DNA of 64,000 nt from Neolewinella aurantiaca (lineage in GTDB: Bacteria > Bacteroidota > Bacteroidia > Chitinophagales > Saprospiraceae), in assembly GCF_008014675.1 (NCBI RefSeq), contig NZ_VOXD01000028.1:1-64000 (forward strand), read 5' to 3'. Positions within the stretch are counted from its first letter, which is position 1. Each line of letters opens with the position of its first letter. The notes below the pieces were generated by a model. That model saw nothing but the letters and a program-made list of their open reading frames with translations, searched no databases and was not told the origin of the DNA. This document shows, in pieces, positions 1-64,000 of the stretch. A program made the position numbers and the translations under genes.

Positions 1-1
1 A

Positions 2-232
2 ACGCCTAAGCAAGTTAATGTTGCGCTGAAAACAGCTTTTCACATCGCTGCTTTTGCGGCTATCAAGACTAAATATCTCAGAGAATACTATGATCGTAAA
101 CGAGCAGAGAACAAGACACACTTGCAGGTACTAAATGCTATCCGGAACAAACTATGTAGAGCGATCTACGCTTGCCACGAAAACAAAGTTATGTATGAAA
201 GAAAGTTGCAAGCTTCTTTGGTTATCTCATAG
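2..232 (+). CDS. IS110-family transposase, C-terminal part (cut by window edge)
   Basis: An open frame enters from the left edge and ends at a TAG at 230-232, giving 76 residues. The visible part, with KTKYLREYYDRKR followed by NAIRNKLCRAIYACHENK, resembles the C-terminal end of IS110/IS116/IS902 transposases (a basic stretch, then a helix with R-N-K-L near the terminus). Its start lies outside the window. The codon pattern is AT-richer than the sulfatase genes next to it, as expected for an inserted element. Whether the element is intact cannot be judged from here. The family call rests on the tail only. Confidence 0.6.
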   Translation, partial: TPKQVNVALKTAFHIAAFAAIKTKYLREYYDRKRAENKTHLQVLNAIRNKLCRAIYACHENKVMYERKLQASLVIS

Positions 233-289
233 CAATCGCAGGTGCAGGGTGAGTTTGCAAAAAGGCAGGGGACAGTTCCTCCACGGGGC

Positions 290-1894
290 TTACTCAACGG
301 GCCCCGTCTCAAAATCACTCTTATTCACCCAACCTGCTTTCATATCCTCGCCACTCATATACCGGTTGTAGAAGTCGCGCGACTTCTCGCTGGAATAGAG
401 GTAGGTATCGAAGACCTGTGCGTTGCCGGTCATGCGCGGATCATTCTGTGCCATAAGCTGTTCGGTCATAAAGGCGATCATAGCCTTTTTCTGTTCCTGT
501 ATCTCGGGTGAATCAGCGAGGTTGTTGAGGCAGAAGGGATCGGTCTTGACGTTGTAGACTTCTTCCTGAACCCTTTTGCCGAAGTTGAGCCGCCACCATT
601 CCTGTTCTCCGCTCACCCGCCGGGTGTTGAGGATGTAGGATTTCGTTGGGCTTCCGTCCGTATTCAGGTAGCCGGTTTCGGGGTTGCCTACCGGCCAGCG
701 CTCAGGGTGGAAGTTTTTCAGGTAGAGGTAGTCGCCCTTAAATATGCCGCGCACGGGGTAACCCTCATCGTTGGGTCGGCCAACGTCGTGCCGCTCTTTA
801 CCCACCAGCACGTAGTCCCGGTAGTCGGTAACCATGCCGTCCTTGTCTGAGTTAAAAATATCCGTAAGACTGCGGCCGGTAATCGGCTGCATACCAGTTT
901 GTTCGGGGTCTACACCTGCAGCTTCCATAAAGGTGGGGGCGAGATCGATGAAGTTGACGAAATCTTCGATTTTACGCCCCGGTTTTGTGATGCCTTTTGG
1001 CCAGCGAATCGCCAGCGGAAGGTGGTTGGAGTATTCGTACACCTGGCCTTTGATGCGGGGAAAGGGCATCCCGTTGTCGGCGGTGACGACGATGATGGTG
1101 TTGTCCAGCTCTCCGGATTTTTCCAGGGCATCGATCATCCGGCCGAGGTGGCCGTCGAAGTGCTCGATTTCGTAGGCGTAGTCGAGCATGTCCGTCCGGA
1201 CGCTGTCTACGTCCGGCCAGAAGGGCGGTACTTCGTCGATATCGGAGCGTTTTTTATCCGTGAGTCTCAGCGCGGCGCCGTATTCGTAGGCCCGGTGTGG
1301 TTCGGAGCCTCCGTACCAGAAGCAGAAGGGCTCGCCTTCCGTTCGTTTTTCGAGGAAGTCTTCGAAATTACGGGCGTAGTCGACCGTACTGATGAATTTC
1401 GCCGGCGGTTTCAGTTTGAACTCATCGAACTTCTGGCCGGCCAGCTCACGTGGAACTCCGTCCCGGGTCCCCTGATTACCCGGTGCCCATGGCTTCCCGG
1501 TTGCGCCGACGAAGTAGCCGCTGCTGTCGAGGGCCTCGGCGTAAGTGCCGAATTTCTCAGGGAAGAAGGGGAGGTGGCTCACGGCTTCTTCCAGTTGCCA
1601 GCTGTTGCGGCCCGTCAGGATGCAGGAACGGGAGGGCGAACACTTGGCGTTGGGCACGTAGGCGTTGTTGAACAACAAGCCCTCGGCTGCGACCCGGTCG
1701 AAGGCCGGCGTTTTTACCCAGTCGCATCCGTAGGCCCCGAAGTGTTTCCAGGAGGCATCGTCGGCGATGGCGAAGAGAATGTTCGGGCGGTCCGTAGTTG
1801 CGGAAGCCGGTGTTTCTGCTCCGTTTCCTCCACACCCATTTAACAGGCCGAGCAGTAAGAGGAGCGAAAGAGGGGCTAGTCTGTGATATCTCAT
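290..1894 (-). CDS. S1-family sulfatase, lipoprotein (heparan N-sulfatase-like subgroup)
   Basis: A 534-residue formylglycine-dependent sulfatase that should remove sulfate esters from a polysaccharide or oligosaccharide. It starts with a lipoprotein signal (LLLLLGLLNGC), so it is likely anchored in the periplasm or at the surface. The catalytic core starts with RPNILFAIADD (metal ligands DD near 44). The maturation site K-C-S-P-S-R has C85 as the residue converted to formylglycine. The GKPWAP stretch in place of the usual GKWH is typical of sulfoglucosamine sulfohydrolase-like members. It lies 13 bp downstream of the next sulfatase gene and is the last gene of a minus-strand run of sulfatases. 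The substrate position cannot be read from sequence. A maturase (FGE or anSME) must be supplied from elsewhere. Confidence 0.9.
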   Translation of the reverse strand: MRYHRLAPLSLLLLLGLLNGCGGNGAETPASATTDRPNILFAIADDASWKHFGAYGCDWVKTPAFDRVAAEGLLFNNAYVPNAKCSPSRSCILTGRNSWQLEEAVSHLPFFPEKFGTYAEALDSSGYFVGATGKPWAPGNQGTRDGVPRELAGQKFDEFKLKPPAKFISTVDYARNFEDFLEKRTEGEPFCFWYGGSEPHRAYEYGAALRLTDKKRSDIDEVPPFWPDVDSVRTDMLDYAYEIEHFDGHLGRMIDALEKSGELDNTIIVVTADNGMPFPRIKGQVYEYSNHLPLAIRWPKGITKPGRKIEDFVNFIDLAPTFMEAAGVDPEQTGMQPITGRSLTDIFNSDKDGMVTDYRDYVLVGKERHDVGRPNDEGYPVRGIFKGDYLYLKNFHPERWPVGNPETGYLNTDGSPTKSYILNTRRVSGEQEWWRLNFGKRVQEEVYNVKTDPFCLNNLADSPEIQEQKKAMIAFMTEQLMAQNDPRMTGNAQVFDTYLYSSEKSRDFYNRYMSGEDMKAGWVNKSDFETGPVE

Positions 1895-1907
1895 AACGGG
1901 TTAGTGG

Positions 1908-3410
1908 TTAGTGGGAGGTGATTAGTTCGCCCTTGCTCAGGGTGGATGGATCCTTGTATAGTCTGACCTGGCGGAGTAATTCCGGTTGCAGGCGCTTGAT
2001 GACCGCCGCGTACGCAGGGTCCTCGTAGCGGTTAATGATCTCCTGCGGATCAAGCTCCAGATCGAACAAGTAAGGAGGATCGTTCTTGGATAGAATGAGT
2101 TTGTGATGACCGTCAACAGCAGCTACCCAGTTGCCACCGGTGGTGCCGATGTAGGTGATCCGCCCGGGGCTGGGGGCTTTCTTTGGACTGAGGAAAGTCG
2201 CAGAAGCATCCGTGCCATGAATATTGGTCAGCGCAGGAGCTCCTAAAAGGCCAAGTACGGTTGGGGCAAAATCCACCATGGTATAGGGCGTCCCGATCTG
2301 CTTACCGGCAGGTATATGGCCGGGAAACCGGATCAGGAACGGGACCCGGGCCGAAGCTTCGTACGGAACGCCCTTATTGTTGCGATCATGCTCGAAGATC
2401 ATGTCGCCGTGGTCGGAGGTGAAGATGATAATGGTTTTCTGCGCCAGCTTTTCCCGGTCGAGGAAGTCGAGGATGCGACCAACATTATCGTCGATGCACT
2501 TAACCATACCAAGGTATCCCTCTACGTATCCTGGGTCGAAATCACGGTGATAGTTTTTGTCTTTTCCCGTAGCCCAGCCAGGCCGGTCTTCTTCCGGGAT
2601 TATCGTCATGGTAGCTGGTGGCTGGTAGTTCAGGTTACTGAACATCGTATCGTAGGGTGGGCGGGCAATGTTTGGCGTATGCGGATCGGGGATGGAAAGC
2701 ATCAGGCAGAAAGGCTTGTCTTTGTCTCTTTCGAGAATAGCCAGGGAGCGGTCGGTGAGGTAGTCCGTCACGTAATGGATGTTTTCGGTTTCTCCTTTCT
2801 CTTTCAGCCTGACAAATGCCTTCGCATTAATCGCTTCAATCCAGCCATCCTTGAGCCTGAAGTAAGGAGCGTGGCCACCGTTGAACATCATACTGTGGTC
2901 TTCCCAACCAAAGGAGTTGTTTACCCTGGTGTATTTCCCTTCGCCCTCCAGGTGCCATTTCCCGACGTAGGAGGTGGCATAGCCCTGCTCCTTCAAAACC
3001 TGTGCAAAAGTCCGCATGGAGGCGTTCATCGGGATGTTGTTCTGACGCACATCCGTAGCGATGGGGTAGAGGCCCGTCATCATGGATGCGCGGGAGGGCG
3101 CACACACCGGAGAGGGAGCGTAGTAAGCATCGCAGATTGCGCCTTCGTGGGCGATCCGGTCTATGTTGGGGGTTCCTACTTTCACTTCCGGTCCCCAGAC
3201 TAAGGCATCGTTGGCGGCCATCAGGTCGCGGTAGCAACCCAGGGTCCGGAAGTTGTGCTCGTCGGTATGGATGATGATCAGGTTAGGTTGTGCTACTTCT
3301 TCCAGGGTGGTACCTCCATCGCTTTTCGCTACCGTGGCAGCGCTTTTAGGGGAGCAGGAGACCAGCAGCAGCGCCAGAAATCCTGAAAAGTATGTTCTCA
3401 GTTTTAGCAT
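1908..3410 (-). CDS. S1-family sulfatase, lipoprotein
   Basis: A 500-residue sulfatase with a lipobox (ALLLVSC). Core motifs in order: NLIIIHTDEH (metal site, with D-E in place of the usual DD), VCAPSRASMMTG (C103 is the predicted formylglycine), YVGKWHLEGEG, and FTSDHGDMIFEH late in the fold. The H-T-D-E-H start and the long insert before the CxPxR motif resemble choline-sulfatase/N-sulfatase-like groups, but I cannot assign a CAZy-style subfamily. It probably shares a transcript with the gene at 290-1894. A 137-bp gap with no clear feature separates it from the upstream sulfatase. Confidence 0.9.
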   Translation of the reverse strand: MLKLRTYFSGFLALLLVSCSPKSAATVAKSDGGTTLEEVAQPNLIIIHTDEHNFRTLGCYRDLMAANDALVWGPEVKVGTPNIDRIAHEGAICDAYYAPSPVCAPSRASMMTGLYPIATDVRQNNIPMNASMRTFAQVLKEQGYATSYVGKWHLEGEGKYTRVNNSFGWEDHSMMFNGGHAPYFRLKDGWIEAINAKAFVRLKEKGETENIHYVTDYLTDRSLAILERDKDKPFCLMLSIPDPHTPNIARPPYDTMFSNLNYQPPATMTIIPEEDRPGWATGKDKNYHRDFDPGYVEGYLGMVKCIDDNVGRILDFLDREKLAQKTIIIFTSDHGDMIFEHDRNNKGVPYEASARVPFLIRFPGHIPAGKQIGTPYTMVDFAPTVLGLLGAPALTNIHGTDASATFLSPKKAPSPGRITYIGTTGGNWVAAVDGHHKLILSKNDPPYLFDLELDPQEIINRYEDPAYAAVIKRLQPELLRQVRLYKDPSTLSKGELITSH

Positions 3411-3547
3411 GTCGTATTAATTGATATGAATGGTCCCGGAAAGGCATAGCATGGCCTGTGTTCTGTGGGGGGAACACTAAGGGGATAATTCAAAAATGTA
3501 AAGCGTTTTCAAAAGGCCCTTTCACGTGGGGCCGGGCTCACGTGGGG

Positions 3548-5107
3548 TTACTCCAGCTTAATCTGTTTGGTATCCCCGTAGGTCTCCCCCCGAATCTCTT
3601 CGAAAGCAGCCACCATTTCTGCCAGTTTTTCGGGGTTTTCCGCGGCAAGGTTGTTTTGCTGCCCGATGTCTTCACTGAGGTTATACAGTTGGTATTCGAG
3701 GCTGTTGCCCGGTTCGATTTGCACCTGCTTCATCACCGCCGGGCCTTTGTAGGGGGGAATCATAATCCAGTCTCCTTTGCGGAGCGCTGTACGGGAGGTG
3801 GCTTCCAGAACGAGTTCCTCGCGGCCGGTTGCAGATTCTCCCATGAAGGCAGGGAGCAGGTTTTTACCGTCCACTGCACCTGCGTCACCGCCCACGAGTG
3901 CTGCGATGGAAGGCAGAAGGTCCATCTGGCAAACCAAAGCGTCAGATACCTGTGGTTTGATTTTGCCCTCCCAGTAAGCGATGAAAGGTACGCGGGTGCC
4001 TGCCTCAAAAAGGCTGTATTTGCCGCCGCGCAGCGGTCCGGCGGGTTTATGATCGCCAATTTTCTCTACTGCATCGTCGTAGTACCCGTCGTTGAGTACG
4101 GGGCCGTTGTCGGATGACAGGACAATCAGGGTGTTCTCCAGCAGACCTTCTTCGCGCAGCGTTTTCATGAACTCACCGATGCACCAGTCGGCTTCGATGA
4201 TTACGTCGCCGCGTGGGCCCATTCCTGATTTGCCCACAAACCGTGGATGCGGCGTGCGCGGCACGTGTGGCTGTTGCATGGCGTAGTAAAGAAAGAACGG
4301 CTCGTCTTTGTGGTCTTTCACGTACTGCTGAGCACGGACGAGGAAATGGTCGGCCATGTCCACGTCACTCCATTTTGCTTTTTCTCCGCCTTTCATGTAT
4401 CCGATCCGGGGGATGCCGTTCACGATGGTGTTGTTGTGGCCGTGATGCCATTTCATTTCCACGAGTTCCGGGTTGTCTTTGCCCGTCGGCTGGTCGTCGA
4501 AGTTGTTTTTATAGTCGATCTCGATGGGGTCGTTGGGGTCGAGGCCTTCCACCATTCCGTTTTCGAGGTAAACGGTTGGCACGCGGTCCTGGGTGGCGGC
4601 CATGATGTAGCTGTGCTTGAAGCCAATCTCGTTGGGGCCGGGGCTTACGTGCTCGTTCCAGTTCACGTTGCCCGAGCCGAGACCGAGGTGCCATTTACCG
4701 ACCACGCCGGTGTGGTAGCCTTCGGCGGCCATCATCTTCGGGAGCGTCGGCTGGCTCGTACTGATGATGAGCGGGGCAGTGCCGGGCAGAATTGCGGCGT
4801 CTTTGTTCTTCCAGGGATACATGCCCGTCAGCAAAGCGTAGCGGCTGGGCGTACAGGTGGCCGAAGAGGCGTAACCGTTGGTGAAGCGGACACCACCGTT
4901 GGCCAGGGCATCGATGTTCGGGGTTTTTAGGGAAACCTGCCCGTAGGCGCTCACATCGCCGTAGCCAAGATCGTCGAGGTAGATGACGACGACGTTAGGC
5001 TTTTCCGCCGCGTTGTTCTCCTCTTCGGACGCTTCGCCCTCAGGAGTGCTGCCGCAGGTGTAAAACAATGCGCAAAGCGCAAGTAAAAGCAAATTTTTAA
5101 ATCTCAT
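3548..5107 (-). CDS. S1-family arylsulfatase-like enzyme, lipoprotein
   Basis: A 519-residue sulfatase of the AtsA arylsulfatase type. It has a lipoprotein signal (ALCALFYTCGS), then NVVVIYLDDLGYGDVSAYG with the DD metal pair, the maturation motif ATCTPSRYALLTG (C85) and GVVGKWHLG. The 'G-M-Y-P-W' stretch after the CxPxR helix is common in exo-acting polysaccharide sulfatases. The start codon at 5107 is 7 bp downstream of the stop codon of the sulfatase gene at 5115, so the two genes are probably co-transcribed. Substrate unknown; the context suggests a galactan. Confidence 0.92.
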   Translation of the reverse strand: MRFKNLLLLALCALFYTCGSTPEGEASEEENNAAEKPNVVVIYLDDLGYGDVSAYGQVSLKTPNIDALANGGVRFTNGYASSATCTPSRYALLTGMYPWKNKDAAILPGTAPLIISTSQPTLPKMMAAEGYHTGVVGKWHLGLGSGNVNWNEHVSPGPNEIGFKHSYIMAATQDRVPTVYLENGMVEGLDPNDPIEIDYKNNFDDQPTGKDNPELVEMKWHHGHNNTIVNGIPRIGYMKGGEKAKWSDVDMADHFLVRAQQYVKDHKDEPFFLYYAMQQPHVPRTPHPRFVGKSGMGPRGDVIIEADWCIGEFMKTLREEGLLENTLIVLSSDNGPVLNDGYYDDAVEKIGDHKPAGPLRGGKYSLFEAGTRVPFIAYWEGKIKPQVSDALVCQMDLLPSIAALVGGDAGAVDGKNLLPAFMGESATGREELVLEATSRTALRKGDWIMIPPYKGPAVMKQVQIEPGNSLEYQLYNLSEDIGQQNNLAAENPEKLAEMVAAFEEIRGETYGDTKQIKLE

Positions 5108-5114
5108 AGCTGGG

Positions 5115-6566
5115 TTATTTGGAGGACATTTTATCCTCGTAGACTTTAAGTTGTCGGCGGAGACCGGTAATGATTTTTGCTGCTCCGGGATCAGTTGCCA
5201 AGTTATTCCATTCCAGCGGATCTTCCATGTGATTGTATAATTCTTCTGTTCCGTCCGAGTAGCGTGTATAGCGGTAAGCCTGGGTTCTCAGCGAGAGGTT
5301 GTCGTCGTTCTTTACGGTCACGGCGTAGTTTTTGGTGCTCAGGGCGGGGTTTCGCAGCCATCCGGCGATGCTCTCGCCGTCGAGGCCTGACCGGGGAGTG
5401 AGTCCGCAAAGCTCTACCAGAGTGGGGTAGACATCAAGGAGTGAGACTACCCGGTCGGTAACGACGGGTGACGGACGGCGCGGGTCAAAAATCATCAGCG
5501 GGGTCTTGGCCGATTCCTCCCAAAGTACATTTTTGCCCCAATGCTGTTTTTCGCCCAGGTTCCAGCCGTGGTCGCCCATAACGACTACAATTGTGTTGTC
5601 GGCAAAAGCACTTTTTTCCAGTGCACCGAGGAGGTGTCCGGCACAGGCATCAGCGAAGGATAGTGAAGCCAGATACCCCTGCATGGCTTCCTGCCATTTC
5701 CCCTTTTCCACCATCAGGTCGTGGAGTTTGTTGGTGGCATAATTGTTGCCGTTGCGGCCAACGTCGGCCAGATCGTCCGGTTGTACGTCCGGCAGCCGGA
5801 GCTCCTGCGGATCGTAAAGATCAAAGTATTTCTTTGGGGCGTACCACGGCAGGTGTGGCCGGAAGATACCGACGGCGAGAAAGAATGGCTTTTCGTGCTG
5901 CCGGCTCAGCACCTGGGCACCGTAATTGGCAATTTGCCAGTCGGCGGTTGCTTCATCGGCAATGTCGATGGGTTGCCAGTCGAAGTTCTTTGGGCCGGGA
6001 ACTTTGCCCTTCACGGTGCCTTTGCCCAGGGCGGAAAACCGTTCTTCTGCGGGCGGGAATTTTACCCCCAGACCACCACGCCATTCTTCCTGAAAGGATC
6101 CAGGGTCGCTGCCCGGCCGGGGCTGTTCCTTCGGGCCGTGCGGGCTGTGAAATATTTTGCCGGAGGCAAAAGTGGCGTAGCCGTTGGCCGCAAAATGCTG
6201 GGGCAGCGTTACCACGTCGGCAAACCCCCTCTGGTCCCTGAAGTTTTCCTTGTTGCCATGAACTCCGGTCCGGAGCGGAGACAGCCCGGTAAGCAAACTC
6301 GTCCGCGATGGATTACACAGCGGAGCGGAGCAATAGGCATTGTCAAAGCGTACGGCGCGGGCCGCGAAACGGTCGAGGTTTGGTGTGACCGCCTGGTTAT
6401 TACCACCAAAGGCCCTAACCCAGTCGTTCATATCGTCTACTATAAGGAGCAATACGTTGGGCTTTTCCGCAGGCGCGGCCGCAGGTGCCGTGGTGGTTGG
6501 GCGGGCCAGGTTGCACCCCGTTGCCAAGAAAAGAACGGAAGCAAATAACAGGCAGGTTCGCATCAT
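5115..6566 (-). CDS. S1-family sulfatase, iduronate-2-sulfatase-like, lipoprotein
   Basis: A sulfatase of about 484 residues. The open frame reaches 6647, but the extra 27 residues are basic and unlike a signal. The tandem ATGs at 6566/6563 open a lipoprotein signal (MRTCLLFASVLFLATGC), so I start there. Core: PNVLLLIVDDMNDW, PLCNPSRTSLLTG (C84 from this start), and FASGKIFHS replacing GKWH, which is the hallmark of iduronate-2-sulfatase-like (S1_7-type) members. GDHGWNLGEKQHWGK near the C-terminal third matches the same group. It is first in a run with the sulfatases below it. S1_7-like enzymes are known from carrageenan-degrading loci, but the target sulfate is not predictable here. Confidence 0.9.
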   Translation of the reverse strand: MMRTCLLFASVLFLATGCNLARPTTTAPAAAPAEKPNVLLLIVDDMNDWVRAFGGNNQAVTPNLDRFAARAVRFDNAYCSAPLCNPSRTSLLTGLSPLRTGVHGNKENFRDQRGFADVVTLPQHFAANGYATFASGKIFHSPHGPKEQPRPGSDPGSFQEEWRGGLGVKFPPAEERFSALGKGTVKGKVPGPKNFDWQPIDIADEATADWQIANYGAQVLSRQHEKPFFLAVGIFRPHLPWYAPKKYFDLYDPQELRLPDVQPDDLADVGRNGNNYATNKLHDLMVEKGKWQEAMQGYLASLSFADACAGHLLGALEKSAFADNTIVVVMGDHGWNLGEKQHWGKNVLWEESAKTPLMIFDPRRPSPVVTDRVVSLLDVYPTLVELCGLTPRSGLDGESIAGWLRNPALSTKNYAVTVKNDDNLSLRTQAYRYTRYSDGTEELYNHMEDPLEWNNLATDPGAAKIITGLRRQLKVYEDKMSSK

Positions 6567-6792
6567 CGTAATGTATGTTTCATTCCTGGTTTGCGCTCTT
6601 CGTCTCCGGGGGTGGTATACCCGGAGACCGTTTTTGGTGTCTCGCAATCAGGAATGTTGTTTTGAATGTCGACTTATTGAATTTCTAACCGCAATAAGCA
6701 CCTCCTTCCCCTGACCGGGGTGCCTGAGCGTTTGCTCTGTGTGCCCGAGCGTAAATAACCGGCAAATGCGGTGATTGGGTAGGTACGAACCC

Positions 6793-6813
6793 GTTCGGCA
6801 GCCTTCAGGCTGC
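6793..6813. repeat. Dispersed hairpin, copy 1 (GTTCGGCAGCCTTCAGGCTGC)
   Basis: A perfect inverted repeat GCAGCC-TTCA-GGCTGC follows the stop codon of the minus-strand sulfatase gene at 6836. The same 21 bp recurs at 40373-40393, ahead of the CRISPR array. Minus-strand transcripts would form the stem about 25 nt after the stop codon, but no T-run follows on that strand. It is therefore either a weak terminator or an mRNA-end stabiliser. Confidence 0.5.
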
Positions 6814-6835
6814 GTTTAATCTTGCTTCAGCATGT

Positions 6836-8239
6836 TTACCGCACTTCGCGACCGTAGGGGAAGGCCGAAGTTGCCGTTCGCTCCTCGCGGAAGATGCGTT
6901 CGGCGCGGGCAACGAGATCGGGGCGCTCGGCGGCGATGTCGTAAGCTTCTGCGATGTCTTTGCTCAGGTCGTAAACCTCGATGGCTACGTTGGTGCCATA
7001 ACGGACGGCCTTGAAATCTCCCATCCGGGCGGCTTGCCGGAAGTTCCGGGGATTGTCGCCGGGTTTATGAAACTCCCAGTTCAGGGTGTCACGCAGGGGT
7101 TGTTCTTCTCCCAGGAGCACGGGCAGGAAGGAGATCCCGTCAACTCCATCCGGCACCTTTGCACCTGCGGCCGCGGCAATTGTCGGTAAAACATCCTGTC
7201 CCGAAGCCACGCGGTCGGTGACCACTCCCTGCGGAACACGGCCCGCCCAGTACGCCAGCATGGGCACCCGGATGCCGCCTTCGTAAACGTCGCGTTTGTA
7301 GCCCTGCGTTTGGCCGTTGCTGGCAAAGAATTCGGGGTGATGACCCGATTCGGTGTGCGGACCGTTGTCGCTCGTAAACAGGACGAGCGTATTTTCGAGT
7401 TCTCCCAGTTCACGGAGTTTGTTGAGCAGGCGACCGACTTCGCGGTCGAGCAGCGTGATCTGGGCGGCGTGGAGCCGTTCCGGCTCCGCCCAACCGTGTT
7501 CGGCGTAGAGCGTCTTGTTGCCAATCTCGTATTCGTGGCCGTGGGGCGCCCGGTAAGACATGAACAGGAAGAACGGCTTGTCGGCTTCACGCTTATTATC
7601 CAGATAATCGAGGGCGAGATCGGTACGGAACTCATCCTGGCAGTCGTACTGGTTCAGGTCGTAGTTTACGGAATCCTGCAAACCGTTGATGTACTCCATC
7701 GGGCTGTCGTAGCGCGGCCCGGGGTCGCGTTTGTCCGACCATTGCTCCTGCACGGAGTAATCGAAGCCACGGCTGTGCGCCCAGGTATCGAGGTCGTAGG
7801 AGACATCGAGGTGCCACTTCCCGATCATCGCGGTCTGGTAACCGCGGGGACGCAGCATCTCGGCGATGGTTACGTGATCCGGCGGCAGGGCGACGCGACG
7901 CCACGAACCGTCTTCGGCCAACCCTTTATTGCCCCGCACGGCGTTGTGTCCCGAGCTGCGGCCCGACAGTAACACTGCGCGCGAAGCCGCGCAGACGGGG
8001 TTGCCGGCGTAGAAATCGGTAAAGAGCATGCCCTGACCCGCGAGGCTGTCCAGAACCGGAGTTTTGATCACCTCCTGGCCGTAGCAGCCGAGCTCACCGT
8101 AACCAAGGTCGTCGGCCAGCAGCAACAGAATATTGGGCGGGCGTTCGGAGGTCTCAGTGGCGGTAGATGCGTCGGGCTGCGGCCCCGCGCACGAGTAGGT
8201 GAACAGGAGTGAGTAAAGAAGGATAATTGCTTTTTGCAT
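6836..8239 (-). CDS. S1-family sulfatase with CAASR maturation motif, lipoprotein
   Basis: A 467-residue sulfatase with a lipoprotein signal (LLFTYSC). It has PNILLLLADDLGYGELGCYG and GKWHLD, and FTSDNGPHTESGHHP in the second metal half-site. The maturation motif reads V-C-A-A-S-R: C83 is present, but the usual proline is alanine. The accepted pattern is [CS]-x-[PA]-x-R, so formylglycine formation remains plausible. It starts divergently from the gene at 8511 across 271 bp, and that gap probably holds both promoters. The 269 bp on its 3' side carry only a hairpin. A REP-like core occurs inside the gene at 7158-7177. Confidence 0.9.
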   Translation of the reverse strand: MQKAIILLYSLLFTYSCAGPQPDASTATETSERPPNILLLLADDLGYGELGCYGQEVIKTPVLDSLAGQGMLFTDFYAGNPVCAASRAVLLSGRSSGHNAVRGNKGLAEDGSWRRVALPPDHVTIAEMLRPRGYQTAMIGKWHLDVSYDLDTWAHSRGFDYSVQEQWSDKRDPGPRYDSPMEYINGLQDSVNYDLNQYDCQDEFRTDLALDYLDNKREADKPFFLFMSYRAPHGHEYEIGNKTLYAEHGWAEPERLHAAQITLLDREVGRLLNKLRELGELENTLVLFTSDNGPHTESGHHPEFFASNGQTQGYKRDVYEGGIRVPMLAYWAGRVPQGVVTDRVASGQDVLPTIAAAAGAKVPDGVDGISFLPVLLGEEQPLRDTLNWEFHKPGDNPRNFRQAARMGDFKAVRYGTNVAIEVYDLSKDIAEAYDIAAERPDLVARAERIFREERTATSAFPYGREVR

Positions 8240-8510
8240 GATGGATTTTTGTAACGCTTAAGAGTAACCTGTCCCAAAAAACGCTGTTTTTCGTAGCTTG
8301 TGCCGCTCCGTTTACCGGTCTTTACCTCCACGCACGGTATGCTTACGGAGCAACACAAATACGCCCCGGTTTATCGGGGTATTCAACGGAAAACAGACCG
8401 TCGGCAGCGTATTATTGCAGTTGCCCGGGCTTACGTTCAGCTATACTTAATCAAGTCTGCTTTCCGGGCGTTGCAGATCCGCGCAACTTGCGCCTTTAAA
8501 ACCAAAGATC

Positions 8511-9452
8511 ATGAATCGTAGAAATTTTATCCGTCAGTCTGTTCAGGCCACCGCAATACTCTCGCTTGGCGGAGCAGCCCTCAGTAGTTGTACCCCGAAA
8601 GCAGCGATGACTGATGGAAGTGGCGAACTCTTCTTCAAAATATCCCTGGCGCAGTGGTCGTATCACCGGGCGCTACAAGCGGGAGAGATGGACGCGCTTG
8701 AGTTCGCAGCTGCTGCCCGCAGGCACGAATGTGAAGGCCTGGAGTACGTCAGCAACTTTTACCGCAAAACGATCGGGCAGAAGGGGTACGTACAACAGAT
8801 GGGACAGCGCGCAGCCGACGAGGGCGTACAGAACCTCCTGATCATGATCGGCGGAGAAGGACCGCTGGCTTCGCCCGATTCGAAGAAGCGGATGGAATCG
8901 ATCGACAAGCATAAAAAGTGGATCGACGCGGCGCATACGCTCGGGTGCCATTCCGTCCGGGTAGACCTGAGGGGAGGGGAGCACAAAGCCGAGGCCGCCG
9001 AGGCGAGTGTTGAGTCGCTTACCCGCCTGGCGGAGTACGCCAGTGACGCCAACGTCAACATCCTCGTAGAAAACCACGGCGGCTTTTCTTCCGACGGAGC
9101 GTGGCTCGCCGGAGTGATGAAGCGCGTGAAACCCAAAAACCACGGCACCCTGCCCGACTTCGGGAACTTCTGCATCGAGAAAGACAAACAGCGAAACTGC
9201 CTGGAGGAATACGACCGGTACCAGGGGATGAAGGAATTACTCCCTTACGCCATCGGCGTAAGCGCGAAATCGTACGATTTCGATGAACAAGGCAACGAGA
9301 CCACGCTCGATTATCCCCGGATACTACGGATGGTAAAAGAGGTCGGCTACCGGGGGTTCATCGGCATCGAATACGAAGGCCGCCGCCTGCCGGAACCCGA
9401 AGGAATCCGGCTGACGCGCCAACTCCTCCTCAAAGCAGGGAGCGCGCTCTGA
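8511..9452 (+). CDS. Exported sugar isomerase/epimerase-like TIM-barrel protein
   Basis: A 313-residue protein of the xylose-isomerase-like TIM barrel (AP-endonuclease 2 type) superfamily. The N-terminus NRRNFIRQSVQ followed by a hydrophobic stretch and SSC suggests a Tat-type lipoprotein signal. The barrel shows FKISLAQWSYHRAL at strand 1, ECEGLEYVSNFY, LGCHSVRVDLRGG, ILVENHGGFSSD (metal-type E/H/D ligands) and a final GFIGIEYEGRRLPE with a conserved Glu. Exported members of this family are frequent in PULs, where they often act on keto-sugars. The precise reaction cannot be given. It converges with the receptor gene at 9498. Confidence 0.75.
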   Translation: MNRRNFIRQSVQATAILSLGGAALSSCTPKAAMTDGSGELFFKISLAQWSYHRALQAGEMDALEFAAAARRHECEGLEYVSNFYRKTIGQKGYVQQMGQRAADEGVQNLLIMIGGEGPLASPDSKKRMESIDKHKKWIDAAHTLGCHSVRVDLRGGEHKAEAAEASVESLTRLAEYASDANVNILVENHGGFSSDGAWLAGVMKRVKPKNHGTLPDFGNFCIEKDKQRNCLEEYDRYQGMKELLPYAIGVSAKSYDFDEQGNETTLDYPRILRMVKEVGYRGFIGIEYEGRRLPEPEGIRLTRQLLLKAGSAL

Positions 9453-9462
9453 TAAACGTCCT

Positions 9463-9481
9463 TTGCACCTGCGTCCGCGCC
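9463..9481. repeat. REP-like element, single copy
   Basis: TTGCACCTGCGTCCGCGCC lies between two convergent genes. It is a half-element of the dispersed palindromic family seen at 12337, 17393, 26246, 31622, 35514 and 48199. Confidence 0.5.
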
Positions 9482-9497
9482 AAAATCAAGCCAGAAT

Positions 9498-12236
9498 CTA
9501 AGAGCCGAACTTCCGCAAATCGTAACGGAAACCGAGTTTCACGTAGCTGCTGAGTACGTCGGTCTCGACGTCCTGGGTGTAGTTCGAGGCGACGTGGCGC
9601 TGCAGGCTGAGGTTCTGCCCCAAAAGATCGAAAACCGAAAGGCTGACTTCACCCCGGTCGTTCTTCATCATCTTCTTGCCGAGGCTGAGGTTCCACAGCA
9701 GGAAATCCTGGTTGAGTTCTTCGGAGAGCCCCCGGTAAAAACGGTGAGTAAGGTCGCTGCGGAAAACGATGCCCGGACCGATGATCCAGTTCAGGTTCAG
9801 CCGCGAAGTCTGCTGGAAATACTGGTTGTTGTTGGCGGGTTGCAACGCGTTGCTGACCCAGTTGTATTTTCCTTTGGAGGCCATCGAGAAATCGATCCTG
9901 TTGCTGACGTTGCTCGAGAAGGTAAGCCCCAGGCCTCCCGTCGAGTTCTGGATCTCGTTCGTTTCGCCGTTGATGAGCCCGGGCTGACGGTTGGTGGTTG
10001 CCGAAATGTCGAGGTTGAGATTCGAGCCGATCAGTTCCACCGGGAAGCCGATGGTGGTGAGCACCCGTAAATTCCAGCTTTCGTCCAGGTTCACCGGTTG
10101 CGAAACCCTGGTTCCTACCGGAAGGTCAAACGACTGGCCTACTTCGCTTTCTGCGGTAAAAATCCCGTTCGTAATGTCGTGCTGCGTTACCCCTCCTCCG
10201 ATGAGGGTGTAGAAAACCGTGCCCGCCGTAGCGTTGGTGCTGTTGAAGCGCAGGTGCATATTGTGGCGGATCTCCTGCCGCAGGTTCGGGTTCCCCGTAC
10301 GGATAAAGCGGGGATTGGAACGGTTGACCAGCTCCTGCAGCTGCGTTGCGGATGGCAGCCGCGTATTGCTGCGGTAAACCAGGTTGAGGTTGCCCGAGCC
10401 CGACTTTTTCCACTGCAACGAAAGGGTAGGGAGCACGCTCAGGAAAGAGCGCTCGTTGGTGGGCAGCGGCGGAATTTCCTGGTCGTTGATCAGTCTTGCG
10501 TACTGAAGGTTGGCTTTTGCCGTCAGGCGAACGCCCTTCATGTAATAGTTCAGGCCCGTACCGACTTCCTGGCTCAGGTAATCGTTGGTGAGGCGTCCGC
10601 TCTGGTCGGTATCCAGGTCTGTGTAACCGGCCGTTACCGGGTCGTAGTCGTAGGCGAGTTGCTCGCTGAGCTCTTCGCGGACGCTGGTTTTGCTGACCAG
10701 CAGTAACGAGGAGCGTTTGCTCACCGGTTCGGTGTACTGCAGGCTTATGCTGCCCATGTCGCGGGCCCGTTCCGTCTGGTTCTGCTGGTTAACCTCCCGC
10801 TGTACTTCACCGTCGGCAGTTTCGATAAATCCGGTAGTGCTCTGGTTGGTTTGCGGAATGGTGTAGTGGTTGAGGCTTACGGAGAAGGTCCGTCGCGACT
10901 TATCGAAACGGTGCTGCCAGAAGAGGTAGTTGTTCAGGTTCAGCGAGCGGTAATTGCCGGAGTAGTAGTTCTGGCTGGAGTCGACCGGAACGCCATTCAG
11001 GACCGTCGATCCCAGGCTGTTATTTTGGCCCTCACTGTTTTGTACGCTCAGCCGGGGACGCCATACCAACCGGTTTTTTTCGTCGATCCGCCATCTCAGC
11101 CGGCCGTCGAAACGATGGTTTCCGTTTTCGCTTTCTTTCACGCCGGTTTCCCGGTAGCGCTCACCGTCGCCTTCGGCGTCGTAGTACTGGCGGTCGAGGG
11201 TGCGCAGGCTTAGCCCCTGCGCGTTGTTATGGAAATAACTGGCGGAGACTTCCACGTCCTCGCCCCACTCATCCACCAGGTTGATCCCGATGGCCCGGGT
11301 GGTTACGATGCCGCTTTGTGGTTTCACCACGAAGTCGCTGGACGAAGAGCCGGTGTTGTTGGCCGCGTCGGCGTCCAGGTCTTCCGGCGCGAAGTTCTGG
11401 CGGTTGATGTTGTTGGCCATGCTGACTACCGAGAGCCTTCTTGCGCCCTGAAACGAATTCAGATTGCCACCGGTATCATAGCGATTGTCGGTGCCGTAGC
11501 CGGCTGAAAGCCGGCCGAAGACGCCGTTGCGCATGCCTTTCTTGGTGATGATGTTGATGGTTTTGGCGGTATTTCCGTCGTCGAAACCCGAAGCGCGGGA
11601 TTCCTCGCTCTGCTCATCGAAAATTTCGATGCTTTCAATGATTTCGGCGGGCAGGTTGCGCAGCGTCGCGAGGGCATCGTCGCCAAAGAAAGGCTTGCCG
11701 TCCACGATGACTTGCTTCACTTCTTCACCCTGGGCCTGCACCTCGCCGTTGCTGATGGCCAGGGTCGGCATTTTCTGCAGAAGTTCCTCCGCCGAGGCAT
11801 CCGGGAGTGTTTTGTAGGCGGCTGCGTTCAGGAGGGTAGTATCGCCTTTTTGCCGGACGGCCAGAACTTTTTCCACTACTTCTACCTGGGCCAACTCGAC
11901 GCCTTGCATCATCCTGAGCTGGCCGAGCCGGACCGTGTCTTGCCCTACGGTCAGTACCTGTTTCAGGTCGGAGTAGCCGAGGTAACTCACCAGCAAGTCG
12001 TAGGTTCCCGGCGCTACTTCGGCCAGGGCAAAATTGCCGTCGTAGTCCGTCGTGGTTTTCCACTGCGTAGCTACTCCGTCTTGCTGCAGGATGACGTAGC
12101 CGCCAATCAGGGGGTATTCTTCGTTGCCGTCAAATACCTGCCCGGAGACCGGAACGCCCTGTCCGTACACTCCCGAAAAGGAGGCGGCAATCAGAAGGAT
12201 CAGAAGAGAAATGTGTAGAATTATGGGCTTTGTCAT
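9498..12236 (-). CDS. TonB-dependent outer-membrane receptor (OMP beta-barrel family 3 type)
   Basis: A 912-residue outer-membrane receptor. A signal peptide (LLILLIAASFSGVYG) is followed by a carboxypeptidase-D-like Ig-fold domain (about 25-110; VSGQVFDGNEEYPLIGGYV...), a plug domain with VKQVIVDGKPFFGDDALATLRNLP (about 175-200) and a long beta-barrel. It lacks the SusC-type size and has no SusD partner next to it. It belongs with the receptors whose barrel is annotated outer-membrane beta-barrel family 3. It lies downstream of the GH110/sulfatase genes on the same strand, separated by 172 bp that contain a REP-like element. It may take up a small ligand, cofactor or oligosaccharide; the ligand is unknown. 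Confidence 0.85.
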   Translation of the reverse strand: MTKPIILHISLLILLIAASFSGVYGQGVPVSGQVFDGNEEYPLIGGYVILQQDGVATQWKTTTDYDGNFALAEVAPGTYDLLVSYLGYSDLKQVLTVGQDTVRLGQLRMMQGVELAQVEVVEKVLAVRQKGDTTLLNAAAYKTLPDASAEELLQKMPTLAISNGEVQAQGEEVKQVIVDGKPFFGDDALATLRNLPAEIIESIEIFDEQSEESRASGFDDGNTAKTINIITKKGMRNGVFGRLSAGYGTDNRYDTGGNLNSFQGARRLSVVSMANNINRQNFAPEDLDADAANNTGSSSSDFVVKPQSGIVTTRAIGINLVDEWGEDVEVSASYFHNNAQGLSLRTLDRQYYDAEGDGERYRETGVKESENGNHRFDGRLRWRIDEKNRLVWRPRLSVQNSEGQNNSLGSTVLNGVPVDSSQNYYSGNYRSLNLNNYLFWQHRFDKSRRTFSVSLNHYTIPQTNQSTTGFIETADGEVQREVNQQNQTERARDMGSISLQYTEPVSKRSSLLLVSKTSVREELSEQLAYDYDPVTAGYTDLDTDQSGRLTNDYLSQEVGTGLNYYMKGVRLTAKANLQYARLINDQEIPPLPTNERSFLSVLPTLSLQWKKSGSGNLNLVYRSNTRLPSATQLQELVNRSNPRFIRTGNPNLRQEIRHNMHLRFNSTNATAGTVFYTLIGGGVTQHDITNGIFTAESEVGQSFDLPVGTRVSQPVNLDESWNLRVLTTIGFPVELIGSNLNLDISATTNRQPGLINGETNEIQNSTGGLGLTFSSNVSNRIDFSMASKGKYNWVSNALQPANNNQYFQQTSRLNLNWIIGPGIVFRSDLTHRFYRGLSEELNQDFLLWNLSLGKKMMKNDRGEVSLSVFDLLGQNLSLQRHVASNYTQDVETDVLSSYVKLGFRYDLRKFGS

Positions 12237-12336
12237 GACGCTGTTTGGGGGTTACGCTAAAGTTCGGGCTTTTAGGCTTGTCTGCTAAACGATTGGCCTT
12301 TTTTAAGATTTTTTAGGTTCTGTACGACAATAATCC

Positions 12337-12358
12337 GGGCGCGGCCGCAGGTGCAGGG
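12337..12358. repeat. REP-like element, single copy
   Basis: GGGCGCGGCCGCAGGTGCAG lies in the 172-bp gap between the GH110-like gene and the TonB receptor gene. It is a member of the dispersed intergenic family of this window. Confidence 0.55.
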
Positions 12359-12408
12359 AAGGTTTGCGGGCAAAGGTGGGCGAACACCACGCTTTTCCGC
12401 CTGCCGGC

Positions 12409-14232
12409 TTACTTCACCCTGAATTTTATGCCTTTGTTCCGGCCGATATTGAGCGTCTGGCGGGAGCGCTCGTCGGCTTCGAGTGCGTATTTGTAGTCGC
12501 CGTTGTACCGGTTGTTTTCGATGCTTACGTTTCGGCAATTCATCAGCTCAAAGAGCGGAGCATCGGGGTAGAGCTGGGCGGCGGCCTTCGTTTTGGTGAT
12601 TTTGTTGCCGCTGATGGAGAGCCCGTCAACCCGGTCGGCCCAGACGATGCGGTTGTCGAAGGTGGTGATCACGTTGTCTTCAAAACGGATGTTGCGGTCG
12701 TAGGGCGCGGTAGGGTCGAAGCCTTTTCCCAGGCGGGGCGTGATGTAGAGCACAGCGTGCTCCGACCCGCTGTACGCGCAATGATCGAAACGGTTGTTCC
12801 GGATGGTGACGTCTTCCACGCCGCCCGACTCAAACCAGTAGTACGTCTCCCCCCGGAAGAGGATGGCGGACATCATTGAGGAAAAGTCATTGTCCTCGAT
12901 CACAATTTTGAGCGGTGTCTTCAGCACCACGTTCCTTGCCCGGTGGTTGCGGATGGTGCAGCCGCGCATCGTGAAGGTGGGGTTCCAGGTTTTGTTTTCC
13001 AGAATGTCTCCCCGCTTTAAGGCGGAGGGGATATCTTCCTGAAAAACAAGGTCGGAGTAACGATCATTGATGCGCTCAACGGCAACTACGCGGTTGGTCT
13101 CTTTGCGTGCGGGGTCCGGCTGGTGGATGAACCAGACTTCGTCGTCTGCGCCGGCGAACTCAAAGCCCAACTGCTGGAAGTGCTCCAGCTTCACGCGGAC
13201 TTTTCGTTTGCTGATCACTTGATCGACCGAGACGTAGGTTCCGTGAACGTTCGTACCGTCGTCGAGCATATTCTCGAAGCGGCAGCCTTCGATGAGGATT
13301 TCGCCCTTGCAGTTGGCGAAGTGGGTGGCATCGGCAATGATGGACACCATCCGCGGAGAATCTTCGCGGCAGTACACTCCGCTGTTGCGGATGGTGATGC
13401 CATCCGTACGACCAAACAGGAAACCCATGCCCAGGGCATGGTGGATCACGATTCCCTCGAACAGGATGTTCTCCGAACCGGCCACCTCCACTGCGGGAGC
13501 GTAGCGGTTTTCTCCCTTTGTTCCTTTAGAACTGATGATGGTGCCCACGGCGGGGAAATGACGGAGGTCTTCGTAGAAACGGAGCACTCCGTTCTCCTTC
13601 TTTTCGACGCGTTCGGGGTCGATGGAGGCATCCCACGCGCCGTGGGCTACCTGCCGGGTTTCGGGATCGAAGGTGAGCGTGCTGCCCAGGCTGGAGAAGT
13701 TGAAGCCCTCAACGCCGGGAAACTGTACGCCTCTTCGGTTGAGCTCCCAGGAGAAGCCTTCGGTGTCGGGCTTCATCTCCCACCAGCCTTCTCCGGCGTT
13801 AACGGCGGTCACTTTTCCCTGAAAGAGGAAGGGGATGTCCCAGTCCACCGTTACGGCCTTCATGGTCACCTTGCGGCAGTCCTCGAACAGAAAGGGCTGC
13901 GACTGACCGTGAAAGATCAGTTCGGCTCCGTTGCCTTCAATCGTTACGGCATCGAAGCCTTTGAGCGGGAAGATGATGTTCTTCATCCCGTTGTCGTGGT
14001 TGGTGATGAAGCGGTATTCATTGAAGGCATAATCGTTGTGGAAACGATAGGTGCCGGGTGCCAGAACGATGGTTAGTTCTTTATCGTCGATTCCTTCAAG
14101 TGCTTCCCTTACCACGGGCGTCATGTCGCTTTGTGTAGGGGAGAGGTTAATTACGGCGGCAGCCAGACTGTTGAGGTTGCAAACGGAGAGCAGCAGCAGT
14201 AAGGGAAGCAGTTGGAGGGATCTGTTAGTCAT
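12409..14232 (-). CDS. GH110-like alpha-1,3-galactosidase (right-handed beta-helix)
   Basis: A 607-residue exported protein (signal LLLLLSVCNLNSLAAA) with a right-handed parallel beta-helix: many short turns of the type 'ITIRNSGVYC', 'ILIEGCRFEN' and 'VTIRNNRFDHC'. The ENMLDDGTNVHGTY segment (D324, D325) matches the paired-Asp active site of GH110 exo-alpha-1,3-galactosidases, with a further Asp in IIADATHF (D301). GH110 is an inverting family that cuts terminal alpha-1,3-linked galactose; marine members are known to act on red-algal galactans. The gene start overlaps the end of the upstream sulfatase gene by 8 bp, implying co-translation. This fits alternating desulfation and removal of galactose from the chain end. 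A related non-GH110 beta-helix enzyme is the main alternative. Confidence 0.75.
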   Translation of the reverse strand: MTNRSLQLLPLLLLLSVCNLNSLAAAVINLSPTQSDMTPVVREALEGIDDKELTIVLAPGTYRFHNDYAFNEYRFITNHDNGMKNIIFPLKGFDAVTIEGNGAELIFHGQSQPFLFEDCRKVTMKAVTVDWDIPFLFQGKVTAVNAGEGWWEMKPDTEGFSWELNRRGVQFPGVEGFNFSSLGSTLTFDPETRQVAHGAWDASIDPERVEKKENGVLRFYEDLRHFPAVGTIISSKGTKGENRYAPAVEVAGSENILFEGIVIHHALGMGFLFGRTDGITIRNSGVYCREDSPRMVSIIADATHFANCKGEILIEGCRFENMLDDGTNVHGTYVSVDQVISKRKVRVKLEHFQQLGFEFAGADDEVWFIHQPDPARKETNRVVAVERINDRYSDLVFQEDIPSALKRGDILENKTWNPTFTMRGCTIRNHRARNVVLKTPLKIVIEDNDFSSMMSAILFRGETYYWFESGGVEDVTIRNNRFDHCAYSGSEHAVLYITPRLGKGFDPTAPYDRNIRFEDNVITTFDNRIVWADRVDGLSISGNKITKTKAAAQLYPDAPLFELMNCRNVSIENNRYNGDYKYALEADERSRQTLNIGRNKGIKFRVK

Positions 14233-15808
14233 CGCTTTTTTTCTTGTATTCTTTGTAGAGGTTAGCGGCTTTCTTATAGCCTATTTCTTCCCCGTCGAGC
14301 ATTTGTTGGTGCAGGTCGGGGTGCTTTGTCTTAATGTGGTTGAGCACATCGACGGCACTGGCGTGAACGGGGTTGTAGACGTCGCTTACGGGAGCCATTT
14401 CACGGTCGTACCGCTCAGCGCGACGGCGGAACTGGTCGAGCTGCTCTGCGTATTCGGGCTGATTGGCCAGGTTGTTTAGTTCGTCGGGGTCGTTCGCGAG
14501 GTCGTAGAATTCTTCGGCGGGTTTGTTGGGCTGGAAGAACAGGGCCTGGACCGGCGTGAGCTTGCCTGCTTCGTTGAGCTTGCGCATGGCTTGAACAGCG
14601 GGGCGGTAGAACTCGAGGTAGGCCTGGTGGGCATCGTAGGGCACATCCGGCATGTCGTTGCGGATGTACTTCCAGTCTTTAGATACAATCGCCCGGGACT
14701 TCTCATCGATCTCATCCCACAGATCGCGGGCGGCGTAGACGTATTCGCGGTCGAAACCTTCACTCTGCAGCGGTTGGCCGGTCAGGAAGGCGGGGAGCTC
14801 CGCCCCCGCGTACTGGAGGACGCTGGCGGTGATGTCGGTGGCACTTACAACCTCACTTCGCACCTGCGCCCGCGCCCCCGAACTCCGCGGATCGTAGATG
14901 ATGAGCGGAATGTGCAGGCCGGGATCGTTGAGGTAGCCCTTGCCCCGGATGTTGCAGCGGCCGTTGTCGCCGATGAAGATGATGATCGTATTGTCGGCAA
15001 GGCCTTTCTCTTCGAGCTCCTGACGGATCATCGCCACTTCACCGTCCATGTACTCCAGCTGATCGAGGTAGCGGGCCCAGTCTTTGCGTACTACGGGATC
15101 GTCGGCCATGTACTCGGGCAGGGTGACTTCTGCGGGGTCGTGGCGGTCGGCCGCTTGCTGGCTGACTTCCTCCCACCAGTCGCCCCGGTGGGTCACGTTG
15201 AGTTGGATCTGCGCGAAAAACGGCTGATCGGCCGCCGTGAAGGTGTCGAACTTGTCGAAAAGGCCGAACTCCGTCGTCCCGTCCCAGGGGCCGATGGGTT
15301 TATGCTTGAAATTGACGTCCGTTTTGCGGCCTTTTCCCCTGACGCCGTGGTGCCCCAGGACCGTGGTGTAGCCCACATCGCGGAGCAGCTTCGTGAAGGG
15401 AACGTAAGGCGCCGAAAGCGGCACCTCGCGGTTGCTGCGGTGGTGGTGGGTGTTGGTCTTTACCTGATGCGCGCCCACCATCATCGCCGAGCGGCTCGGC
15501 GAACAGATCGGGTTGGTAACGAAGGCGTTCTCGAAACGGACGCCCTGCGCAGCAAGGGCATCGAGGTTGGGCGTGCGAACATCGGGGAAGCCGTAGCACC
15601 CCAGATCGGTGCTGATGTCTTCCGACATCAGCCAGATGATGTTGGGCTGTTCAGCAGCGATGCCTTTGTCTTTATCAACCACCTCTGCGGAGGAGGTGCA
15701 GCCAGAGAGGACAAAAATACACGCCAGTACGAAGGCCAGTACCGTGGTCAGTCTGGTGAAACGAAGGCGATGTACGTACAGTGGGCCGGAGGGGGAAACA
15801 GTTTGCAT
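14225..15808 (-). CDS. S1-family sulfatase, lipoprotein
   Basis: A sulfatase of about 527 residues. The open frame reaches 15853, but the ATG at 15808 gives a basic N-terminus leading into a lipoprotein signal (ACIFVLSGC), so I use it. Core: QPNIIWLMSEDIS (metal residues E-D instead of D-D), NPICSPSRSAMMVG (C102 predicted formylglycine) and IIIFIGDNGRCNIRGKG. The GKWH motif is replaced by HHGVRGKGRKT, as in the sulfoglucosamine-type branch. Its stop overlaps the start of the GH110-like gene by 8 bp. A REP-like core (CGCACCTGCGCCCGCG, near 14858) sits in frame inside the gene and encodes an SSGARAQ-type surface stretch, possibly a domesticated repeat insertion. Confidence 0.9.
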   Translation of the reverse strand: MQTVSPSGPLYVHRLRFTRLTTVLAFVLACIFVLSGCTSSAEVVDKDKGIAAEQPNIIWLMSEDISTDLGCYGFPDVRTPNLDALAAQGVRFENAFVTNPICSPSRSAMMVGAHQVKTNTHHHRSNREVPLSAPYVPFTKLLRDVGYTTVLGHHGVRGKGRKTDVNFKHKPIGPWDGTTEFGLFDKFDTFTAADQPFFAQIQLNVTHRGDWWEEVSQQAADRHDPAEVTLPEYMADDPVVRKDWARYLDQLEYMDGEVAMIRQELEEKGLADNTIIIFIGDNGRCNIRGKGYLNDPGLHIPLIIYDPRSSGARAQVRSEVVSATDITASVLQYAGAELPAFLTGQPLQSEGFDREYVYAARDLWDEIDEKSRAIVSKDWKYIRNDMPDVPYDAHQAYLEFYRPAVQAMRKLNEAGKLTPVQALFFQPNKPAEEFYDLANDPDELNNLANQPEYAEQLDQFRRRAERYDREMAPVSDVYNPVHASAVDVLNHIKTKHPDLHQQMLDGEEIGYKKAANLYKEYKKKSDD

Positions 15809-15921
15809 GATGTATTTCAATTGAGGATCATTTTGCGTGAAGATTGAATACAAAACTCAATCAGCCATCGATTTAAAGCAACGAACAAGGGAAATACCTG
15901 AAAGTGCAACATTATTGCCCG

Positions 15922-17265
15922 CTAGCGGACCCCAACAGCCTCCTCCCAGGCCGCGAGCTTCTTCTTCAGTTTGCGCGCCATTTTGGGCGCGGTGGCGATC
16001 AGGTCGTTCTCTTCCGCGAGATCCTCGTTCAGGTTGTAGAGTTCGAATTTTCCGCTGTGGTACCGTTTCAACTTCCAGTGGCCGGAGATCACCGCTGAGC
16101 GCTGATCTTCGTAGCTGCGGAAGAAGTAGAGGTCGCGGCGCTTCATTTTTTTGCCCCGCAGTAGCGGAAGGAGGCTTTTGCCCTGGATTTTGTCGTCCTT
16201 ATACTTCTTACCGCTTGCCAGCTCCAGAAAGGTAGGGAAGAGGTCGATGGATTGTACTGGTACGCTGGTGGAACTACCGGGTCGGGTAAGGCCGGGATAG
16301 CTGATGAGGAGCGGAACGCGGGCGCCGCCTTCACCGAGCGTGTTTCCGCCGGTTTTGCCGCCACTCAGTGGCGCATTGTCGAAGTAGCCGCCCTGATCGG
16401 AGATAAAAACGATGACGGTATTATCGGTCATCCCTTTCTTGTCTACGGCTTCGAGGATGCGACTTACGGATTCGTCGAGCGCAGTCACCATCGCGGCGTA
16501 CTGCGCGTATTTGCCGGAGAGCCCCTCTTTGGTGTACCGTTCCACCAGGTCCGGCCGGCCGATGTGCGGGCCGTGAACGGTGTAGTACCAGTGGGAAAGC
16601 ATGAAGGGGGCGGGGCGGTCGTAGTCTTCGATGAAACGGACGCTTTCATCCGTCAACACATCCGTCAGGTAGGCGCCTTCGGGAGCGTCCGGGAGTGGGC
16701 TGGCTTTACGAAAAAACGGAGCGATGTAGCTGCCGGGGTGCCCGTGGTTTCCGGTACCGAACTGTGCGTCGAAACCCTGTTGTACGGGATGGTAATCCTC
16801 GTGGCCCAGGTGCCATTTGCCGACGAACATATTGTAGTAGCCCTGTTCTTTCAGCTTTTCGGCGTAGGTGACTTCCTCGAGGGGCAGCCAGTTGCGGGTG
16901 GGGAGTTGTACGGGGTCTTTGGCCCACTGGCTGAAGGGCTCGTCGGTTCGTCCTTCGGGGGTGAAGCCGTGCTTCACCGAGTTGGGGATGTGACGGTAAA
17001 ACTGCATCCGGGCGGCTTCCTTACCCGTAAGCAACGAGGCCCGGCTGGGGCTGCACGTAGGCGTAGGGATGTAGGCCCGCTCGAAGTAAAGGCCTGAGGC
17101 CTTTAGCCGGTCGATATTGGGCGTGTGGAGTGCCTGGTTCTGGTAGCCCAGATCCGCCCAGCCCAGATCGTCGACGAACAAGAGAACAATATTAGGCTGC
17201 TCCTGGCCGACCACCGCAGCGGTACCGCACAAAAGGACGAGAAGGGTGAAAAATGATTTTTGCAT
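15922..17265 (-). CDS. S1-family sulfatase, secreted
   Basis: A 447-residue sulfatase with a cleavable Sec signal (LLVLLCGTAAVVGQ) and no lipobox, so probably periplasmic and soluble. Motifs: PNIVLLFVDDLGWADLGYQ, TPTCSPSRASLLTG (C71), MFVGKWHLGHEDY, and VFISDQGGYFDNAPLSGGK. This order matches the common arylsulfatase A-like group. It lies 114 bp upstream of the next sulfatase on the same strand. An inverted repeat (CTCTCCGTCA...TGACGGAGAG, 17322-17368) and a REP pair lie just upstream of the start codon. Confidence 0.9.
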   Translation of the reverse strand: MQKSFFTLLVLLCGTAAVVGQEQPNIVLLFVDDLGWADLGYQNQALHTPNIDRLKASGLYFERAYIPTPTCSPSRASLLTGKEAARMQFYRHIPNSVKHGFTPEGRTDEPFSQWAKDPVQLPTRNWLPLEEVTYAEKLKEQGYYNMFVGKWHLGHEDYHPVQQGFDAQFGTGNHGHPGSYIAPFFRKASPLPDAPEGAYLTDVLTDESVRFIEDYDRPAPFMLSHWYYTVHGPHIGRPDLVERYTKEGLSGKYAQYAAMVTALDESVSRILEAVDKKGMTDNTVIVFISDQGGYFDNAPLSGGKTGGNTLGEGGARVPLLISYPGLTRPGSSTSVPVQSIDLFPTFLELASGKKYKDDKIQGKSLLPLLRGKKMKRRDLYFFRSYEDQRSAVISGHWKLKRYHSGKFELYNLNEDLAEENDLIATAPKMARKLKKKLAAWEEAVGVR

Positions 17266-17392
17266 TCGACGTTTAACTTAAGCTGTCCGCAACTACCGAT
17301 TTATCCGTTGTTGTCTTGTGTCTCTCCGTCAATGGTGGGTTGCTGTGCGTGTAAACCGTGACGGAGAGCGTGTTTTAGTAGTGTTTCCGGCA

Positions 17393-17455
17393 GGCGCGAA
17401 CGCGGGTGCAAGGCGACGGTTTCAGGAATCCCTGTCTATGCACCTGCGGCCGCGC
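17393..17455. repeat. REP-like inverted pair
   Basis: Two copies in opposite orientation (GGCGCGAACGCGGGTGCAAG at 17393 and TGCACCTGCGGCCGCGC at 17439) form a BIME-like unit in the gap between the GntP-type permease gene and the sulfatase gene. Confidence 0.55.
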
Positions 17456-17460
17456 TATCC

Positions 17461-18795
17461 CTAACCCACCCCCAATAAATAAAGCAAACCAACCCCCGCC
17501 AAACCGCTCAGTCCCATGACGAGGGACTGCAGCGTATAGGTCCGGTACAGGACAGGCACCGGTACCCGGTGCAGCCGGTTGAGTAACCAGAAGAAGCTGG
17601 AATTGGCGTGGAAAACACAGAATGCGCCGCAGCCGGTAATGGCCGCCAACAGTTCGGGAGAGTAGGGGAGTTGCTCGACAAGCGGACCCACCATGGAAGC
17701 CGCCCCGATGAGGGAAACGGTGATGGAACCCGTGGCGGTGGTAAGCACCGCCGCCAGCAGGAAGGGCAGGAAGAAACCTAGAAAAGGCAGCTCTGCGAAG
17801 AATGCGGTCAGCAATGATTGTACGCCGGATTCCTTGATCAGAAAACCGAATGCACCGCCAGCGCCGGTGATCATGATGACGAGCGCAGATTTCGTGATGG
17901 CCTGCTCGACGAGCTTACCAAGGGTTCCGCCAGCAGTCTTCCTACGGTACTGTAGCGCCGCTACTCCGGCACCAACCATAACGGCTACCATCGGTGTGCT
18001 GAAGAAACCGATGATTTCCTGAAAGAGGCTTGCCTCTTCGGTCTGAAGGAAAGCTCCGGCGCCCATAAGCAGAATAGGAATGAGGATGGGGAGGAGGTCC
18101 AGCAGCGGAGACTCGGGTATCGTGAAATCCTCCCCGGCGGGAGCCGGGGTTGAGCGGAATTTCCCGGCAAGCTTCTGGTCGTAATCGATCCAACTGTCTT
18201 TGCAGAAATACCTGGCCCAGAGTACCCCGCCGGCCAGCGCGAAAAGCCCTACGAAGGCGTTGATGACCAGAAGTCGGCCGATATCCGCACCAAGCAGTGA
18301 CGCCACGGCCAACGGCCCCGGGGTGGGCGGAAGCAAGGTATGAGAAACGGTCAGACCGGCCGTGAGGGCCAGACCAATCACCAGCACCGGTTTCCTGGCC
18401 CGAACGGCGATGGCCTCGGTAACGGGTTGGAGGACGATGTAGGCCACATCGACAAAGACCGGAATAGAGACGAGGTAGCCCGTAAACCCCATCGCCCATG
18501 TCAGTCGTTGCTCGCCAAAGCGTTTTACCACTGTGTTGGCAATGCGGAGGGCTCCGCCGGTTTCCCGCAGCACCTCGCCGATGAACGCTCCCAGGATTAC
18601 CACGATGGCTATCCACTTGAGGGTATTGCCGAAACCTTCGCCGAGCAAGCGAACGGTCTCTTCGCCGCCCTGACCGGAACAGAGCCCCAACGCCAGCGCC
18701 GCAAGCAATAAGGCGATGAAAGGATGCCACCGCCAGCGCGATACCGCCAGGACCAGGAGAAGCAAAACCACCAACAGAACAATAAGCTGCAACAT
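17461..18795 (-). CDS. GntP-family gluconate/sugar-acid:H+ symporter
   Basis: A 444-residue integral membrane permease with about 12 hydrophobic segments along its length. It resembles GntP/GntT: an N-terminal pair of helices ending in GLCSGQGGEETVRLLGEGFG, then LKWIAIVVILGAFIGEVLRETGGA, VSHTLLPPTPGPLAVASLLGAD (the typical PPTPGP loop) and the late motif VLTTATGSITVSLIGAASM. The family imports gluconate and related sugar acids. Here the cargo could be an aldonic acid from the galactan pathway; this is inferred only from location. It is divergent from the araC-type gene, with 205 bp between them. Confidence 0.88.
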   Translation of the reverse strand: MLQLIVLLVVLLLLVLAVSRWRWHPFIALLLAALALGLCSGQGGEETVRLLGEGFGNTLKWIAIVVILGAFIGEVLRETGGALRIANTVVKRFGEQRLTWAMGFTGYLVSIPVFVDVAYIVLQPVTEAIAVRARKPVLVIGLALTAGLTVSHTLLPPTPGPLAVASLLGADIGRLLVINAFVGLFALAGGVLWARYFCKDSWIDYDQKLAGKFRSTPAPAGEDFTIPESPLLDLLPILIPILLMGAGAFLQTEEASLFQEIIGFFSTPMVAVMVGAGVAALQYRRKTAGGTLGKLVEQAITKSALVIMITGAGGAFGFLIKESGVQSLLTAFFAELPFLGFFLPFLLAAVLTTATGSITVSLIGAASMVGPLVEQLPYSPELLAAITGCGAFCVFHANSSFFWLLNRLHRVPVPVLYRTYTLQSLVMGLSGLAGVGLLYLLGVG

Positions 18796-18907
18796 TCTTG
18801 CTTTTTGACGACCGACCTAAGTCATAGTTAACGGCGAAGCTAAATCACTCCGGCCGTGACATAGTAATGATAATTACCCGAAAATGAGAGGCTGAATTCG
18901 CAAACAG

Positions 18908-18983
18908 GTTAAAATGCGGTCATTGTTGGTTAGCAGAAGGTAAGTCGGTAGCGGGGTAAAACCGCGCTGACAACTTACCTTTA
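18908..18983 (+). promoter_or_regulatory. Putative operator/promoter of the AraC-type gene
   Basis: TTAAAATGCGGTCATTGTTGG (GCGGTC at 18916-18921) is followed 60 nt later by TACCTTTA (18976), a near match to the Bacteroidota -7 element TAnnTTTG. The TTAAAATGCGGTCA core recurs ahead of the GH127 gene, and GCGGTCATT recurs ahead of the cycloisomerase gene. This suggests a shared regulator site, possibly including autoregulation. Confidence 0.4.
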
Positions 18984-19006
18984 CCTGAAGGAGGTAAAGA
19001 TTGATC

Positions 19007-19882
19007 ATGAAACTACACTACAAGCCGACGGATAAGAATCCGTTAAGTTCCGTTTACGTAAAGCGTATTCACCAGCCCTACCTGGGCGAAAACTGGCACT
19101 TTCACGAAGAGTTTGAGCTGATCTATTTCCTGAAAGGAAGTGGAATGCGGATTGTGGGCGACCATATCTCCAATTTTCAGGCAGGGGAACTGGTGCTGGT
19201 GGGCCAGTGGTTGCCGCACCTGTGGCGCAACGCCGAAGCAAACGATCATCCGGTAGAAGGAGCGGATTTCATTGTGGTGAAGTTCTCGCGGCTGCTGAAA
19301 GGGATCGACCTGTTTGCGCTGCCCGAACTGAGTTCCGTGAAGGCAATGCTGTCTAAATCCATCAGGGGAATTCAGTACTCGCTGGCTGCGGGTATGGCGA
19401 TTCATCCGTTGCTGACCCGGCTGCACAGCAGCTCAGGCGCTGAGCGCCTGATTCTGTTTTTGCAGGTGATGGAAATACTCGCCGCCGACCGGGACTATGT
19501 GTTCCTGAGCAGTCCGGGCTTTACGTTGCCCAACGAAGTGACCAACGAAAACCGTTTGCAGAAGGTCATCAATTACATCTTTACCAACTACAGCCGCGAA
19601 ATAAGCCTCGACGAAATATCGGAACTGGCGTGTATGACCTCTCCCGCCTTCTGTCGCTTTTTCAAAGGGCGTACGAATAAGACCTTCTTCAGTTTCCTGA
19701 ACGAGTTTCGGGTAAACAAGGCGTGCCAGTTGCTGATAGACGGAGAATTGCCCATCAAGGAAATATGCTACGATGTGGGGTTCCGGTCGCTCACCAACTT
19801 CAACCGGACCTTCAAGAAAATAAAGAACGTAACGCCGGGGAGTTATAGAACGAATTCCGTCCGGTTGCAGCAACAGCTTTAG
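19007..19882 (+). CDS. AraC-family transcriptional regulator
   Basis: A 291-residue regulator. The N-terminal half is a cupin-type sugar-binding domain (LGENWHFHEEFELIYFLKGSGMR, FQAGELVLVGQWLPHLWRN). The C-terminal 100 residues form a double helix-turn-helix: ISLDEISELACMTSPAFCRFFK and LPIKEICYDVGFRSLTNFNRTFKK, ending with the PGSYR signature. An unusually strong AAGGAGGT (18988-18995) lies upstream. It is 6 nt from a TTG at 19001 and 11-12 nt from this ATG, so the start could be two codons earlier. Its place at the head of the plus-strand catabolic genes, and the shared GCGGTC sites, make it the likely local activator responding to a galactan sugar. Confidence 0.88.
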   Translation: MKLHYKPTDKNPLSSVYVKRIHQPYLGENWHFHEEFELIYFLKGSGMRIVGDHISNFQAGELVLVGQWLPHLWRNAEANDHPVEGADFIVVKFSRLLKGIDLFALPELSSVKAMLSKSIRGIQYSLAAGMAIHPLLTRLHSSSGAERLILFLQVMEILAADRDYVFLSSPGFTLPNEVTNENRLQKVINYIFTNYSREISLDEISELACMTSPAFCRFFKGRTNKTFFSFLNEFRVNKACQLLIDGELPIKEICYDVGFRSLTNFNRTFKKIKNVTPGSYRTNSVRLQQQL

Positions 19883-19892
19883 GAGAGTCTAT

Positions 19893-19957
19893 GGTAAAAA
19901 GCGGTCATTCATGGGTAAATCGGGGCCATTTCCGGGGCTGAAGCCCCCATATTTTTG
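19893..19957 (+). promoter_or_regulatory. Putative operator and -7 element of the cycloisomerase operon
   Basis: GTAAAAAGCGGTCATTCATGG (GCGGTC at 19901-19906) is followed exactly 49 nt later by TATTTTTG (19950-19957), a full match to TAnnTTTG. The spacing is identical to that at 31822/31871. A GTG start follows 67 nt after the -7 element. The -7 element overlaps the T-run of the terminator-like hairpin at 19934, so one stretch may serve both roles. Confidence 0.45.
19934..19956 (+). terminator. Putative Rho-independent terminator of the araC-type gene
   Basis: GGGGCT-GA-AGCCCC followed by CATATTTTT lies about 50 nt past the stop codon of the regulator gene. The stem is GC-rich with a T-run. 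The same bases include a TAnnTTTG box, so this call competes with the promoter call. Confidence 0.5.
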
Positions 19958-20024
19958 CTGGACCTGAAAACAGTCACCCTGTATTGACCTGCTTTCAGGC
20001 ATAGATAACCTTAAAGTCGAATCA

Positions 20025-21179
20025 GTGAAAATTGCGAACGTAGAAACGTATTTATTGTCGGATAAACTGGAGGAAAGCTTTTTCTTTTCTCAGTGGACTT
20101 ACGCTGAGCGGCGTATTTGTGTCGTCAAAGTAACCACTGCCTGCGGCATTGTCGGTTGGGGAGAAGGCTACGGCCCTGCCGACGTTCTGGAAGCGGGCAT
20201 CGAATTTTTGCAACCCCTGCTTATCGGTAAAAACCCGTTGGAGCAGGAGAGCATCTGGTTCGACCTGTACCGCAAGTCGCTCGACTTCGCCCGCCGGGGA
20301 ATTCTGGTTGCTTCCATCAGCGCCATCGATCTTGCGCTGTGGGACATTAAAGGCAAGCACTTCGGACAGCCGGTAAGTGTGCTGCTGGGCGGACGCCACC
20401 GCGAGCGCGTAACGCCGTACGCCACCGGTTTGTATTTCTCGGAAGGGGAAGGACTGGCCAACCGTCTGGCCCTCGAAGCGGTGAACTACGTAAAGCAAGG
20501 CTTCAAAGCAATAAAGATGAAGGTGGGGCTCACCATCGAGCGGGACCTGGAGAACGTGCGCGCTGTGCGCGCAGCCATCGGCGACAAAGTAAAACTGATG
20601 GTCGATGCCAACCATGCTTACTCCCTCCGCGAAGCAACTGAACTGGCCCGGAAAATCGAGCAATACGACATTGGCTGGTTCGAGGAACCCGTTTCGCCGG
20701 AGTTCTACCACCATTATACGTCGTTGCGCCAGAAGACCACGATTCCCATTTCCGGAGGAGAGTGCGAATACCTTCGCTACGGCCACCACCAATTGCTTAA
20801 AAACGAAAGCGTCGATATTTTGCAGGTCGACATCTGTTCGGCCGGCGGTCTTACGGAGGCGAAGCGAATTGCTGCGCTGGCGAGTACCTACGGCGTGGAG
20901 ATCATTCCCCATACCTGGGGAACTGGCATTGCTTTTCACGCCGCGCTGCATTTTATCGCTAACCTTGAACCGGTTCCAGGAAGACTCTATAACCCTGAAT
21001 TTTACATAGAATACGACCGCACCAGCAATGGAATCAGAGAACGGCTCACCTGCCCGTCCATTGAAATGGAAGACGGTTGTATCAACGTACCCAAAGCCCC
21101 GGGGCTGGGGATCGAAGTAAACGAGGATGCGCTGGCTTTTTACGCCGGTAAGAACCAGAACGGCCTGAAGGTAGGCTGA
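20025..21179 (+). CDS. Enolase-superfamily sugar-acid cycloisomerase/dehydratase (likely 3,6-anhydrogalactonate cycloisomerase)
   Basis: A 384-residue enzyme of the mandelate racemase/muconate-lactonising group, starting at a GTG. The catalytic set is complete: KAIKMKVG (K164, K166), MVDANHAY (D194), WFEEP (E220) and GGECEY (E246) as Mg2+ ligands, and D269-H296 (in IPHTWG) as the second base dyad. The K-x-K pair argues against D-galactonate dehydratase of the E. coli DgoD type, which uses a histidine there. With the dehydrogenase, kinase and aldolase downstream, the best reading is opening of 3,6-anhydro-D-galactonate to 2-keto-3-deoxy-D-galactonate. Another acid-sugar dehydratase is possible. 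Confidence 0.8.
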   Translation: MKIANVETYLLSDKLEESFFFSQWTYAERRICVVKVTTACGIVGWGEGYGPADVLEAGIEFLQPLLIGKNPLEQESIWFDLYRKSLDFARRGILVASISAIDLALWDIKGKHFGQPVSVLLGGRHRERVTPYATGLYFSEGEGLANRLALEAVNYVKQGFKAIKMKVGLTIERDLENVRAVRAAIGDKVKLMVDANHAYSLREATELARKIEQYDIGWFEEPVSPEFYHHYTSLRQKTTIPISGGECEYLRYGHHQLLKNESVDILQVDICSAGGLTEAKRIAALASTYGVEIIPHTWGTGIAFHAALHFIANLEPVPGRLYNPEFYIEYDRTSNGIRERLTCPSIEMEDGCINVPKAPGLGIEVNEDALAFYAGKNQNGLKVG

Positions 21180-21279
21180 TAAACACGACACTACGGTGAA
21201 GTTTTCCGGAGTCAGCAACCGCTGCTCCCCGGAAGGAAATTGCCCGAATCCTGCTGATTTACCATTAAATAATACAACG

Positions 21280-22278
21280 ATGTTCCCCTTTATCTTAGTC
21301 CTCATCGCCAGCGTCTTTCAGGGCAGTTTTGGTGTAGGAATGAAACATATGGATCCTTTGAAGTGGGAAGCCTGGTGGCTCGTACACGCTACGGTAGCCA
21401 TGGTCATCTTTCCGCTCACCTGGGCGCTTCTGGTGGTCCCTGACCTTTTCGGCATCATCGGGCAGGCGCCGTCAGGCGCCATTCTGCTCGGCATGTTTTT
21501 CGGTTTTCTGTGGGGCATCGGCGGCATCATGTTCGGTAAGAGTATTCCGTTCATCGGCATTTCGCTGACTTACGGTATTGTGATGGGCGTTTGCTCCGCC
21601 GTGGGCAGCCTGATTCCGTTTTTCAGCCTGGAGGACGCAACGAGCCTGCCCGCGTTCCCCTACGTGATGGCGGGTGTGATGCTGATGCTCATCGGGGTAG
21701 CCATCACGGCCTACGCGGGCATCCAAAAAGACAAACTGCTGAACCAGGAAGTAGAAGGCGGTGCGGCCAAGCTCCGTACGGGGCTAATCATCGCCTTCGT
21801 GAGTGGAGTGCTTTCGGCCCTGCTGAACGTGGGTTTCGTGAGTGCACAACCCGTAGGAGAGATTGCGGCTGACGCCGGCGTGATAACGCGCAATACCAGC
21901 CTGGCGGTATGGGTGGTTGTGCTCCTGGGAGCCTTTGTGATGAATGCGGGCTACGCGCTCTTCCTGCTGTTCAAAAACAAGAGTTTCAGCTCTTTCTCCG
22001 TAGCGGGCTCAGGTAAAGCTTACACCTGGTCTGTCGTGGCAGGTCTTCTTTGGTTCGGCGCCCTTGGGGTGTACGGACAGGGTGCTACGCTGCTCGGCGA
22101 CATTGGTCCGGTCATCGGCTGGCCCATTCTCCTGGGCGTTTCGCTCATTGTGAGCAACGTCTGGGCTTACTTCAATAAGGAATGGGAAGGTGCCCGCAGA
22201 CCGTTCACGATTCTGCTCGGCGGGCTGCTGGTGCTGATCATCGCCACGGTAGTGCTCGGGTACTCAAATGGGGTTTAG
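21280..22278 (+). CDS. RhaT-like sugar:H+ symporter (DMT superfamily)
   Basis: A 332-residue membrane protein with ten hydrophobic segments. The frame is open back to 21196, but the ATG at 21280 begins the first transmembrane helix (MFPFILVLIASVFQGSFGVG), so I start there. It resembles L-rhamnose-proton symporter RhaT: the GVGMKHMDPLKWEAWW loop, GFLWGIGGIMFGKSIPFIG, LTYGIVMGVCSAVGSLIP, and a closing YFNKEWEGA before the last helix. In this operon it is a candidate inner-membrane importer for anhydrogalactose or galactose released in the periplasm. The cargo is inferred from neighbours only. Confidence 0.82.
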   Translation: MFPFILVLIASVFQGSFGVGMKHMDPLKWEAWWLVHATVAMVIFPLTWALLVVPDLFGIIGQAPSGAILLGMFFGFLWGIGGIMFGKSIPFIGISLTYGIVMGVCSAVGSLIPFFSLEDATSLPAFPYVMAGVMLMLIGVAITAYAGIQKDKLLNQEVEGGAAKLRTGLIIAFVSGVLSALLNVGFVSAQPVGEIAADAGVITRNTSLAVWVVVLLGAFVMNAGYALFLLFKNKSFSSFSVAGSGKAYTWSVVAGLLWFGALGVYGQGATLLGDIGPVIGWPILLGVSLIVSNVWAYFNKEWEGARRPFTILLGGLLVLIIATVVLGYSNGV

Positions 22279-22400
22279 AGGGAGCTTTATTCCGACTTTT
22301 CAAACCCCATCCCTCGTGGGGCCGCCGAATGCAGCAGCGAAGCTCACGGGCTGGGGTGGAGGTTTAACACGGCTTAACGACCCTATGCGTTAGCCCTGCC

Positions 22401-22436
22401 CGACTCCCGACTCCCGACTCCTGACTCCCCCAACTC
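22401..22436. repeat. Short tandem repeat CGACTCC x4
   Basis: Four adjacent 7-bp units (three CGACTCC, one TGACTCC) followed by CCCAACTCC lie in the 210-bp gap between the transporter and dehydrogenase genes. A CCCCATCCCTCGTGGGG hairpin (from 22306) and a REP-like half-element (22438-22457) flank it. No gene is visible in the gap. Confidence 0.6.
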
Positions 22437-22488
22437 CCTGCACCTGCGACCCCGCCCGTAAATATTTTCCCAATCCAATTATCCAAAT

Positions 22489-23934
22489 ATGAAATTCGGT
22501 CACAAACAATTATACATCGACGGTAAGCTGTGCGACGCAGCAGACGGGAAGACATTCGACGTCATCTGTCCGGGCGACGAATCGATCGTTGCCACCATCG
22601 CCTGGGCGGGCAGGGCGGATACCGAACGGGCACTGGTGTCGGCGCAGAAAGGCTTCGAAAACTGGTCGGCGTTGCCGCAGGCGACCCGCCTGGAATGGAT
22701 GGACAAGCTACGTACGAAGATTCTGGAACGCCGCGATCATCTGCGCCACGCCATCAGCCACGAAATGGGCAAAGTTTGGGCCGGTACGGACGAAGATCTG
22801 ACCAGCATCACCGATTCGCTGAAGTACTACGCCGACGAAATCCGGAAGCGCGGAGACGTGGAAATCGAAGACCGCGAAGGCACCCATAAGCACCGGATCG
22901 TTTCTCAGCCCCTTGGTGTAGCGGTTGCTTTTCTGGCGTATAACTTTCCGTTGCTCAACCTTGGTTTTAAGCTTGGTCCGGCTCTGGCTGCGGGGTGCTC
23001 CATCATCATCAAGCCATCGGAGTTTTCGCCGCTGTCGGCCTACATCATCGGTGAACTGTGCCACGAAATCGGGTTTCCCGCCGGGGTGGTAACGGTGCTC
23101 TGCGGCGACGTTCAGGAGGTAGGTATTCCACTCTGCGAGAGCAAGATACCCAGGTTGATCACTATGATCGGTTCAACCGAAACCGCGCAGGCGTTGATCC
23201 GCCAGAGCAGCGCAACTTCGTTGAAGCGATTTAGTATGGAGTGCGGCGGCAACGCGCCCTTCGTGGTGTTGGAAGATGCCGATCTGGAAGCGGCGATCAG
23301 TCTTGGTGCGGGGCTGAAAACCGGCAATTCCGGTCAGATTTGCGTAGCGCCTAACCGCTTTCTGGTCCACGAGTCGGTGATCGATGAATTTACCGAAGGA
23401 ATGCGGCAAAAATTTGCGGCAACGAAGCTTGGCTTCGGCGAAGCGGAGCAGCCAGACATGGGGCCGCTGACGAACCGTGGTTCGGTGGACAAAGTGAACG
23501 GCATAGTTCAGCAGGCGCGGGCGCAGGGTGCAAAACTGGTTTTTGGAGGCAAGGCGTTGGACCGGGCGGGGTATTACTACGAGCCGACAATCCTACGCCT
23601 CGACGACGCTCATGCGCCGGTGCTGCAACGGGAAATCTTTGGTCCGGTGGCCATCATCGTTCCGTTTGCTACCCGCGGGGAAGCACTCGCGATCGCCAAC
23701 GACACCGACGGAGGGTTGGCCTCCTACGTCTTCACCACCAACCCCGACGCAATGGCCTTCTTCGCCGATAAACTGGAATTCGGTGAAGTGCAAATAAACG
23801 GCGTCAAATACGACATTTACCTGCCTCACGGCGGTATCAAGAATAGCGGTTTCGGGGTAGATTGCTCAGAGCTTGCGCTCGATGATTACCTGATCCGAAA
23901 GCGGGTAAGCCGGGCAATAAGCCAGGGGGTATGA
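22489..23934 (+). CDS. NAD(P)-dependent aldehyde dehydrogenase (likely 3,6-anhydro-D-galactose dehydrogenase)
   Basis: A 481-residue ALDH-superfamily enzyme of normal length. All key residues are present: N152 (AYNFPLL), K175 (IIIKPSEFS) for cofactor binding, general base E251 (MECGGNAP) and nucleophile C285 (GQICVAPNR). In the anhydrogalactose route this enzyme class oxidises anhydrogalactose to anhydrogalactonate, the substrate for the cycloisomerase encoded upstream. Its stop overlaps the start of the kinase gene (ATGA, 23931-23934), so the two are translationally coupled. A succinate-semialdehyde or lactaldehyde dehydrogenase would look similar; the operon decides the call. Confidence 0.85.
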   Translation: MKFGHKQLYIDGKLCDAADGKTFDVICPGDESIVATIAWAGRADTERALVSAQKGFENWSALPQATRLEWMDKLRTKILERRDHLRHAISHEMGKVWAGTDEDLTSITDSLKYYADEIRKRGDVEIEDREGTHKHRIVSQPLGVAVAFLAYNFPLLNLGFKLGPALAAGCSIIIKPSEFSPLSAYIIGELCHEIGFPAGVVTVLCGDVQEVGIPLCESKIPRLITMIGSTETAQALIRQSSATSLKRFSMECGGNAPFVVLEDADLEAAISLGAGLKTGNSGQICVAPNRFLVHESVIDEFTEGMRQKFAATKLGFGEAEQPDMGPLTNRGSVDKVNGIVQQARAQGAKLVFGGKALDRAGYYYEPTILRLDDAHAPVLQREIFGPVAIIVPFATRGEALAIANDTDGGLASYVFTTNPDAMAFFADKLEFGEVQINGVKYDIYLPHGGIKNSGFGVDCSELALDDYLIRKRVSRAISQGV

Positions 23935-25010
23935 ACACACCAAAACACTTCATCAGTAGCGACTGGGGAACAAGCAATTTCCGCTTGAGGGTAGTCGTGA
24001 CCAATACGCTGGAGATCGTGGCAGAACACACCTCCGGGCTTGGTATTCGGGAGCTTAACGAGCGGTTTGAGCAGAGTGGAGAAGGCAACCGCCTTGCTTT
24101 TTACTCCGCATATCTTCAGACCCAACTGGCCGAACTGCGGTCTTTAAGTGTGGTTCCCGATACACCGGCCAGGACTACTTGTTCAGCTCCTCCCACCGCT
24201 GGCGGGACCGGAGCGAATACTACCCGCGAAACCACTCCTCCGGGGCGAAGCACCGGTGGAGCAGAAAAGGAACTGAACGCACAACTCCCGGTTGTGATCA
24301 GCGGTATGGCCTCGGCTAACATCGGAATGTATGAACTGCCCTACGCCACGCTCCCGATTACGGCAACCGCACGGAACTTCGTGACGAAAGGCCTCACCCT
24401 GCATCCGTGTCAGCACCTGCGCCTGATCTCCGGCGTCCAAAGCGAGAACGGGATGATGCGGGGTGAAGAAACGCAGGCCCTTGGCCTGCTGCCGCTCATG
24501 GCCGGAGAAGGGGACGGAACGCTGCTGTTGCCCGGGACGCACAGCAAGCACCTCTCCTTCGTCGGTGACGCGTTCACCGGTTTTGCCTCCTACATGACGG
24601 GAGAGCTTTTCGAGATCATTTCCCGGAGGAGCATCCTGGCCAACTCGGTTGCTTCCGGCGCGTGGAACGAGCGTACCGGCGCGTGTTTCCGGCAAGCAGT
24701 ACTTACGGGCTGCAAAGATGGTTTCTCCTCCCATCTGTTTGCCGTACGGGCCGGGCACGTACTGCGGGAGACCGACCCTACCGATAACTTCTACCGCCTG
24801 AGCGGGCTGCTGATTGGCGACGAACTGTCGCATCTTCCCAACAACACAAAGGGAAAGATCTACCTGGCGGGGTCGGGGCCGCTACTGCGCCTGTACCGCT
24901 ACGCGCTCGAAATACTGGGCTTCGGCGAGCGGCTGACGGTCTATGCTGACGAGGCGCTTGAAGCAGCCTTACTGGCCGGGCAGCGGGAAATCCTGCTGCG
25001 CAAACAATGA
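23931..25010 (+). CDS. dgoK: 2-dehydro-3-deoxygalactonokinase
   Basis: A 359-residue DgoK-family kinase that phosphorylates 2-keto-3-deoxygalactonate to the 6-phosphate. The N-terminal ISSDWGTSNFRLRVV is the family phosphate-binding start. Other family stretches are VISGMASANIGMYELPY, LISGVQSENGMMRGEETQALGL, LLLPGTHSKHLSF and LAGSGPLLRLYRYALEIL. Residues 63-106 are an unusual Pro/Thr/Gly-rich insert (APPTAGGTGANTTRE and nearby) absent from typical members; it reads like a low-complexity surface loop. The gene overlaps the dehydrogenase gene by 4 bp and is followed by the aldolase gene, the next pathway step. Confidence 0.9.
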   Translation: MNTPKHFISSDWGTSNFRLRVVVTNTLEIVAEHTSGLGIRELNERFEQSGEGNRLAFYSAYLQTQLAELRSLSVVPDTPARTTCSAPPTAGGTGANTTRETTPPGRSTGGAEKELNAQLPVVISGMASANIGMYELPYATLPITATARNFVTKGLTLHPCQHLRLISGVQSENGMMRGEETQALGLLPLMAGEGDGTLLLPGTHSKHLSFVGDAFTGFASYMTGELFEIISRRSILANSVASGAWNERTGACFRQAVLTGCKDGFSSHLFAVRAGHVLRETDPTDNFYRLSGLLIGDELSHLPNNTKGKIYLAGSGPLLRLYRYALEILGFGERLTVYADEALEAALLAGQREILLRKQ

Positions 25011-25093
25011 ACCGACCCGGAACTACGGATGGCTTTACCGTGCCTTCAGACCAGGTAATTATTTAAGTACCCCTTTTTAATCTTCCCGCCACC

Positions 25094-25738
25094 ATGAATC
25101 ACTCAACATTTTCCTGGGATGTTTTCAACGCCACGCCGATCGTCGCCATCCTGCGCGGCCAGCCGCTTGCTACCTGCATCCGGATTGCGGAAACCTTGCA
25201 ATCCGCAGGATACGGCACCCTGGAGGTGACCATGAACACGCCCGGCGTGGCCGGTATCATTAGTGAGTTGAGCGCACGCTTCCCGGACTTGAACGTTGGG
25301 GCGGGCACGGTCTGCACGCCCGAAGACCTGGAAGTTGCCCTCGGGGCTGGCGCCAGTTTCATCGTAACACCGATCATCGACGAAGAAGTAATCACGACCT
25401 GTGTGAAGCGGGGAATTCCGGTGTTCCCGGGAGGATATACCCCAACCGAAATTTACCGGGCGTGGAGCCTAGGGGCTTCGGCGGTGAAGGTTTTTCCGGC
25501 CAGCCAACTGGGCGTGAAGTACATCAAAGACCTGGGCGGACCGTTACCACAGATCAAGCTGGTGCCTACGGGTGGTGTTTCGCTGGAGAATATCGGTAGT
25601 TTTTTCGCAGCCGGCGTTGCTGGCGTGGGCATGGGGAGTTCGCTGCTCGATAAGAAGCTGATTGCGGCGGAAGACTACGCTGGCCTGCGGGCGCACTTCC
25701 TGGCGATGAAAAAGGAAATGGAAAGCGCGGCGCGCTAA
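25094..25738 (+). CDS. 2-dehydro-3-deoxy-phosphogluconate/galactonate aldolase
   Basis: A 214-residue class I aldolase of the KDPG/KHG family, cleaving KDPGal (or KDPG) to pyruvate and glyceraldehyde-3-phosphate. Family features: ATPIVAILRG at the first strand, GTLEVTMNTPG with the conserved Glu (E near 44), VGAGTVCTPEDLEVALGAGASFIVTP, the GIPVFPGGYTPTEIYRA loop, AVKVFPAS with the Schiff-base lysine, and the phosphate loop VPTGGVSLENIGSFFAAG. It ends the pathway block. Its stop overlaps the stop of the convergent small gene at 25735 by 4 bp. Confidence 0.93.
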   Translation: MNHSTFSWDVFNATPIVAILRGQPLATCIRIAETLQSAGYGTLEVTMNTPGVAGIISELSARFPDLNVGAGTVCTPEDLEVALGAGASFIVTPIIDEEVITTCVKRGIPVFPGGYTPTEIYRAWSLGASAVKVFPASQLGVKYIKDLGGPLPQIKLVPTGGVSLENIGSFFAAGVAGVGMGSSLLDKKLIAAEDYAGLRAHFLAMKKEMESAAR

Positions 25739-26202
25739 TTCTTCATTCTCGTGGAGTGCATAGATTTCAGCCTCCAGCCGTCGGGTGTAGAGACGGCCAG
25801 CGCGCTTTCCAACCAACTGGCCTTGCCAACGATGGTGTCGGCTTGCAGAAATTCGGCGTAGTTGTAGTAAGCAATCTGGATGGAGTTGCCGTATTTGTCG
25901 AGAGAGATGTAGTCCATCCGGTTGATCCTTTTGGGTCGGTCGGGGCGGGCCAGTTGGCCCCGCATATACTGCTTGATGCGGTCGTTATCCCAGACTTCGC
26001 CCTGCTCTAGGATGACAAAATCGGCGGTATGGTACTGGCTGATTTTTGTACTGTCGACGCCGCCCCAGAGGTCGTCGAATGCTCCCTGAATCAATCCTTT
26101 TGCAGCTGCTTCTTCTGCTTCGGTGAGAGGTGCAGAGGATTCAGTGGAGACTGGTGACTGGCAGCTGCTGAGTGCCAGCAGGATAATCAATAAGTGCTTC
26201 AT
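25735..26202 (-). CDS. NTF2/SnoaL-like (DUF4440-type) lipoprotein
   Basis: A 155-residue protein. The frame is open to 26265, but the ATG at 26202 starts a clean lipoprotein signal (MKHLLIILLALSSC), so I begin there. The mature part has a cone-like NTF2 pattern: a helix pair (EEAAAKGLIQGAFDDLWGG), YHTADFVILEQGEVW, and strands ending SWLESALAVSTPDGWRLKSMHSTR, as in DUF4440/SnoaL-like proteins. No catalytic residues can be named. It is convergent with the aldolase gene and probably not part of the pathway. Confidence 0.7.
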   Translation of the reverse strand: MKHLLIILLALSSCQSPVSTESSAPLTEAEEAAAKGLIQGAFDDLWGGVDSTKISQYHTADFVILEQGEVWDNDRIKQYMRGQLARPDRPKRINRMDYISLDKYGNSIQIAYYNYAEFLQADTIVGKASWLESALAVSTPDGWRLKSMHSTRMKN

Positions 26203-26607
26203 GCGGTAAAGATAACAACCGGCTGCAACGAGGCTCAACCCCGCCTTGCACCTGCGGCCGCGCAAAATACCTGAAAAGATTAATCGTGTCAGCTATTGAA
26301 TCCCCCATCTCCCGGGGAAGAAGGGCAGCCTTCCAACCCGCTGGCCTGGAACCCGGACGAAACGAAAGTGGTAATTGACCGATTTAATCATTTGTGGTAG
26401 CCGTAAAGCGAACGGGGCAATAGGGTAAAGGAAGATGGTGTGATGTTAAAATACGGCTATATCCCAGTCGAAAAGGGTCGTTGCTTTGTGATGTAATGCG
26501 GCATCAGCGATAAAACTGGTGTCCGGAGTGCCAGATATGGTTCGGCTGAAACGAAGGCCGGGCGGGTAATATGGCCTCCTGTGTACTCACTTATTAATAA
26601 CTAGTCG
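26203..26607. other. Intergenic region upstream of susC
   Basis: 405 bp with no gene. It holds a REP-like half-element (TTGCACCTGCGGCCGCGC, 26246-26263) and GTTAAAATACGGCTATATC (from 26445), a degenerate relative of the GCGGTC sites ahead of the cycloisomerase and GH127 genes. TTGCTTTG (26481) is a weak -7 candidate. The susC promoter must lie here, but I cannot place it with confidence. Confidence 0.4.
26246..26263. repeat. REP-like element, single copy
   Basis: TTGCACCTGCGGCCGCGC, a half-element of the dispersed family, lies 44 bp upstream of the DUF4440-type gene. Confidence 0.5.
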
Positions 26608-29600
26608 ATGAAAAACATGCAAAAACCGAGTTGGAAGCCAGGGCTTCCGGCCATCGCTCTTACGGCGGAAACCCGTCCATTAGCACGAGCAGGATTACTT
26701 CTTTTACTTCTCTTCTTATACTTTCCGGTGTTGACGGCCGGCACCGGGGATCTTCCCGCAACCGTTACCGGAACGGTAACGGACGCTGATGGGCCGCTCA
26801 TCGGGGTAAACATCATCGTAAAGGGCTCCGCCGAGGCGGGCGGACTGGTAGGAACCGTTACCGACTTCGACGGTAACTACAGCATCGAAGTACCCAATGG
26901 CGATGCCGTGCTCGTTTTTACCTATACCGGATACGACACTCAGGAAATTCCGGTAGATGGCCGGTCGGTCATTGACCTCGTTCTGAGCTCCAACAGTGAA
27001 GTGCTCGACGAGGTGGTGGTGATTGGCTACACCACGCGTAAAAAAGGAGAACTTACCGGTTCGGTGAGCTCCATCAGTTCCGAGGAAATCGAGACGATTT
27101 CAACGGGCAACATCACGAAAGGGATGGCAGGGCGCGTTTCTGGTCTGATTATCAACGACCGGGGAGGGTACCCTGGCGATGACAGCAATAACGCAGTCAG
27201 CATTCTCATTCGTGGCCAGGCAACGCTGGGTAATAACTCTCCGTTGATCGTGGTGGACGGCGTACCGACCAACAGTTTCTCCTTTCTGGCTCCCGGTGAT
27301 ATCGAAACCTTCACGGTGCTGAAAGATGCCGCTGCGGCCATTTACGGAGCCCGCGCCGCCAATGGTGTAATTCTGATTACAACCAAGCGCGGTAAGGAGG
27401 GAAGACCACGGCTGAACTTCAGCACAACCAATACCTTTTCCGGCTTCACGCGGGTCCCGGATATGATGAATTCGGCACAATTTGCCGAGTACCAGAACGA
27501 TATCGACGCGCGGGAGGGAAATCCGCTCGAATTTTCTGAGGAAGACATCGAGAACTACCGTTCGGGCAATGACCCGATCAACTACCCGAACACCGACTGG
27601 TTTGATCTGACGATGAAAGACCTTTCTTTTGAAACCAGGAACAGCCTCTCTGTATCCGGGGGAGGAGAAGGCGTCAAGTACTTCGTCAGTGGCAATTACT
27701 TCAATCAGGAGGGCCTGTACAAATCCGATGCTTTGGGCTTCGAGCAGTATCAGCTGCGCTCCAACATCGATGTTACGCTTAATGATCACATTAAAATTGG
27801 CGTAGACCTTTCCGGCATTCAGGGGCAACGAAACGAACCGGGAGCGCCGTCTAACGTGATTCATAAAGCCCTGCAGGTAACCGAGCCGACCAGGGTGGGG
27901 CAGTACCCCAACGGACTGTTCGGGGTTGCGGGAGAGAACGGTACCAACCCGGCGCTTCTGGCGAGTAACGCCAGCGGGTTTCAGGACCGCCGGAACACCG
28001 AACTGCGTGCCCGTTTTACGACCAGCATCGATCTGGGTTTTATCACCGACGGGCTTAGCCTGGCGGGCAACGCCACCTTTTTGCAACGGTCATACGACAC
28101 CAAGCTCTTCCGTGATACCTGGACGGTCTACAACCTGAACGAAACCACCGGCGAGTACGATCCGATCAACGGTTTCGATTTCAATGCGGGTAACTTCCTC
28201 AGCTTGGAGGATTCCTTCTTCAAGTTCAACGAAGAGTACTACAGTGCTCAGTTGAACTACCGTAAGGAGATTGGCAAGAACACCATCACAGGTTTTATTG
28301 CGACGGAACGCATCACAAACCGTTCAACCTCCTTCGAGGCGTACAAGCGAGACCTGATTTCGGCCGATCAGCCCTCCCTCTTTGCGGGAGCGGACGAGGG
28401 ACAGCGGAGCACCGGTGTTTCCACCGAGTCTGCCCGTCTCAATTACTTCGGCTCCGTTTCTTACAACTACGACCGCCGGTACTTGGTCGACTTTACCTTG
28501 CGTCGTGACGGCTCCAGTAACTTTGCTCAGGGCAACCGCTTCGGTACCTTCCCCGGAGTGTCCCTCGGTTGGGCGATCTCGGAAGAACCCTTCATGGCCG
28601 GCGTCAAGGGCAACTGGCTTTCCAGCCTGAAACTGCGGACCTCGTGGGCACAACTCGGCAACGACCGTATTGCCGGTTTCCAGTTCCTTACCCAGTACAT
28701 CTACGGCGGTGGTACGGCGGGCAACCGGAATTACTACATCTTCGGAGAAAACCCGACGCAGTACAACTCTTTCTTCAATTCCAACACACCTAACCCGGAT
28801 ATTACCTGGGAAAAAGCAGACAACCGTAACTTCGGTATCAACTTCGCTTTATTCGAGTACAAACTGACGGGTAACGCCAACTACTTCACGCAAAGCCGGA
28901 CCGATATTCTGATCAGCCGTAATGCTTCCGTCCCTGATTTTACTGCACTCGAATTGCCGCAGGAAAACCTTGGAGAGGTAGACAGCCGGGGCTTTGAGCT
29001 GGAACTGGCTTACCGCAACAGCACCGCTGGTGGCCTTACTTACAACTTTGGTGGTAACCTGACGAAAACCAGCAACGAGGTCGTCTACCTGGATGAGCCA
29101 GGCGATGTTCCGGCCTGGCGACAGCGGGAAGGCTACCCGATTAACTCCTTTGTGCTCTACCCCAGCGACGGCATCTTCCGTACCCAGGAAGAGGTCGACG
29201 CAGCGGAAGTGAAATTACCCGGAACACTGCCCGGTGACGTGCGCTACATCGATACCGATGGCGACGGCCAAATCACCGGAAACGATCAGGTGCGTCGCTA
29301 TACTTCGCCCACCCCAACCCTTACCTACGGCTTCTTCGGAGGTTTCTCCTTCAAGAACTTCGACGTCAATTTCCTGCTGCAGGGCCAGGGTGGAGCGGAC
29401 ATCGAAGTCCGCTACGACAACGAAGGCAACCGCCCCGCCTTCCTGGCCGATCGCTGGACGCCGGAAACTCCTGACGGAACCTACCCCCGGGCCTTCGGCC
29501 TCGACGATACCTACAACGCCCGCCTCAGCGACGTCTGGATCCGGGACGCGGATTTCATCCGCCTCAAACAACTCGAAGTTGCGTACAGCATTCCTGCCGA

Positions 29601-29766
29601 GACCATCTCCTTCGCGGCGATTCGTCTCTTCGTGCGGGGAACCAACCTTGTTACCATTGATAAAATCAAGGACGTTGACCCTGAGCAATCACGGTACTAC
29701 AACTTCACATCTGGTCTTTACGCGCCGCTGAAGTCTTACTCCTTCGGTGCCACCATTCAATTATAA
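26608..29766 (+). CDS. SusC/RagA-family TonB-dependent transporter
   Basis: A 1052-residue outer-membrane transporter, normal SusC length. After a signal segment (LLLLLLFLYFPVLTAG) comes the carboxypeptidase-D-like domain (TVTGTVTDADGPLIGVNIIVKG), a TonB-box-like LDEVVVIGYTTRKKGELTGS, a plug with GLIINDRGG and SPLIVVDGVP, and a 22-strand-type barrel ending in SFGATIQL. It imports oligosaccharides across the outer membrane in partnership with the SusD-like lipoprotein encoded 72 bp downstream. A GC-rich hairpin lies between the two genes. By position it should be the main uptake gate for the galactan fragments released by this locus. Confidence 0.95.
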   Translation: MKNMQKPSWKPGLPAIALTAETRPLARAGLLLLLLFLYFPVLTAGTGDLPATVTGTVTDADGPLIGVNIIVKGSAEAGGLVGTVTDFDGNYSIEVPNGDAVLVFTYTGYDTQEIPVDGRSVIDLVLSSNSEVLDEVVVIGYTTRKKGELTGSVSSISSEEIETISTGNITKGMAGRVSGLIINDRGGYPGDDSNNAVSILIRGQATLGNNSPLIVVDGVPTNSFSFLAPGDIETFTVLKDAAAAIYGARAANGVILITTKRGKEGRPRLNFSTTNTFSGFTRVPDMMNSAQFAEYQNDIDAREGNPLEFSEEDIENYRSGNDPINYPNTDWFDLTMKDLSFETRNSLSVSGGGEGVKYFVSGNYFNQEGLYKSDALGFEQYQLRSNIDVTLNDHIKIGVDLSGIQGQRNEPGAPSNVIHKALQVTEPTRVGQYPNGLFGVAGENGTNPALLASNASGFQDRRNTELRARFTTSIDLGFITDGLSLAGNATFLQRSYDTKLFRDTWTVYNLNETTGEYDPINGFDFNAGNFLSLEDSFFKFNEEYYSAQLNYRKEIGKNTITGFIATERITNRSTSFEAYKRDLISADQPSLFAGADEGQRSTGVSTESARLNYFGSVSYNYDRRYLVDFTLRRDGSSNFAQGNRFGTFPGVSLGWAISEEPFMAGVKGNWLSSLKLRTSWAQLGNDRIAGFQFLTQYIYGGGTAGNRNYYIFGENPTQYNSFFNSNTPNPDITWEKADNRNFGINFALFEYKLTGNANYFTQSRTDILISRNASVPDFTALELPQENLGEVDSRGFELELAYRNSTAGGLTYNFGGNLTKTSNEVVYLDEPGDVPAWRQREGYPINSFVLYPSDGIFRTQEEVDAAEVKLPGTLPGDVRYIDTDGDGQITGNDQVRRYTSPTPTLTYGFFGGFSFKNFDVNFLLQGQGGADIEVRYDNEGNRPAFLADRWTPETPDGTYPRAFGLDDTYNARLSDVWIRDADFIRLKQLEVAYSIPAETISFAAIRLFVRGTNLVTIDKIKDVDPEQSRYYNFTSGLYAPLKSYSFGATIQL

Positions 29767-29776
29767 AGACGCTTTC

Positions 29777-29812
29777 GGAAGTCCGGCGCTCCGCCCGGAG
29801 CGGCGGGCTTCC
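29777..29812 (+). promoter_or_regulatory. Intercistronic hairpin between susC and susD
   Basis: GGAAGTCCGGCGCTCC and GGAGCGGCGGGCTTCC form a stem of about 14-16 bp with a GCCC loop and no T-run. Such hairpins between susC and susD can set mRNA stability or the relative yield of the two proteins. The role here is inferred. Confidence 0.45.
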
Positions 29813-29838
29813 CAAGGTGACCCTCAACCTTCCACATC

Positions 29839-31551
29839 ATGCAACAATTCAAAATAAAAGCTTTTCTCCTTGCGCTGGTCCTGACCGCTTCCTTTGGGTG
29901 CGACAAAGACATTCTGGACACCCGACCGGGGAATACTTACTCCGAAGCAGACATTTACTCCAACGTGGACCTGACCCAGAGCCTGGTCGATTACACGTAC
30001 AACGTTACCGAAAACTGGGGCCTCAACGTTGACGTATGGTGGACGCGCAGGATAGGGATCGAAAATGCCTCAGACGAAGCGTGGTTCCATTTCGTTCCTC
30101 AGAATTACCGGATTACGCGCGGCCAGATTCAGCCCAACAACATGGGGTTCTGGACCCAGAAATGGAGACAGTACTACCGCTACATCGGTACGGCCAACGA
30201 TTTTCTCAGTAAAATCGATCAGAGCCCGGTTGCGCAGTCCGATCCGGAGCGCGTAGCTACCCTGAAGGGCGAGATGAAGTACCTGCGGGCCAACGCCTAC
30301 GCCCGCCTCATCAACCTTTTTGGAGGTGTTCCCCTGTTCGATACGCCCTTTGAACTGACCGACGATTTCAACGTGCCGCGGGCGTCCTACCAGGAATGTG
30401 TAGACTTCATCGTCCGGGAACTCGACGAAGCAGTAACTCTCCTGCCCGAAGGACCTCGCAACGGCGTCGAATTCGGACGTGTGTCGCGGGGAGCCTGCCT
30501 TGCGATGAAATCGCGTGTGCTGCTTTACGCCGCCAGCGAGCTTCATGATCCGTCTACGGTACCCAACGGCCCGCTGTACGACTACAACAAGCCGGACAAA
30601 TGGCAGGATGCCGCCGATGCCGCAAAGGCTTTGATTGACCTGGACCAGTACAGTCTCGTACCGGTGGAAACCGCCGAAGACTACCAGCAAATGTTTCTGT
30701 CTCCGAACAGCGAACTGATCTTTGCCCGGCCGTTCAGCCCGGACTTCCCCAACACTCCCAACGATTTCAATACCTTGCCCGATAAAGCGCAGTCGCCCGT
30801 CGGTGCCGGAGGGTGGGGGCTCAGTAACCCCACGCACAACTTCGTACAGGATTTCAAAATGGCCAATGGTCTGCGAATCGACGATGCCGGAAGCGGCTAC
30901 GACGACGATGACCTCTACGCCAACCGCGAACTGCGCTTCTACGCCAACATCCTTTACCAGGGTGCTTCGTTCAAGGGAGCGGAACTGGAATACTGGTCTC
31001 CCGGAGGAACGGAGAGCCGTGAGGCCCCGGGCCCCAACCACTACGCGGCAACGGGCTACAACCAGCGGAAATTCCTGGACGAGTCGATCGTGATCGATCA
31101 GGAGCAGTCGGCCAACCGGCCTTACCCGCTGGCGCGCCTGCCGGAGATTTACCTCAACTACGCCGAGGCACTTTACCACCTGGGCCGGGAAGACGAAGCA
31201 CGAACCTACGTGAACCTGGTTGCGGGCCGCGTTGGCCTGCCCGCTATCACCACCACCGGAGAAGCCCTTTTGGAAGATATCCGCTATGAGCGCCAGATGG
31301 AACTCTTCCTGGAAGGCCACCGCTTCTTCGATACCCGCCGCTGGATGATGGCCGACAAAATGAACGAAGACATCATGGGCGTACAGTGGGAAAAGCGCAA
31401 CGCCGCCGGCGAACTCGATCCGGACGGTACGCTGACCCGTCTCGGCCCGCTGCTCATCGAAGACCGGATGTTTGCGCCCACTTTCTACTACCTGCCTATT
31501 CCCTTCGCGGAGGTAGAGAAAGCAGGCTTAGAGCAAAACTTTGGATACTGA
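29839..31551 (+). CDS. SusD/RagB-family glycan-binding lipoprotein
   Basis: A 570-residue surface lipoprotein with a lipobox (LVLTASFGC). The mature protein shows the TPR-rich RagB/SusD fold: SLVDYTYNVTENWG near the N-terminus, RANAYARLINLFGGVPLFDTPF, ALAMKSRVLLYAASELHD, and the SusD-like C-terminal half with RLPEIYLNYAEALYHLG, then IRYERQMELFLEGHRFFDTRRW. It forms the lid of the SusC transporter and binds the incoming oligosaccharide. A strong terminator follows at 31586, so susC-susD appear to form a two-gene unit. Confidence 0.95.
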   Translation: MQQFKIKAFLLALVLTASFGCDKDILDTRPGNTYSEADIYSNVDLTQSLVDYTYNVTENWGLNVDVWWTRRIGIENASDEAWFHFVPQNYRITRGQIQPNNMGFWTQKWRQYYRYIGTANDFLSKIDQSPVAQSDPERVATLKGEMKYLRANAYARLINLFGGVPLFDTPFELTDDFNVPRASYQECVDFIVRELDEAVTLLPEGPRNGVEFGRVSRGACLAMKSRVLLYAASELHDPSTVPNGPLYDYNKPDKWQDAADAAKALIDLDQYSLVPVETAEDYQQMFLSPNSELIFARPFSPDFPNTPNDFNTLPDKAQSPVGAGGWGLSNPTHNFVQDFKMANGLRIDDAGSGYDDDDLYANRELRFYANILYQGASFKGAELEYWSPGGTESREAPGPNHYAATGYNQRKFLDESIVIDQEQSANRPYPLARLPEIYLNYAEALYHLGREDEARTYVNLVAGRVGLPAITTTGEALLEDIRYERQMELFLEGHRFFDTRRWMMADKMNEDIMGVQWEKRNAAGELDPDGTLTRLGPLLIEDRMFAPTFYYLPIPFAEVEKAGLEQNFGY

Positions 31552-31585
31552 TCGTAATTAATTAACATCTAGTGAGTTGTGTTAC

Positions 31586-31619
31586 GGGCGCGGTGGAATT
31601 ATCCACCGTGCCCTTCTTT
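31586..31619 (+). terminator. Rho-independent terminator after susD
   Basis: GGGCGCGGTGGA-ATTA-TCCACCGTGCCC followed by TTCTTT, 35 nt past the susD stop codon. The stem is about 12 bp with one mismatch. Confidence 0.75.
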
Positions 31620-31621
31620 GT

Positions 31622-31710
31622 GGGCGGGGCCGCAGGTGCCGGGCAAGGAACAACAAGAGCAGGGTTGTACCAATGCCTTCCACCACGCGCTGCACCCGCG
31701 ACCGCGCCCC
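31622..31710. repeat. REP-like inverted pair
   Basis: GGGCGGGGCCGCAGGTGCCG (31622) and TGCACCCGCGACCGCGCCCC (31691) face each other across about 45 bp in the 402-bp gap between the susD and GH127 genes. Confidence 0.5.
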
Positions 31711-31813
31711 AAACCGCGTCACACAGCTTCTTTTTCAGGGCCGAAGCGGCAACGTGTTCTGGATTCGGGTGGCTCGTGTTTAAGGCTGATAGCTGCGATC
31801 GGAGTCACTTAGG

Positions 31814-31878
31814 GTTAAAATGCGGTCACTACCGGTCAAACTTATACTACTATTGGTTAATTCGGTCAGATACCTTTG
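31814..31878 (+). promoter_or_regulatory. Putative operator and -7 element of the GH127 operon
   Basis: GTTAAAATGCGGTCACTACC (GCGGTC at 31822-31827), with a second GGTCA at 31834, is followed 49 nt later by TACCTTTG (31871-31878), a full TAnnTTTG match. The start codon is 76 nt further on. The site and spacing match the cycloisomerase promoter (19901/19950), which suggests that one AraC-type regulator drives both. Confidence 0.5.
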
Positions 31879-31953
31879 TCTCAGGCAGAAAAAATGGGTA
31901 TCCTCGTATTTCCGTTTTGCTGCCTGATTGATCAGAGTCGAATAAAATAAATC

Positions 31954-34062
31954 ATGCATAAATTAATCCTCCCCCTTCTTGGGTTTGTATTCCTGGGCCT
32001 TACCTCCTGCGAGCAACCAGTGGCTACGGGCAGCGAAGCAATTACTCCAACCAAAGACCTCAACAGCGAAATACGGGCTGCTGCCAAAAATACGAACCTC
32101 TCACGGGCCATCGTAGGCAACACCAACAGCCCCCACGTAAAACTCAAGAGTATCCCGATCGGCGACTGCCGCTGGACGGAAGGCTTCTGGGCCGATAAAT
32201 TTGAAGTCGCGGAGAAAGTGATGGTTCCCCACATGGGCAGCCTGCTGACCGGAGACATCGGCCACTCACTCAACAATTTCAAGATCGCAGCCGGCCTGAA
32301 AGAGGGCAAGCATAAGGGCATGTTCTGGCACGACGGCGACTTCTACAAATGGATGGAGGCCGCCATGTACGTCTACGCCATCAACCGCGACCAGAAAATC
32401 CTGGACGAGCTGGACGAATACATCGACATCATCGGCAAGGCACAGGAACCCGACGGCTACCTGCAAACCCAGGTCACTACCCGGGATAATGTGGGGCGCT
32501 ACGAAAACCGGAAGTTCCACGAGATGTACAACAGCGGTCACCTGATGACCAGCGCCGTCATTCACCACCGCGTAACCGGCCAGACCAATTTCCTCGACAT
32601 CGCCGTGAAGCACGCTGACCACCTCGTGAAAACCTTCAGCCCTCAGCCCAAAGAGCTGGCCCGTTTCGGTTTCAACCAAACCCAGATTATGGGCCTCGTG
32701 GAGATGTACCGCGAAACGGGTGACAAGCGCTACCTCGCTCTCGCCGAGCAGTTCATCAACGCCCGGGGCAAATCCAAAGTGGTGGTTGATGAAACCACCC
32801 GCTACGGCCACATCGGCGATATGGTGCAGGAGCGGACGCCGCTGCGTGAAGAAACCGAAGCGGTGGGCCACGCAGTGCTGGCACTCTACTTCTACGCCGG
32901 CGCAGCCGACGTTTACGCCGAAACCGGCGAACAGGCCCTCGTGGATGCTCTCGACCGGCTGTGGGACAACGTAGCCAACAAGAAAATGTACGTGACCGGC
33001 GCCGTAGGGCAAACCCACCACGGTGTTTCCTCCCACAACGATATGGTTCACGAAGCCTTCATCAACGATTACATGATGCCCAACGCAACGGCATACAACG
33101 AAACCTGCGCCAACATCTGCAACGCAATGTTCAGCTACCGGATGCTGGGCGTAAAGGGAGAAGCAAAGCACGCAGACCTGATGGAACTGGTGCTGTTCAA
33201 CAGCGCCCTTTCGGGGATCAGCATCGAAGGTAAAGACTACTTCTACGCCAACCCGCTCCGGATGACCAACGCCGCGAACCGCGACTACTCCTCAACAGAA
33301 TCGCGCGACCGCGAACCATACATCGAGTGCTTTTGCTGCCCGCCCAACCTGGTGCGGACCATCGCGAAAGTTTCCGGGTGGGCGTACAGCCTCTCCGAAA
33401 ACGGTGTTTCCGTCAACCTGTACGGCGGCAACGAACTCAACACTAAACTTACTGACGGATCGGTGCTGAAGCTGACGCAGAAAACCAATTACCCGTGGGA
33501 AGGCAGCATCAGCCTCACCATCGATGAGGCAAAGGCGGAAGCCTTTGATCTGATGCTACGCATCCCCGAGTGGGCGGCGGGCGCGCAGGTGCAGGTGAAC
33601 GGTAAAAGTGCAGGGGTAGCCGCTGAGCCGGGAACCTTCGCCACCATCAACCGCGCCTGGAAGAAAGGCGACGTAGTTACCCTGGAACTACCGATGGACA
33701 TCCACCTGGTGGAGGGGCACAACCTGATCGAAGAAGTACGTAATCAGGTGGCCGTAAAACGCGGCCCCGTAGTGTACTGTCTCGAAACGCCCGACCTCCC
33801 GGCGGGCCGCAGCATTCTGGACGCCTACCTGCCCGCCGACGCCGGCCTGAAAGCAACTTATAAGCCAGAAATGCTCGGTGGAATCACCGAAATACGGGGT
33901 GACTTGCTGCTGCGTAAAGACAAGAAAGAAGGGATGTACAACGTCCTCGAAAAACCGGAGTTCGAGCGCCGTAAGACCTCGCTCGTGCCTTACTTCGCCT
34001 GGTCTAACCGGGGCGAAGCGGAAATGACGGTCTGGCTCCCCATGATCTGGCAAACCAAGTAA
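31954..34062 (+). CDS. GH127-family glycoside hydrolase, lipoprotein (possible exo-anhydrogalactosidase)
   Basis: A 702-residue enzyme of the GH127 (DUF1680) family with a lipobox (LGLTSC). The (alpha/alpha)6 barrel shows DEYIDIIGKAQEPDGYLQT, HEMYNSGHLMTSAVIHH and, at the active site, YNETCANIC (E383, C385) and ECFCCPPNLVR (C461, C462). These match the zinc/cysteine site of the beta-L-arabinofuranosidase founders. In marine Bacteroidota, GH127 relatives remove 3,6-anhydro-D-galactose from carrageenan oligosaccharides, and that fits the cytoplasmic genes at 20-26 kb. Because the arabinofuranosidase-type residues are kept, that activity cannot be excluded. It is first in a run with two sulfatases and has its own promoter region. 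Confidence 0.85.
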   Translation: MHKLILPLLGFVFLGLTSCEQPVATGSEAITPTKDLNSEIRAAAKNTNLSRAIVGNTNSPHVKLKSIPIGDCRWTEGFWADKFEVAEKVMVPHMGSLLTGDIGHSLNNFKIAAGLKEGKHKGMFWHDGDFYKWMEAAMYVYAINRDQKILDELDEYIDIIGKAQEPDGYLQTQVTTRDNVGRYENRKFHEMYNSGHLMTSAVIHHRVTGQTNFLDIAVKHADHLVKTFSPQPKELARFGFNQTQIMGLVEMYRETGDKRYLALAEQFINARGKSKVVVDETTRYGHIGDMVQERTPLREETEAVGHAVLALYFYAGAADVYAETGEQALVDALDRLWDNVANKKMYVTGAVGQTHHGVSSHNDMVHEAFINDYMMPNATAYNETCANICNAMFSYRMLGVKGEAKHADLMELVLFNSALSGISIEGKDYFYANPLRMTNAANRDYSSTESRDREPYIECFCCPPNLVRTIAKVSGWAYSLSENGVSVNLYGGNELNTKLTDGSVLKLTQKTNYPWEGSISLTIDEAKAEAFDLMLRIPEWAAGAQVQVNGKSAGVAAEPGTFATINRAWKKGDVVTLELPMDIHLVEGHNLIEEVRNQVAVKRGPVVYCLETPDLPAGRSILDAYLPADAGLKATYKPEMLGGITEIRGDLLLRKDKKEGMYNVLEKPEFERRKTSLVPYFAWSNRGEAEMTVWLPMIWQTK

Positions 34063-34080
34063 AACCTGAATCGAACCAAT

Positions 34081-35487
34081 ATGAAAAACCTACTGATTCT
34101 CTGCTGCCTCCTGGTTGGAAGTACGCTGCTGTACGCGCAGCAGGAACGGCCGAACATCGTTTTTCTCTTCGCTGACGATGCCGGATACGCCGACTTCGGT
34201 TTTCAGGGCAGCAGCACGATGAAGACGCCTAACCTGGACAAGCTGGCCAAGCGCGGCGTCCTGTTCCGGCAGGCCTACGTTTCTCATCCGACCTGCGGCC
34301 CTTCGCGGGCGGGCATACTGACCGGAAAGTACCAGCAGCGCTTCGGGTTCGAGGAAAACAACGTCCCCGGTTTTATGAGTGAAGTCTCGGCAAGTGACGG
34401 CGATGAAATGGGGCTTCCGCTGGAGGAAAAGACGGTGGGCGACTACCTCAAATCAATCGGATACCGGACGGGCTACTTCGGCAAATGGCACCAGGGTGGG
34501 GCAGATCGGTTTCACCCCACCAAACGGGGCTTCGACGAATTTTACGGTTTCCGGGGCGGCGCACGGGCGTACTACCCCTACGAGAGAACCCCACGGGAAG
34601 CCCAGAACAGGCTGGAACGAAACTTCGGGGAATTCAAAGAACACGAAGGCTACCTGACCGACGTGCTGGGCGATGAAACGGCCCGTTTCATCGAGCGCCA
34701 TAAAAATCAACCCTTCTTCGCCTTCCTGGCCTTCAACGCGGTTCATTCGCCGATGGATGCAAACCCGGACGACATGGCCCAATTCCCCCAGTTAGAGGGC
34801 AACCGCAAAAAAGTGGCGGCCATGACCCTGGCGATGGACCGGGCCTGCGGGGTCGTGTTGGACAAACTCGAAGAGCTGGGCCTGGCGGAGAATACCATCG
34901 TGGTCTTCAGCAACGACAACGGAGGCCCCTCCAACGTGAATGCTTCCAGTAATTACCCGCTGAGCGGGGTGAAGTCGACCTACCTCGAAGGGGGAATCCG
35001 GGTTCCTTTCCTGCTGAGCTGGCCGAGCCGCATCAAGGCGGGCACGGAGTACGATCATCCCATCAGCACCCTTGACCTGCTGCCGACTTTCTTCGCCGCC
35101 GGAGGCGGCGAACCGGGGAAGGTGACGGATACGGACGGAGTAAACCTGATCCCTTACCTGACCGGCGAGAACTTCGGGAGGCCACATCAGCGGTTGTTCT
35201 GGAAGAGAGATGTCCGGGCCGTAGTGCGGGACGGCGATTGGAAGCTGATCCGCTTCGGTGACCGGCCGGCAGAACTCTACTACCTGCCCGACGACGAAAG
35301 TGAACTGAACAACCTTGCCGCCGCGCAGCCGGCGCGGGTGCGTGAACTCTTCAACTTGCTGTTTGAATGGGAAATGACGCTGGAGCGTCCGCGTTGGCTG
35401 CTTAAACGGGAGTACGAGTTGAAAGACGTGGAGCGCAGGATCAAATACCGCGACCAGGTAAAGCTTTTCAGTGAGGAGCGACAGTAA
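34081..35487 (+). CDS. S1-family sulfatase, secreted
   Basis: A 468-residue sulfatase with a Sec signal ([17 protein letters not shown]). Motifs: [20 protein letters not shown] (DD metal pair), [14 protein letters not shown] (C72), [15 protein letters not shown] and [15 protein letters not shown]. The last, with its G-G-P-S-N, is typical of the N-acetylgalactosamine/galactose-6-type arylsulfatase groups often seen in galactan loci. It lies 18 bp after the GH127 gene and is probably on the same transcript, which supports stepwise removal of sulfate and anhydrogalactose from the chain end. Confidence 0.92.
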
Positions 35488-35513
35488 ATTTTCCTTGATC
35501 CGGCAGCGGATCC

Positions 35514-35605
35514 GGGGCGCGGCCGCGGGTGCAGAGAAAGGATGGAAAACAGGGTAGGGTAGCTTGCTCCTTCCAACTTCCCCCTGCACCTGCGACCGCG
35601 CCCGC
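35514..35605. repeat. REP-like inverted pair (best example)
   Basis: GGGGCGCGGCCGCGGGTGCA (35514) and CTGCACCTGCGACCGCGCCC (35584) are near-perfect inverted copies about 49 bp apart, between two sulfatase genes. Each half is itself partly palindromic (GCGGCCGC). Confidence 0.6.
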
Positions 35606-35642
35606 TAATTCTTCAACTCCTCCCCCAAAACCAAACTACAAC

Positions 35643-37277
35643 ATGAGAATCCTGACTGTACTTTTCTGCTTTGTTCTGGTGAGTTGCGGCGCGCAGGATG
35701 CACCCGGGGAGATTATCCGGAAACCGCTGAACGTCTTGTTCATCGCGGTAGACGATCTGCGGCCGGAGCTGGGGTGTTACGGCTCTCCCATTGCCAATAC
35801 GCCCAACATCGATGCGCTTGCCGCGCAGGGTTTACGCTTCAACCGGGCCTACTGTCAGCAGGCGATCTGCAGTCCCTCGCGGGCAAGCCTGATGACCGGC
35901 GCCCGGCCGGAGACGATTAATGTGATCGAAAACTATACGTACTTCCGGGACGAAAATCCGGACATCGTTACCCTGCCGCAACACTTTTGGGCCAATGGTT
36001 ACGAAACAGCATACAGCGGTAAAATTTACCACGGCAAGTTTACCGACAAAGAGAAATCCTGGAGCCGGAAACCGGCCCGAATAAGTACACCCAGACCAAA
36101 ACTGCCCGGCGGCTATGCGCTGCCCGAAAATGTAGCGATCTTTAAGCAGGCACAGGAAGAAATCAGGAAAAAGTACGGCAATACCGAGCACTACGCGCTG
36201 GGCCGGGGCCCGGCCTACGAAGCTGCCGACGTGCCGGACATTACGTACGCAGACGGCTACAACACCGCCGTAGGCATTGCTACCCTGAAGGAGATGGCGG
36301 CGGATAAGAACAAGCCCTTCTTCCTGGGAATGGGCTATAAGCTGCCTCACCTCGACTGGGTCGCCCCGAAAAAGTACTGGGATATGTACGACCGGGAGGC
36401 CATCCCGATGTCGGAACAGGACGAAGCTCCGGTCAACGGTGCGGCAATGGGCCTGCACGCCTCCTTTGAGCTGCGGGTACGGGCTGGCATCCCGAAATCC
36501 GGCCCGATTGAAGGAGAACTGGCCCGGACGCTGAAGCACGCTTACCTGGCCAGCGTAAGCTACGTAGACGCGCAGATCGGCAAGGTGCTGGCTGCGCTGG
36601 AGGAATCCGGTGAACGGGAGAATACGGTCATCATCCTCTGGACCGACCACGGCTGGCACCTCGGCGATATGGGAGTATGGGGCAAGGCCACGAACTACGA
36701 AATTGCCACCCGGGTGCCGATGATAATAAGTGCCCCCGACATGCCGGAACAGACACAAGGCCGGTCTTCTGACGCCTTGGTCGAACTGGTCGACATGTAC
36801 CCGACCCTCTGCGAACTGGCCGGTATCAAACAGCCCGAACACCTGGAGGGCTACAGCTTCGCTCCGCTGCTACAAAACCCGGATATGGCCTGGAAGGAGG
36901 CCGCCTTCAGCCAGTACCCTAACCCGGCTTTGCGGGAGTGGGCGGCCAATCCCTTATCGCCCGGGATGCGTGAAACCTATTTCGGCCCGCTCATCGAGGA
37001 GGTGGAAGGACGCATCCTGAAGCAGCAGCAGGGCAACTGGGACCGTGAGTTGTTCGAAAACCACCTGATGGGCTATTCGATGCGGACAGACCGGTACCGG
37101 TTTACGGTCTGGAAAGACCGCAGAGACAAAGAAAAAGCGCCACTCTACATCGAGCTGTTCGACCACCAGGCCGACCCGTCGGAAACAATAAATATAGCCG
37201 CAGACGCCCCAGAATTGGTAAAGGAACTGATGAAACAGTTCGAGGCAGGCTGGAAAGGGAACTTACCCAAAGTTTAA
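35643..37277 (+). CDS. S1-family sulfatase, iduronate-2-sulfatase-like, lipoprotein
   Basis: A sulfatase of about 544 residues. The open frame reaches back to 35529 through the REP element, but the ATG at 35643 starts a lipoprotein signal (LTVLFCFVLVSC), so the upstream part is not coding. Core: LNVLFIAVDDLRPELGCYG (iduronate-2-sulfatase-type DDLRPELG), QAICSPSRASLMTG (C76), YSGKIYHGKF in place of GKWH, and LWTDHGWHLGDMGVWGK. It is the second S1_7-like enzyme here besides the one at 5115, and the two share only the general motifs. It is followed 9 bp later by the FAD oxidoreductase gene. Confidence 0.9.
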   Translation: MRILTVLFCFVLVSCGAQDAPGEIIRKPLNVLFIAVDDLRPELGCYGSPIANTPNIDALAAQGLRFNRAYCQQAICSPSRASLMTGARPETINVIENYTYFRDENPDIVTLPQHFWANGYETAYSGKIYHGKFTDKEKSWSRKPARISTPRPKLPGGYALPENVAIFKQAQEEIRKKYGNTEHYALGRGPAYEAADVPDITYADGYNTAVGIATLKEMAADKNKPFFLGMGYKLPHLDWVAPKKYWDMYDREAIPMSEQDEAPVNGAAMGLHASFELRVRAGIPKSGPIEGELARTLKHAYLASVSYVDAQIGKVLAALEESGERENTVIILWTDHGWHLGDMGVWGKATNYEIATRVPMIISAPDMPEQTQGRSSDALVELVDMYPTLCELAGIKQPEHLEGYSFAPLLQNPDMAWKEAAFSQYPNPALREWAANPLSPGMRETYFGPLIEEVEGRILKQQQGNWDRELFENHLMGYSMRTDRYRFTVWKDRRDKEKAPLYIELFDHQADPSETINIAADAPELVKELMKQFEAGWKGNLPKV

Positions 37278-37286
37278 ACCGAAATT

Positions 37287-39239
37287 ATGAAGAGGAGAAA
37301 ATTCTTTGCGAGAGGATTAAAAGGGGCGATTGCCGCCAGTGTGTTGCCACTCTTTGGTCAGTCGTGTGCTACCCCGAACAAGCAAGTGCTGCCTTCGGCC
37401 GCTGAAGAAACCCATACAGGAACGGATCCCGAGCAATGGCAGCATATGGGGGCGGGGAAGCGGGCCTACGAAAGCCGCCATAAAACGATTCAGTGCGAAG
37501 TAGCAGTAATTGGTGGCGGCGCAGCCGGAATTTGTGCCGCTGTGGCAGCCGCCCGTAACGGGGCGCAGGTTGTTTTGGTCCAGGACCGCCCGGTTTTGGG
37601 GGGCAATGCTTCCAGCGAAATCAGGGTTCACCTCAACGGAGCCAATCACCTCAAAGATGGAAAGCCAGAGCGGGAAACCGGCATCATCGAAGAAATTTTA
37701 CTGCACAACCGCTTCCATAATCAGCAGGAGTCTTATCCGGTTTGGGACCACGTTCTTTACGACTTCGTTACCAGGGAGCCGAACATCAGCCTGATGCTGA
37801 ATACTTCGGCCATGAAAGCGGAAGTATCGGGCGGAAAGATAGTAGCTGCAGACTGCTGGCAGATGACAACCGAAACCCGGTTCACCATTCATGCAGAGTT
37901 ATTCATCGACTGCTCCGGAGACGGATTGCTGGGAGCAACCGCCGGAGCATTGTACCGTACGGGGCGGGAAGCATCCTCGGAGTTCAATGAAAAGTACGCC
38001 CCCGCAGTGGCGGATGGCTGGCAGATGGGGTCAACGGTATTGCTTGCCTCAAAAGACATGGGAAAGCCAATGCCTTTTGAAGCACCTTCCTTCACGTTGA
38101 AGTACGAAGCAGAGAAATCAGTAAAGGGCCGGAAACTATCGCCCTTTACCGCAGGGTTCTGGTGGGTAGAACTGGGCAGTGAAAATGACATCATCGGTGA
38201 GTTTGAAGACACCAAGCACAAGCTGATGGGATACGCCTACGGGGTTTGGGACTACCTGAAAAATTCCGGCAAGCACCCGGAAACGGAGAATTTCGCCCTC
38301 GATTGGGTTTGTTCTTTGCCCGGTAAGCGCGAGTCGCGCAGGTTTATCGGCGATTACATTCTGTGCGAACCGGATATGCTGGGAGCGCGCGACTTCAGGG
38401 ATGCGGTTGCTTATGGCGGCTGGTCATTGGATGAGCACAATCCCGGAGGCATCGAGAACCTCAGTGAGCCGCCGTCTTACTTTCATGAGCGGTTTGACGA
38501 GGTGTACCAGATACCTTTCAGGTCTTTGTATTCGAAAAACATCCCCAACCTTTTATTCGCCGGCCGTAACATCAGTCAGACGCACATGGCTCTGTCGTCC
38601 TCCCGAATTATGGCTACCTGCGCTTTGGAAGGGCAGGCAGTAGGAACCGCAGCGGCGCTGTGTGTGAAAAAAGACGTGCTGCCAAGAGCCCTGGGCGAAG
38701 AGTATATTGATGAACTGCAGGAACAATTGATGCGGGATGATGCCTACATCCCCAAGCGGCCCGCCAGGGACGCAAAAGACCTGGCCCGAAAAGCCTCGGT
38801 TATCGTTGCCTCAAGCACGCGCTCAGGCGATGCCGCTTTGCTGACCGACGGGGTTTCCCGGGATGTGGGGAATGAAATTCACCATTGGCAGTCGGACGGG
38901 CTGCCGGCAGAGCTTCAACTCGAGTGGGAGGCGCCGGTGAACTTGTCTTCCGTTCAGGTAAAATGCGATACCAATCTGAAGCGGCTCATCATGATGCGCA
39001 ACGACAGTGCGAATAAGGGGATTTACCGCAACGATGTTCCTTCTGAGCTGATGAAATCTCTGGACCTGGAAGCCCGGGTGAACGGAAAGTGGGTGAGCCT
39101 GGGGGCCATCGAAAAAAACCGTACCCGGCTGATCAAATTCGACTTTGATGAGGTCAGAACCACGGCTGTCCGGCTGAAACTGAAGGAGACTTACGGTGAG
39201 AAGAACGCAAAACTGTTTGAAATACGATGCTATACTTAG
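37287..39239 (+). CDS. Exported FAD-dependent oxidoreductase with C-terminal discoidin-like domain
   Basis: A 650-residue flavoprotein of the FAD_oxidored type. The N-terminus MKRRKFFARGLKG plus a hydrophobic run ending in SC suggests Tat/lipoprotein export. The Rossmann motif CEVAVIGGGAAGICAAVAAA (about 72-91) and RPVLGGNASSEIRVHLNGA bind FAD; FAGRNISQTHMALSSSR is the typical C-terminal FAD contact. The last 150 residues or so form a beta-rich domain resembling F5/8-type carbohydrate binding. The family often occurs in polysaccharide loci, but its reaction is unknown. Its last 13 bp overlap the next gene, which carries a covalent-flavin motif, so the two may form an extracytoplasmic redox pair. 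Confidence 0.8.
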   Translation: MKRRKFFARGLKGAIAASVLPLFGQSCATPNKQVLPSAAEETHTGTDPEQWQHMGAGKRAYESRHKTIQCEVAVIGGGAAGICAAVAAARNGAQVVLVQDRPVLGGNASSEIRVHLNGANHLKDGKPERETGIIEEILLHNRFHNQQESYPVWDHVLYDFVTREPNISLMLNTSAMKAEVSGGKIVAADCWQMTTETRFTIHAELFIDCSGDGLLGATAGALYRTGREASSEFNEKYAPAVADGWQMGSTVLLASKDMGKPMPFEAPSFTLKYEAEKSVKGRKLSPFTAGFWWVELGSENDIIGEFEDTKHKLMGYAYGVWDYLKNSGKHPETENFALDWVCSLPGKRESRRFIGDYILCEPDMLGARDFRDAVAYGGWSLDEHNPGGIENLSEPPSYFHERFDEVYQIPFRSLYSKNIPNLLFAGRNISQTHMALSSSRIMATCALEGQAVGTAAALCVKKDVLPRALGEEYIDELQEQLMRDDAYIPKRPARDAKDLARKASVIVASSTRSGDAALLTDGVSRDVGNEIHHWQSDGLPAELQLEWEAPVNLSSVQVKCDTNLKRLIMMRNDSANKGIYRNDVPSELMKSLDLEARVNGKWVSLGAIEKNRTRLIKFDFDEVRTTAVRLKLKETYGEKNAKLFEIRCYT

Positions 39240-40366
39240 GAGCCTTTAAGGGCATCATTTTTTCTTGTATTCTGGGATTCCTGAGCAGTTGTTTTCTGCC
39301 TGGGATTTGTAGTTTTAGCTCCTACGGGCAGGAGGTCGTACACCACCTTACCGTTTTTCACCCCGGGATGAAGCAGGCGAAGGAATGCCTGCTGGTAGAA
39401 AGAAAAGCAGACTCCGGACACACGCTCGATTTCAGGATGGAGGTGGAGTCGGTCATTTGCCTTAACGGATTGTGCAAAGTGGTGGACGTTGGCCTGATCT
39501 GGGATAAGTTCGGCAACTATCACAGCCTTGAGCTTGCGAAAGGAGTTGAGCTGGAGAAAAAGGACGGAACTCCCTTTGATACCGCCGACTATGACAAACT
39601 TCATCGGATTCTTAAAGACAAAAATTCGGTGTTTCAGGCCTTCGAGTTGGGACAAATCGTTGACTTGAACGTTGATAGCTCCGGGATAGACGGTATCTCC
39701 GGGGCCACGATACTAACCGACAAAGCTGCAACCGTAGAAGGAGCTGCCTGGACGTGTTATACCCTGTGGCACTGGGCAAATTCCGAAATCAGAGATACCA
39801 TGTTCGAAATTGCCGGGCACTCCTATTCAGACCGGGAACTGCTCAGTTTGCTGCCCCTCGATTCTTCGTCGGTAAGGATGGCCCTGGTGCAACTCGAGAA
39901 ACGAAGTCTATACGACGAAGCTACCATTGCCGCTGTAGTCGCCGCCACCCGGGAGTGGGAGACCAACAATACTAAACTTGCCATCAATTACCTGAACGGA
40001 GGCCCGAAGGAAACTATGCGCTCTGCCGTCAGGCGAATTTTTTCTGGTGCCGGTCCCCGGCAACGTGTCCTGTTCCTGAAATCGGTATTGCACGATGATA
40101 AGCACCCCCCGGAAGAGATCCTCTCAGAATTGCCATATTACGTTCCGCTGCTGAACTCGTACGAGGAAGTGAACCTGTTGCTCAGTTATTTGTCGCGCAG
40201 AAATATCAGCGACGACACCCTGAACGAACTTCTGCTCAACCTGCTGGCGGCCGATGACTTCATCATCGCCAGGGGCGTGTACTGGTTTCTGAGCAACCAA
40301 GCCCTTGCACCGGACGGAAAGGCAAAAGTGGAGGAGTTCGGCCGGCTGCATTCAGGGCGGCTGTGA
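39227..40366 (+). CDS. Putative covalently flavinylated FMN-bind-type protein
   Basis: A 379-residue exported protein: an N-terminal hydrophobic segment (GIIFSCILGFLSSCFLPG) may be a signal or lipoprotein anchor. I do not recognise the whole protein, but residues 155-161 read D-G-I-S-G-A-T, followed by ILTDKAATVEGAAW. This is the D-x-x-[ST]-G-A-[ST] site at which ApbE-type flavin transferases attach FMN to NqrC/RnfG-like FMN-bind domains; T161 would be the acceptor. The C-terminal 180 residues look helical and HEAT-like. It overlaps the FAD oxidoreductase gene by 13 bp, suggesting translational coupling and a joint redox function. No apbE lies in the window. Confidence 0.6.
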   Translation: MLYLGAFKGIIFSCILGFLSSCFLPGICSFSSYGQEVVHHLTVFHPGMKQAKECLLVERKADSGHTLDFRMEVESVICLNGLCKVVDVGLIWDKFGNYHSLELAKGVELEKKDGTPFDTADYDKLHRILKDKNSVFQAFELGQIVDLNVDSSGIDGISGATILTDKAATVEGAAWTCYTLWHWANSEIRDTMFEIAGHSYSDRELLSLLPLDSSSVRMALVQLEKRSLYDEATIAAVVAATREWETNNTKLAINYLNGGPKETMRSAVRRIFSGAGPRQRVLFLKSVLHDDKHPPEEILSELPYYVPLLNSYEEVNLLLSYLSRRNISDDTLNELLLNLLAADDFIIARGVYWFLSNQALAPDGKAKVEEFGRLHSGRL

Positions 40367-40375
40367 AGACCTGTT

Positions 40376-40399
40376 CGGCAGCCTTCAGGCTGCCGTTTT
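40376..40399 (+). terminator. Rho-independent terminator; dispersed hairpin, copy 2
   Basis: CGGCAGCC-TTCA-GGCTGCCG followed by TTTTC, directly after the stop of the flavinylated-protein gene. It separates the galactan region from the CRISPR array. The bases from 40373 repeat the hairpin at 6793. Confidence 0.7.
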
Positions 40400-40406
40400 C
40401 TGAACG

Positions 40407-43400
40407 GTCTTAATCCTTCTTGTGATGGATGATGCTCCGGAGGCAATTTATTTGAAATACATTGAACTTTCTTCTGAAGTCTTAATCCTTCTTGTGATGG
40501 ATGATGCTCCGGAGGAATGCTGGTTCATTACTTTTATTATGTTAGTTATGGTCTTAATCCTTCTTGTGATGGATGATGCTCCGGAGGATAGTTTCTTACC
40601 TCACATCGGCGTACAACGGGCAGTCTTAATCCTTCTTGTGATGGATGATGCTCCGGAGGTGGGTTGCCAAAAACAAAGAGGGAAAGTATCTAGGAGTCTT
40701 AATCCTTCTTGTGATGGATGATGCTCCGGAGGTGAAGGCACTGAGCAATATGGTTCAGGATATGGGGTCTTAATCCTTCTTGTGATGGATGATGCTCCGG
40801 AGGTCGAAGACCTTGCATACGCCCTCGAACTGACGGGGTCTTAATCCTTCTTGTGATGGATGATGCTCCGGAGGTTAGGCCCCAGGCAATTACCCGCATT
40901 CCTACGCAGGTCTTAATCCTTCTTGTGATGGATGATGCTCCGGAGGACCCGCTCACCCTGGCACATCCTAGCGGATACAGTCTTAATCCTTCTTGTGATG
41001 GATGATGCTCCGGAGGGGTTCTTTCGGAGCACTCTCCGTAGATGAAATTACAGTCTTAATCCTTCTTGTGATGGATGATGCTCCGGAGGTTACAATTAAA
41101 AGCAGTTCGGCAATCATTGCCGAAGTCTTAATCCTTCTTGTGATGGATGATGCTCCGGAGGAAGACGTTATTGAGCTAACCACCGAAGATCTGTCTTAAT
41201 CCTTCTTGTGATGGATGATGCTCCGGAGGTCTTACCTCACGTCTGCCTACAACGGGCAGGTTAACGGTCTTAATCCTTCTTGTGATGGATGATGCTCCGG
41301 AGGCATGTGGCTGAACCATAACACACCATCTGTTGGTGGTCTTAATCCTTCTTGTGATGGATGATGCTCCGGAGGTATCTTGATGCCGTTCCTGGGTAAC
41401 ACCAACTACTGTCTTAATCCTTCTTGTGATGGATGATGCTCCGGAGGAACTACTGCTGTATCTTTAGGTACGCATAATTTGTCTTAATCCTTCTTGTGAT
41501 GGATGATGCTCCGGAGGCGCCGGCACGGTCACCCATTGCGCACCCTATGATGTGTCTTAATCCTTCTTGTGATGGATGATGCTCCGGAGGTTTGCCGAAG
41601 AGGTATGTCGGCCAGACGCGGAGATGTCTTAATCCTTCTTGTGATGGATGATGCTCCGGAGGACTACATTCTTTTTAAATGGATACTTTACGGTTAGTCT
41701 TAATCCTTCTTGTGATGGATGATGCTCCGGAGGTGATGCCTTACCTGGGCAATACCAATTACTTCGGTCTTGATCCTTCTTGTGATGGATGATGCTCCGG
41801 AGGTTTGATGTGGTTGAAACCACATTACTCTACATTTTTGGCTCCCTCTCCGCTGAGCCTTAGGCGAAGCTTGTTGGAGAGGGCGGGGGGAGAGGGGGAA
41901 AATCAAAATGTAGAGTAGTATTGGTTGAATCATAACACCCCATCCGTGGTCTTAATCCTTCTTGTGATGGATGATGCTCCGGAGGACCCGCAAACAATTT
42001 TTGCAAACGTGCAAGGAAGTCTTAATCCTTCTTGTGATGGATGATGCTCCGGAGGCTTATATTACTAGCTCTAGCAACATTATTCATTGTCTTAATCCTT
42101 CTTGTGATGGATGATGCTCCGGAGGCGAAAGAAGGTGTTATATACACAGTGAGACTCCTGGTCTTAATCCTTCTTGTGATGGATGATGCTCCGGAGGAGT
42201 ACAAAATACTTAAGAAGAATGAGGTAGCACTAGTCTTAATCCTTCTTGTGATGGATGATGCTCCGGAGGACGGATTTCGTTTAACAATGGGAGAAATACT
42301 TCCTGTCTTAATCCTTCTTGTGATGGATGATGCTCCGGAGGTGCAAAGACACCCACGACGTAAACGTTGGGATCATAGTCTTAATCCTTCTTGTGATGGA
42401 TGATGCTCCGGAGGTGGGAGAACTACGGTCTATTAAGGATGACTTATACGAGTCTTAATCCTTCTTGTGATGGATGATGCTCCGGAGGGGTCAGAATCTA
42501 TGAACTATGAGAAGCTCATTAAGGTCTTAATCCTTCTTGTGATGGATGATGCTCCGGAGGGAATGGATTTCTATTCTTTGGAACAAATGTAGATAGTCTT
42601 AATCCTTCTTGTGATGGATGATGCTCCGGAGGACTTACCACCGGCGCCGAAGTCGCCGGAGCAAATGTCTTAATCCTTCTTGTGATGGATGATGCTCCGG
42701 AGGAACCCTTCACCATCTTATTAAACACTCTTAAATTCGTCTTAATCCTTCTTGTGATGGATGATGCTCCGGAGGCGCTACTGCTGATGCCGATGTCCTT
42801 TCGACTCAGAACTAAGGTCTTAATCCTTCTTGTGATGGATGATGCTCCGGAGGCTGATGCCGATGTCCTTTCGACTCAGAACTAAGGTCTTAATCCTTCT
42901 TGTGATGGATGATGCTCCGGAGGGAAGGATCTATGTGCTTTTACGCAGAACATTCTGTCTTAATCCTTCTTGTGATGGATGATGCTCCGGAGGGCTGAAA
43001 AGCCGGAGTCAAGGTTAAAATTCACCTTGTCTTAATCCTTCTTGTGATGGATGATGCTCCGGAGGTTCGCGTTTGACCTCGCAAGAGTGTACAACGTTCG
43101 TCTTAATCCTTCTTGTGATGGATGATGCTCCGGAGGAGTTACAATTTAATCTTTAATATGGTCCTTAATCTGTCTTAATCCTTCTTGTGATGGATGATGC
43201 TCCGGAGGGAATAATAGTTTTTACCGGTGGGGGAGTTCGGAAGTCTTAATCCTTCTTGTGATGGATGATGCTCCGGAGGAATTGGCGGCCCTGCAATACG
43301 TTGGGGCAACGAAGTCTTAATCCTTCTTGTGATGGATGATGCTCCGGAGGTTTTCGACGGGGAGCCAATCGGGCTGGATGAAGAGTCTTAATCCTTCTTG

Positions 43401-45433
43401 TGATGGATGATGCTCCGGAGGGGCAGCGTTCAGGAGTTTGCAAACCTGCTCAACACAGTCTTAATCCTTCTTGTGATGGATGATGCTCCGGAGGCCATCC
43501 AGCGGCCCGGTTTTGGGCGTGAATGCGGTCTTAATCCTTCTTGTGATGGATGATGCTCTGGAGGAAAACGTTAAAGTTCTTGCCGAAGAACTCATTAAGT
43601 CTTAATCCTTCTTGTGATGGATGATGCTCCGGAGGACCTAAAGAGCCTCCGTACCTTGAGACGGTGCAAGGTCTTAATCCTTCTTGTGATGGATGATGCT
43701 CCGGAGGTTCCTTTATCGTCTCCCATGTAACATGGGTGGGAGTCTTAATCCTTCTTGTGATGGATGATGCTCCGGAGGCGGTTTCGTCAGTTGGCAGTAA
43801 ACATTAGAAAACAAGTCTTAATCCTTCTTGTGATGGATGATGCTCCGGAGGTTGGGCTGGTAATTACCGTCATCTCCTGAACCAATTGTCTTAATCCTTC
43901 TTGTGATGGATGATGCTCCGGAGGTACCAGCGTAGATCGCCGTGGAAATGAGACGGTGAGTCTTAATCCTTCTTGTGATGGATGATGCTCCGGAGGTGAA
44001 CCCGAAGACCGCTTCGGCGATTATCGGGTTGTCTTAATCCTTCTTGTGATGGATGATGCTCCGGAGGCCCCTACAAAGGTTTGTAGGGGGAAATTACAAA
44101 ATGTCTTAATCCTTCTTGTGATGGATGATGCTCCGGAGGTACTAATTTAGTGCCGCTCACACCTGAGCCCGTAAGTCTTAATCCTTCTTGTGATGGATGA
44201 TGCTCCGGAGGTTTATCCTTTTGCGATGACTGGTTTAGATTTAATCGTCTTAATCCTTCTTGTGATGGATGATGCTCCGGAGGCAAAGAAATCAATGAAG
44301 CCCACAACGAAGCTGTAAGTCTTAATCCTTCTTGTGATGGATGATGCTCCGGAGGCCAGTACAGCAGCTTGGTCCGGGTCGAAACCGGCGGTCTTAATCC
44401 TTCTTGTGATGGATGATGCTCCGGAGGTCCCGCAAGCTCAGCTTCCCACCCTGACCGTTTCAAGTCTTAATCCTTCTTGTGATGGATGATGCTCCGGAGG
44501 TGTTATGAAGACATGTAATCATGCAGAAGAACTGGTCTTAATCCTTCTTGTGATGGATGATGCTCCGGAGGCTGTTTCGCGGATGTAAATGTTGCGGGCA
44601 ACCCGGTCTTAATCCTTCTTGTGATGGATGATGCTCCGGAGGGCGTACAAAGTAAATAACGCTATCTTCGTGGAAGAGTCTTAATCCTTCTTGTGATGGA
44701 TGATGCTCCGGAGGAACGCAGAGAAATGCACATAAGATCAATATTATCAGGTCTTAATCCTTCTTGTGATGGATGATGCTCCGGAGGAATGAAGAAATCA
44801 ATTCTTGGGATGAACAACAAAGTCTTAATCCTTCTTGTGATGGATGATGCTCCGGAGGGTGCTGCTCTGTTTTCTTACATTGAAGCTGCTGTCTTAATCC
44901 TTCTTGTGATGGATGATGCTCCGGAGGCAATAGCTCAGGAATGGAATAAAATAAAACACAGAGTCTTAATCCTTCTTGTGATGGATGATGCTCCGGAGGA
45001 TAAAGTCGGAGTTTTCCGACTTTGTAAAGGTAGTCTTAATCCTTCTTGTGATGGATGATGCTCCGGAGGCAAGAAGCCCAATAAGCACAAGGCTGAATTT
45101 CAAAGAGTCTTAATCCTTCTTGTGATGGATGATGCTCCGGAGGCTAAACGACCTAATTGCTATAACAACCAAAAGACAGTCTTAATCCTTCTTGTGATGG
45201 ATGATGCTCCGGAGGAATTGGAGAAAACTACGAGTTGGAGTTTTTGGGCAAAGTCTTAATCCTTCTTGTGATGGATGATGCTCCGGAGGTTGGACCTTCG
45301 GCTGTTTACGATTTTGCCCTAACTAGTCTTAATCCTTCTTGTGATGGATGATGCTCCGGAGGCACGTTTGAAGATACTTTAAAAATTGATGGGAGGGTCT
45401 TAATCCTTCTTGTGATGGATGATGCTCCGGAGG
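40407..45433 (-). CRISPR. Type III-A CRISPR array, 69 repeats of 37 bp, 68 spacers
   Basis: I located 69 copies of a 37-bp repeat (plus strand GTCTTAATCC...GCTCCGGAGG), nearly all identical. Exceptions are 41767 (position 6 A to G) and 43528 (CTGG for CCGG). Spacers are mostly 31-37 nt; one is 41 nt, and one is 145 nt because of an insertion. The leader and cas2 lie at the right end, and the minus-strand repeat ends in ATTAAGAC, a good type III 8-nt crRNA tag, so transcription should run leftwards with the newest spacers on the right. Several spacers read as sense codons on the plus strand, so their crRNAs would be antisense to mRNA, as a type III effector requires. Six spacers hold strong hairpins. 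Confidence 0.97.
41819..41921. mobile_element. MITE-like insertion inside spacer 20
   Basis: A 103-bp element lies within a single spacer (41804-41948), flanked by an 8-bp direct repeat TGGTTGAA (41811-41818 and 41922-41929). Near its ends are inverted repeats TACTCTACATTTT and AAAATGTAGAGTA. The middle has a CCCTCTCC/GGAGAGGG stem. It has no coding capacity. Deleting the element and one repeat copy restores a 34-nt spacer that encodes the same peptide as spacer 13, which is strong support for a true insertion. Confidence 0.8.
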
Positions 45434-45568
45434 AGTTCTTTTTCTAATATATTTGTTTTCAGCTTGTTATGCCTGTTCCGGAGAAGGGTAGGCTTGGCTT
45501 TCACCGCCAAAAGTGACTTTTCTTTAATCTCTTGCTGCATAGCCGGTAGGGATTACGACACGAATATA
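45434..45568 (-). promoter_or_regulatory. CRISPR leader
   Basis: A 135-bp AT-rich stretch between the last repeat and the cas2 stop codon. On the minus strand it holds a TTGGC-GGTGAAA-GCCAA hairpin and TATATTAG about 15 nt before the first repeat. It is non-coding. Its position beside cas2 and its composition fit a leader carrying the array promoter and integration signals. Confidence 0.65.
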
Positions 45569-46036
45569 TTAAAAAAAGAGTGTATTCGGAGGGTCCGTTA
45601 TCAATTGTATGTCCACATTTTGCCCGATAAGTTTCATCCCCCGTACGTCACTGCTGTTTACGGGAACAAGGATGATACTGTCATCGTTGGCGTACAACTC
45701 GTTAACTTCACGCAACGTGTCGTGGATTTCTTCAAATCGTGCGTTTGCGGTCTTGATCAGGTAAACACTTTTCTGGATGCGGGTACAGCCCGCAGTAATG
45801 AGGTAGTTCGCGATTTCTCGCCGAACCTTATTGTCGGTAATATCGTACATTATCAGGTAAACCATCGCATCTGCTTTGATAGGGGCGGCCTGGATGATAC
45901 CAAGAATTTGAGCCACGCGTTCGTTAAGGTCAGGTAGTTGATCGTCCGGAGGAATTCGGCCGGGCGGTGGCTGGATACCTGCTTGCGTAATGTGTTCCAG
46001 CCTTTCTTTGAGGCTACGCCGTTGTCTTTTCGCCAC
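45569..46036 (-). CDS. cas2: Cas2 with N-terminal extension
   Basis: A 155-residue protein. The Cas2 ferredoxin-like core starts at residue 58 (MVYLIMYDITDNKVRREIANYL), with the conserved early Asp (D65) and RIQKSVYLI, and a core of about 98 residues. The first 57 residues are a charged, proline-containing extension (KRQRRSLKERLEH...) not found in classic Cas2. The ATG at 46036 lies only 6 bp after the stop of the upstream gene and no stop separates it from the core, so I keep the long form. A start at 45865 would give standard Cas2. Cas2 bridges Cas1 dimers during spacer integration. Confidence 0.92.
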   Translation of the reverse strand: MAKRQRRSLKERLEHITQAGIQPPPGRIPPDDQLPDLNERVAQILGIIQAAPIKADAMVYLIMYDITDNKVRREIANYLITAGCTRIQKSVYLIKTANARFEEIHDTLREVNELYANDDSIILVPVNSSDVRGMKLIGQNVDIQLITDPPNTLFF

Positions 46037-46042
46037 ATCGTT

Positions 46043-47098
46043 TTAATTGAGCTGATCAAAACGATCATGGAGTAGTTCCCGGAGTACTTTGGCTGCCAAT
46101 TCCGCCAGTTCTGCGTGACTGCCGCTTTTGGTTGTTTTGACTATCGTAAAGCCTCTTTTGCCGTAGAAAAGGTTCAGCTCGCACCAGATTCCTTTGTTTG
46201 CCATGATGCGCAGCCGCCGGCCGTAACTGATGGCTTCGTTATCCGTTAGCCGGAGGTCGTATTCCGAAAGGTTCTCTTTAAAGTAGTCAATAGCGCTACT
46301 GATTTCTTCGGGCTGCACTATCGTTCTTTCCTTACTTGATTTTCGGCGTTTGGGGTTTAGCTTCTGGCGGATGTTCCCGAGGGTCTCTTCGTCCGGGCCG
46401 GCAATCGCCTTTTTGTTTTTTGCCGCCGGCTGCGGTAACCGTGGTGCTCTTTCCTGTTCCGTACCTGATGGCAGGGCGAGTGGCTCGGTCAGGTAGTTGT
46501 TCAGTTCTACCGGAGCAGCATTCGGATGATAAAACGCTTCGGGGTCGTAGCTCATAAAACAGGCACGGGTAACATCACAGGTCTGGTAGTCAACCACGTG
46601 TTCCCAGCCGTGCTCTCTTGCGAATTTGCGGGCGAAAGCCTGATAAAAGGCATGAAAACGCGCCGCATCACTGCAGGGCGTGGCAAGCCGGAAGAGCACT
46701 TTGTAGCCATCGCCACCAGGGCTGGTAAAACCAAGCAGCGGCCGGGGCAGCCCCGACAGTTTATCCCGTACCTCTGCCGCCGTCAGGTTTCCGTCCGCCA
46801 GGTGGTCCAGGTCAAGAATGAAATAATGAATAGTAGCGAAGTGCTGCTTGCGGCGAATAGAAGGGTGGAAGATGCCGCATACGATGTACGGTAGTGTTTT
46901 TTTCAACTGACGATACTTTGCGGTATCCACCGAGGCAATGGTTCGCAAACGGCTGATCATATCCCGGAAAGCTGGTTTCGGGCGCGTCAGGCCCTGAAAA
47001 ATACGTTCAACGTGAACCCGCTCCAGAGGATCAGACGGAGCAGTAAGCTTTCGGCCCAGCATTAGTGGAGGAAGGTCATAAGTGGCGGGTTGAGACAT
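46043..47098 (-). CDS. CRISPR-associated primase-polymerase (BT4734-like AEP, CAPP)
   Basis: A 351-residue archaeo-eukaryotic primase (prim-pol) of the BT4734/VirE-N-like type. Motif I is IHYFILDLDHL (catalytic D96, D98), motif II is GFTSPGGDGYKVLFRL (about 123-138), and motif III lies in VVDYQTCDVTRACFMSYDP (D170). The C-terminal third (about 255-351) is a separate basic helical domain. Prim-pols of this family encoded with Cas1 and Cas2 in type III loci are the known CAPPs, thought to make or fill the DNA that becomes a spacer. The gene sits between cas1 (51 bp) and cas2 (6 bp) on the same strand, so a three-gene adaptation operon is likely. Confidence 0.85.
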   Translation of the reverse strand: MSQPATYDLPPLMLGRKLTAPSDPLERVHVERIFQGLTRPKPAFRDMISRLRTIASVDTAKYRQLKKTLPYIVCGIFHPSIRRKQHFATIHYFILDLDHLADGNLTAAEVRDKLSGLPRPLLGFTSPGGDGYKVLFRLATPCSDAARFHAFYQAFARKFAREHGWEHVVDYQTCDVTRACFMSYDPEAFYHPNAAPVELNNYLTEPLALPSGTEQERAPRLPQPAAKNKKAIAGPDEETLGNIRQKLNPKRRKSSKERTIVQPEEISSAIDYFKENLSEYDLRLTDNEAISYGRRLRIMANKGIWCELNLFYGKRGFTIVKTTKSGSHAELAELAAKVLRELLHDRFDQLN

Positions 47099-47149
47099 AG
47101 CGGCAAATATTGAATCAGTGCGGAATGTTGTAGTGCGGTGAGGCCCTGT

Positions 47150-48154
47150 TTAGTGCTCCGAAGGGAGCTTGACGGGCGAGTATTCCAGAAAGAATTTAGC
47201 GAGAGCGTGTGCTTCCCTTTGCAGGTGTTCCTGCCGGGATCTGCGGAGTGCGCCACGCTGAATAACTTCGGCGAGGTAGTCGTTTACCGATTGGATGACG
47301 ATCCGTTTGCCCAGGCCGTCCAGCATCCGGGCCTGTCCTTCCCAGCGGAAACACTCCTCCGTCATGGCTTCCTGCCGGCACAACTGCAGAACAACATAAT
47401 CCACCCAAATGCGGTAGCGCTCGATGATGTCGTAAACTAAAGCAGGTCGGTTGTAGCCATCACGGTGAAAAATTCCGAGGTATGGGTCTACTCCGGCACG
47501 GATCAGAGCGCCTTCAATTTTTCCGTACAGCATTCCGTAGCCATAGTTGAGCATTGCGTTGAAGTCATCGGCAGCAGGGTGTTGGCTTCGGCGTTCAAAC
47601 CGATAGCCCTCCGGGAGGTAGGCACTGATGAGCTGAAAGTATTTGCGGGAGGCGGCTCCTTCCCATCCCCGCAGCGTGGGGGCGGCGTCCTCCAGCCGGC
47701 TGTCATTCAGGGCCTTTACTTTACTGCGGTAGTCTTCCATCGCCCGGATGCCCCGGTTGATGCGCCGCCGCAGCGGGTCTTCGCTGTCAATCTGCAGCGT
47801 TAGCAGAAGAGCGACCTGATTGTCGATCTTTTCCCGCACCAGTTCTTTGACCCACTCCAGCGCCTCGGGGCCATAGAAGAAATCGAGTTGCTTGCGGCGG
47901 ATGTCACTGATGGAACCGAATTTTACGCTCCAGACCCGCCCCTGCGGGTTGCCGCTGTGGTCGACAAAAACAACGTCGATCTGGTTCTCGATGGCCAGCA
48001 GCACGGCGTCTGATGTCATCTTCGCGCCTTTGCCTACGTTGATACTACGGATTTGGCTTGGGTTGAGCCGCTGTTCTGCCTGGGCGGTTTTAATCAGGAA
48101 ATTACCGTGGTCTCGTTGCAACGAAGCACCGTAACTATTCAGGATGATGTGCAT
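47150..48154 (-). CDS. cas1: Cas1 integrase
   Basis: A 334-residue Cas1 of normal length. The N-terminal beta domain begins MHIILNSYGASLQRDHGNF. The catalytic helical domain has GWEGAASRKYF (E165), GIFHRDGYNRPALVYDIIE (H230, D242/E245) and a long C-terminal helix. Cas1 catalyses insertion of new spacers at the leader end. It is separate from, not fused to, the primase encoded downstream, unlike RT-Cas1 proteins. It heads the cas1-CAPP-cas2 set; the REP pair and the helicase gene lie upstream. Confidence 0.96.
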   Translation of the reverse strand: MHIILNSYGASLQRDHGNFLIKTAQAEQRLNPSQIRSINVGKGAKMTSDAVLLAIENQIDVVFVDHSGNPQGRVWSVKFGSISDIRRKQLDFFYGPEALEWVKELVREKIDNQVALLLTLQIDSEDPLRRRINRGIRAMEDYRSKVKALNDSRLEDAAPTLRGWEGAASRKYFQLISAYLPEGYRFERRSQHPAADDFNAMLNYGYGMLYGKIEGALIRAGVDPYLGIFHRDGYNRPALVYDIIERYRIWVDYVVLQLCRQEAMTEECFRWEGQARMLDGLGKRIVIQSVNDYLAEVIQRGALRRSRQEHLQREAHALAKFFLEYSPVKLPSEH

Positions 48155-48198
48155 ACACGTTTGGGAAATTGATTATACGGAACCGATGAATTTTTTAT

Positions 48199-48281
48199 GC
48201 GCGGCCGCGGGTGCAGGGTGGAGGGATAAGGAGCCAGGTCACATTGCCTTTGTCCTTCCCTTTGCACCAGCGGCCGCGCCC
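48199..48281. repeat. REP-like inverted pair
   Basis: GCGCGGCCGCGGGTGCAGGG (48199) and TTTGCACCAGCGGCCGCGCC (48261) face each other between cas1 and the helicase gene, the same unit as at 35514-35605. It shows that the element also entered the CRISPR locus. Confidence 0.55.
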
Positions 48282-48296
48282 TTTTCTCTGCCTTTG

Positions 48297-49757
48297 TCAG
48301 TGTATTTTGACTTTCCTGACCGGCTTGCCGCCTTTCCGGATGTGTTTCAGTTCCAGTTGCTTGCTGGCCCGCGTCACGGCGGTGTACAGCCAGCGGTACC
48401 GGCTCTCCGGGGGCAGCATGTTGATCGTTTCGCTGAGGTTGAGGAAGATGGTGTCCCACTCGCCGCCCTGGGCTTTGTGGCAGGTGACTGCGTAGCCGAA
48501 CTTAGCGCGTAGGGCGTTGAGGAACTTATCTTCGCGCATGGCCTCGAGGTAGGCTTCCGATTTTCGCTTCAGCCCCCGCTTGCGGGCCCGCTTGTCGAAA
48601 TCGATGAGCAGCTTACGAAAATCATCCCCGCTGAAGTTGGCCCGCTGGTCGAACAGGAAATCGTAGAGCAGCGGTACTTCGTGGACCTCTCCGGTATTGA
48701 CGTCTTCCGCTTTGATGGTCAGGAAGAAGAAGCCCCCCGATTTCCCCAGCGGGCGCGCATCGCGCACCAGTACCTGATCGCCGTTGGCCAGCGGTACCAG
48801 GTGATTATTCTGGACAACCTGCAGCAGCTCGTTGCGCTGCAATCGGTGAAGTTGTTTGGGTGGGTACCGCTTGGCCCGGACGATGTTGTTGAGGTAATGG
48901 GTTTGCTTGTTGGAGTGGGTAATGATGAGCGCCGCGGCAAAGTCGTCTTTCGTGGCGGCCAGGTAGCGGTCGGCCATCAGCGCCTGGGTGTAGGGGGTGA
49001 AGAAGGGCGAGTCGGGCTTTTTCAGCACCGGCTGCCAGTTCTTTCTGGTTTCTCCCCGGTCCACGTAGCCCCGCAGTTCGGTGGCCAGGGCGAGTACGGG
49101 GTTGTCTTCCTTCTGCCGGATGACGTGGCGGAGCTCCCGCTCCGTTACCCCGAGGCCGTAGGTGGCGCGCAGAAATTCCGCATCCAGCGCGCTGGAAAAG
49201 GGCTCTTTGCCTACCGGCGGCGGCAGCTGTACGGGGTCGCCGATGAAGAGCACTTTATGCTTACCCACGAAGTGGAAGAAGTCGGCCAGCATACTGCCCG
49301 AGCCAAAGCGGGTGGCGCTTTCGCCCGAGCCCTCCAGGTGAGAGAGCATACTGGCCTCGTCGATGATGAACAGGTAGTTGTCTTTCGCGTCCTGTTCCGG
49401 TTCGCGCAGCCCGAAAGTGAGCATCAGCTGACCGGTCTTTTCGTCGTAGTCTTCGTCCTCGGCGGCCTGCCCGTCGTCCACTCCCTCAAAGCGGTAAATA
49501 TAGCTGTGGACGGTGGTGGCCGCCACGCCGGTTTTTCGGCTCAGCACCTTGGCCGCCCGGCCGGTGCTGGCCATCAGCACCGGCGTGACGCCGGCTTTGC
49601 TTGCTTCGAGGTGCCGCAGCAGGAAACTGACCAGGGTGGTCTTGCCCGTGCCGGCGTAACCTTTGAGGAGGAATACCTGGTGATCATTGCCCGCCACGAA
49701 GGCCTGCAGACGGGTGAAGATTTGCTGTTGGTGAGGGGTGAGTTGGAGGGAAGACAT
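48297..49757 (-). CDS. RecD-like SF1B DNA helicase
   Basis: A 486-residue helicase. The frame is open to 49868, but the ATG at 49757 (MSSLQLTPHQQQ) is the natural start; the extra part is unrelated intergenic sequence. Motifs: Walker A GYAGTGKTT (about 33-41), STGRAAKVLSRKTG (motif Ia), LFIIDEASML (motif II), FIGDPVQLPP (motif III), and the C-terminal AVTCHKAQGGEWDTIFLN and WLYTAVTRAS (motifs V/VI). It belongs to the short RecD/AAA_30-UvrD_C_2 type. Such genes are common housekeeping genes in Bacteroidota, so its position between cas1 and the decayed array may be chance, although a role in processing DNA for adaptation is possible. Confidence 0.88.
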   Translation of the reverse strand: MSSLQLTPHQQQIFTRLQAFVAGNDHQVFLLKGYAGTGKTTLVSFLLRHLEASKAGVTPVLMASTGRAAKVLSRKTGVAATTVHSYIYRFEGVDDGQAAEDEDYDEKTGQLMLTFGLREPEQDAKDNYLFIIDEASMLSHLEGSGESATRFGSGSMLADFFHFVGKHKVLFIGDPVQLPPPVGKEPFSSALDAEFLRATYGLGVTERELRHVIRQKEDNPVLALATELRGYVDRGETRKNWQPVLKKPDSPFFTPYTQALMADRYLAATKDDFAAALIITHSNKQTHYLNNIVRAKRYPPKQLHRLQRNELLQVVQNNHLVPLANGDQVLVRDARPLGKSGGFFFLTIKAEDVNTGEVHEVPLLYDFLFDQRANFSGDDFRKLLIDFDKRARKRGLKRKSEAYLEAMREDKFLNALRAKFGYAVTCHKAQGGEWDTIFLNLSETINMLPPESRYRWLYTAVTRASKQLELKHIRKGGKPVRKVKIH

Positions 49758-49861
49758 GGGGTGATGGATTACGTAATTGAGCAGGCCGCCAACGGGCACT
49801 GTGCGATTGTCCTGTAGGGCACAAGAGGCCCTATGGGGTACGAGCCCGCGTACGGGCGAAC

Positions 49862-50225
49862 AAATCAATCCTTCTTGTAAGGGACGGGGCCCTGCGCACT
49901 CACTTCAAGGCGTGAGGGGAGGGGAGATCCTTGTTTTGGGGGATGGGTTGGTGTCCATTTACTGGAAGCATACCAAACGCCAAGCGTCTTAATCCTTCTT
50001 GTAATGGGTAAAGTTTCGGAGGACTGGGCCTTCTTCGAGATTGAGCCCAACGAGAACAAGTCTTAATCCCTCTTGTGGTGGATGAGGCTCCGAAGTTAAG
50101 AAGAGTATCGCCGATACCCGAGTCCTGATCGGCCTTAATCCTTCTTTTGATGGATGGGGCCGTTAATTTACAGGAAGAATACCAAAAGCCAAGTGTCATA
50201 ATCCTTCTTTTGTAGGCGCGGCTAT
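49862..50225 (-). CRISPR. Decayed second CRISPR array (about six degenerate repeats)
   Basis: Six degraded copies of the main repeat start near 49862, 49921, 49986, 50060, 50132 and 50195 in the same orientation. The best ones (49986: GTCTTAATCCTTCTTGTAAT; 50060: GTCTTAATCCCTCTTGTGGT) differ from the consensus at several sites, and the outer ones at many. Intervals of 59-74 bp still show array spacing. The segments before 49986 and 50195 are related to each other (CATTTACTGGAAGCATACC versus AATTTACAGGAAGAATACC). No leader or cas gene flanks it directly. It lies in the 525-bp gap between the helicase and csm6 genes, which holds nothing else recognisable. Confidence 0.8.
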
Positions 50226-50282
50226 AGTGGCCAAATGAGTATTTTGACTACAACCCTACTGCAGAGAACTCTAAACATGAAT

Positions 50283-51764
50283 TTACATTGGATTTAACTG
50301 CATACGACCTAGTGCCTCGAAAATTTCCTGATTAATTCGATCAAATCCAGAAATGTCTTGCGAAGAAAGAAAAATATCGTCCAAACTTGCAATTAATTGT
50401 TCAAGAGATGCACTGTTCTTCTTCAGCTCTTTCTCGATAATAGGCCGACTAACAGGTTCAAAATCGTGTGCGCCAATACTTTTATTACGAAGATCATTAA
50501 GTGAAATGATAAGGTTGAAGTTCTTTGCTTCTGTTGGTTCATAGTATTTCCAGATGGCAAGGTAAGCTGGCACTCCTTGAAATGAAATATCTATCTTCCC
50601 ATTGCCTCCTGGGGCATTCATTTTCTCAGTTGCTTCAAATAAATTGCTATAATTAGCGTCCTGCCGCATGGCCTTAATCTGCGATTCCCACCGCTTTTTG
50701 TTGACATTAACCTCTATACCTGGCAATAAACGACCGACTTGTGTTCTCACATATTCCTCAGTAAGTCTGTATAGTCGTAGAAGAAAGTCTACATAGTTTT
50801 CGTTTTCGAGCTTAATTCTTGCGTTACGGTAGAGTTCTTTCACCTTGTTTCGCTCCGCGTATTGTATTGACTTGAGTATAGTTCGCTTGAGCTTTGTGTC
50901 ACGAATAGCATTAGCTTTATGTTTAGCGCGATCAAAATCAAAACCTAGTCTTGCATCGAGAGATTCGGTAGCCTTAATCACATCCTCAGGTAAACTGTTC
51001 AAGGTTTTTATCGCAGAATAGTTATAATTTTCGATTAGTCGTTTGGCTTGGTAACTTTCACGTTCTCTCTGATAGTGGATTGGGAAATTGGTGAGCGAAG
51101 CAACACCAAATTCTTCAGAGACACTTAATTGGCGAACTTTTTCACCAAATCGGTTAAGAAGTGCAAGCGATAGACTTTGGTTGATGGCGTCTATCCCGCC
51201 AAGGTTTAGCAAGTAGAGGTTTTGCCTGCTTGAGTTAAAATTATTAAAAAGTTGATCTGACTTAACGTAAGTAAAGAAACGCAAGCTGTTTTCTACATAG
51301 TCCTGTACGCTGTCTGTTACACGCTTAACCTGAAAATCAGTTTCACTCAATTCATCAAAATGTAGGGGTACAATACGTTTGAGTAGCTCAGCAAAGTGGA
51401 TGCTATCGTTTGCACGATACCGCTCATCGATCTCGGTGGATTGATCTGTTACTATAAAGATAATTTTACCAATCCTATTCAGACCTGGCTTCTCTTCCTC
51501 GCTCTCCATTCTCAAAAAATCAAGTGCGGGCTTCAAGATTGGGAATTCCAATTCAAGCAATTGTTTTTGCTTTCCAGAATTGTTCTCGTATCCCTTAGTA
51601 TGCTTCAGTACAGCTTGCCCGAAAACTCGTGGAATTACAAGTCTATCTATATTGGGGCGATATAATTTCTTCGATTTTTCACCAAACCATTCTTCGGCAG
51701 TTGATTTGGGTAGCTGAACATCTCTAGTACCCAATGTCACGATAAGTATATCTTTGTTATTCAT
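50283..51764 (-). CDS. csm6: Csm6-like CARF-HEPN ribonuclease
   Basis: A 493-residue accessory nuclease. The N-terminal CARF domain starts DILIVTLGTRDVQ, with further Rossmann-like strands at IIFIVTDQS (about 101-109) and LYLLNLGGIDAINQSLSLAL (about 183-202); these bind cyclic oligoadenylate. The C-terminal HEPN domain has LNDLRNKSIGAH, that is R426-x6-H433, the RNase active site. It should cut RNA non-specifically when activated by the Cas10 product. Its start shares a base with the csm5 stop (51764), so it is the last gene of the csm operon. It is a little longer than the usual Csm6 (about 430). Confidence 0.88.
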   Translation of the reverse strand: MNNKDILIVTLGTRDVQLPKSTAEEWFGEKSKKLYRPNIDRLVIPRVFGQAVLKHTKGYENNSGKQKQLLELEFPILKPALDFLRMESEEEKPGLNRIGKIIFIVTDQSTEIDERYRANDSIHFAELLKRIVPLHFDELSETDFQVKRVTDSVQDYVENSLRFFTYVKSDQLFNNFNSSRQNLYLLNLGGIDAINQSLSLALLNRFGEKVRQLSVSEEFGVASLTNFPIHYQRERESYQAKRLIENYNYSAIKTLNSLPEDVIKATESLDARLGFDFDRAKHKANAIRDTKLKRTILKSIQYAERNKVKELYRNARIKLENENYVDFLLRLYRLTEEYVRTQVGRLLPGIEVNVNKKRWESQIKAMRQDANYSNLFEATEKMNAPGGNGKIDISFQGVPAYLAIWKYYEPTEAKNFNLIISLNDLRNKSIGAHDFEPVSRPIIEKELKKNSASLEQLIASLDDIFLSSQDISGFDRINQEIFEALGRMQLNPM

Positions 51765-53335
51765 TATTTGATGATTTTTAGCCCACGTTGTGCTATTATT
51801 TTTTTCCCTTGGAGCATTACTGTAATTTCTACAATTTTGCCCGTAGCGACCCCGGCAGGGTAAGAAATTTCAAGATTGGTGTTGTTGTGACCTTCTAACT
51901 GGGGTGCGACAATTACTTTATTTCCTCGGGTATTCTTAACTATGGCTAAAACCTTTACACCACGTTTTAGCTGCTTCACAGTTTTCTGCACCAGCTTAGG
52001 CTTAGCATCAGGTGTTGACGTACCTGCCGGAAGTTTAGCAGAGGACACTTCTTGCGTTACGGGCTTATTTATGATAGTTGCTTGTTTTTGTTGCCTTTCC
52101 TTTTGCTGGCGCTTGAGGTGAGGTGCTGCGGCTTCTGGAGTCAGCAGCTGGATGAATCCAAGCAGATAAAAGCGGTAATCCTCTTTTTGCTCATCCCAGT
52201 CAAAGGCTAGGCGGCGGGATTTCATTCTTTTCTCTTCGATTATTTCTTCTCCTCTTCTCTTTTTTTTGAACTTAAGGGGTATTGACAGAGTAGAAAGATG
52301 ATTTTCAACTTGATAGTCTCCGGTGACTGCATGAAAGCCGGAACCATATCCAAGCCTGAGGAGTGGACTGTTAGCCGAATTAACCGCTTGAAGCCTTTTT
52401 AGTTCCTTAAGAATAAGGTCAGACTTATCACCCTCTAGCTCCGTGAAGAAATCGATTTCTCGTTGGAGATATTCACTGGTGTATTCATAGAGGGCAGTGA
52501 AGAAATATTCCAAGGGAGAGGGAGTCGTAAGTAGTTGAGTGGCCTTTGCAGGAACGCTCCTGATTGTTCGCTTATTTTGTCTTGAAATCCCTTGGTCTAT
52601 CTTACGTTGCTCTTCTTTAGCAGCTTGTCGGTATTGCGCTAAATCACTGGACCGAAGCCTCAAGCGAAGTTTACCAACTTGTCCCGGAGGAACAGTTTGT
52701 AGAGTGGTGGCGAAACCATCATTCTGGAAATCATTTTCGTTGTTACCGCTACCTGATCGGTATTTCCATCTCCCTTCCCAACGCTCGCTCCTCCTATCTA
52801 AATGACCGTTATAGACCCGGGAGTTATACAATTTTCCAGGATGGTCAAAATAAACATCACTCACCTGAACGAAGCGCATAATCGAGTTGGCAAACTGTCC
52901 GAATACGTCTCGATCGTTATTCTGAGCAATGCTACCACCAAAGGCTTTGAACAGTGCGGACCGGATACCTCCTTTAAGAGATGTGCCGGGCAGGTAAGGA
53001 AAGCCGGTTTTGCCTTCCGCGATCATGCGATGTAGTTGCATTCCGCTTCCCTCAATTTCTCCAACCTTGCCACAATAGTCGGGATACTTACGTAGTCCCC
53101 GCTGTCGCAATACTTCCTTAAAGCCAGCTGGACCTTTTTCCAGGGCCTGTACATAGTAATCTAAACCGATACGTTCGATAACCTTGCGCTCGTTCACTTT
53201 CCAGATAGTGGTAGGACCATTGTCTATTCCTTCTTCAAAGTAGTCAAAGCCCTTATCCCAATGCTTTTCCTGTTCTCCCCCAATGTGCAGTGGCGTTTGG
53301 GTGAGCACGTAGAGTTCGTAAGTATTGTTCGTCAT
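51764..53335 (-). CDS. csm5: Csm5 with C-terminal OB-like extension
   Basis: A 523-residue RAMP protein that caps the crRNA 3' side of the Csm complex. It begins with the RAMP strand ELYVLTQTPLHIGG and has the Csm5 hallmark GFPYLPGTSLKGGIRSALF (about 111-129) and the glycine-rich LGYGSGFHAVTGD (about 328-340). The RAMP core ends near residue 400. A charged linker (401-450) then leads to a beta-rich segment of about 70 residues (VKVLAIVKNTRGNKVIV... to LKIIK) that looks like a small OB/S1-type fold. Usual Csm5 proteins are about 340-400 residues, so this tail is extra. The gene abuts csm6 and csm4 (shared bases at both ends). Confidence 0.9.
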   Translation of the reverse strand: MTNNTYELYVLTQTPLHIGGEQEKHWDKGFDYFEEGIDNGPTTIWKVNERKVIERIGLDYYVQALEKGPAGFKEVLRQRGLRKYPDYCGKVGEIEGSGMQLHRMIAEGKTGFPYLPGTSLKGGIRSALFKAFGGSIAQNNDRDVFGQFANSIMRFVQVSDVYFDHPGKLYNSRVYNGHLDRRSERWEGRWKYRSGSGNNENDFQNDGFATTLQTVPPGQVGKLRLRLRSSDLAQYRQAAKEEQRKIDQGISRQNKRTIRSVPAKATQLLTTPSPLEYFFTALYEYTSEYLQREIDFFTELEGDKSDLILKELKRLQAVNSANSPLLRLGYGSGFHAVTGDYQVENHLSTLSIPLKFKKKRRGEEIIEEKRMKSRRLAFDWDEQKEDYRFYLLGFIQLLTPEAAAPHLKRQQKERQQKQATIINKPVTQEVSSAKLPAGTSTPDAKPKLVQKTVKQLKRGVKVLAIVKNTRGNKVIVAPQLEGHNNTNLEISYPAGVATGKIVEITVMLQGKKIIAQRGLKIIK

Positions 53336-54360
53336 TAGTTAACAGGTTTGCAGGGTAGAAAAATGGCTTGTCCGTTACGCCAAACCGGATGGGGTAGTAA
53401 AGGCTGGCCGTTTTCATCTAACGGCCCAAGGTTGATAGCTTTTCTCCCGGCTTGTTTGTCTGAGGTCTTTAGTACGCTCCCCTCCGCTAGCATCCCGATT
53501 GACCGTTTACGCAACGTGCGGCCATCTGCCCCCGTCACCCATCCTCCGCGCCGCACAACGCGGTAAGTAGTTTTAGCCCCTTCTGTATCGAGCATACTGC
53601 TGAGTTGAGCAGCGTTCTCGGGGCAGAACAAAGAAAGGTTTACAGCATGAGAAGCATCCTTAGGGTGTTCCAACGTGATGTTATCGTGCTTAAATTCAAA
53701 AAGGCCATTGCCAACGCTCCGGTCAGTACCCAGTCCTTCATTTTGTAACAAATGCAAGGCACTTTCGAGGCGTTGTTTTGCCGCATCGTCGCCATCAAAA
53801 AGGAAGAAAAGCCCCGCCTTGGAACTGAAGAAGAGTCGCTGGCTGATAAAGGGAATAGCATCTTTTTCTTCACGAGAAACCGTCACCCGTTGTCCAGTTG
53901 TGGCCGTCGCAACGGGATTTTTCTCCGGCAGTGTGGAAGAAGTCAGATATATCCCTTGCAAATTAGGTTGTCCTGAACCACCGAAATCAACCGGGGTGCC
54001 ATTCAGTAAATGTCCAAGATATTCAGTGTCCACCCAGCGTACCCGCTTGAGCTTTTTGGCGTAGTCGATCTCGTCTTTGCCGAGGTCAAAGTTTAGAAGC
54101 GGCTTCGGAAAGAAGTAAATAGTCTTACCTGAAGTATCCTGCCCAAAAGGGAAGCAGGAACTGAGTGTATAGCCCGGTCCTTCTAAACCTGGTACTGGCT
54201 CGCCCATTTTAGCCATAGTGGCCAAGAGCGCAGCGTGAAGGCTGTCTGAGTGCAAAAAGTCGGCACTCTTTGCGTAATCATCCGGTCGGTCGTCTCCTAG
54301 ATGGACCGGACCAGTGAAGGTGAGTCGGTATAGTTGGTAGGAAGTAGATACTTTGCTCAT
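53335..54360 (-). CDS. csm4: Csm4 RAMP protein
   Basis: A protein of about 341 residues. The frame is open to 54417, but the ATG at 54360 (MSKVSTSYQLYRLTF) starts the first RAMP strand and lies 7 bp after the csm3 stop, so I choose it. Family features: YRLTFTGPVHLGDDRPDDY, SADFLHSDSLHAALLATM, an ISQRLFFSSKAGLFFLF strand and the G-rich GLGTDRSVGNGLFEF near the middle. Csm4 binds the 5' tag of the crRNA and contacts Cas10. Its end touches the start of csm5. Confidence 0.92.
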   Translation of the reverse strand: MSKVSTSYQLYRLTFTGPVHLGDDRPDDYAKSADFLHSDSLHAALLATMAKMGEPVPGLEGPGYTLSSCFPFGQDTSGKTIYFFPKPLLNFDLGKDEIDYAKKLKRVRWVDTEYLGHLLNGTPVDFGGSGQPNLQGIYLTSSTLPEKNPVATATTGQRVTVSREEKDAIPFISQRLFFSSKAGLFFLFDGDDAAKQRLESALHLLQNEGLGTDRSVGNGLFEFKHDNITLEHPKDASHAVNLSLFCPENAAQLSSMLDTEGAKTTYRVVRRGGWVTGADGRTLRKRSIGMLAEGSVLKTSDKQAGRKAINLGPLDENGQPLLPHPVWRNGQAIFLPCKPVN

Positions 54361-54367
54361 GTTCAAC

Positions 54368-55033
54368 TTACTTGGCACCTGCGTACTCGCCCGGATATAA
54401 TATCTGGGGCTTTTCAAAGTCCATATCGATCTGTACCTGCCCGTAGCCCCGTGAACCGCTACCTCCCAGATAGTCCGCCTCCAGTAGTTGAATGCCCTCT
54501 TTTAGCAAGGCGATCTGTTCAGCTTCGCTGGCCTCGTCTTCGCCAGACCAGATATTGACGATAAGCTCTATGCTGAAAATGGAACCGACTGGTACTCGCT
54601 CTGTTTTACGAGGATTACCCGCTATTCCCTTCACCCGGTCAATCGAGTTTTCAAACTTTACTTCCGTGTAAGGATAATCGGTATAAATTGATTCACTTAG
54701 GGCTTTTTCACTCTCTTCGGTCAAATAGCTATCCCGAACGATAAGACGACTGGCACGGTTATCAGACTTCTTATTTTCGATGTTCCCAAAGAGTTTATTT
54801 ACCTCTTCGCTATCACCGACATTAGCAGCCCCTCGAGTCTGTTCTAACAGACTCCGAATTTTTCCTTTGAGGGAACTTCCGGGAATGTAGGGTTGGTTGT
54901 TATCTGGGCGACGCACTACCGTACGGTCAATTCCGCCAATATCAACCTGTTCGTTACTGTCACCGATGTACAAGCCAGATAGCAAGTGTAGGGAGCCTTT
55001 GAAGGCGATTTTTTTGATTAGTTTTTTACTCAT
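54368..55033 (-). CDS. csm3: Csm3 backbone ribonuclease
   Basis: A 221-residue backbone subunit of normal length. IAFKGSLHLLSGLYIGDS is the first RAMP strand. VDIGGIDRTVVRRP carries the catalytic Asp (D36, in the GGID motif) that cuts target RNA every 6 nt. PYIPGSSLKGKIRSLLEQ is the diagnostic Csm3 loop, and the C-terminal LGGSGSRGYGQVQ is the glycine-rich RNA-binding loop. With the active-site Asp intact, target RNA cleavage should be functional. It sits between csm2 (8 bp) and csm4 (7 bp). Confidence 0.95.
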   Translation of the reverse strand: MSKKLIKKIAFKGSLHLLSGLYIGDSNEQVDIGGIDRTVVRRPDNNQPYIPGSSLKGKIRSLLEQTRGAANVGDSEEVNKLFGNIENKKSDNRASRLIVRDSYLTEESEKALSESIYTDYPYTEVKFENSIDRVKGIAGNPRKTERVPVGSIFSIELIVNIWSGEDEASEAEQIALLKEGIQLLEADYLGGSGSRGYGQVQIDMDFEKPQILYPGEYAGAK

Positions 55034-55041
55034 TTGATAAA

Positions 55042-55467
55042 TTATTGTGCACCATTATTTGCTTTGTGAAAGGCGACTATGGCCTCAATCATTTTGATAA
55101 AGCGAAGGAATTTGCTTTTATCCTGTTCAACTGCTAATAGGCCAGGCATTACAAGGTCTTTGAATTCCTTAACTCCTGGCTTTCCTTTACGTCCTGTATC
55201 ATACGCTAGCCGTGCGCGGAGCATCGGAACGTCATTATTATACTTTTCAAAATCACCTTCTATTCTACGTATCTCTCCGAAGAATCGGCGAAGGCTGGAG
55301 GCAGTTAATTTTTTCTCTACGAGGTACTTTCCCGCCTCTTCCGCCCAGTCTACAGCAGCATTATCAATAGCATGTGCATCAGTTATCCACTTGGTATCAA
55401 TTTTTCGCGGCGGCGGCTTACGATTAGCTTCACGATCTCTGTTCCGGTTTCTGTTATGGTCAGGCAT
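55042..55467 (-). CDS. csm2: Csm2 small subunit
   Basis: A protein of about 141 residues. The open frame extends to 55545 inside cas10, but the ATG at 55467 (MPDHNRNRNRD) overlaps the cas10 stop by 8 bp and is the likely coupled start. A basic, disordered N-terminus precedes a helical bundle (KYLVEKKLTASSLRRFFGEIRRI, FLRFIKMIEAIVAFHK) that matches Csm2. It forms the belly filament of the complex. The long Arg/Asn-rich N-terminus (about 30 residues) may aid RNA contact. Confidence 0.9.
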   Translation of the reverse strand: MPDHNRNRNRDREANRKPPPRKIDTKWITDAHAIDNAAVDWAEEAGKYLVEKKLTASSLRRFFGEIRRIEGDFEKYNNDVPMLRARLAYDTGRKGKPGVKEFKDLVMPGLLAVEQDKSKFLRFIKMIEAIVAFHKANNGAQ

Positions 55468-58009
55468 TGGCAGTGGTTTTAAGTTTAAGTTCCAACTCGG
55501 CCCAGCGCGACGCCACTGCGGCGAGTTTGAGATAGTGATCGGCACCGAATGCGTCGTTGTGCAATAATTCCTGGTTTAGTTTTTCGATGAAATCCCCGAT
55601 GGCTTTTTGGTTTTTATTGTACCGATCAGCCATCCGTTTCAGGGTGTAGGCGGTCCTCCACTTATAGCTGAAGTCCACAGCATTAGTTTTAGGATCTGGT
55701 AGGCTCTGTACGTAAGCTTCCTGAATCGTGTGTAAAATTGCACGATTAAGTCCATTGGCTTCGTGTTCTAATAGCTCTGTTTTAAGCTTCTCGACTGCGG
55801 GAAATTCTTCATCCCAATTTAACGCTATTCCGAAGATTGCGAGTGCATTTTTAGGTTGCTCATCAGAATTTTTGGCCTTGAAGCGGTGGGATTTTGCCCG
55901 ATCTTCCTCATCTCCGGCCATCTCAGCCGCCCGATAGATAGGATATTTATGATTCACTATACTAATACCTGCTGAAATCGTTAGGTCATCACGACCAACA
56001 AAATCCCGAAACTCTTCTCGAATGCGTTTCCCGAAATCGATGATACGGTCCCAGCGGCCGAGGGCAAAAACGTCGTCACCGCCTGAATAAACTATGGAAA
56101 CCTGATTTTTAAAATCTGCCTCTTCCCGGATTATGTTGATATAGCCGCTGAAGAAGAAATCTAATTGAGCGGAGAGCGTAGCGTAGGCGGCAAAACTCTT
56201 GTCTTTATCCGCGAAACCTTTGATGAAAAGCTGCCCGAGACTATCCACATCCATCCGTAACACACCTAGCAAAGCGTACTGCGGGTCTCCGCTTTTGGAA
56301 TCTTTATACCAGCATAAGTCTTCAAACTCAGCAACTTCCTTTCTTCCGCGGGCGTCCGGCTGACTGTTACCTCCATAAAAGCAAAAGCCATAGCCTCCCT
56401 GTTGAGCCGCAGGGGGTAAAAAGTTGGTGCTATTCAATCGCAGACGTTGTTCTCCGGATCGGGCTTCCCCTGATTCGGCTCGCAGACCAAGTACTCGGTC
56501 TAACTTGGAAAAGCTCAGATCATGGCTAGCCTGATTTGCATAAAGCAGATAGTTGGCATTTTTGAGTTTTTTGCCTGCGGAAATGTGGTCGTTTACCCTT
56601 TGAGTAATTAATGGGCTGTCCTTATCTCCCTCATTAAGTCGGTTGCCTTTCCCTTTTGGAATGGGAACTCCCGTCACTGCACAAAGCTGATCGGTACTAC
56701 CAGAAAGTAAGGCTGGCTCACCCTTTTCACTAAAAATATCCTCAAAGGATGATTGTAGTATTCGTTCGTAGCGGCGGTTTTTTTGCTGACTAGCGCGATC
56801 ACTTACGGCCTTCCACAGCGCACCAAGACTTTCCAAGCCATCGTCTGAAACAACCTGCGTTCCCCGAAAGCCAAACACAACTTCTCCCATGGCTGGGAAA
56901 ATACTGCCGCCTTCTTCATAGTAAGCCTGGTCTTCAATAAGATGACGTGCTCGAGCCAAGCCTTTAGTTACCGCTTCCGTATTAGGTAACAGATAATAGG
57001 CTTTGCCTCCGGAAGCATACAGTATGTTTGGGTAGTGTTGATTGGTTTCCCGTAGCAGTACGGTCGTCATTTGCTCAATGAGAGCGGTAAGAAAAAATGA
57101 ACGTCCTTTCAGGCTTTTGTAAGCTTTACTGCTGGATATGTCGTAGATAAATGACTGGATACCGCTCAGGTCTAAACAAATCATCTTAATAAGAAGATGA
57201 TCATGCTCCTTAATAGATGCAGTATTTATCTGCTTTTCAGTACTGAAGTCGTGTAGACACGTTACTAATGCGGCAGTTGTCTTTAGATGCTCGTAAAGAT
57301 TAATCGTGCGTACCTTACCAGTGTTCATAGGAATACACGAGCAATACTTACGTAGTACCTGCTGTAGAGTAAAAAGAAAATCTTCAGCAGATTCAGTAGG
57401 GATACGTGCAAAATCATCCCTGAAATCGCTCCAAAGTTTACGATAAGATTTGTGAACCTTTTCTACTTCCGAAGCGGTAAACTCTTCATTAATCAGAAAT
57501 GGCTTGGTGCCCTCAATCGACAATGAACGCACTGGTAAAGTTCTATCGGTTGCCTTCTGCCCACTTATTTTTGCACGACTAAATATTGATTGCAAGAGGA
57601 GCCTTTTTGATTCAGTACTCCCATTGGGAACAGAAAGTTCGGCTTCTACTGATTCATTGCCAGAACACCAAGTACTAGCAAGTTGTAGCATTTTTTCAGG
57701 CTCTGTGCTTGGTAGATTATAACGAGCTGCTAATTCTGATAACTTTCCCAGACTAGTTTCCCAAAGTCTTAGTTTCTTGAACTTATCTGAGAAGTCTTCC
57801 AGAAATTGGTAAGTCCAGAGCACATGTTGAAAGGCGGGGATACCATTATGATCAACAGGTGCAAATGAACGAAGATGAGTTTCGTCCAAATTCTTAATCG
57901 CAGAGCCCTCGAACAAGGGACTATCACTACGCTGCCAGAATTTGCCAATACCATGTAGTAAAGCTGCTAGTATCAGTTGCTGTTTTTCGGTAGAAGTAGT
58001 TGTGGGCAT
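55460..58009 (-). CDS. cas10: Cas10/Csm1 with intact GGDD but altered HD motif
   Basis: The 849-residue large subunit. The N-terminal HD domain reads AALLHGIGKFW: H19 is kept, but the usual Asp is G20 (codon GGT), so the single-strand DNase may be inactive. Palm 1 has ICLDLSGIQSFIYDISS (about 277-293). The zinc-binding region near 443 shows only one Cys. Palm 2 has VSIVYSGGDDVFALG (G643-D646), the cyclase site that makes cyclic oligoadenylate, followed by the D4-type helical domain. The cyclase feeds Csm6, encoded at the far end of the same operon. It starts the csm genes proper; the stop overlaps csm2. Confidence 0.95.
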   Translation of the reverse strand: MPTTTSTEKQQLILAALLHGIGKFWQRSDSPLFEGSAIKNLDETHLRSFAPVDHNGIPAFQHVLWTYQFLEDFSDKFKKLRLWETSLGKLSELAARYNLPSTEPEKMLQLASTWCSGNESVEAELSVPNGSTESKRLLLQSIFSRAKISGQKATDRTLPVRSLSIEGTKPFLINEEFTASEVEKVHKSYRKLWSDFRDDFARIPTESAEDFLFTLQQVLRKYCSCIPMNTGKVRTINLYEHLKTTAALVTCLHDFSTEKQINTASIKEHDHLLIKMICLDLSGIQSFIYDISSSKAYKSLKGRSFFLTALIEQMTTVLLRETNQHYPNILYASGGKAYYLLPNTEAVTKGLARARHLIEDQAYYEEGGSIFPAMGEVVFGFRGTQVVSDDGLESLGALWKAVSDRASQQKNRRYERILQSSFEDIFSEKGEPALLSGSTDQLCAVTGVPIPKGKGNRLNEGDKDSPLITQRVNDHISAGKKLKNANYLLYANQASHDLSFSKLDRVLGLRAESGEARSGEQRLRLNSTNFLPPAAQQGGYGFCFYGGNSQPDARGRKEVAEFEDLCWYKDSKSGDPQYALLGVLRMDVDSLGQLFIKGFADKDKSFAAYATLSAQLDFFFSGYINIIREEADFKNQVSIVYSGGDDVFALGRWDRIIDFGKRIREEFRDFVGRDDLTISAGISIVNHKYPIYRAAEMAGDEEDRAKSHRFKAKNSDEQPKNALAIFGIALNWDEEFPAVEKLKTELLEHEANGLNRAILHTIQEAYVQSLPDPKTNAVDFSYKWRTAYTLKRMADRYNKNQKAIGDFIEKLNQELLHNDAFGADHYLKLAAVASRWAELELKLKTTANA

Positions 58010-58069
58010 CAGATTTTTATCGTGAAAATTTATTGGGTACAGGGGAAAGGCTCAATAGGTTGTTTCTCG

Positions 58070-58804
58070 TTAGGTTTTACTGTTGCTTAGCTCAGTTGCT
58101 AAGATGTCGGGTGATTGTTTAGCTTTCGGTTTACGAGCAGTGCGCAAAACACCAAAACCCATACTGGCCCCCTTGCCTAAACCAATATATTCAGGCAGGC
58201 TTAAATTGACCGAAAAGTCAATATTAAAGGTACGAATGGATTGTCCTTTGAAAGAACGCCAGCTAACTCTACCTAGCTTTCTTATTTTCACAGTAAGGCG
58301 TTCCTCAACTCGAAATCCCATTCCTTTACATGCTGATAAAATATTGCCTGTAAGAATTTTTTCTAAAAAGGCTACCTGCTTACTCAAACTCTCTTTTTCG
58401 AGTTTTTGCCACTGTGCGTAGTTTTTCTGATTGAGTGCCTGCCAGTCGAATAGACGATACTCTATGTCACTAGACCATGTCTGTAATAACACCTGCTGTA
58501 AGTTTACTCGATCTACCGAAAGCGCTTCTTGTCTTTTCCCAATCCGTAACGATATTTCTTGTTTTCCCAGAAAATGATGAATTAGATCAGTGCCTTCTTC
58601 CAGGCAAAAAAGAGCAGCCTGTCGATTGACACTTTTGTATTGGATTAGAGGGTAGCGATAATAATAGGTATTGTCGCTACGATGGTTGTGGAAGATATTG
58701 TGTTCCCGGTCAGTAGCTTCAATAACGGCTGCACGGAATTGACTAATCTCATCCGGAGCGAGAGGGGTCGCCAATTGAATGAACAGGGTTTTTATTTTTT
58801 TCAT
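58070..58804 (-). CDS. cas6: Cas6 crRNA endonuclease, paralogue 1
   Basis: A 244-residue Cas6-like RAMP that should cut pre-crRNA within repeats. It starts IKTLFIQLATPLAPDE, has NIFHNHRSDNTYYYRYPLIQYK (about 36-57; the His residues are candidates for catalysis) and ends with the glycine-rich loop EYIGLGKGASMGFGVL (about 205-220), then a basic tail. It shares the same layout with the protein encoded at 59011 (FHNH, RYPLIQYK, IEYR, GLGKG), so the two are diverged paralogues. It lies 60 bp upstream of cas10 on the same strand. Confidence 0.85.
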   Translation of the reverse strand: MKKIKTLFIQLATPLAPDEISQFRAAVIEATDREHNIFHNHRSDNTYYYRYPLIQYKSVNRQAALFCLEEGTDLIHHFLGKQEISLRIGKRQEALSVDRVNLQQVLLQTWSSDIEYRLFDWQALNQKNYAQWQKLEKESLSKQVAFLEKILTGNILSACKGMGFRVEERLTVKIRKLGRVSWRSFKGQSIRTFNIDFSVNLSLPEYIGLGKGASMGFGVLRTARKPKAKQSPDILATELSNSKT

Positions 58805-58875
58805 TTATGCTTGGATAAGGAGATTTGTATTATCACATGAGAGACTCACTACCTGAATAGTCGTAAGGTAGCGTT

Positions 58876-59004
58876 CTACAGTGCAAAGAGTCTGCATTTG
58901 TAGTTAGGAAAATGATAAATATCAGAGAAGGCCTCAGCGTTTGTCTTAAAGCGGACATACGACTGAATGCCCTGCACTTTCGCTCCGTAGAGATATTGGG
59001 TCAT
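58876..59004 (-). pseudogene. Remnant of a second Cas10/Cmr2-like gene (42 codons)
   Basis: A short minus-strand frame, ATG at 59004 and TAG at 58876, reads MTQYLYGAKVQGIQSYV and then RFKTN. The 'Y-L-Y-G-x-x-V-Q-G-I-Q-S-[FY]' start is what I know from the palm 1 N-terminus of Cas10/Cmr2-like proteins of another type III branch; Csm1 of this locus has SGIQSFIY at the same fold position. After about 22 residues the similarity fades and the frame stops. It lies alone between the two cas6 genes. A short real protein cannot be excluded. Confidence 0.5.
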
Positions 59005-59010
59005 AGTGTA

Positions 59011-59691
59011 TTAGCTGTTTAGGGGTTCGACGATGCCATGGCCAATGCTTACGCCTTTGCCGAGTCCGATCCAGGTGGGGAGATTTACGTTGGTGGAGAA
59101 GTTCAGATCAAAAGCCAGCAGTTGCTGGCCCTTAAATCGGACTATCCGGGGAAGACTGAGCTTTTCGAGAGAAACATGGACCTTGCCGTCGACCCACCAA
59201 TTGATTCCTTTTGCAAAAGCCAGGATATTGCCTCGTAATGTTGCGGTAAGCAACTCGGCACGAACTTCATCCTGACCTTCCAACGATTGCCAGCGGGTGT
59301 ACCGCTGCTGATTGAAAGGCAGGTAGTTTGAAATCCGGTACTCAATAGGGGAGGCGGTCAATGAGACATCACAGTAACGGAGTTGCATATCCATTACCTT
59401 AAATGTTTGCTGTTTGCGGCCTATTCGCAGGTCGAGATTCTGTGCCTGAAATAGTTGGTGAATATCATTTGTGCCGTCCTCCAGGCAAACAATGCCGGCA
59501 TGTCCCTCTTCCAGAAGCTTGTACTGGATTAGTGGGTAGCGATAGATGACTTTTGTATCGTTATCCTTGTGATTGTGAAATAAGTCACTTTTTCGCTCCG
59601 TCTTTTCGATGACGGCGGAACGAAAAAAACGTACTTCATCAGGGTGGATTCGCTTGTCAAATTGTACCGATAGGTAACGGATGGGTTTCAA
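59011..59691 (-). CDS. cas6: Cas6 crRNA endonuclease, paralogue 2
   Basis: A 226-residue Cas6-like RAMP with the same plan as paralogue 1: RYLSVQFDKRIHPDEVRFFRSAV, DLFHNHKDND then RYPLIQYKLL, SPIEYRISNYLPFN, and the closing glycine-rich loop TWIGLGKGVSIGHGIVE (about 206-222). It is the first gene of the minus-strand csm transcript, starting 102 bp from the divergent WYL gene. Two Cas6 proteins for one repeat type is redundant. One may serve the decayed array or a distant array, or they may have come with different effector modules. Confidence 0.85.
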   Translation of the reverse strand: MKPIRYLSVQFDKRIHPDEVRFFRSAVIEKTERKSDLFHNHKDNDTKVIYRYPLIQYKLLEEGHAGIVCLEDGTNDIHQLFQAQNLDLRIGRKQQTFKVMDMQLRYCDVSLTASPIEYRISNYLPFNQQRYTRWQSLEGQDEVRAELLTATLRGNILAFAKGINWWVDGKVHVSLEKLSLPRIVRFKGQQLLAFDLNFSTNVNLPTWIGLGKGVSIGHGIVEPLNS

Positions 59692-59793
59692 TGTTTAATG
59701 GGTTGTTTTTTAAGAAGTAGAAACATCATTATCACGTTTCGGCTCCAAGGTAATACATTAGCGTGCAAATTCACTGCACTCTTAAAATAAATT

Positions 59794-60804
59794 ATGAGCA
59801 AAACTGCCCAAATACGATACAGAGCTATTGATCGCGCGCTACGGAAAAATCCCGATGGTTTATCGTGGCAGCAATTAGCGACCGCATGTTATGAAATTTA
59901 TCTTAAATGTGGACTTGAAGATCATGACCCTCCCAGCAGGCGTACTGTTTTGGAGGACATTCGTACATTACGCAGCGGTGCACTTGGGGAACCAGCACCG
60001 ATTGAATACCGCAAAGGGTATGGCTATAGCTACTCTGATAAAGGCTATGTGTTTCAAAAAGTCTCTCTTGAACCTGAGGATTTAGCAACTCTGCTAAGTC
60101 TCGAGGATTGGGCCAGGCAACTCACTTACGGCCAACTGCCCGCTGGGTTCTCCGACACCATTCATCGTCTTATTGAACGTCTTCACACACCATCGTCCGC
60201 TCATTACTCAGGTGTGCAACTTGACCGGCCGGGAGGACTCGATGGCCGCGAAAACATGCCTCCACTCCATAAGGCAATTCTGTCACGCAAAGCGATCAGG
60301 ATCACTTATCAGGAGTATCTGGCTGAGCCCAGGGAGAATATATTGAGCCCGTATTTGCTTAAAGAGTATAACCGAAGGTGGTTTGTGTTGGCGTACGATC
60401 ATGATGCGCGCCAACTCTGGACCTTTCCGCTTGACAGAATCACGAGCGTAACAGAACTCTTTCTGACTCCATTTTACGATGCTTCATCCCTAAAGCCACT
60501 TAGTTGGTTAGACCCGATTATAGGTGTCATCAGACCACCGGAGAAGGAGCCAGTAAATGTCAGACTAAGAACTACTCAATTACAGGCTTGCTACCTCCGC
60601 ACAAAACCTCTGCACCGTACCCAGGCTGAAGTCTCCCAGGCTAAGGCTTTATACCCGGAGTTTACCCTTCAGGTTATTCCGAATCCTGAATTGGAAATGC
60701 AGTTACTGAGTTTTGGTGACGCGGTGGAAGTAGTTGAGCCAGTAAGCCTTCGTCAGCGAATGTTTGAGCGGTTGAAGAAAGCGATGGCGGTGTATGAACA
60801 ATAG
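59794..60804 (+). CDS. WYL-domain transcriptional regulator
   Basis: A 336-residue regulator: N-terminal winged HTH (about 1-75; QIRYRAIDRALRKN, SRRTVLEDIRTLR), central WYL domain (about 155-260; KAIRITYQEYLAEPRENILSPYLLKEYNRRWFVLAY and LWTFPLDRITSV) and the WCX C-terminal extension (about 265-330). WYL domains sense nucleic acid or nucleotide ligands and several control CRISPR loci. The gene is divergent from the cas6/csm operon across 102 bp, so it is the best candidate regulator of that operon. Some WYL proteins of Bacteroidota are unrelated to CRISPR, so the link is positional. Confidence 0.85.
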   Translation: MSKTAQIRYRAIDRALRKNPDGLSWQQLATACYEIYLKCGLEDHDPPSRRTVLEDIRTLRSGALGEPAPIEYRKGYGYSYSDKGYVFQKVSLEPEDLATLLSLEDWARQLTYGQLPAGFSDTIHRLIERLHTPSSAHYSGVQLDRPGGLDGRENMPPLHKAILSRKAIRITYQEYLAEPRENILSPYLLKEYNRRWFVLAYDHDARQLWTFPLDRITSVTELFLTPFYDASSLKPLSWLDPIIGVIRPPEKEPVNVRLRTTQLQACYLRTKPLHRTQAEVSQAKALYPEFTLQVIPNPELEMQLLSFGDAVEVVEPVSLRQRMFERLKKAMAVYEQ

Positions 60805-61222
60805 AGTTGTCCGTCTTCAGCAGGGTAGGAGGCGAATTGCTCGTTTGCTGTTTGGAACCAGGTTTTTTCTGATCTTGATATATATGCCCAAGTCAGAGTG
60901 GTTTGCGCCTGTCTTTTCTCTTTAGCAAGTTGTTTTCGGGATGCATTGCTCGGGAGGTGGTCGTTTATTGATAGTAGTTTCTTTGTTTACTCAAGGTTCA
61001 AATATCTGTCCGTGCCCCCCTTGTTCAGGCAAGGTGCAAGGTGCAGGGGCGAATGAAGTTCAATACAAATAAAAGGCAGAGCAAATAGGCAAATTCAGTG
61101 GGTCGATACAGGCTTGTGAGCCAGGTAAACGCTACGGCTCGGGGTTTCCATGACACTGCGGTTAAGTGAATCTCCCTGACACCATAGTGTTGCGGAGTTA
61201 GCAAACCTTCTTCAGATGACAA
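60805..61222. other. Intergenic region between the WYL and LytTR genes
   Basis: 418 bp between convergent genes. I see no convincing gene. A CCTTG-TTCAGG-CAAGG hairpin (from about 61018) beside CAAGGTGCAGGGG may be a degraded REP-like unit. A 65-codon minus-strand frame (61025-61222) has no family features. No tRNA or other RNA is recognisable. Confidence 0.4.
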
Positions 61223-62032
61223 TCACCCTAAGCCCCTAATAAGGTCCCGTACGTCATCCAGAAAACTTCGGCCGACCCTGAGTTTTTTCCATCCTACCCC
61301 ATATCTGTTCTTATCTATACTGACCTCAATTGTTTCCTTAGAGAAACCAATAATCCTGTTATGGTTGATGACACAGCTGTTGTTGATTTGAAGGAGGTTT
61401 GCCGCTGCCCTTGAGTTGTTCATGATGTTGGTAAGCGTGCCGGTACGAGAAAATGCACCATGGTCCGAGATAAAGAAAACTTTTCCTTTGGCGTTTTGCG
61501 CTCGTGTCTCGATGTATGATATTGAATCTGGAGGGAGAACGGCTTTCCCCTTACCTGGCCCCCTGGGAACAGCAAAACCCCTGAAAAGGCTCTGCTGGAT
61601 CCGGATTGCGTTCGTTGGGGTTAGGTTGAGTGCAAATTGTTTATATGCCGCGGATCCGTGAAAGCGAATCAACATTCTTGGAATCCTGGCGTGCCACCCC
61701 ATCCGGTTTCCTGGTTTCATTATCTCGGTAACATGATGATGAGGTTCAATTTGGTTGTAGATTATCTCTTCCCCAAAGATGGTGTGTATGATTATGGGAA
61801 CCTTCCCTTTTAGAGCCTTGATGACTGCAATGCCATCCCGGTTATTTCGAGACCCCTTAAGCTCCATGTCTATGATGGCAAGATCATAGGGCGACTGGTA
61901 GCGAAGAAATTCGGTTAAGCATTTTATTTGTGGAGATGGGATGAATCCCAGATCAGTAAGGTCTGAGCTGAGCGTCCGATAATCTGATTCACGATCTTCA
62001 ACAATGAGAATTCTGGGCTTTTGGTTTGGCAT
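61223..62032 (-). CDS. LytTR-family response regulator
   Basis: A 269-residue response regulator. The receiver domain (about 1-125) has RILIVEDRESD with acidic residues 12-13 and the phospho-acceptor D55 in LAIIDMELKG; the Lys near 106 (EIMKPGNR) matches the conserved switch lysine. The C-terminal LytTR DNA-binding domain (about 165-265) has DSISYIETRAQNAKGKVFF, NSCVINHNRIIGF and GRSFLDDVRDLI. It lies 20 bp downstream of the histidine kinase gene and forms a two-component pair with it. Target genes are unknown. Confidence 0.9.
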   Translation of the reverse strand: MPNQKPRILIVEDRESDYRTLSSDLTDLGFIPSPQIKCLTEFLRYQSPYDLAIIDMELKGSRNNRDGIAVIKALKGKVPIIIHTIFGEEIIYNQIEPHHHVTEIMKPGNRMGWHARIPRMLIRFHGSAAYKQFALNLTPTNAIRIQQSLFRGFAVPRGPGKGKAVLPPDSISYIETRAQNAKGKVFFISDHGAFSRTGTLTNIMNNSRAAANLLQINNSCVINHNRIIGFSKETIEVSIDKNRYGVGWKKLRVGRSFLDDVRDLIRGLG

Positions 62033-62052
62033 GGTGTTCTGTCGAGTAATGT

Positions 62053-64000
62053 CTAGGCGGAGAAAAGAGCTTCGTAATCGAAATTCCCGTTTTCCCCGAA
62101 GCGAATGATTTGTCCTTCCTGATCGGCGGTGAGGTCCTTAATCAATGCCATGCCGAGTGCGGATGAATAATGATCTGGGTTAACCTCTCCGTCGTCGGGT
62201 CCGCCATCGCGATAAATGACCCGTATTTCCCCGTCGTCCTCCGTAAGGATGTCCAAGTAAGTAACCACATAGCCTCCTTCTTTGCGGGCGTATTTTACGG
62301 AGTTTGTGGTTAGTTCCTGAAGAATAAGACCCAAGTCACTGGCCAGACCGACAGGCACCTCCATGCTGTCGATGTTACAGTTAAGTTCCAGCGGGGTGCC
62401 CTCGGCAGAAAAGGATTCCATCAGGTCACCGGCGTAGGCTTCCAGGTATTTACCGAGGTCAATGAAGTAGTTCTCGCGGCGGGGCTGGGTCTGTAGCCGG
62501 CGGAAGGCGGTGGTTTGGCGGGCCAGGGCGTTGGTCAGGGAAACGTCCCGCTCTTCCTGAAGGCCCCTCTTCTGTTCGTTGCGCAGAATATTGATGATGC
62601 GCTTGAGATAGTTGCCCGTTGTATGAGAGATATGGGTGTTAAGGCGGGAGATGGAATTTTTCTGGCGCGTAATTTCCGCGTTCTTCGCCAGGAGGTCTGC
62701 GTTGAGGGCGGCCTCGCGCCGTGAGTTCCGCCGCTGGACAAAATACCCTCCGATAAGGGCCAGGGCTCCAAAACCCAAAGCGAGCAGGCCGTAGCGTTGC
62801 CGGCTTACGGTTAACTCACTTACCCGGGCTCTCTCCCGGGTGATTTCTTCCTGTGCGCGGAGCCGGTCATTTTCAAACTCTTCCAGTACGGCGATGGAGT
62901 TATCGCTCAACTGCTGAGTATGGAGGCTGTCTTTTATTTTACTGTACTCTACAAAGTGCTCTTCCGGAACTGGCAAACCGGCCCTCATCCTGATTTGAAT
63001 GCTGTTGTTGAGCACCTTCATCCGGTCTTCGGGGATGGCGTCATAGCTCAGCGCTACGTCATAATCATCTACGGAAGGCCTGAAATCTTTCATTTTTGCC
63101 TGAACATCTGCCCGAAGGTGGTAAGCTCCGAATGCGCGGTCCATACGCTCTTCCTTTTGGTAGGTGCTGATTGCCTTATTTGCTTTAGTAAGCGCTTCGG
63201 TAAGCTTTCCTTCTTCCATGTCCACATTACCAATATTAACCAACGCTTCAGCATAGTCAGCATCATTGGAGCGGGTATCGAGAATTATTTGAAAATACTT
63301 TCGGGCCGAATCTAGCTGTCTTGCTTCATAAAAGTGCTTGCCGAGCCGGTGATTGATCTGAAAAAAGCCCTGCTTGTTCTTTTCATAGTCCGCGAAGTCA
63401 ACCGCCTGGTAGCAGTAAGGGAGGCCTTGGTCGGCCAGGTCGAGGTCGAGGTATGCATCGCACACAGACTGGACAATCATAGTTGCCTGATAGTAGCTTA
63501 GCGGATAATCCAGTAAGCGAACCAGCAAGCGGGCGGCTTCTTCCGTTTGGTTTCTTGCTTTGAGTTTCAACGAGTAGTTGTACTGTAACGGGATGATGAG
63601 CACAGTATCCTTCAGTTCTATTGCGAGGTCCATGGATTCCTTATTAAGCCGAAGGGCTTCCTCGGGTTTCCCGGTCTGGTTGTATACGTTGGCGAGAATA
63701 CTCGTATGACGGACGACGTTGTTGGTCTGACCGTACTTTTTGGCAATGGCCCGTGCTTCTTCCGCATAGCAGCCAGCAGTCTCGTAGTCACTCCTCAGGT
63801 AGTACAGGTTGGCCAGGATGTGGGCAGCCCGCCTGATACCGTCTTCAAACTGGATGGTGTGCCCCAGGGTATAGGCGGAGTCCGCGTACGTTTTTGCTTT
63901 CTCGTTGTCTTTATTGACAAAGACCCAACTGATTTCGTGAAGGATCATTACCCTTAGTGAATCAGATGACGTGGTATCGACAACTCCATTTAGAGAATCG
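62053..64000 (-). CDS. TPR-containing sensor histidine kinase (5' end outside window)
   Basis: At least 649 codons. An ATG exists at 63948, but the frame stays open to the right edge, and the upstream codons (…TSSDSLRV) look like the usual start of the first TPR unit, so the gene probably begins outside. TPR repeats fill the first 300 or so residues (DNEKAKTYADSAYTLGH, AGCYAEEARAIAKKYG and so on). A transmembrane segment follows (YGLLALGFGALALIGGYFV), then a coiled coil, a HisKA-like helix (NTHISHTTGNYLKRIINIL) and a HATPase domain with LILQELTTNSVKYARKEGG (N box) and a weak G box. It is the partner of the LytTR regulator 20 bp downstream. Confidence 0.88.
   Translation of the reverse strand, partial: DSLNGVVDTTSSDSLRVMILHEISWVFVNKDNEKAKTYADSAYTLGHTIQFEDGIRRAAHILANLYYLRSDYETAGCYAEEARAIAKKYGQTNNVVRHTSILANVYNQTGKPEEALRLNKESMDLAIELKDTVLIIPLQYNYSLKLKARNQTEEAARLLVRLLDYPLSYYQATMIVQSVCDAYLDLDLADQGLPYCYQAVDFADYEKNKQGFFQINHRLGKHFYEARQLDSARKYFQIILDTRSNDADYAEALVNIGNVDMEEGKLTEALTKANKAISTYQKEERMDRAFGAYHLRADVQAKMKDFRPSVDDYDVALSYDAIPEDRMKVLNNSIQIRMRAGLPVPEEHFVEYSKIKDSLHTQQLSDNSIAVLEEFENDRLRAQEEITRERARVSELTVSRQRYGLLALGFGALALIGGYFVQRRNSRREAALNADLLAKNAEITRQKNSISRLNTHISHTTGNYLKRIINILRNEQKRGLQEERDVSLTNALARQTTAFRRLQTQPRRENYFIDLGKYLEAYAGDLMESFSAEGTPLELNCNIDSMEVPVGLASDLGLILQELTTNSVKYARKEGGYVVTYLDILTEDDGEIRVIYRDGGPDDGEVNPDHYSSALGMALIKDLTADQEGQIIRFGENGNFDYEALFSA

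Follow-up and report, generated by a model that had tools for sequence, protein, structure and literature searches.

A CAPP-type Prim-Pol encoded between cas1 and an extended cas2 at a type III-A CRISPR locus of Neolewinella aurantiaca

Organization of the CRISPR-Cas locus

The stretch of DNA analysed here (the window; 64,000 nucleotides, contig NZ_VOXD01000028.1 of Neolewinella aurantiaca) carries on its minus strand an operon of cas1 (47150..48154; Pfam PF01867, E 6.3e-66), a gene for a 351-aa CAPP class B Prim-Pol (46043..47098; Pfam BT4734-like_N, PF08800, E 3.6e-17; PADLOC PrimPol, 6.6e-23) and a cas2 of 155 aa with a GTG start (45569..46036; Pfam PF09827, E 1.6e-13). The Prim-Pol gene is separated from cas2 by 6 bp and from cas1 by 51 bp, all on one strand, exactly as a preliminary description of this DNA had it. 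On the cas1 side and on the same strand lies a gene for a RecD/Pif1-like helicase (48297..49868; ORF list, profile matches), for which an internal ATG close to 49757 was judged by eye to be the possible true start. It is followed by a decayed array remnant of three degenerate repeats with 6, 4 and 10 mismatches (49986..50167, minus strand; repeat comparison), a Csx1/Csm6-like CARF-HEPN effector gene (50283..51764, minus strand; PADLOC E 3.5e-38), an interference module of csm5, csm4, csm3, csm2 and cas10 (51764..58009, minus strand; Pfam, PADLOC) and two tandem cas6b-like genes found by profile search (58070..58804 and 59011..59691, minus strand). The presence of cas10/csm1 together with csm2 to csm5 in the window assigns the module to type III-A. 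A search with Rfam at gathering scores gave no match within the 64 kb.

The operon adjoins a CRISPR array identified by repeat search (40407..45432, minus strand), whose 37-nt repeat reads CCTCCGGAGC...GGATTAAGAC on the crRNA strand. The array contains 69 repeats, 67 with an exact 36-nt core and 2 with one mismatch, and 68 spacer units, mostly of 33-36 nt. One of them, unit 49 (41803-41948), is split by the insertion of a REP/MITE-like dispersed repeat (41819..41923); the rest of the genome has another 49 pieces that match this repeat. The leader (45433..45568, minus strand) separates cas2 from the array and contains the block AGAAAAGTCASTTT, which is common to two loci of the same genus (L039, L042) and makes it probable that array and cas genes are transcribed in one direction. 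Since array, leader, operon, helicase gene and Csm module are all on one contig, the locus is complete and usable as a class B model.

The Prim-Pol belongs to a single clade of cas-linked proteins

The catalytic AEP/Prim-Pol domain, delimited by Pfam and alignment, comprises residues 65-190 (46529..46906, minus strand) and includes D96, D98 and D170. In a 34-row alignment (A3) that includes phage/MGE relatives, D96 and D98 (LDLDH), S126, G129, G131, K133, D170 and R178 are invariant, so that the intact DxD and motif II/III residues claimed earlier hold, and the profile matches given above place the protein with AEP primases. The AlphaFold2 model is good at residues 11-200 (10-residue block means 84-98, one 69). 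Its top Foldseek matches were AEP polymerases (LigD-Pol 4mky, E 6.3e-5), with low TM-scores of 0.23-0.28 and large rmsd; VIA-align gave Z 8.4 to S-2L PrimPol, 7.2 to Prim-PolC and 5.7-5.8 to the Marinitoga CAPP structures 7nqd, 7nqe, 7nqf and 7p9j. The lower Z values alone are little proof, because 2atz (HP0184), which is not known to be an AEP, reaches 7.0. The predicted model as a whole supports an AEP fold.

No other fused domain was readily discernible in the window CAPP with Pfam. Its C-terminal domain (approximately residues 243-345; 46064..46372, minus strand) was delimited through relatives: at E values up to 1, TBP-TOTE matched 9 of 24 family members (best 7.9e-5) and RnlA_toxin_N 3 of 24, the full-length TBP-TOTE match of L064 scoring 18.5 bits, below the Pfam cut-off of 27. 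The window protein itself matched neither profile in this region, and no relevant PDB chain was found for it by sequence. RnlA was among the Foldseek matches (probability about 0.7), resting on a part of the model that is of low confidence. Taken together, the C-terminus is perhaps TBP-like.

Phylogenetic analysis of 35 cas-linked CAPPs with 23 VirE-type and 15 stand-alone relatives (L153, at a contig end, was omitted, and the tree does not contain DbCAPP) placed the 35 in one clade (support 100/99; 100% of 200 bootstrap trees), with the phage/VirE-type and stand-alone relatives outside it. Pairwise distances across 34 loci were correlated for CAPP and Cas1 (r 0.87), Cas1 and Cas2 (r 0.85) and Cas2 and CAPP (r 0.79). 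The window Prim-Pol is almost certainly a class B CAPP. This operon type is already known, having been published in 2021 (PMC8211822), and the identification made in the preliminary description fits that published sense in both the cas1-CAPP-cas2 order and the RecD-like neighbour.

Comparison with known systems

The order cas1-CAPP-cas2 was found at 36 loci, the window included; at L153 cas1 would lie beyond the contig end, and at L281 and L282 about 1.3 kb separate CAPP from cas2. Such recurrence argues that the arrangement is not due to chance. A RecD-like gene was labelled in 18 of the 36, many of them on short contigs, and is not always the immediate neighbour of cas1.

The best-described relative is the class B protein DbCAPP of a Dysgonamonadaceae bacterium (Zabrady et al., 2021; PMC8211822). 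DbCAPP likewise has a VirE-N AEP domain and no other readily discernible domain, and its gene lies between cas1 and cas2 at a type III locus with a RecD-like neighbour. The catalytic DxD corresponds to D86/D88 in DbCAPP and to D96/D98 here, the two being set side by side by description rather than by alignment. Can2 is named at the DbCAPP locus, whereas a Csx1/Csm6-like CARF-HEPN gene stands beside the Csm genes in the window. The portion of that report available to us mentions neither a Cas2 extension nor a TBP-like C-terminus for DbCAPP. Class A CAPPs (Marinitoga CAPP-TPR, CAPP-RT, CAPP-helicase) are also CRISPR-linked Prim-Pols of AEP fold beside cas1 and cas2; unlike them, the window CAPP showed no TPR, RT or helicase fusion, and no Argonaute is among its identified neighbours. 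VirE/BT4734-type phage/MGE primases (PF08800) share the catalytic domain family, with 17-23% identity to the window CAPP in A3, but are mostly long (582-1045 residues) and fall outside the cas-linked clade.

The preliminary description further proposed that the Prim-Pol takes the place held by a reverse transcriptase (RT) in RT-Cas1 systems. Among 55 further cas1 loci retrieved from the order, 26 have an RT, which is fused to cas1 at 4 loci, lies upstream of that gene at 15 and downstream of cas2 at 5, and is on the opposite strand at the remaining 2. None of the 55 had the order cas1-RT-cas2 (L122 is cas2-RT-cas1). A profile grown from one RT-Cas1 labelled no RT in the stretches fetched for the 36 CAPP loci, window included, and the window locus proteins scanned had no match to RT families in Pfam. 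CAPP and RT therefore seem mutually exclusive, but they do not share a slot. RT-Cas1/CART systems resemble the present one in tying a copying enzyme to a type III adaptation module and in having mostly antisense crRNAs; they differ in that the RT is mostly fused to cas1 or upstream of it and in that the tested RTs prime on both RNA and DNA (PMC10415136).

An N-terminal extension of Cas2 accompanies CAPP

Comparison of Cas2 across loci revealed an N-terminal extension of 57 residues (45866..46036, minus strand), a candidate docking site for CAPP that may form two helices, as seen in a single-sequence model of low confidence (mean pLDDT 42.7). The extension occurs at all 36 CAPP loci, 15 of which were found independently of it, and one credible case was found among the 53 other Cas2 proteins of the order. 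CAPP also accompanied 20 of 24 further long-Cas2 loci from class and family sets; because the long Cas2 served as the query that gathered these sets, an unbiased test is possible only with the order loci. The extension is not confined to CAPP loci, as five extended Cas2 proteins (L121, L267, L289, L290, L291) had no CAPP in the fetched stretch. At L121 a 275-aa ORF occupies the position of CAPP; it was considered as a CAPP relative and rejected, with an hhalign probability of 0.1-0.3% and no detectable kinship.

DbCAPP is reported to bind DbCas2 in yeast two-hybrid assays, and MpCAPP and MpCas2 did not bind directly in pull-downs (PMC8211822). On the present evidence, the extension could serve as the dock for CAPP, a role to which we give somewhat less than even odds. 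The match between Cas2 extension and CAPP, like the hints on spacer choice described below, may be new. The extension offers a concrete, deletable piece with which the tie of the polymerase to the Cas1-Cas2 integrase could be tested.

A proposed role of CAPP in spacer acquisition

We propose a mechanism which, apart from the docking step, we hold to be probable (about 0.7). The Prim-Pol would travel with Cas1 and Cas2, in class B through the N-terminal extension of Cas2 as the likeliest dock. The RecD-like helicase would expose single-stranded invader DNA, on which CAPP would prime, probably with a purine ribonucleotide first, and extend to a short duplex. Cas1-Cas2 would integrate this duplex at the leader adjoining cas2, and CAPP might also fill the repeat gaps left by integration. 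Transcription of the array would lead away from cas2. Of the resulting crRNAs, those antisense to invader transcripts would be retained, being the only ones that arm the Csm complex. That the window CAPP makes DNA-templated prespacers is itself somewhat favoured. DbCAPP is reported to have DNA-dependent priming and polymerase activity, inactivated by an AxA mutation, and to bind Cas1. The two characterised CAPPs, one of them a class B protein, favour DNA as the template and copy RNA poorly (PMC8211822). The literature accessible to us held no spacer-acquisition experiment at a class B locus.

Alternatively, CAPP might act only after integration, filling and displacing the repeat gaps and making no prespacers. 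This would fit the close coupling of CAPP to Cas1 and Cas2, and the CAPP authors report strand-displacement activity and propose gap filling as one of the roles (PMC8211822). Such a restricted role would, however, render the priming activity of CAPP superfluous. Most CRISPR systems do without a dedicated gap-filling enzyme, which also counts against it, and we consider it unlikely.

Origin and orientation of the spacers

The suggestion of the preliminary description that RNA may be copied into spacer precursors, here taken as RT-like copying of phage RNA or of transcripts, was weighed against prespacer synthesis on DNA. It appears weak, given the poor use of RNA templates by the characterised CAPPs (PMC8211822). 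The sense-strand agreement of spacers on which the suggestion drew is real: of 591 spacers from CAPP arrays, 71.6% had a target strand called as coding, and more than half of the spacers were called antisense in each of 19 arrays (L040, with 36 spacers and no clear direction, was omitted). A model-free test based on closed reading frames agreed weakly for CAPP arrays (35 vs 17, p 0.018) and did not agree for RT arrays (7 vs 12, p 0.36). Although the bias would fit RNA copying, it is shared by RT-linked arrays and by long-Cas2 arrays without CAPP, and in type III of Thermus it was shown to arise from selection rather than acquisition (PMC7515739). The agreement is therefore no indication of a transcript source.

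The lack of recognizable targets could also be read in favour of RNA invaders. A search of 50,697 phage records gave no convincing protospacer for the window array (best E 0.4) or for four other CAPP arrays, and four degenerate, back-translated spacer peptide patterns had no match in viral contigs. Padded spacer peptides matched nothing in phages or PHROGs, their 11-14 residues being too short to mean much. One spacer pattern searched in 21 same-genus genomes matched only the array of the window, and in the own genome no spacer match was found beyond the inserted repeat and the array remnant (40 of 87 candidates scored). MS2 replicase matched 1701 of the phage records, and since 1287 of these bear the name ssRNA phage, such phages are represented in the collection; the five CAPP arrays had no nucleotide match to them. 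An RNA-phage origin of CAPP spacers is not supported by these searches. It is common for type III spacers to lack any known match (PMC5513706).

Perfect hairpins were about twice as frequent in CAPP spacers as in controls, a lead that was noticed after the fact and tested as stems of at least 7 bp against dinucleotide shuffles. Hairpins occurred in 23 of 511 CAPP spacers of a first set (expected 5.7) and 6 of 116 of a new set (expected 1.6), the latter, taken by itself, not clearly exceeding the new controls (17 of 644, expected 9.4; a non-CRISPR repeat, L309 array 1, with 3/3 hairpins was excluded). The counts were 11/469 in RT arrays (expected 5.5), 9/484 in arrays with neither RT nor CAPP (5.6), 9/576 in others (8.1) and 0/22 in long-Cas2 arrays without CAPP from the new set (0.5); the background was 1.7% in random phage 36-mers and 1.6% in host loci. 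Once overlapping spacers had been removed, a hairpin was present in 27 of 612 CAPP spacers and 35 of 1544 control spacers (odds ratio 2.0, p 0.0097). At the level of arrays with at least 15 spacers (14 vs 60), p was 0.025. The largest CAPP array, L263, had 2 in 85 (expected 1.4). For the window, 68 spacers were used, including one from the remnant and excluding the split unit 49.

Within CAPP arrays, 18 of 14,187 spacer pairs re-sampled the same site, more often than in controls and always in one orientation; 9 of these pairs came from L045. The corresponding counts were 8/35,364 in type III-like controls, 2/8,567 in others and 2/846 in long-Cas2 arrays without CAPP; identical and near-identical pairs (3 CAPP, 6 controls) had been removed beforehand and unit 49 was left out. 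Hairpin richness and the single orientation would both be compatible with RNA copying. Folding z-scores of the target and crRNA strands of CAPP arrays, however, showed no difference (p 0.90; p 0.06 for RT arrays), and the spacers therefore bear no mark of RNA over DNA hairpins. We regard RNA copying as very unlikely, and prespacer synthesis on DNA remains our preferred reading. A more specific idea is that the complex, with a Cas2 arm holding the Prim-Pol, takes spacers preferentially from folded single strands, either ssDNA hairpins or structured RNA. This would make class B a mechanically distinct adaptation machine and would account for both the hairpin-rich spacers and the capture of the same site from diverged invaders in one orientation; we think it rather improbable. 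The two signals, like the Cas2 extension, are leads for bench tests, and they yield a testable prediction on the origin of the duplex prespacer, which the CAPP authors call unclear (PMC8211822).

CAPPs that have lost catalytic residues

In the CAPP of L266 the catalytic part is degenerate (D96Q, D98T, S126L, K133I, D170F) and the C-terminal domain is retained, and the CAPP of L049 carries D98Q and R178D. Both loci keep an array, which suggests that CAPP catalysis may be dispensable in places. A mainly structural or nucleic-acid-holding role of CAPP within the Cas1-Cas2 complex, with catalysis secondary, would agree with these losses in 2 of 35 CAPPs, with the conserved C-terminal domain and with the inactive but retained CAPP parts of RT fusions (PMC10415136), but is highly improbable given that DbCAPP is an active polymerase inactivated by the AxA mutation (PMC8211822) and that, among the 35 CAPPs covering both sites, D96 is kept in 34 and D98 in 33.

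Gene organization and identity of the Prim-Pol

The adaptation genes of the window lie on the minus strand and comprise, in order of transcription, a RecD/Pif1-like helicase gene (49868-48297), cas1 (48154-47150), a Prim-Pol gene (47098-46043) and cas2 (46036-45569), followed by a leader of 136 bp (45433-45568) and the CRISPR array (45432-40407). The coordinates confirmed the gaps of 51 bp (cas1 to Prim-Pol) and 6 bp (Prim-Pol to cas2) given in the preliminary description. A type III-A module containing two cas6b-like genes, cas10, csm2-csm5 and a Csx1/Csm6-like effector gene is located upstream on the same strand, and a Pfam search found one cas1 copy in the genome. The cas6b-like genes (58070-58804 and 59011-59691) form a tandem, diverged pair within this single locus. 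A decayed array remnant (49986-50167), with the repeat and orientation of the main array, lies between the helicase and Csx1 genes, and the stretches adjoining its repeats (49957-50000 and 50166-50209) are 89% alike. The leader block AGAAAAGTCASTTT is common to three same-genus CAPP (CRISPR-associated Prim-Pol) loci, namely the window, L039 and L042.

The protein between cas1 and cas2 is a Prim-Pol with an intact DxD, as had been proposed. It matched BT4734-like_N in Pfam (E 3.6e-17) and PrimPol in PADLOC (6.6e-23), and an alignment that included 33 relatives from phages and MGEs showed D96, D98 and D170 to be invariant, together with R52, K66, S126, G129, G131, K133, R178 and D185. The AlphaFold2 model was good over residues 11-200; its best structural matches were LigD-Pol, Prim-PolC and S-2L PrimPol, with Marinitoga CAPP structures ranking lower. 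Since the TM-scores were low and 2atz, a protein not known to us as an AEP, scored similarly to Prim-PolC, the sequence profile and motifs outweigh the fold search.

The locus is a member of CAPP class B

CAPP class B has been defined as VirE-N AEP enzymes without other readily discernible domains, nearly restricted to Bacteroidetes and found mainly in type III operons (PMC8211822, Zabrady et al. 2021). According to the accessible part of that paper, the gene of the type example DbCAPP lies between cas1 and cas2 beside a RecD-like gene whose product binds Cas1, and DbCAPP is an active DNA primase-polymerase that uses RNA templates poorly and loses its activity upon an AxA change at DxD. The window has the same gene order and RecD-like neighbour, so the proposed CAPP arrangement stands and the locus is a member of this already published class. 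Most likely, the Prim-Pol would be held on Cas1-Cas2 of the type III-A system and make DNA-templated prespacers, and perhaps also carry out gap filling.

The order cas1-CAPP-cas2 was found in 36 loci including the window (16, 6 and 14 from the order, class and family sets, respectively); cas1 of L153 lies past the contig end, and the CAPP-cas2 distance is about 1.3 kb in L281 and L282. For the order set, 30 Prim-Pol search matches outside the window with reading frames below 470 residues were fetched, the last being L153, and 14 of them were cas-linked. Among the long-frame matches, wide flanks were fetched for G206 (L128) alone, which was recognised as a CAPP locus on fetching its cas1; a few further CAPP loci may therefore be hidden there, and the order-set count is at least 16. 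In a maximum-likelihood tree, 35 cas-linked CAPPs (L153 left out) were separated from 23 VirE-type and 15 stand-alone relatives by one branch with support of 100/99 and recovery in all 200 bootstrap trees, which suggests a single origin of the link to cas1-cas2. CAPP and Cas1 distances were correlated (r 0.87, 34 loci).

CAPP-linked Cas2 proteins carry an N-terminal extension

In the window Cas2, 57 residues precede the conserved core. An extension was present in 36 of 36 CAPP-linked Cas2 proteins, with 38-97 residues by longest frame; the 97 residues of L128 probably reflect an early start, and the next good one leaves about 60. Two weakly conserved blocks were recognised by eye (LKEKLxKIxxAGL and LPxLxERIxxIL), and some lineages have a shorter or different form of the extension. 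Among the 53 Cas2 proteins of the order census that have no CAPP partner, 50 have at most 21 residues before the core. The frames of L109 and L117 are longer and overlap cas1 by more than 100 bp, which suggests misplaced starts, and L121 is the sole credible long Cas2 without CAPP in this census; outside it, L267, L289, L290 and L291 have a long Cas2 and no CAPP in the fetched stretch. Fifteen of the 16 order-set loci were found via the window finding, Prim-Pol or cas1, and L153 was fetched since the Prim-Pol and Cas2 searches both matched its contig. In the class and family sets, a CAPP accompanied 20 of another 24 long-Cas2 loci; both sets were gathered with long Cas2 as query and thus give no unbiased test.

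DbCAPP bound DbCas2 in yeast two-hybrid assays, whereas MpCAPP showed no direct binding to MpCas2 in pull-downs (PMC8211822, accessible part). Considering this difference and the extension in all CAPP-linked Cas2 proteins, we infer that the extension is the likeliest candidate dock for class B CAPPs. The single-sequence structure model of Cas2 was of low confidence. The extension is a well-supported feature of which we found no description, either in the accessible part of PMC8211822 or by literature search; the locus offers two weaker leads besides.

Genes between cas1 and cas2

The preliminary description placed the Prim-Pol in the position of a reverse transcriptase (RT), which the comparison did not bear out. 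Of 55 non-CAPP cas1 loci compared within the order, all from the Cas1 score range of about 130-255 bits (stronger and weaker score classes left out), 26 had an RT: four fused to cas1, 15 upstream of cas1, five downstream of cas2 (including a 153-residue frame) and two on the other strand, whereas CAPP lies between cas1 and cas2. No RT was labelled in the fetched stretches, many of them short, of the 36 CAPP loci, and CAPP and RT seem mutually exclusive in the loci compared.

The cas1-cas2 interval is also occupied by other genes in this order. In the non-CAPP loci L129, L131, L134, L139, L141, L143, L149 and L151, it holds a gene for a small protein in which a signal peptide, a membrane helix at the C-terminus and a block resembling VGCICMDxxRxDxxGRGACxGxGGVRFW were recognised by eye; the L134 copy, the sole one tested, had no Pfam match. 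Adaptation modules linked to transmembrane proteins are mentioned in the accessible part of PMC10910872. L118, L130, L133 and L138 have the order RT-cas1-X-cas2, where X resembles a YhcG/DUF1016 PDDEXK nuclease (Pfam match for L130, the only one tested). In L121, a 275-aa ORF (5004-5831; weak DUF7308) fills the CAPP slot between cas1 and the long Cas2, and it showed no detectable relationship to CAPP.

C-terminal domain and loss of catalytic residues

About 100 residues C-terminal to the catalytic part are conserved in 24 aligned CAPPs (YG...AEXNXFYGKXGFSVV...). Pfam matched this region to TBP-TOTE in nine of the 24 (E up to 1, best 7.9e-5) and to RnlA_toxin_N in three, with neither match in the window copy; the TBP-TOTE match examined in detail was below the Pfam cut-off. 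RnlA was among the Foldseek matches of the window CAPP, in a poorly modelled region. We regard this TBP-like/RnlA-like signal as a lead. The L266 CAPP has lost D96, D98, S126, K133 and D170 and kept the C-terminal domain, its locus retaining a Cas2 extension; L049 carries D98Q and R178D, and both loci retain arrays. For RT fusions, too, the literature reports inactive CAPP domains (PMC10415136, accessible part), and CAPP possibly has a structural role besides catalysis.

Strand bias of the spacers

Read in the cas-gene direction, the CAPP-array repeats terminate with GGATTAAGAC or a close variant, and the leader adjoins cas2 in most CAPP arrays (the L263 array begins 1.75 kb past cas2), which indicated that the window crRNAs derive from the minus strand. 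Three window spacer pairs represent the same site from two diverged relatives: units 50/55 (MPYLGNTNY, MPFLGNTNY), 57/66 (SYLTSAYNGQ) and 49/56 (WLNHNTPS, by eye, an inserted repeat splitting unit 49). All three give a protein reading on the plus strand, which makes their crRNAs antisense. Unit 49 appears as a 146-nt 'spacer' (41803-41948) because a REP/MITE-like element of about 105 bp interrupts an otherwise normal spacer; by eye, a GGTTGAA-like duplication flanks the element, and the rest of the genome contains 49 other pieces that match it.

Spacer strands were assessed with a codon model that had been trained on phage ORFs and reached a held-out accuracy of 0.80. Direction was clear for 19 of 20 CAPP arrays; of their 591 spacers, 71.6% had a target strand called coding (p 2e-26, treating spacers as independent), and the share exceeded one half in every array. 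The overall figure implies about 86% antisense crRNAs. The corresponding values were 64.9% of 370 for RT-linked arrays, 75.0% of 72 for long-Cas2 arrays without CAPP, 68.5% of 73 for a small mixed group without RT, and 53.3% of 704 for GAAAC-repeat-end arrays without RT (I-B-like by repeat only), the last as expected for DNA targeting. Leader-proximal spacers (75% of 57 and 81% of 123) were at least as biased as distal ones (69% of 188 and 67% of 223). The strand agreement noticed earlier is thus real; the RNA or transcript source suggested from it gains no support, since such bias in Thermus comes from selection and is absent without it (PMC7515739, accessible part).

Hairpins and re-sampled sites

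Perfect stems were commoner in CAPP-array spacers (in the window, e.g., units 6, 19, 26 and 59) than in shuffles and other arrays. Overlapping, non-identical spacers for one site made up 18 of 14,187 pairs in CAPP arrays versus 8 of 35,364 in type III-like controls, half of the signal resting on L045; no opposite-orientation pairs occurred in any array group examined. Several of the re-sampled sites were recognised by eye as hairpins, and in L045 one base pair of the stem shows a compensatory change between spacers 15 and 20 (CCTCGA/TCGAGG versus CCTCAA/TTGAGG). The effect, found after the fact, is about two-fold over controls and uneven among arrays; that these signals reflect the acquisition mechanism is a lead of low probability. 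The stand-alone-RT array of L123 resembles the CAPP arrays in hairpin richness, re-sampling and antisense bias: stems of at least 6 bp occur in 7 of 44 spacers (1.3 expected), four pairs are re-sampled and 82% of spacers are called antisense, and it is a candidate for spacers from structured RNA.
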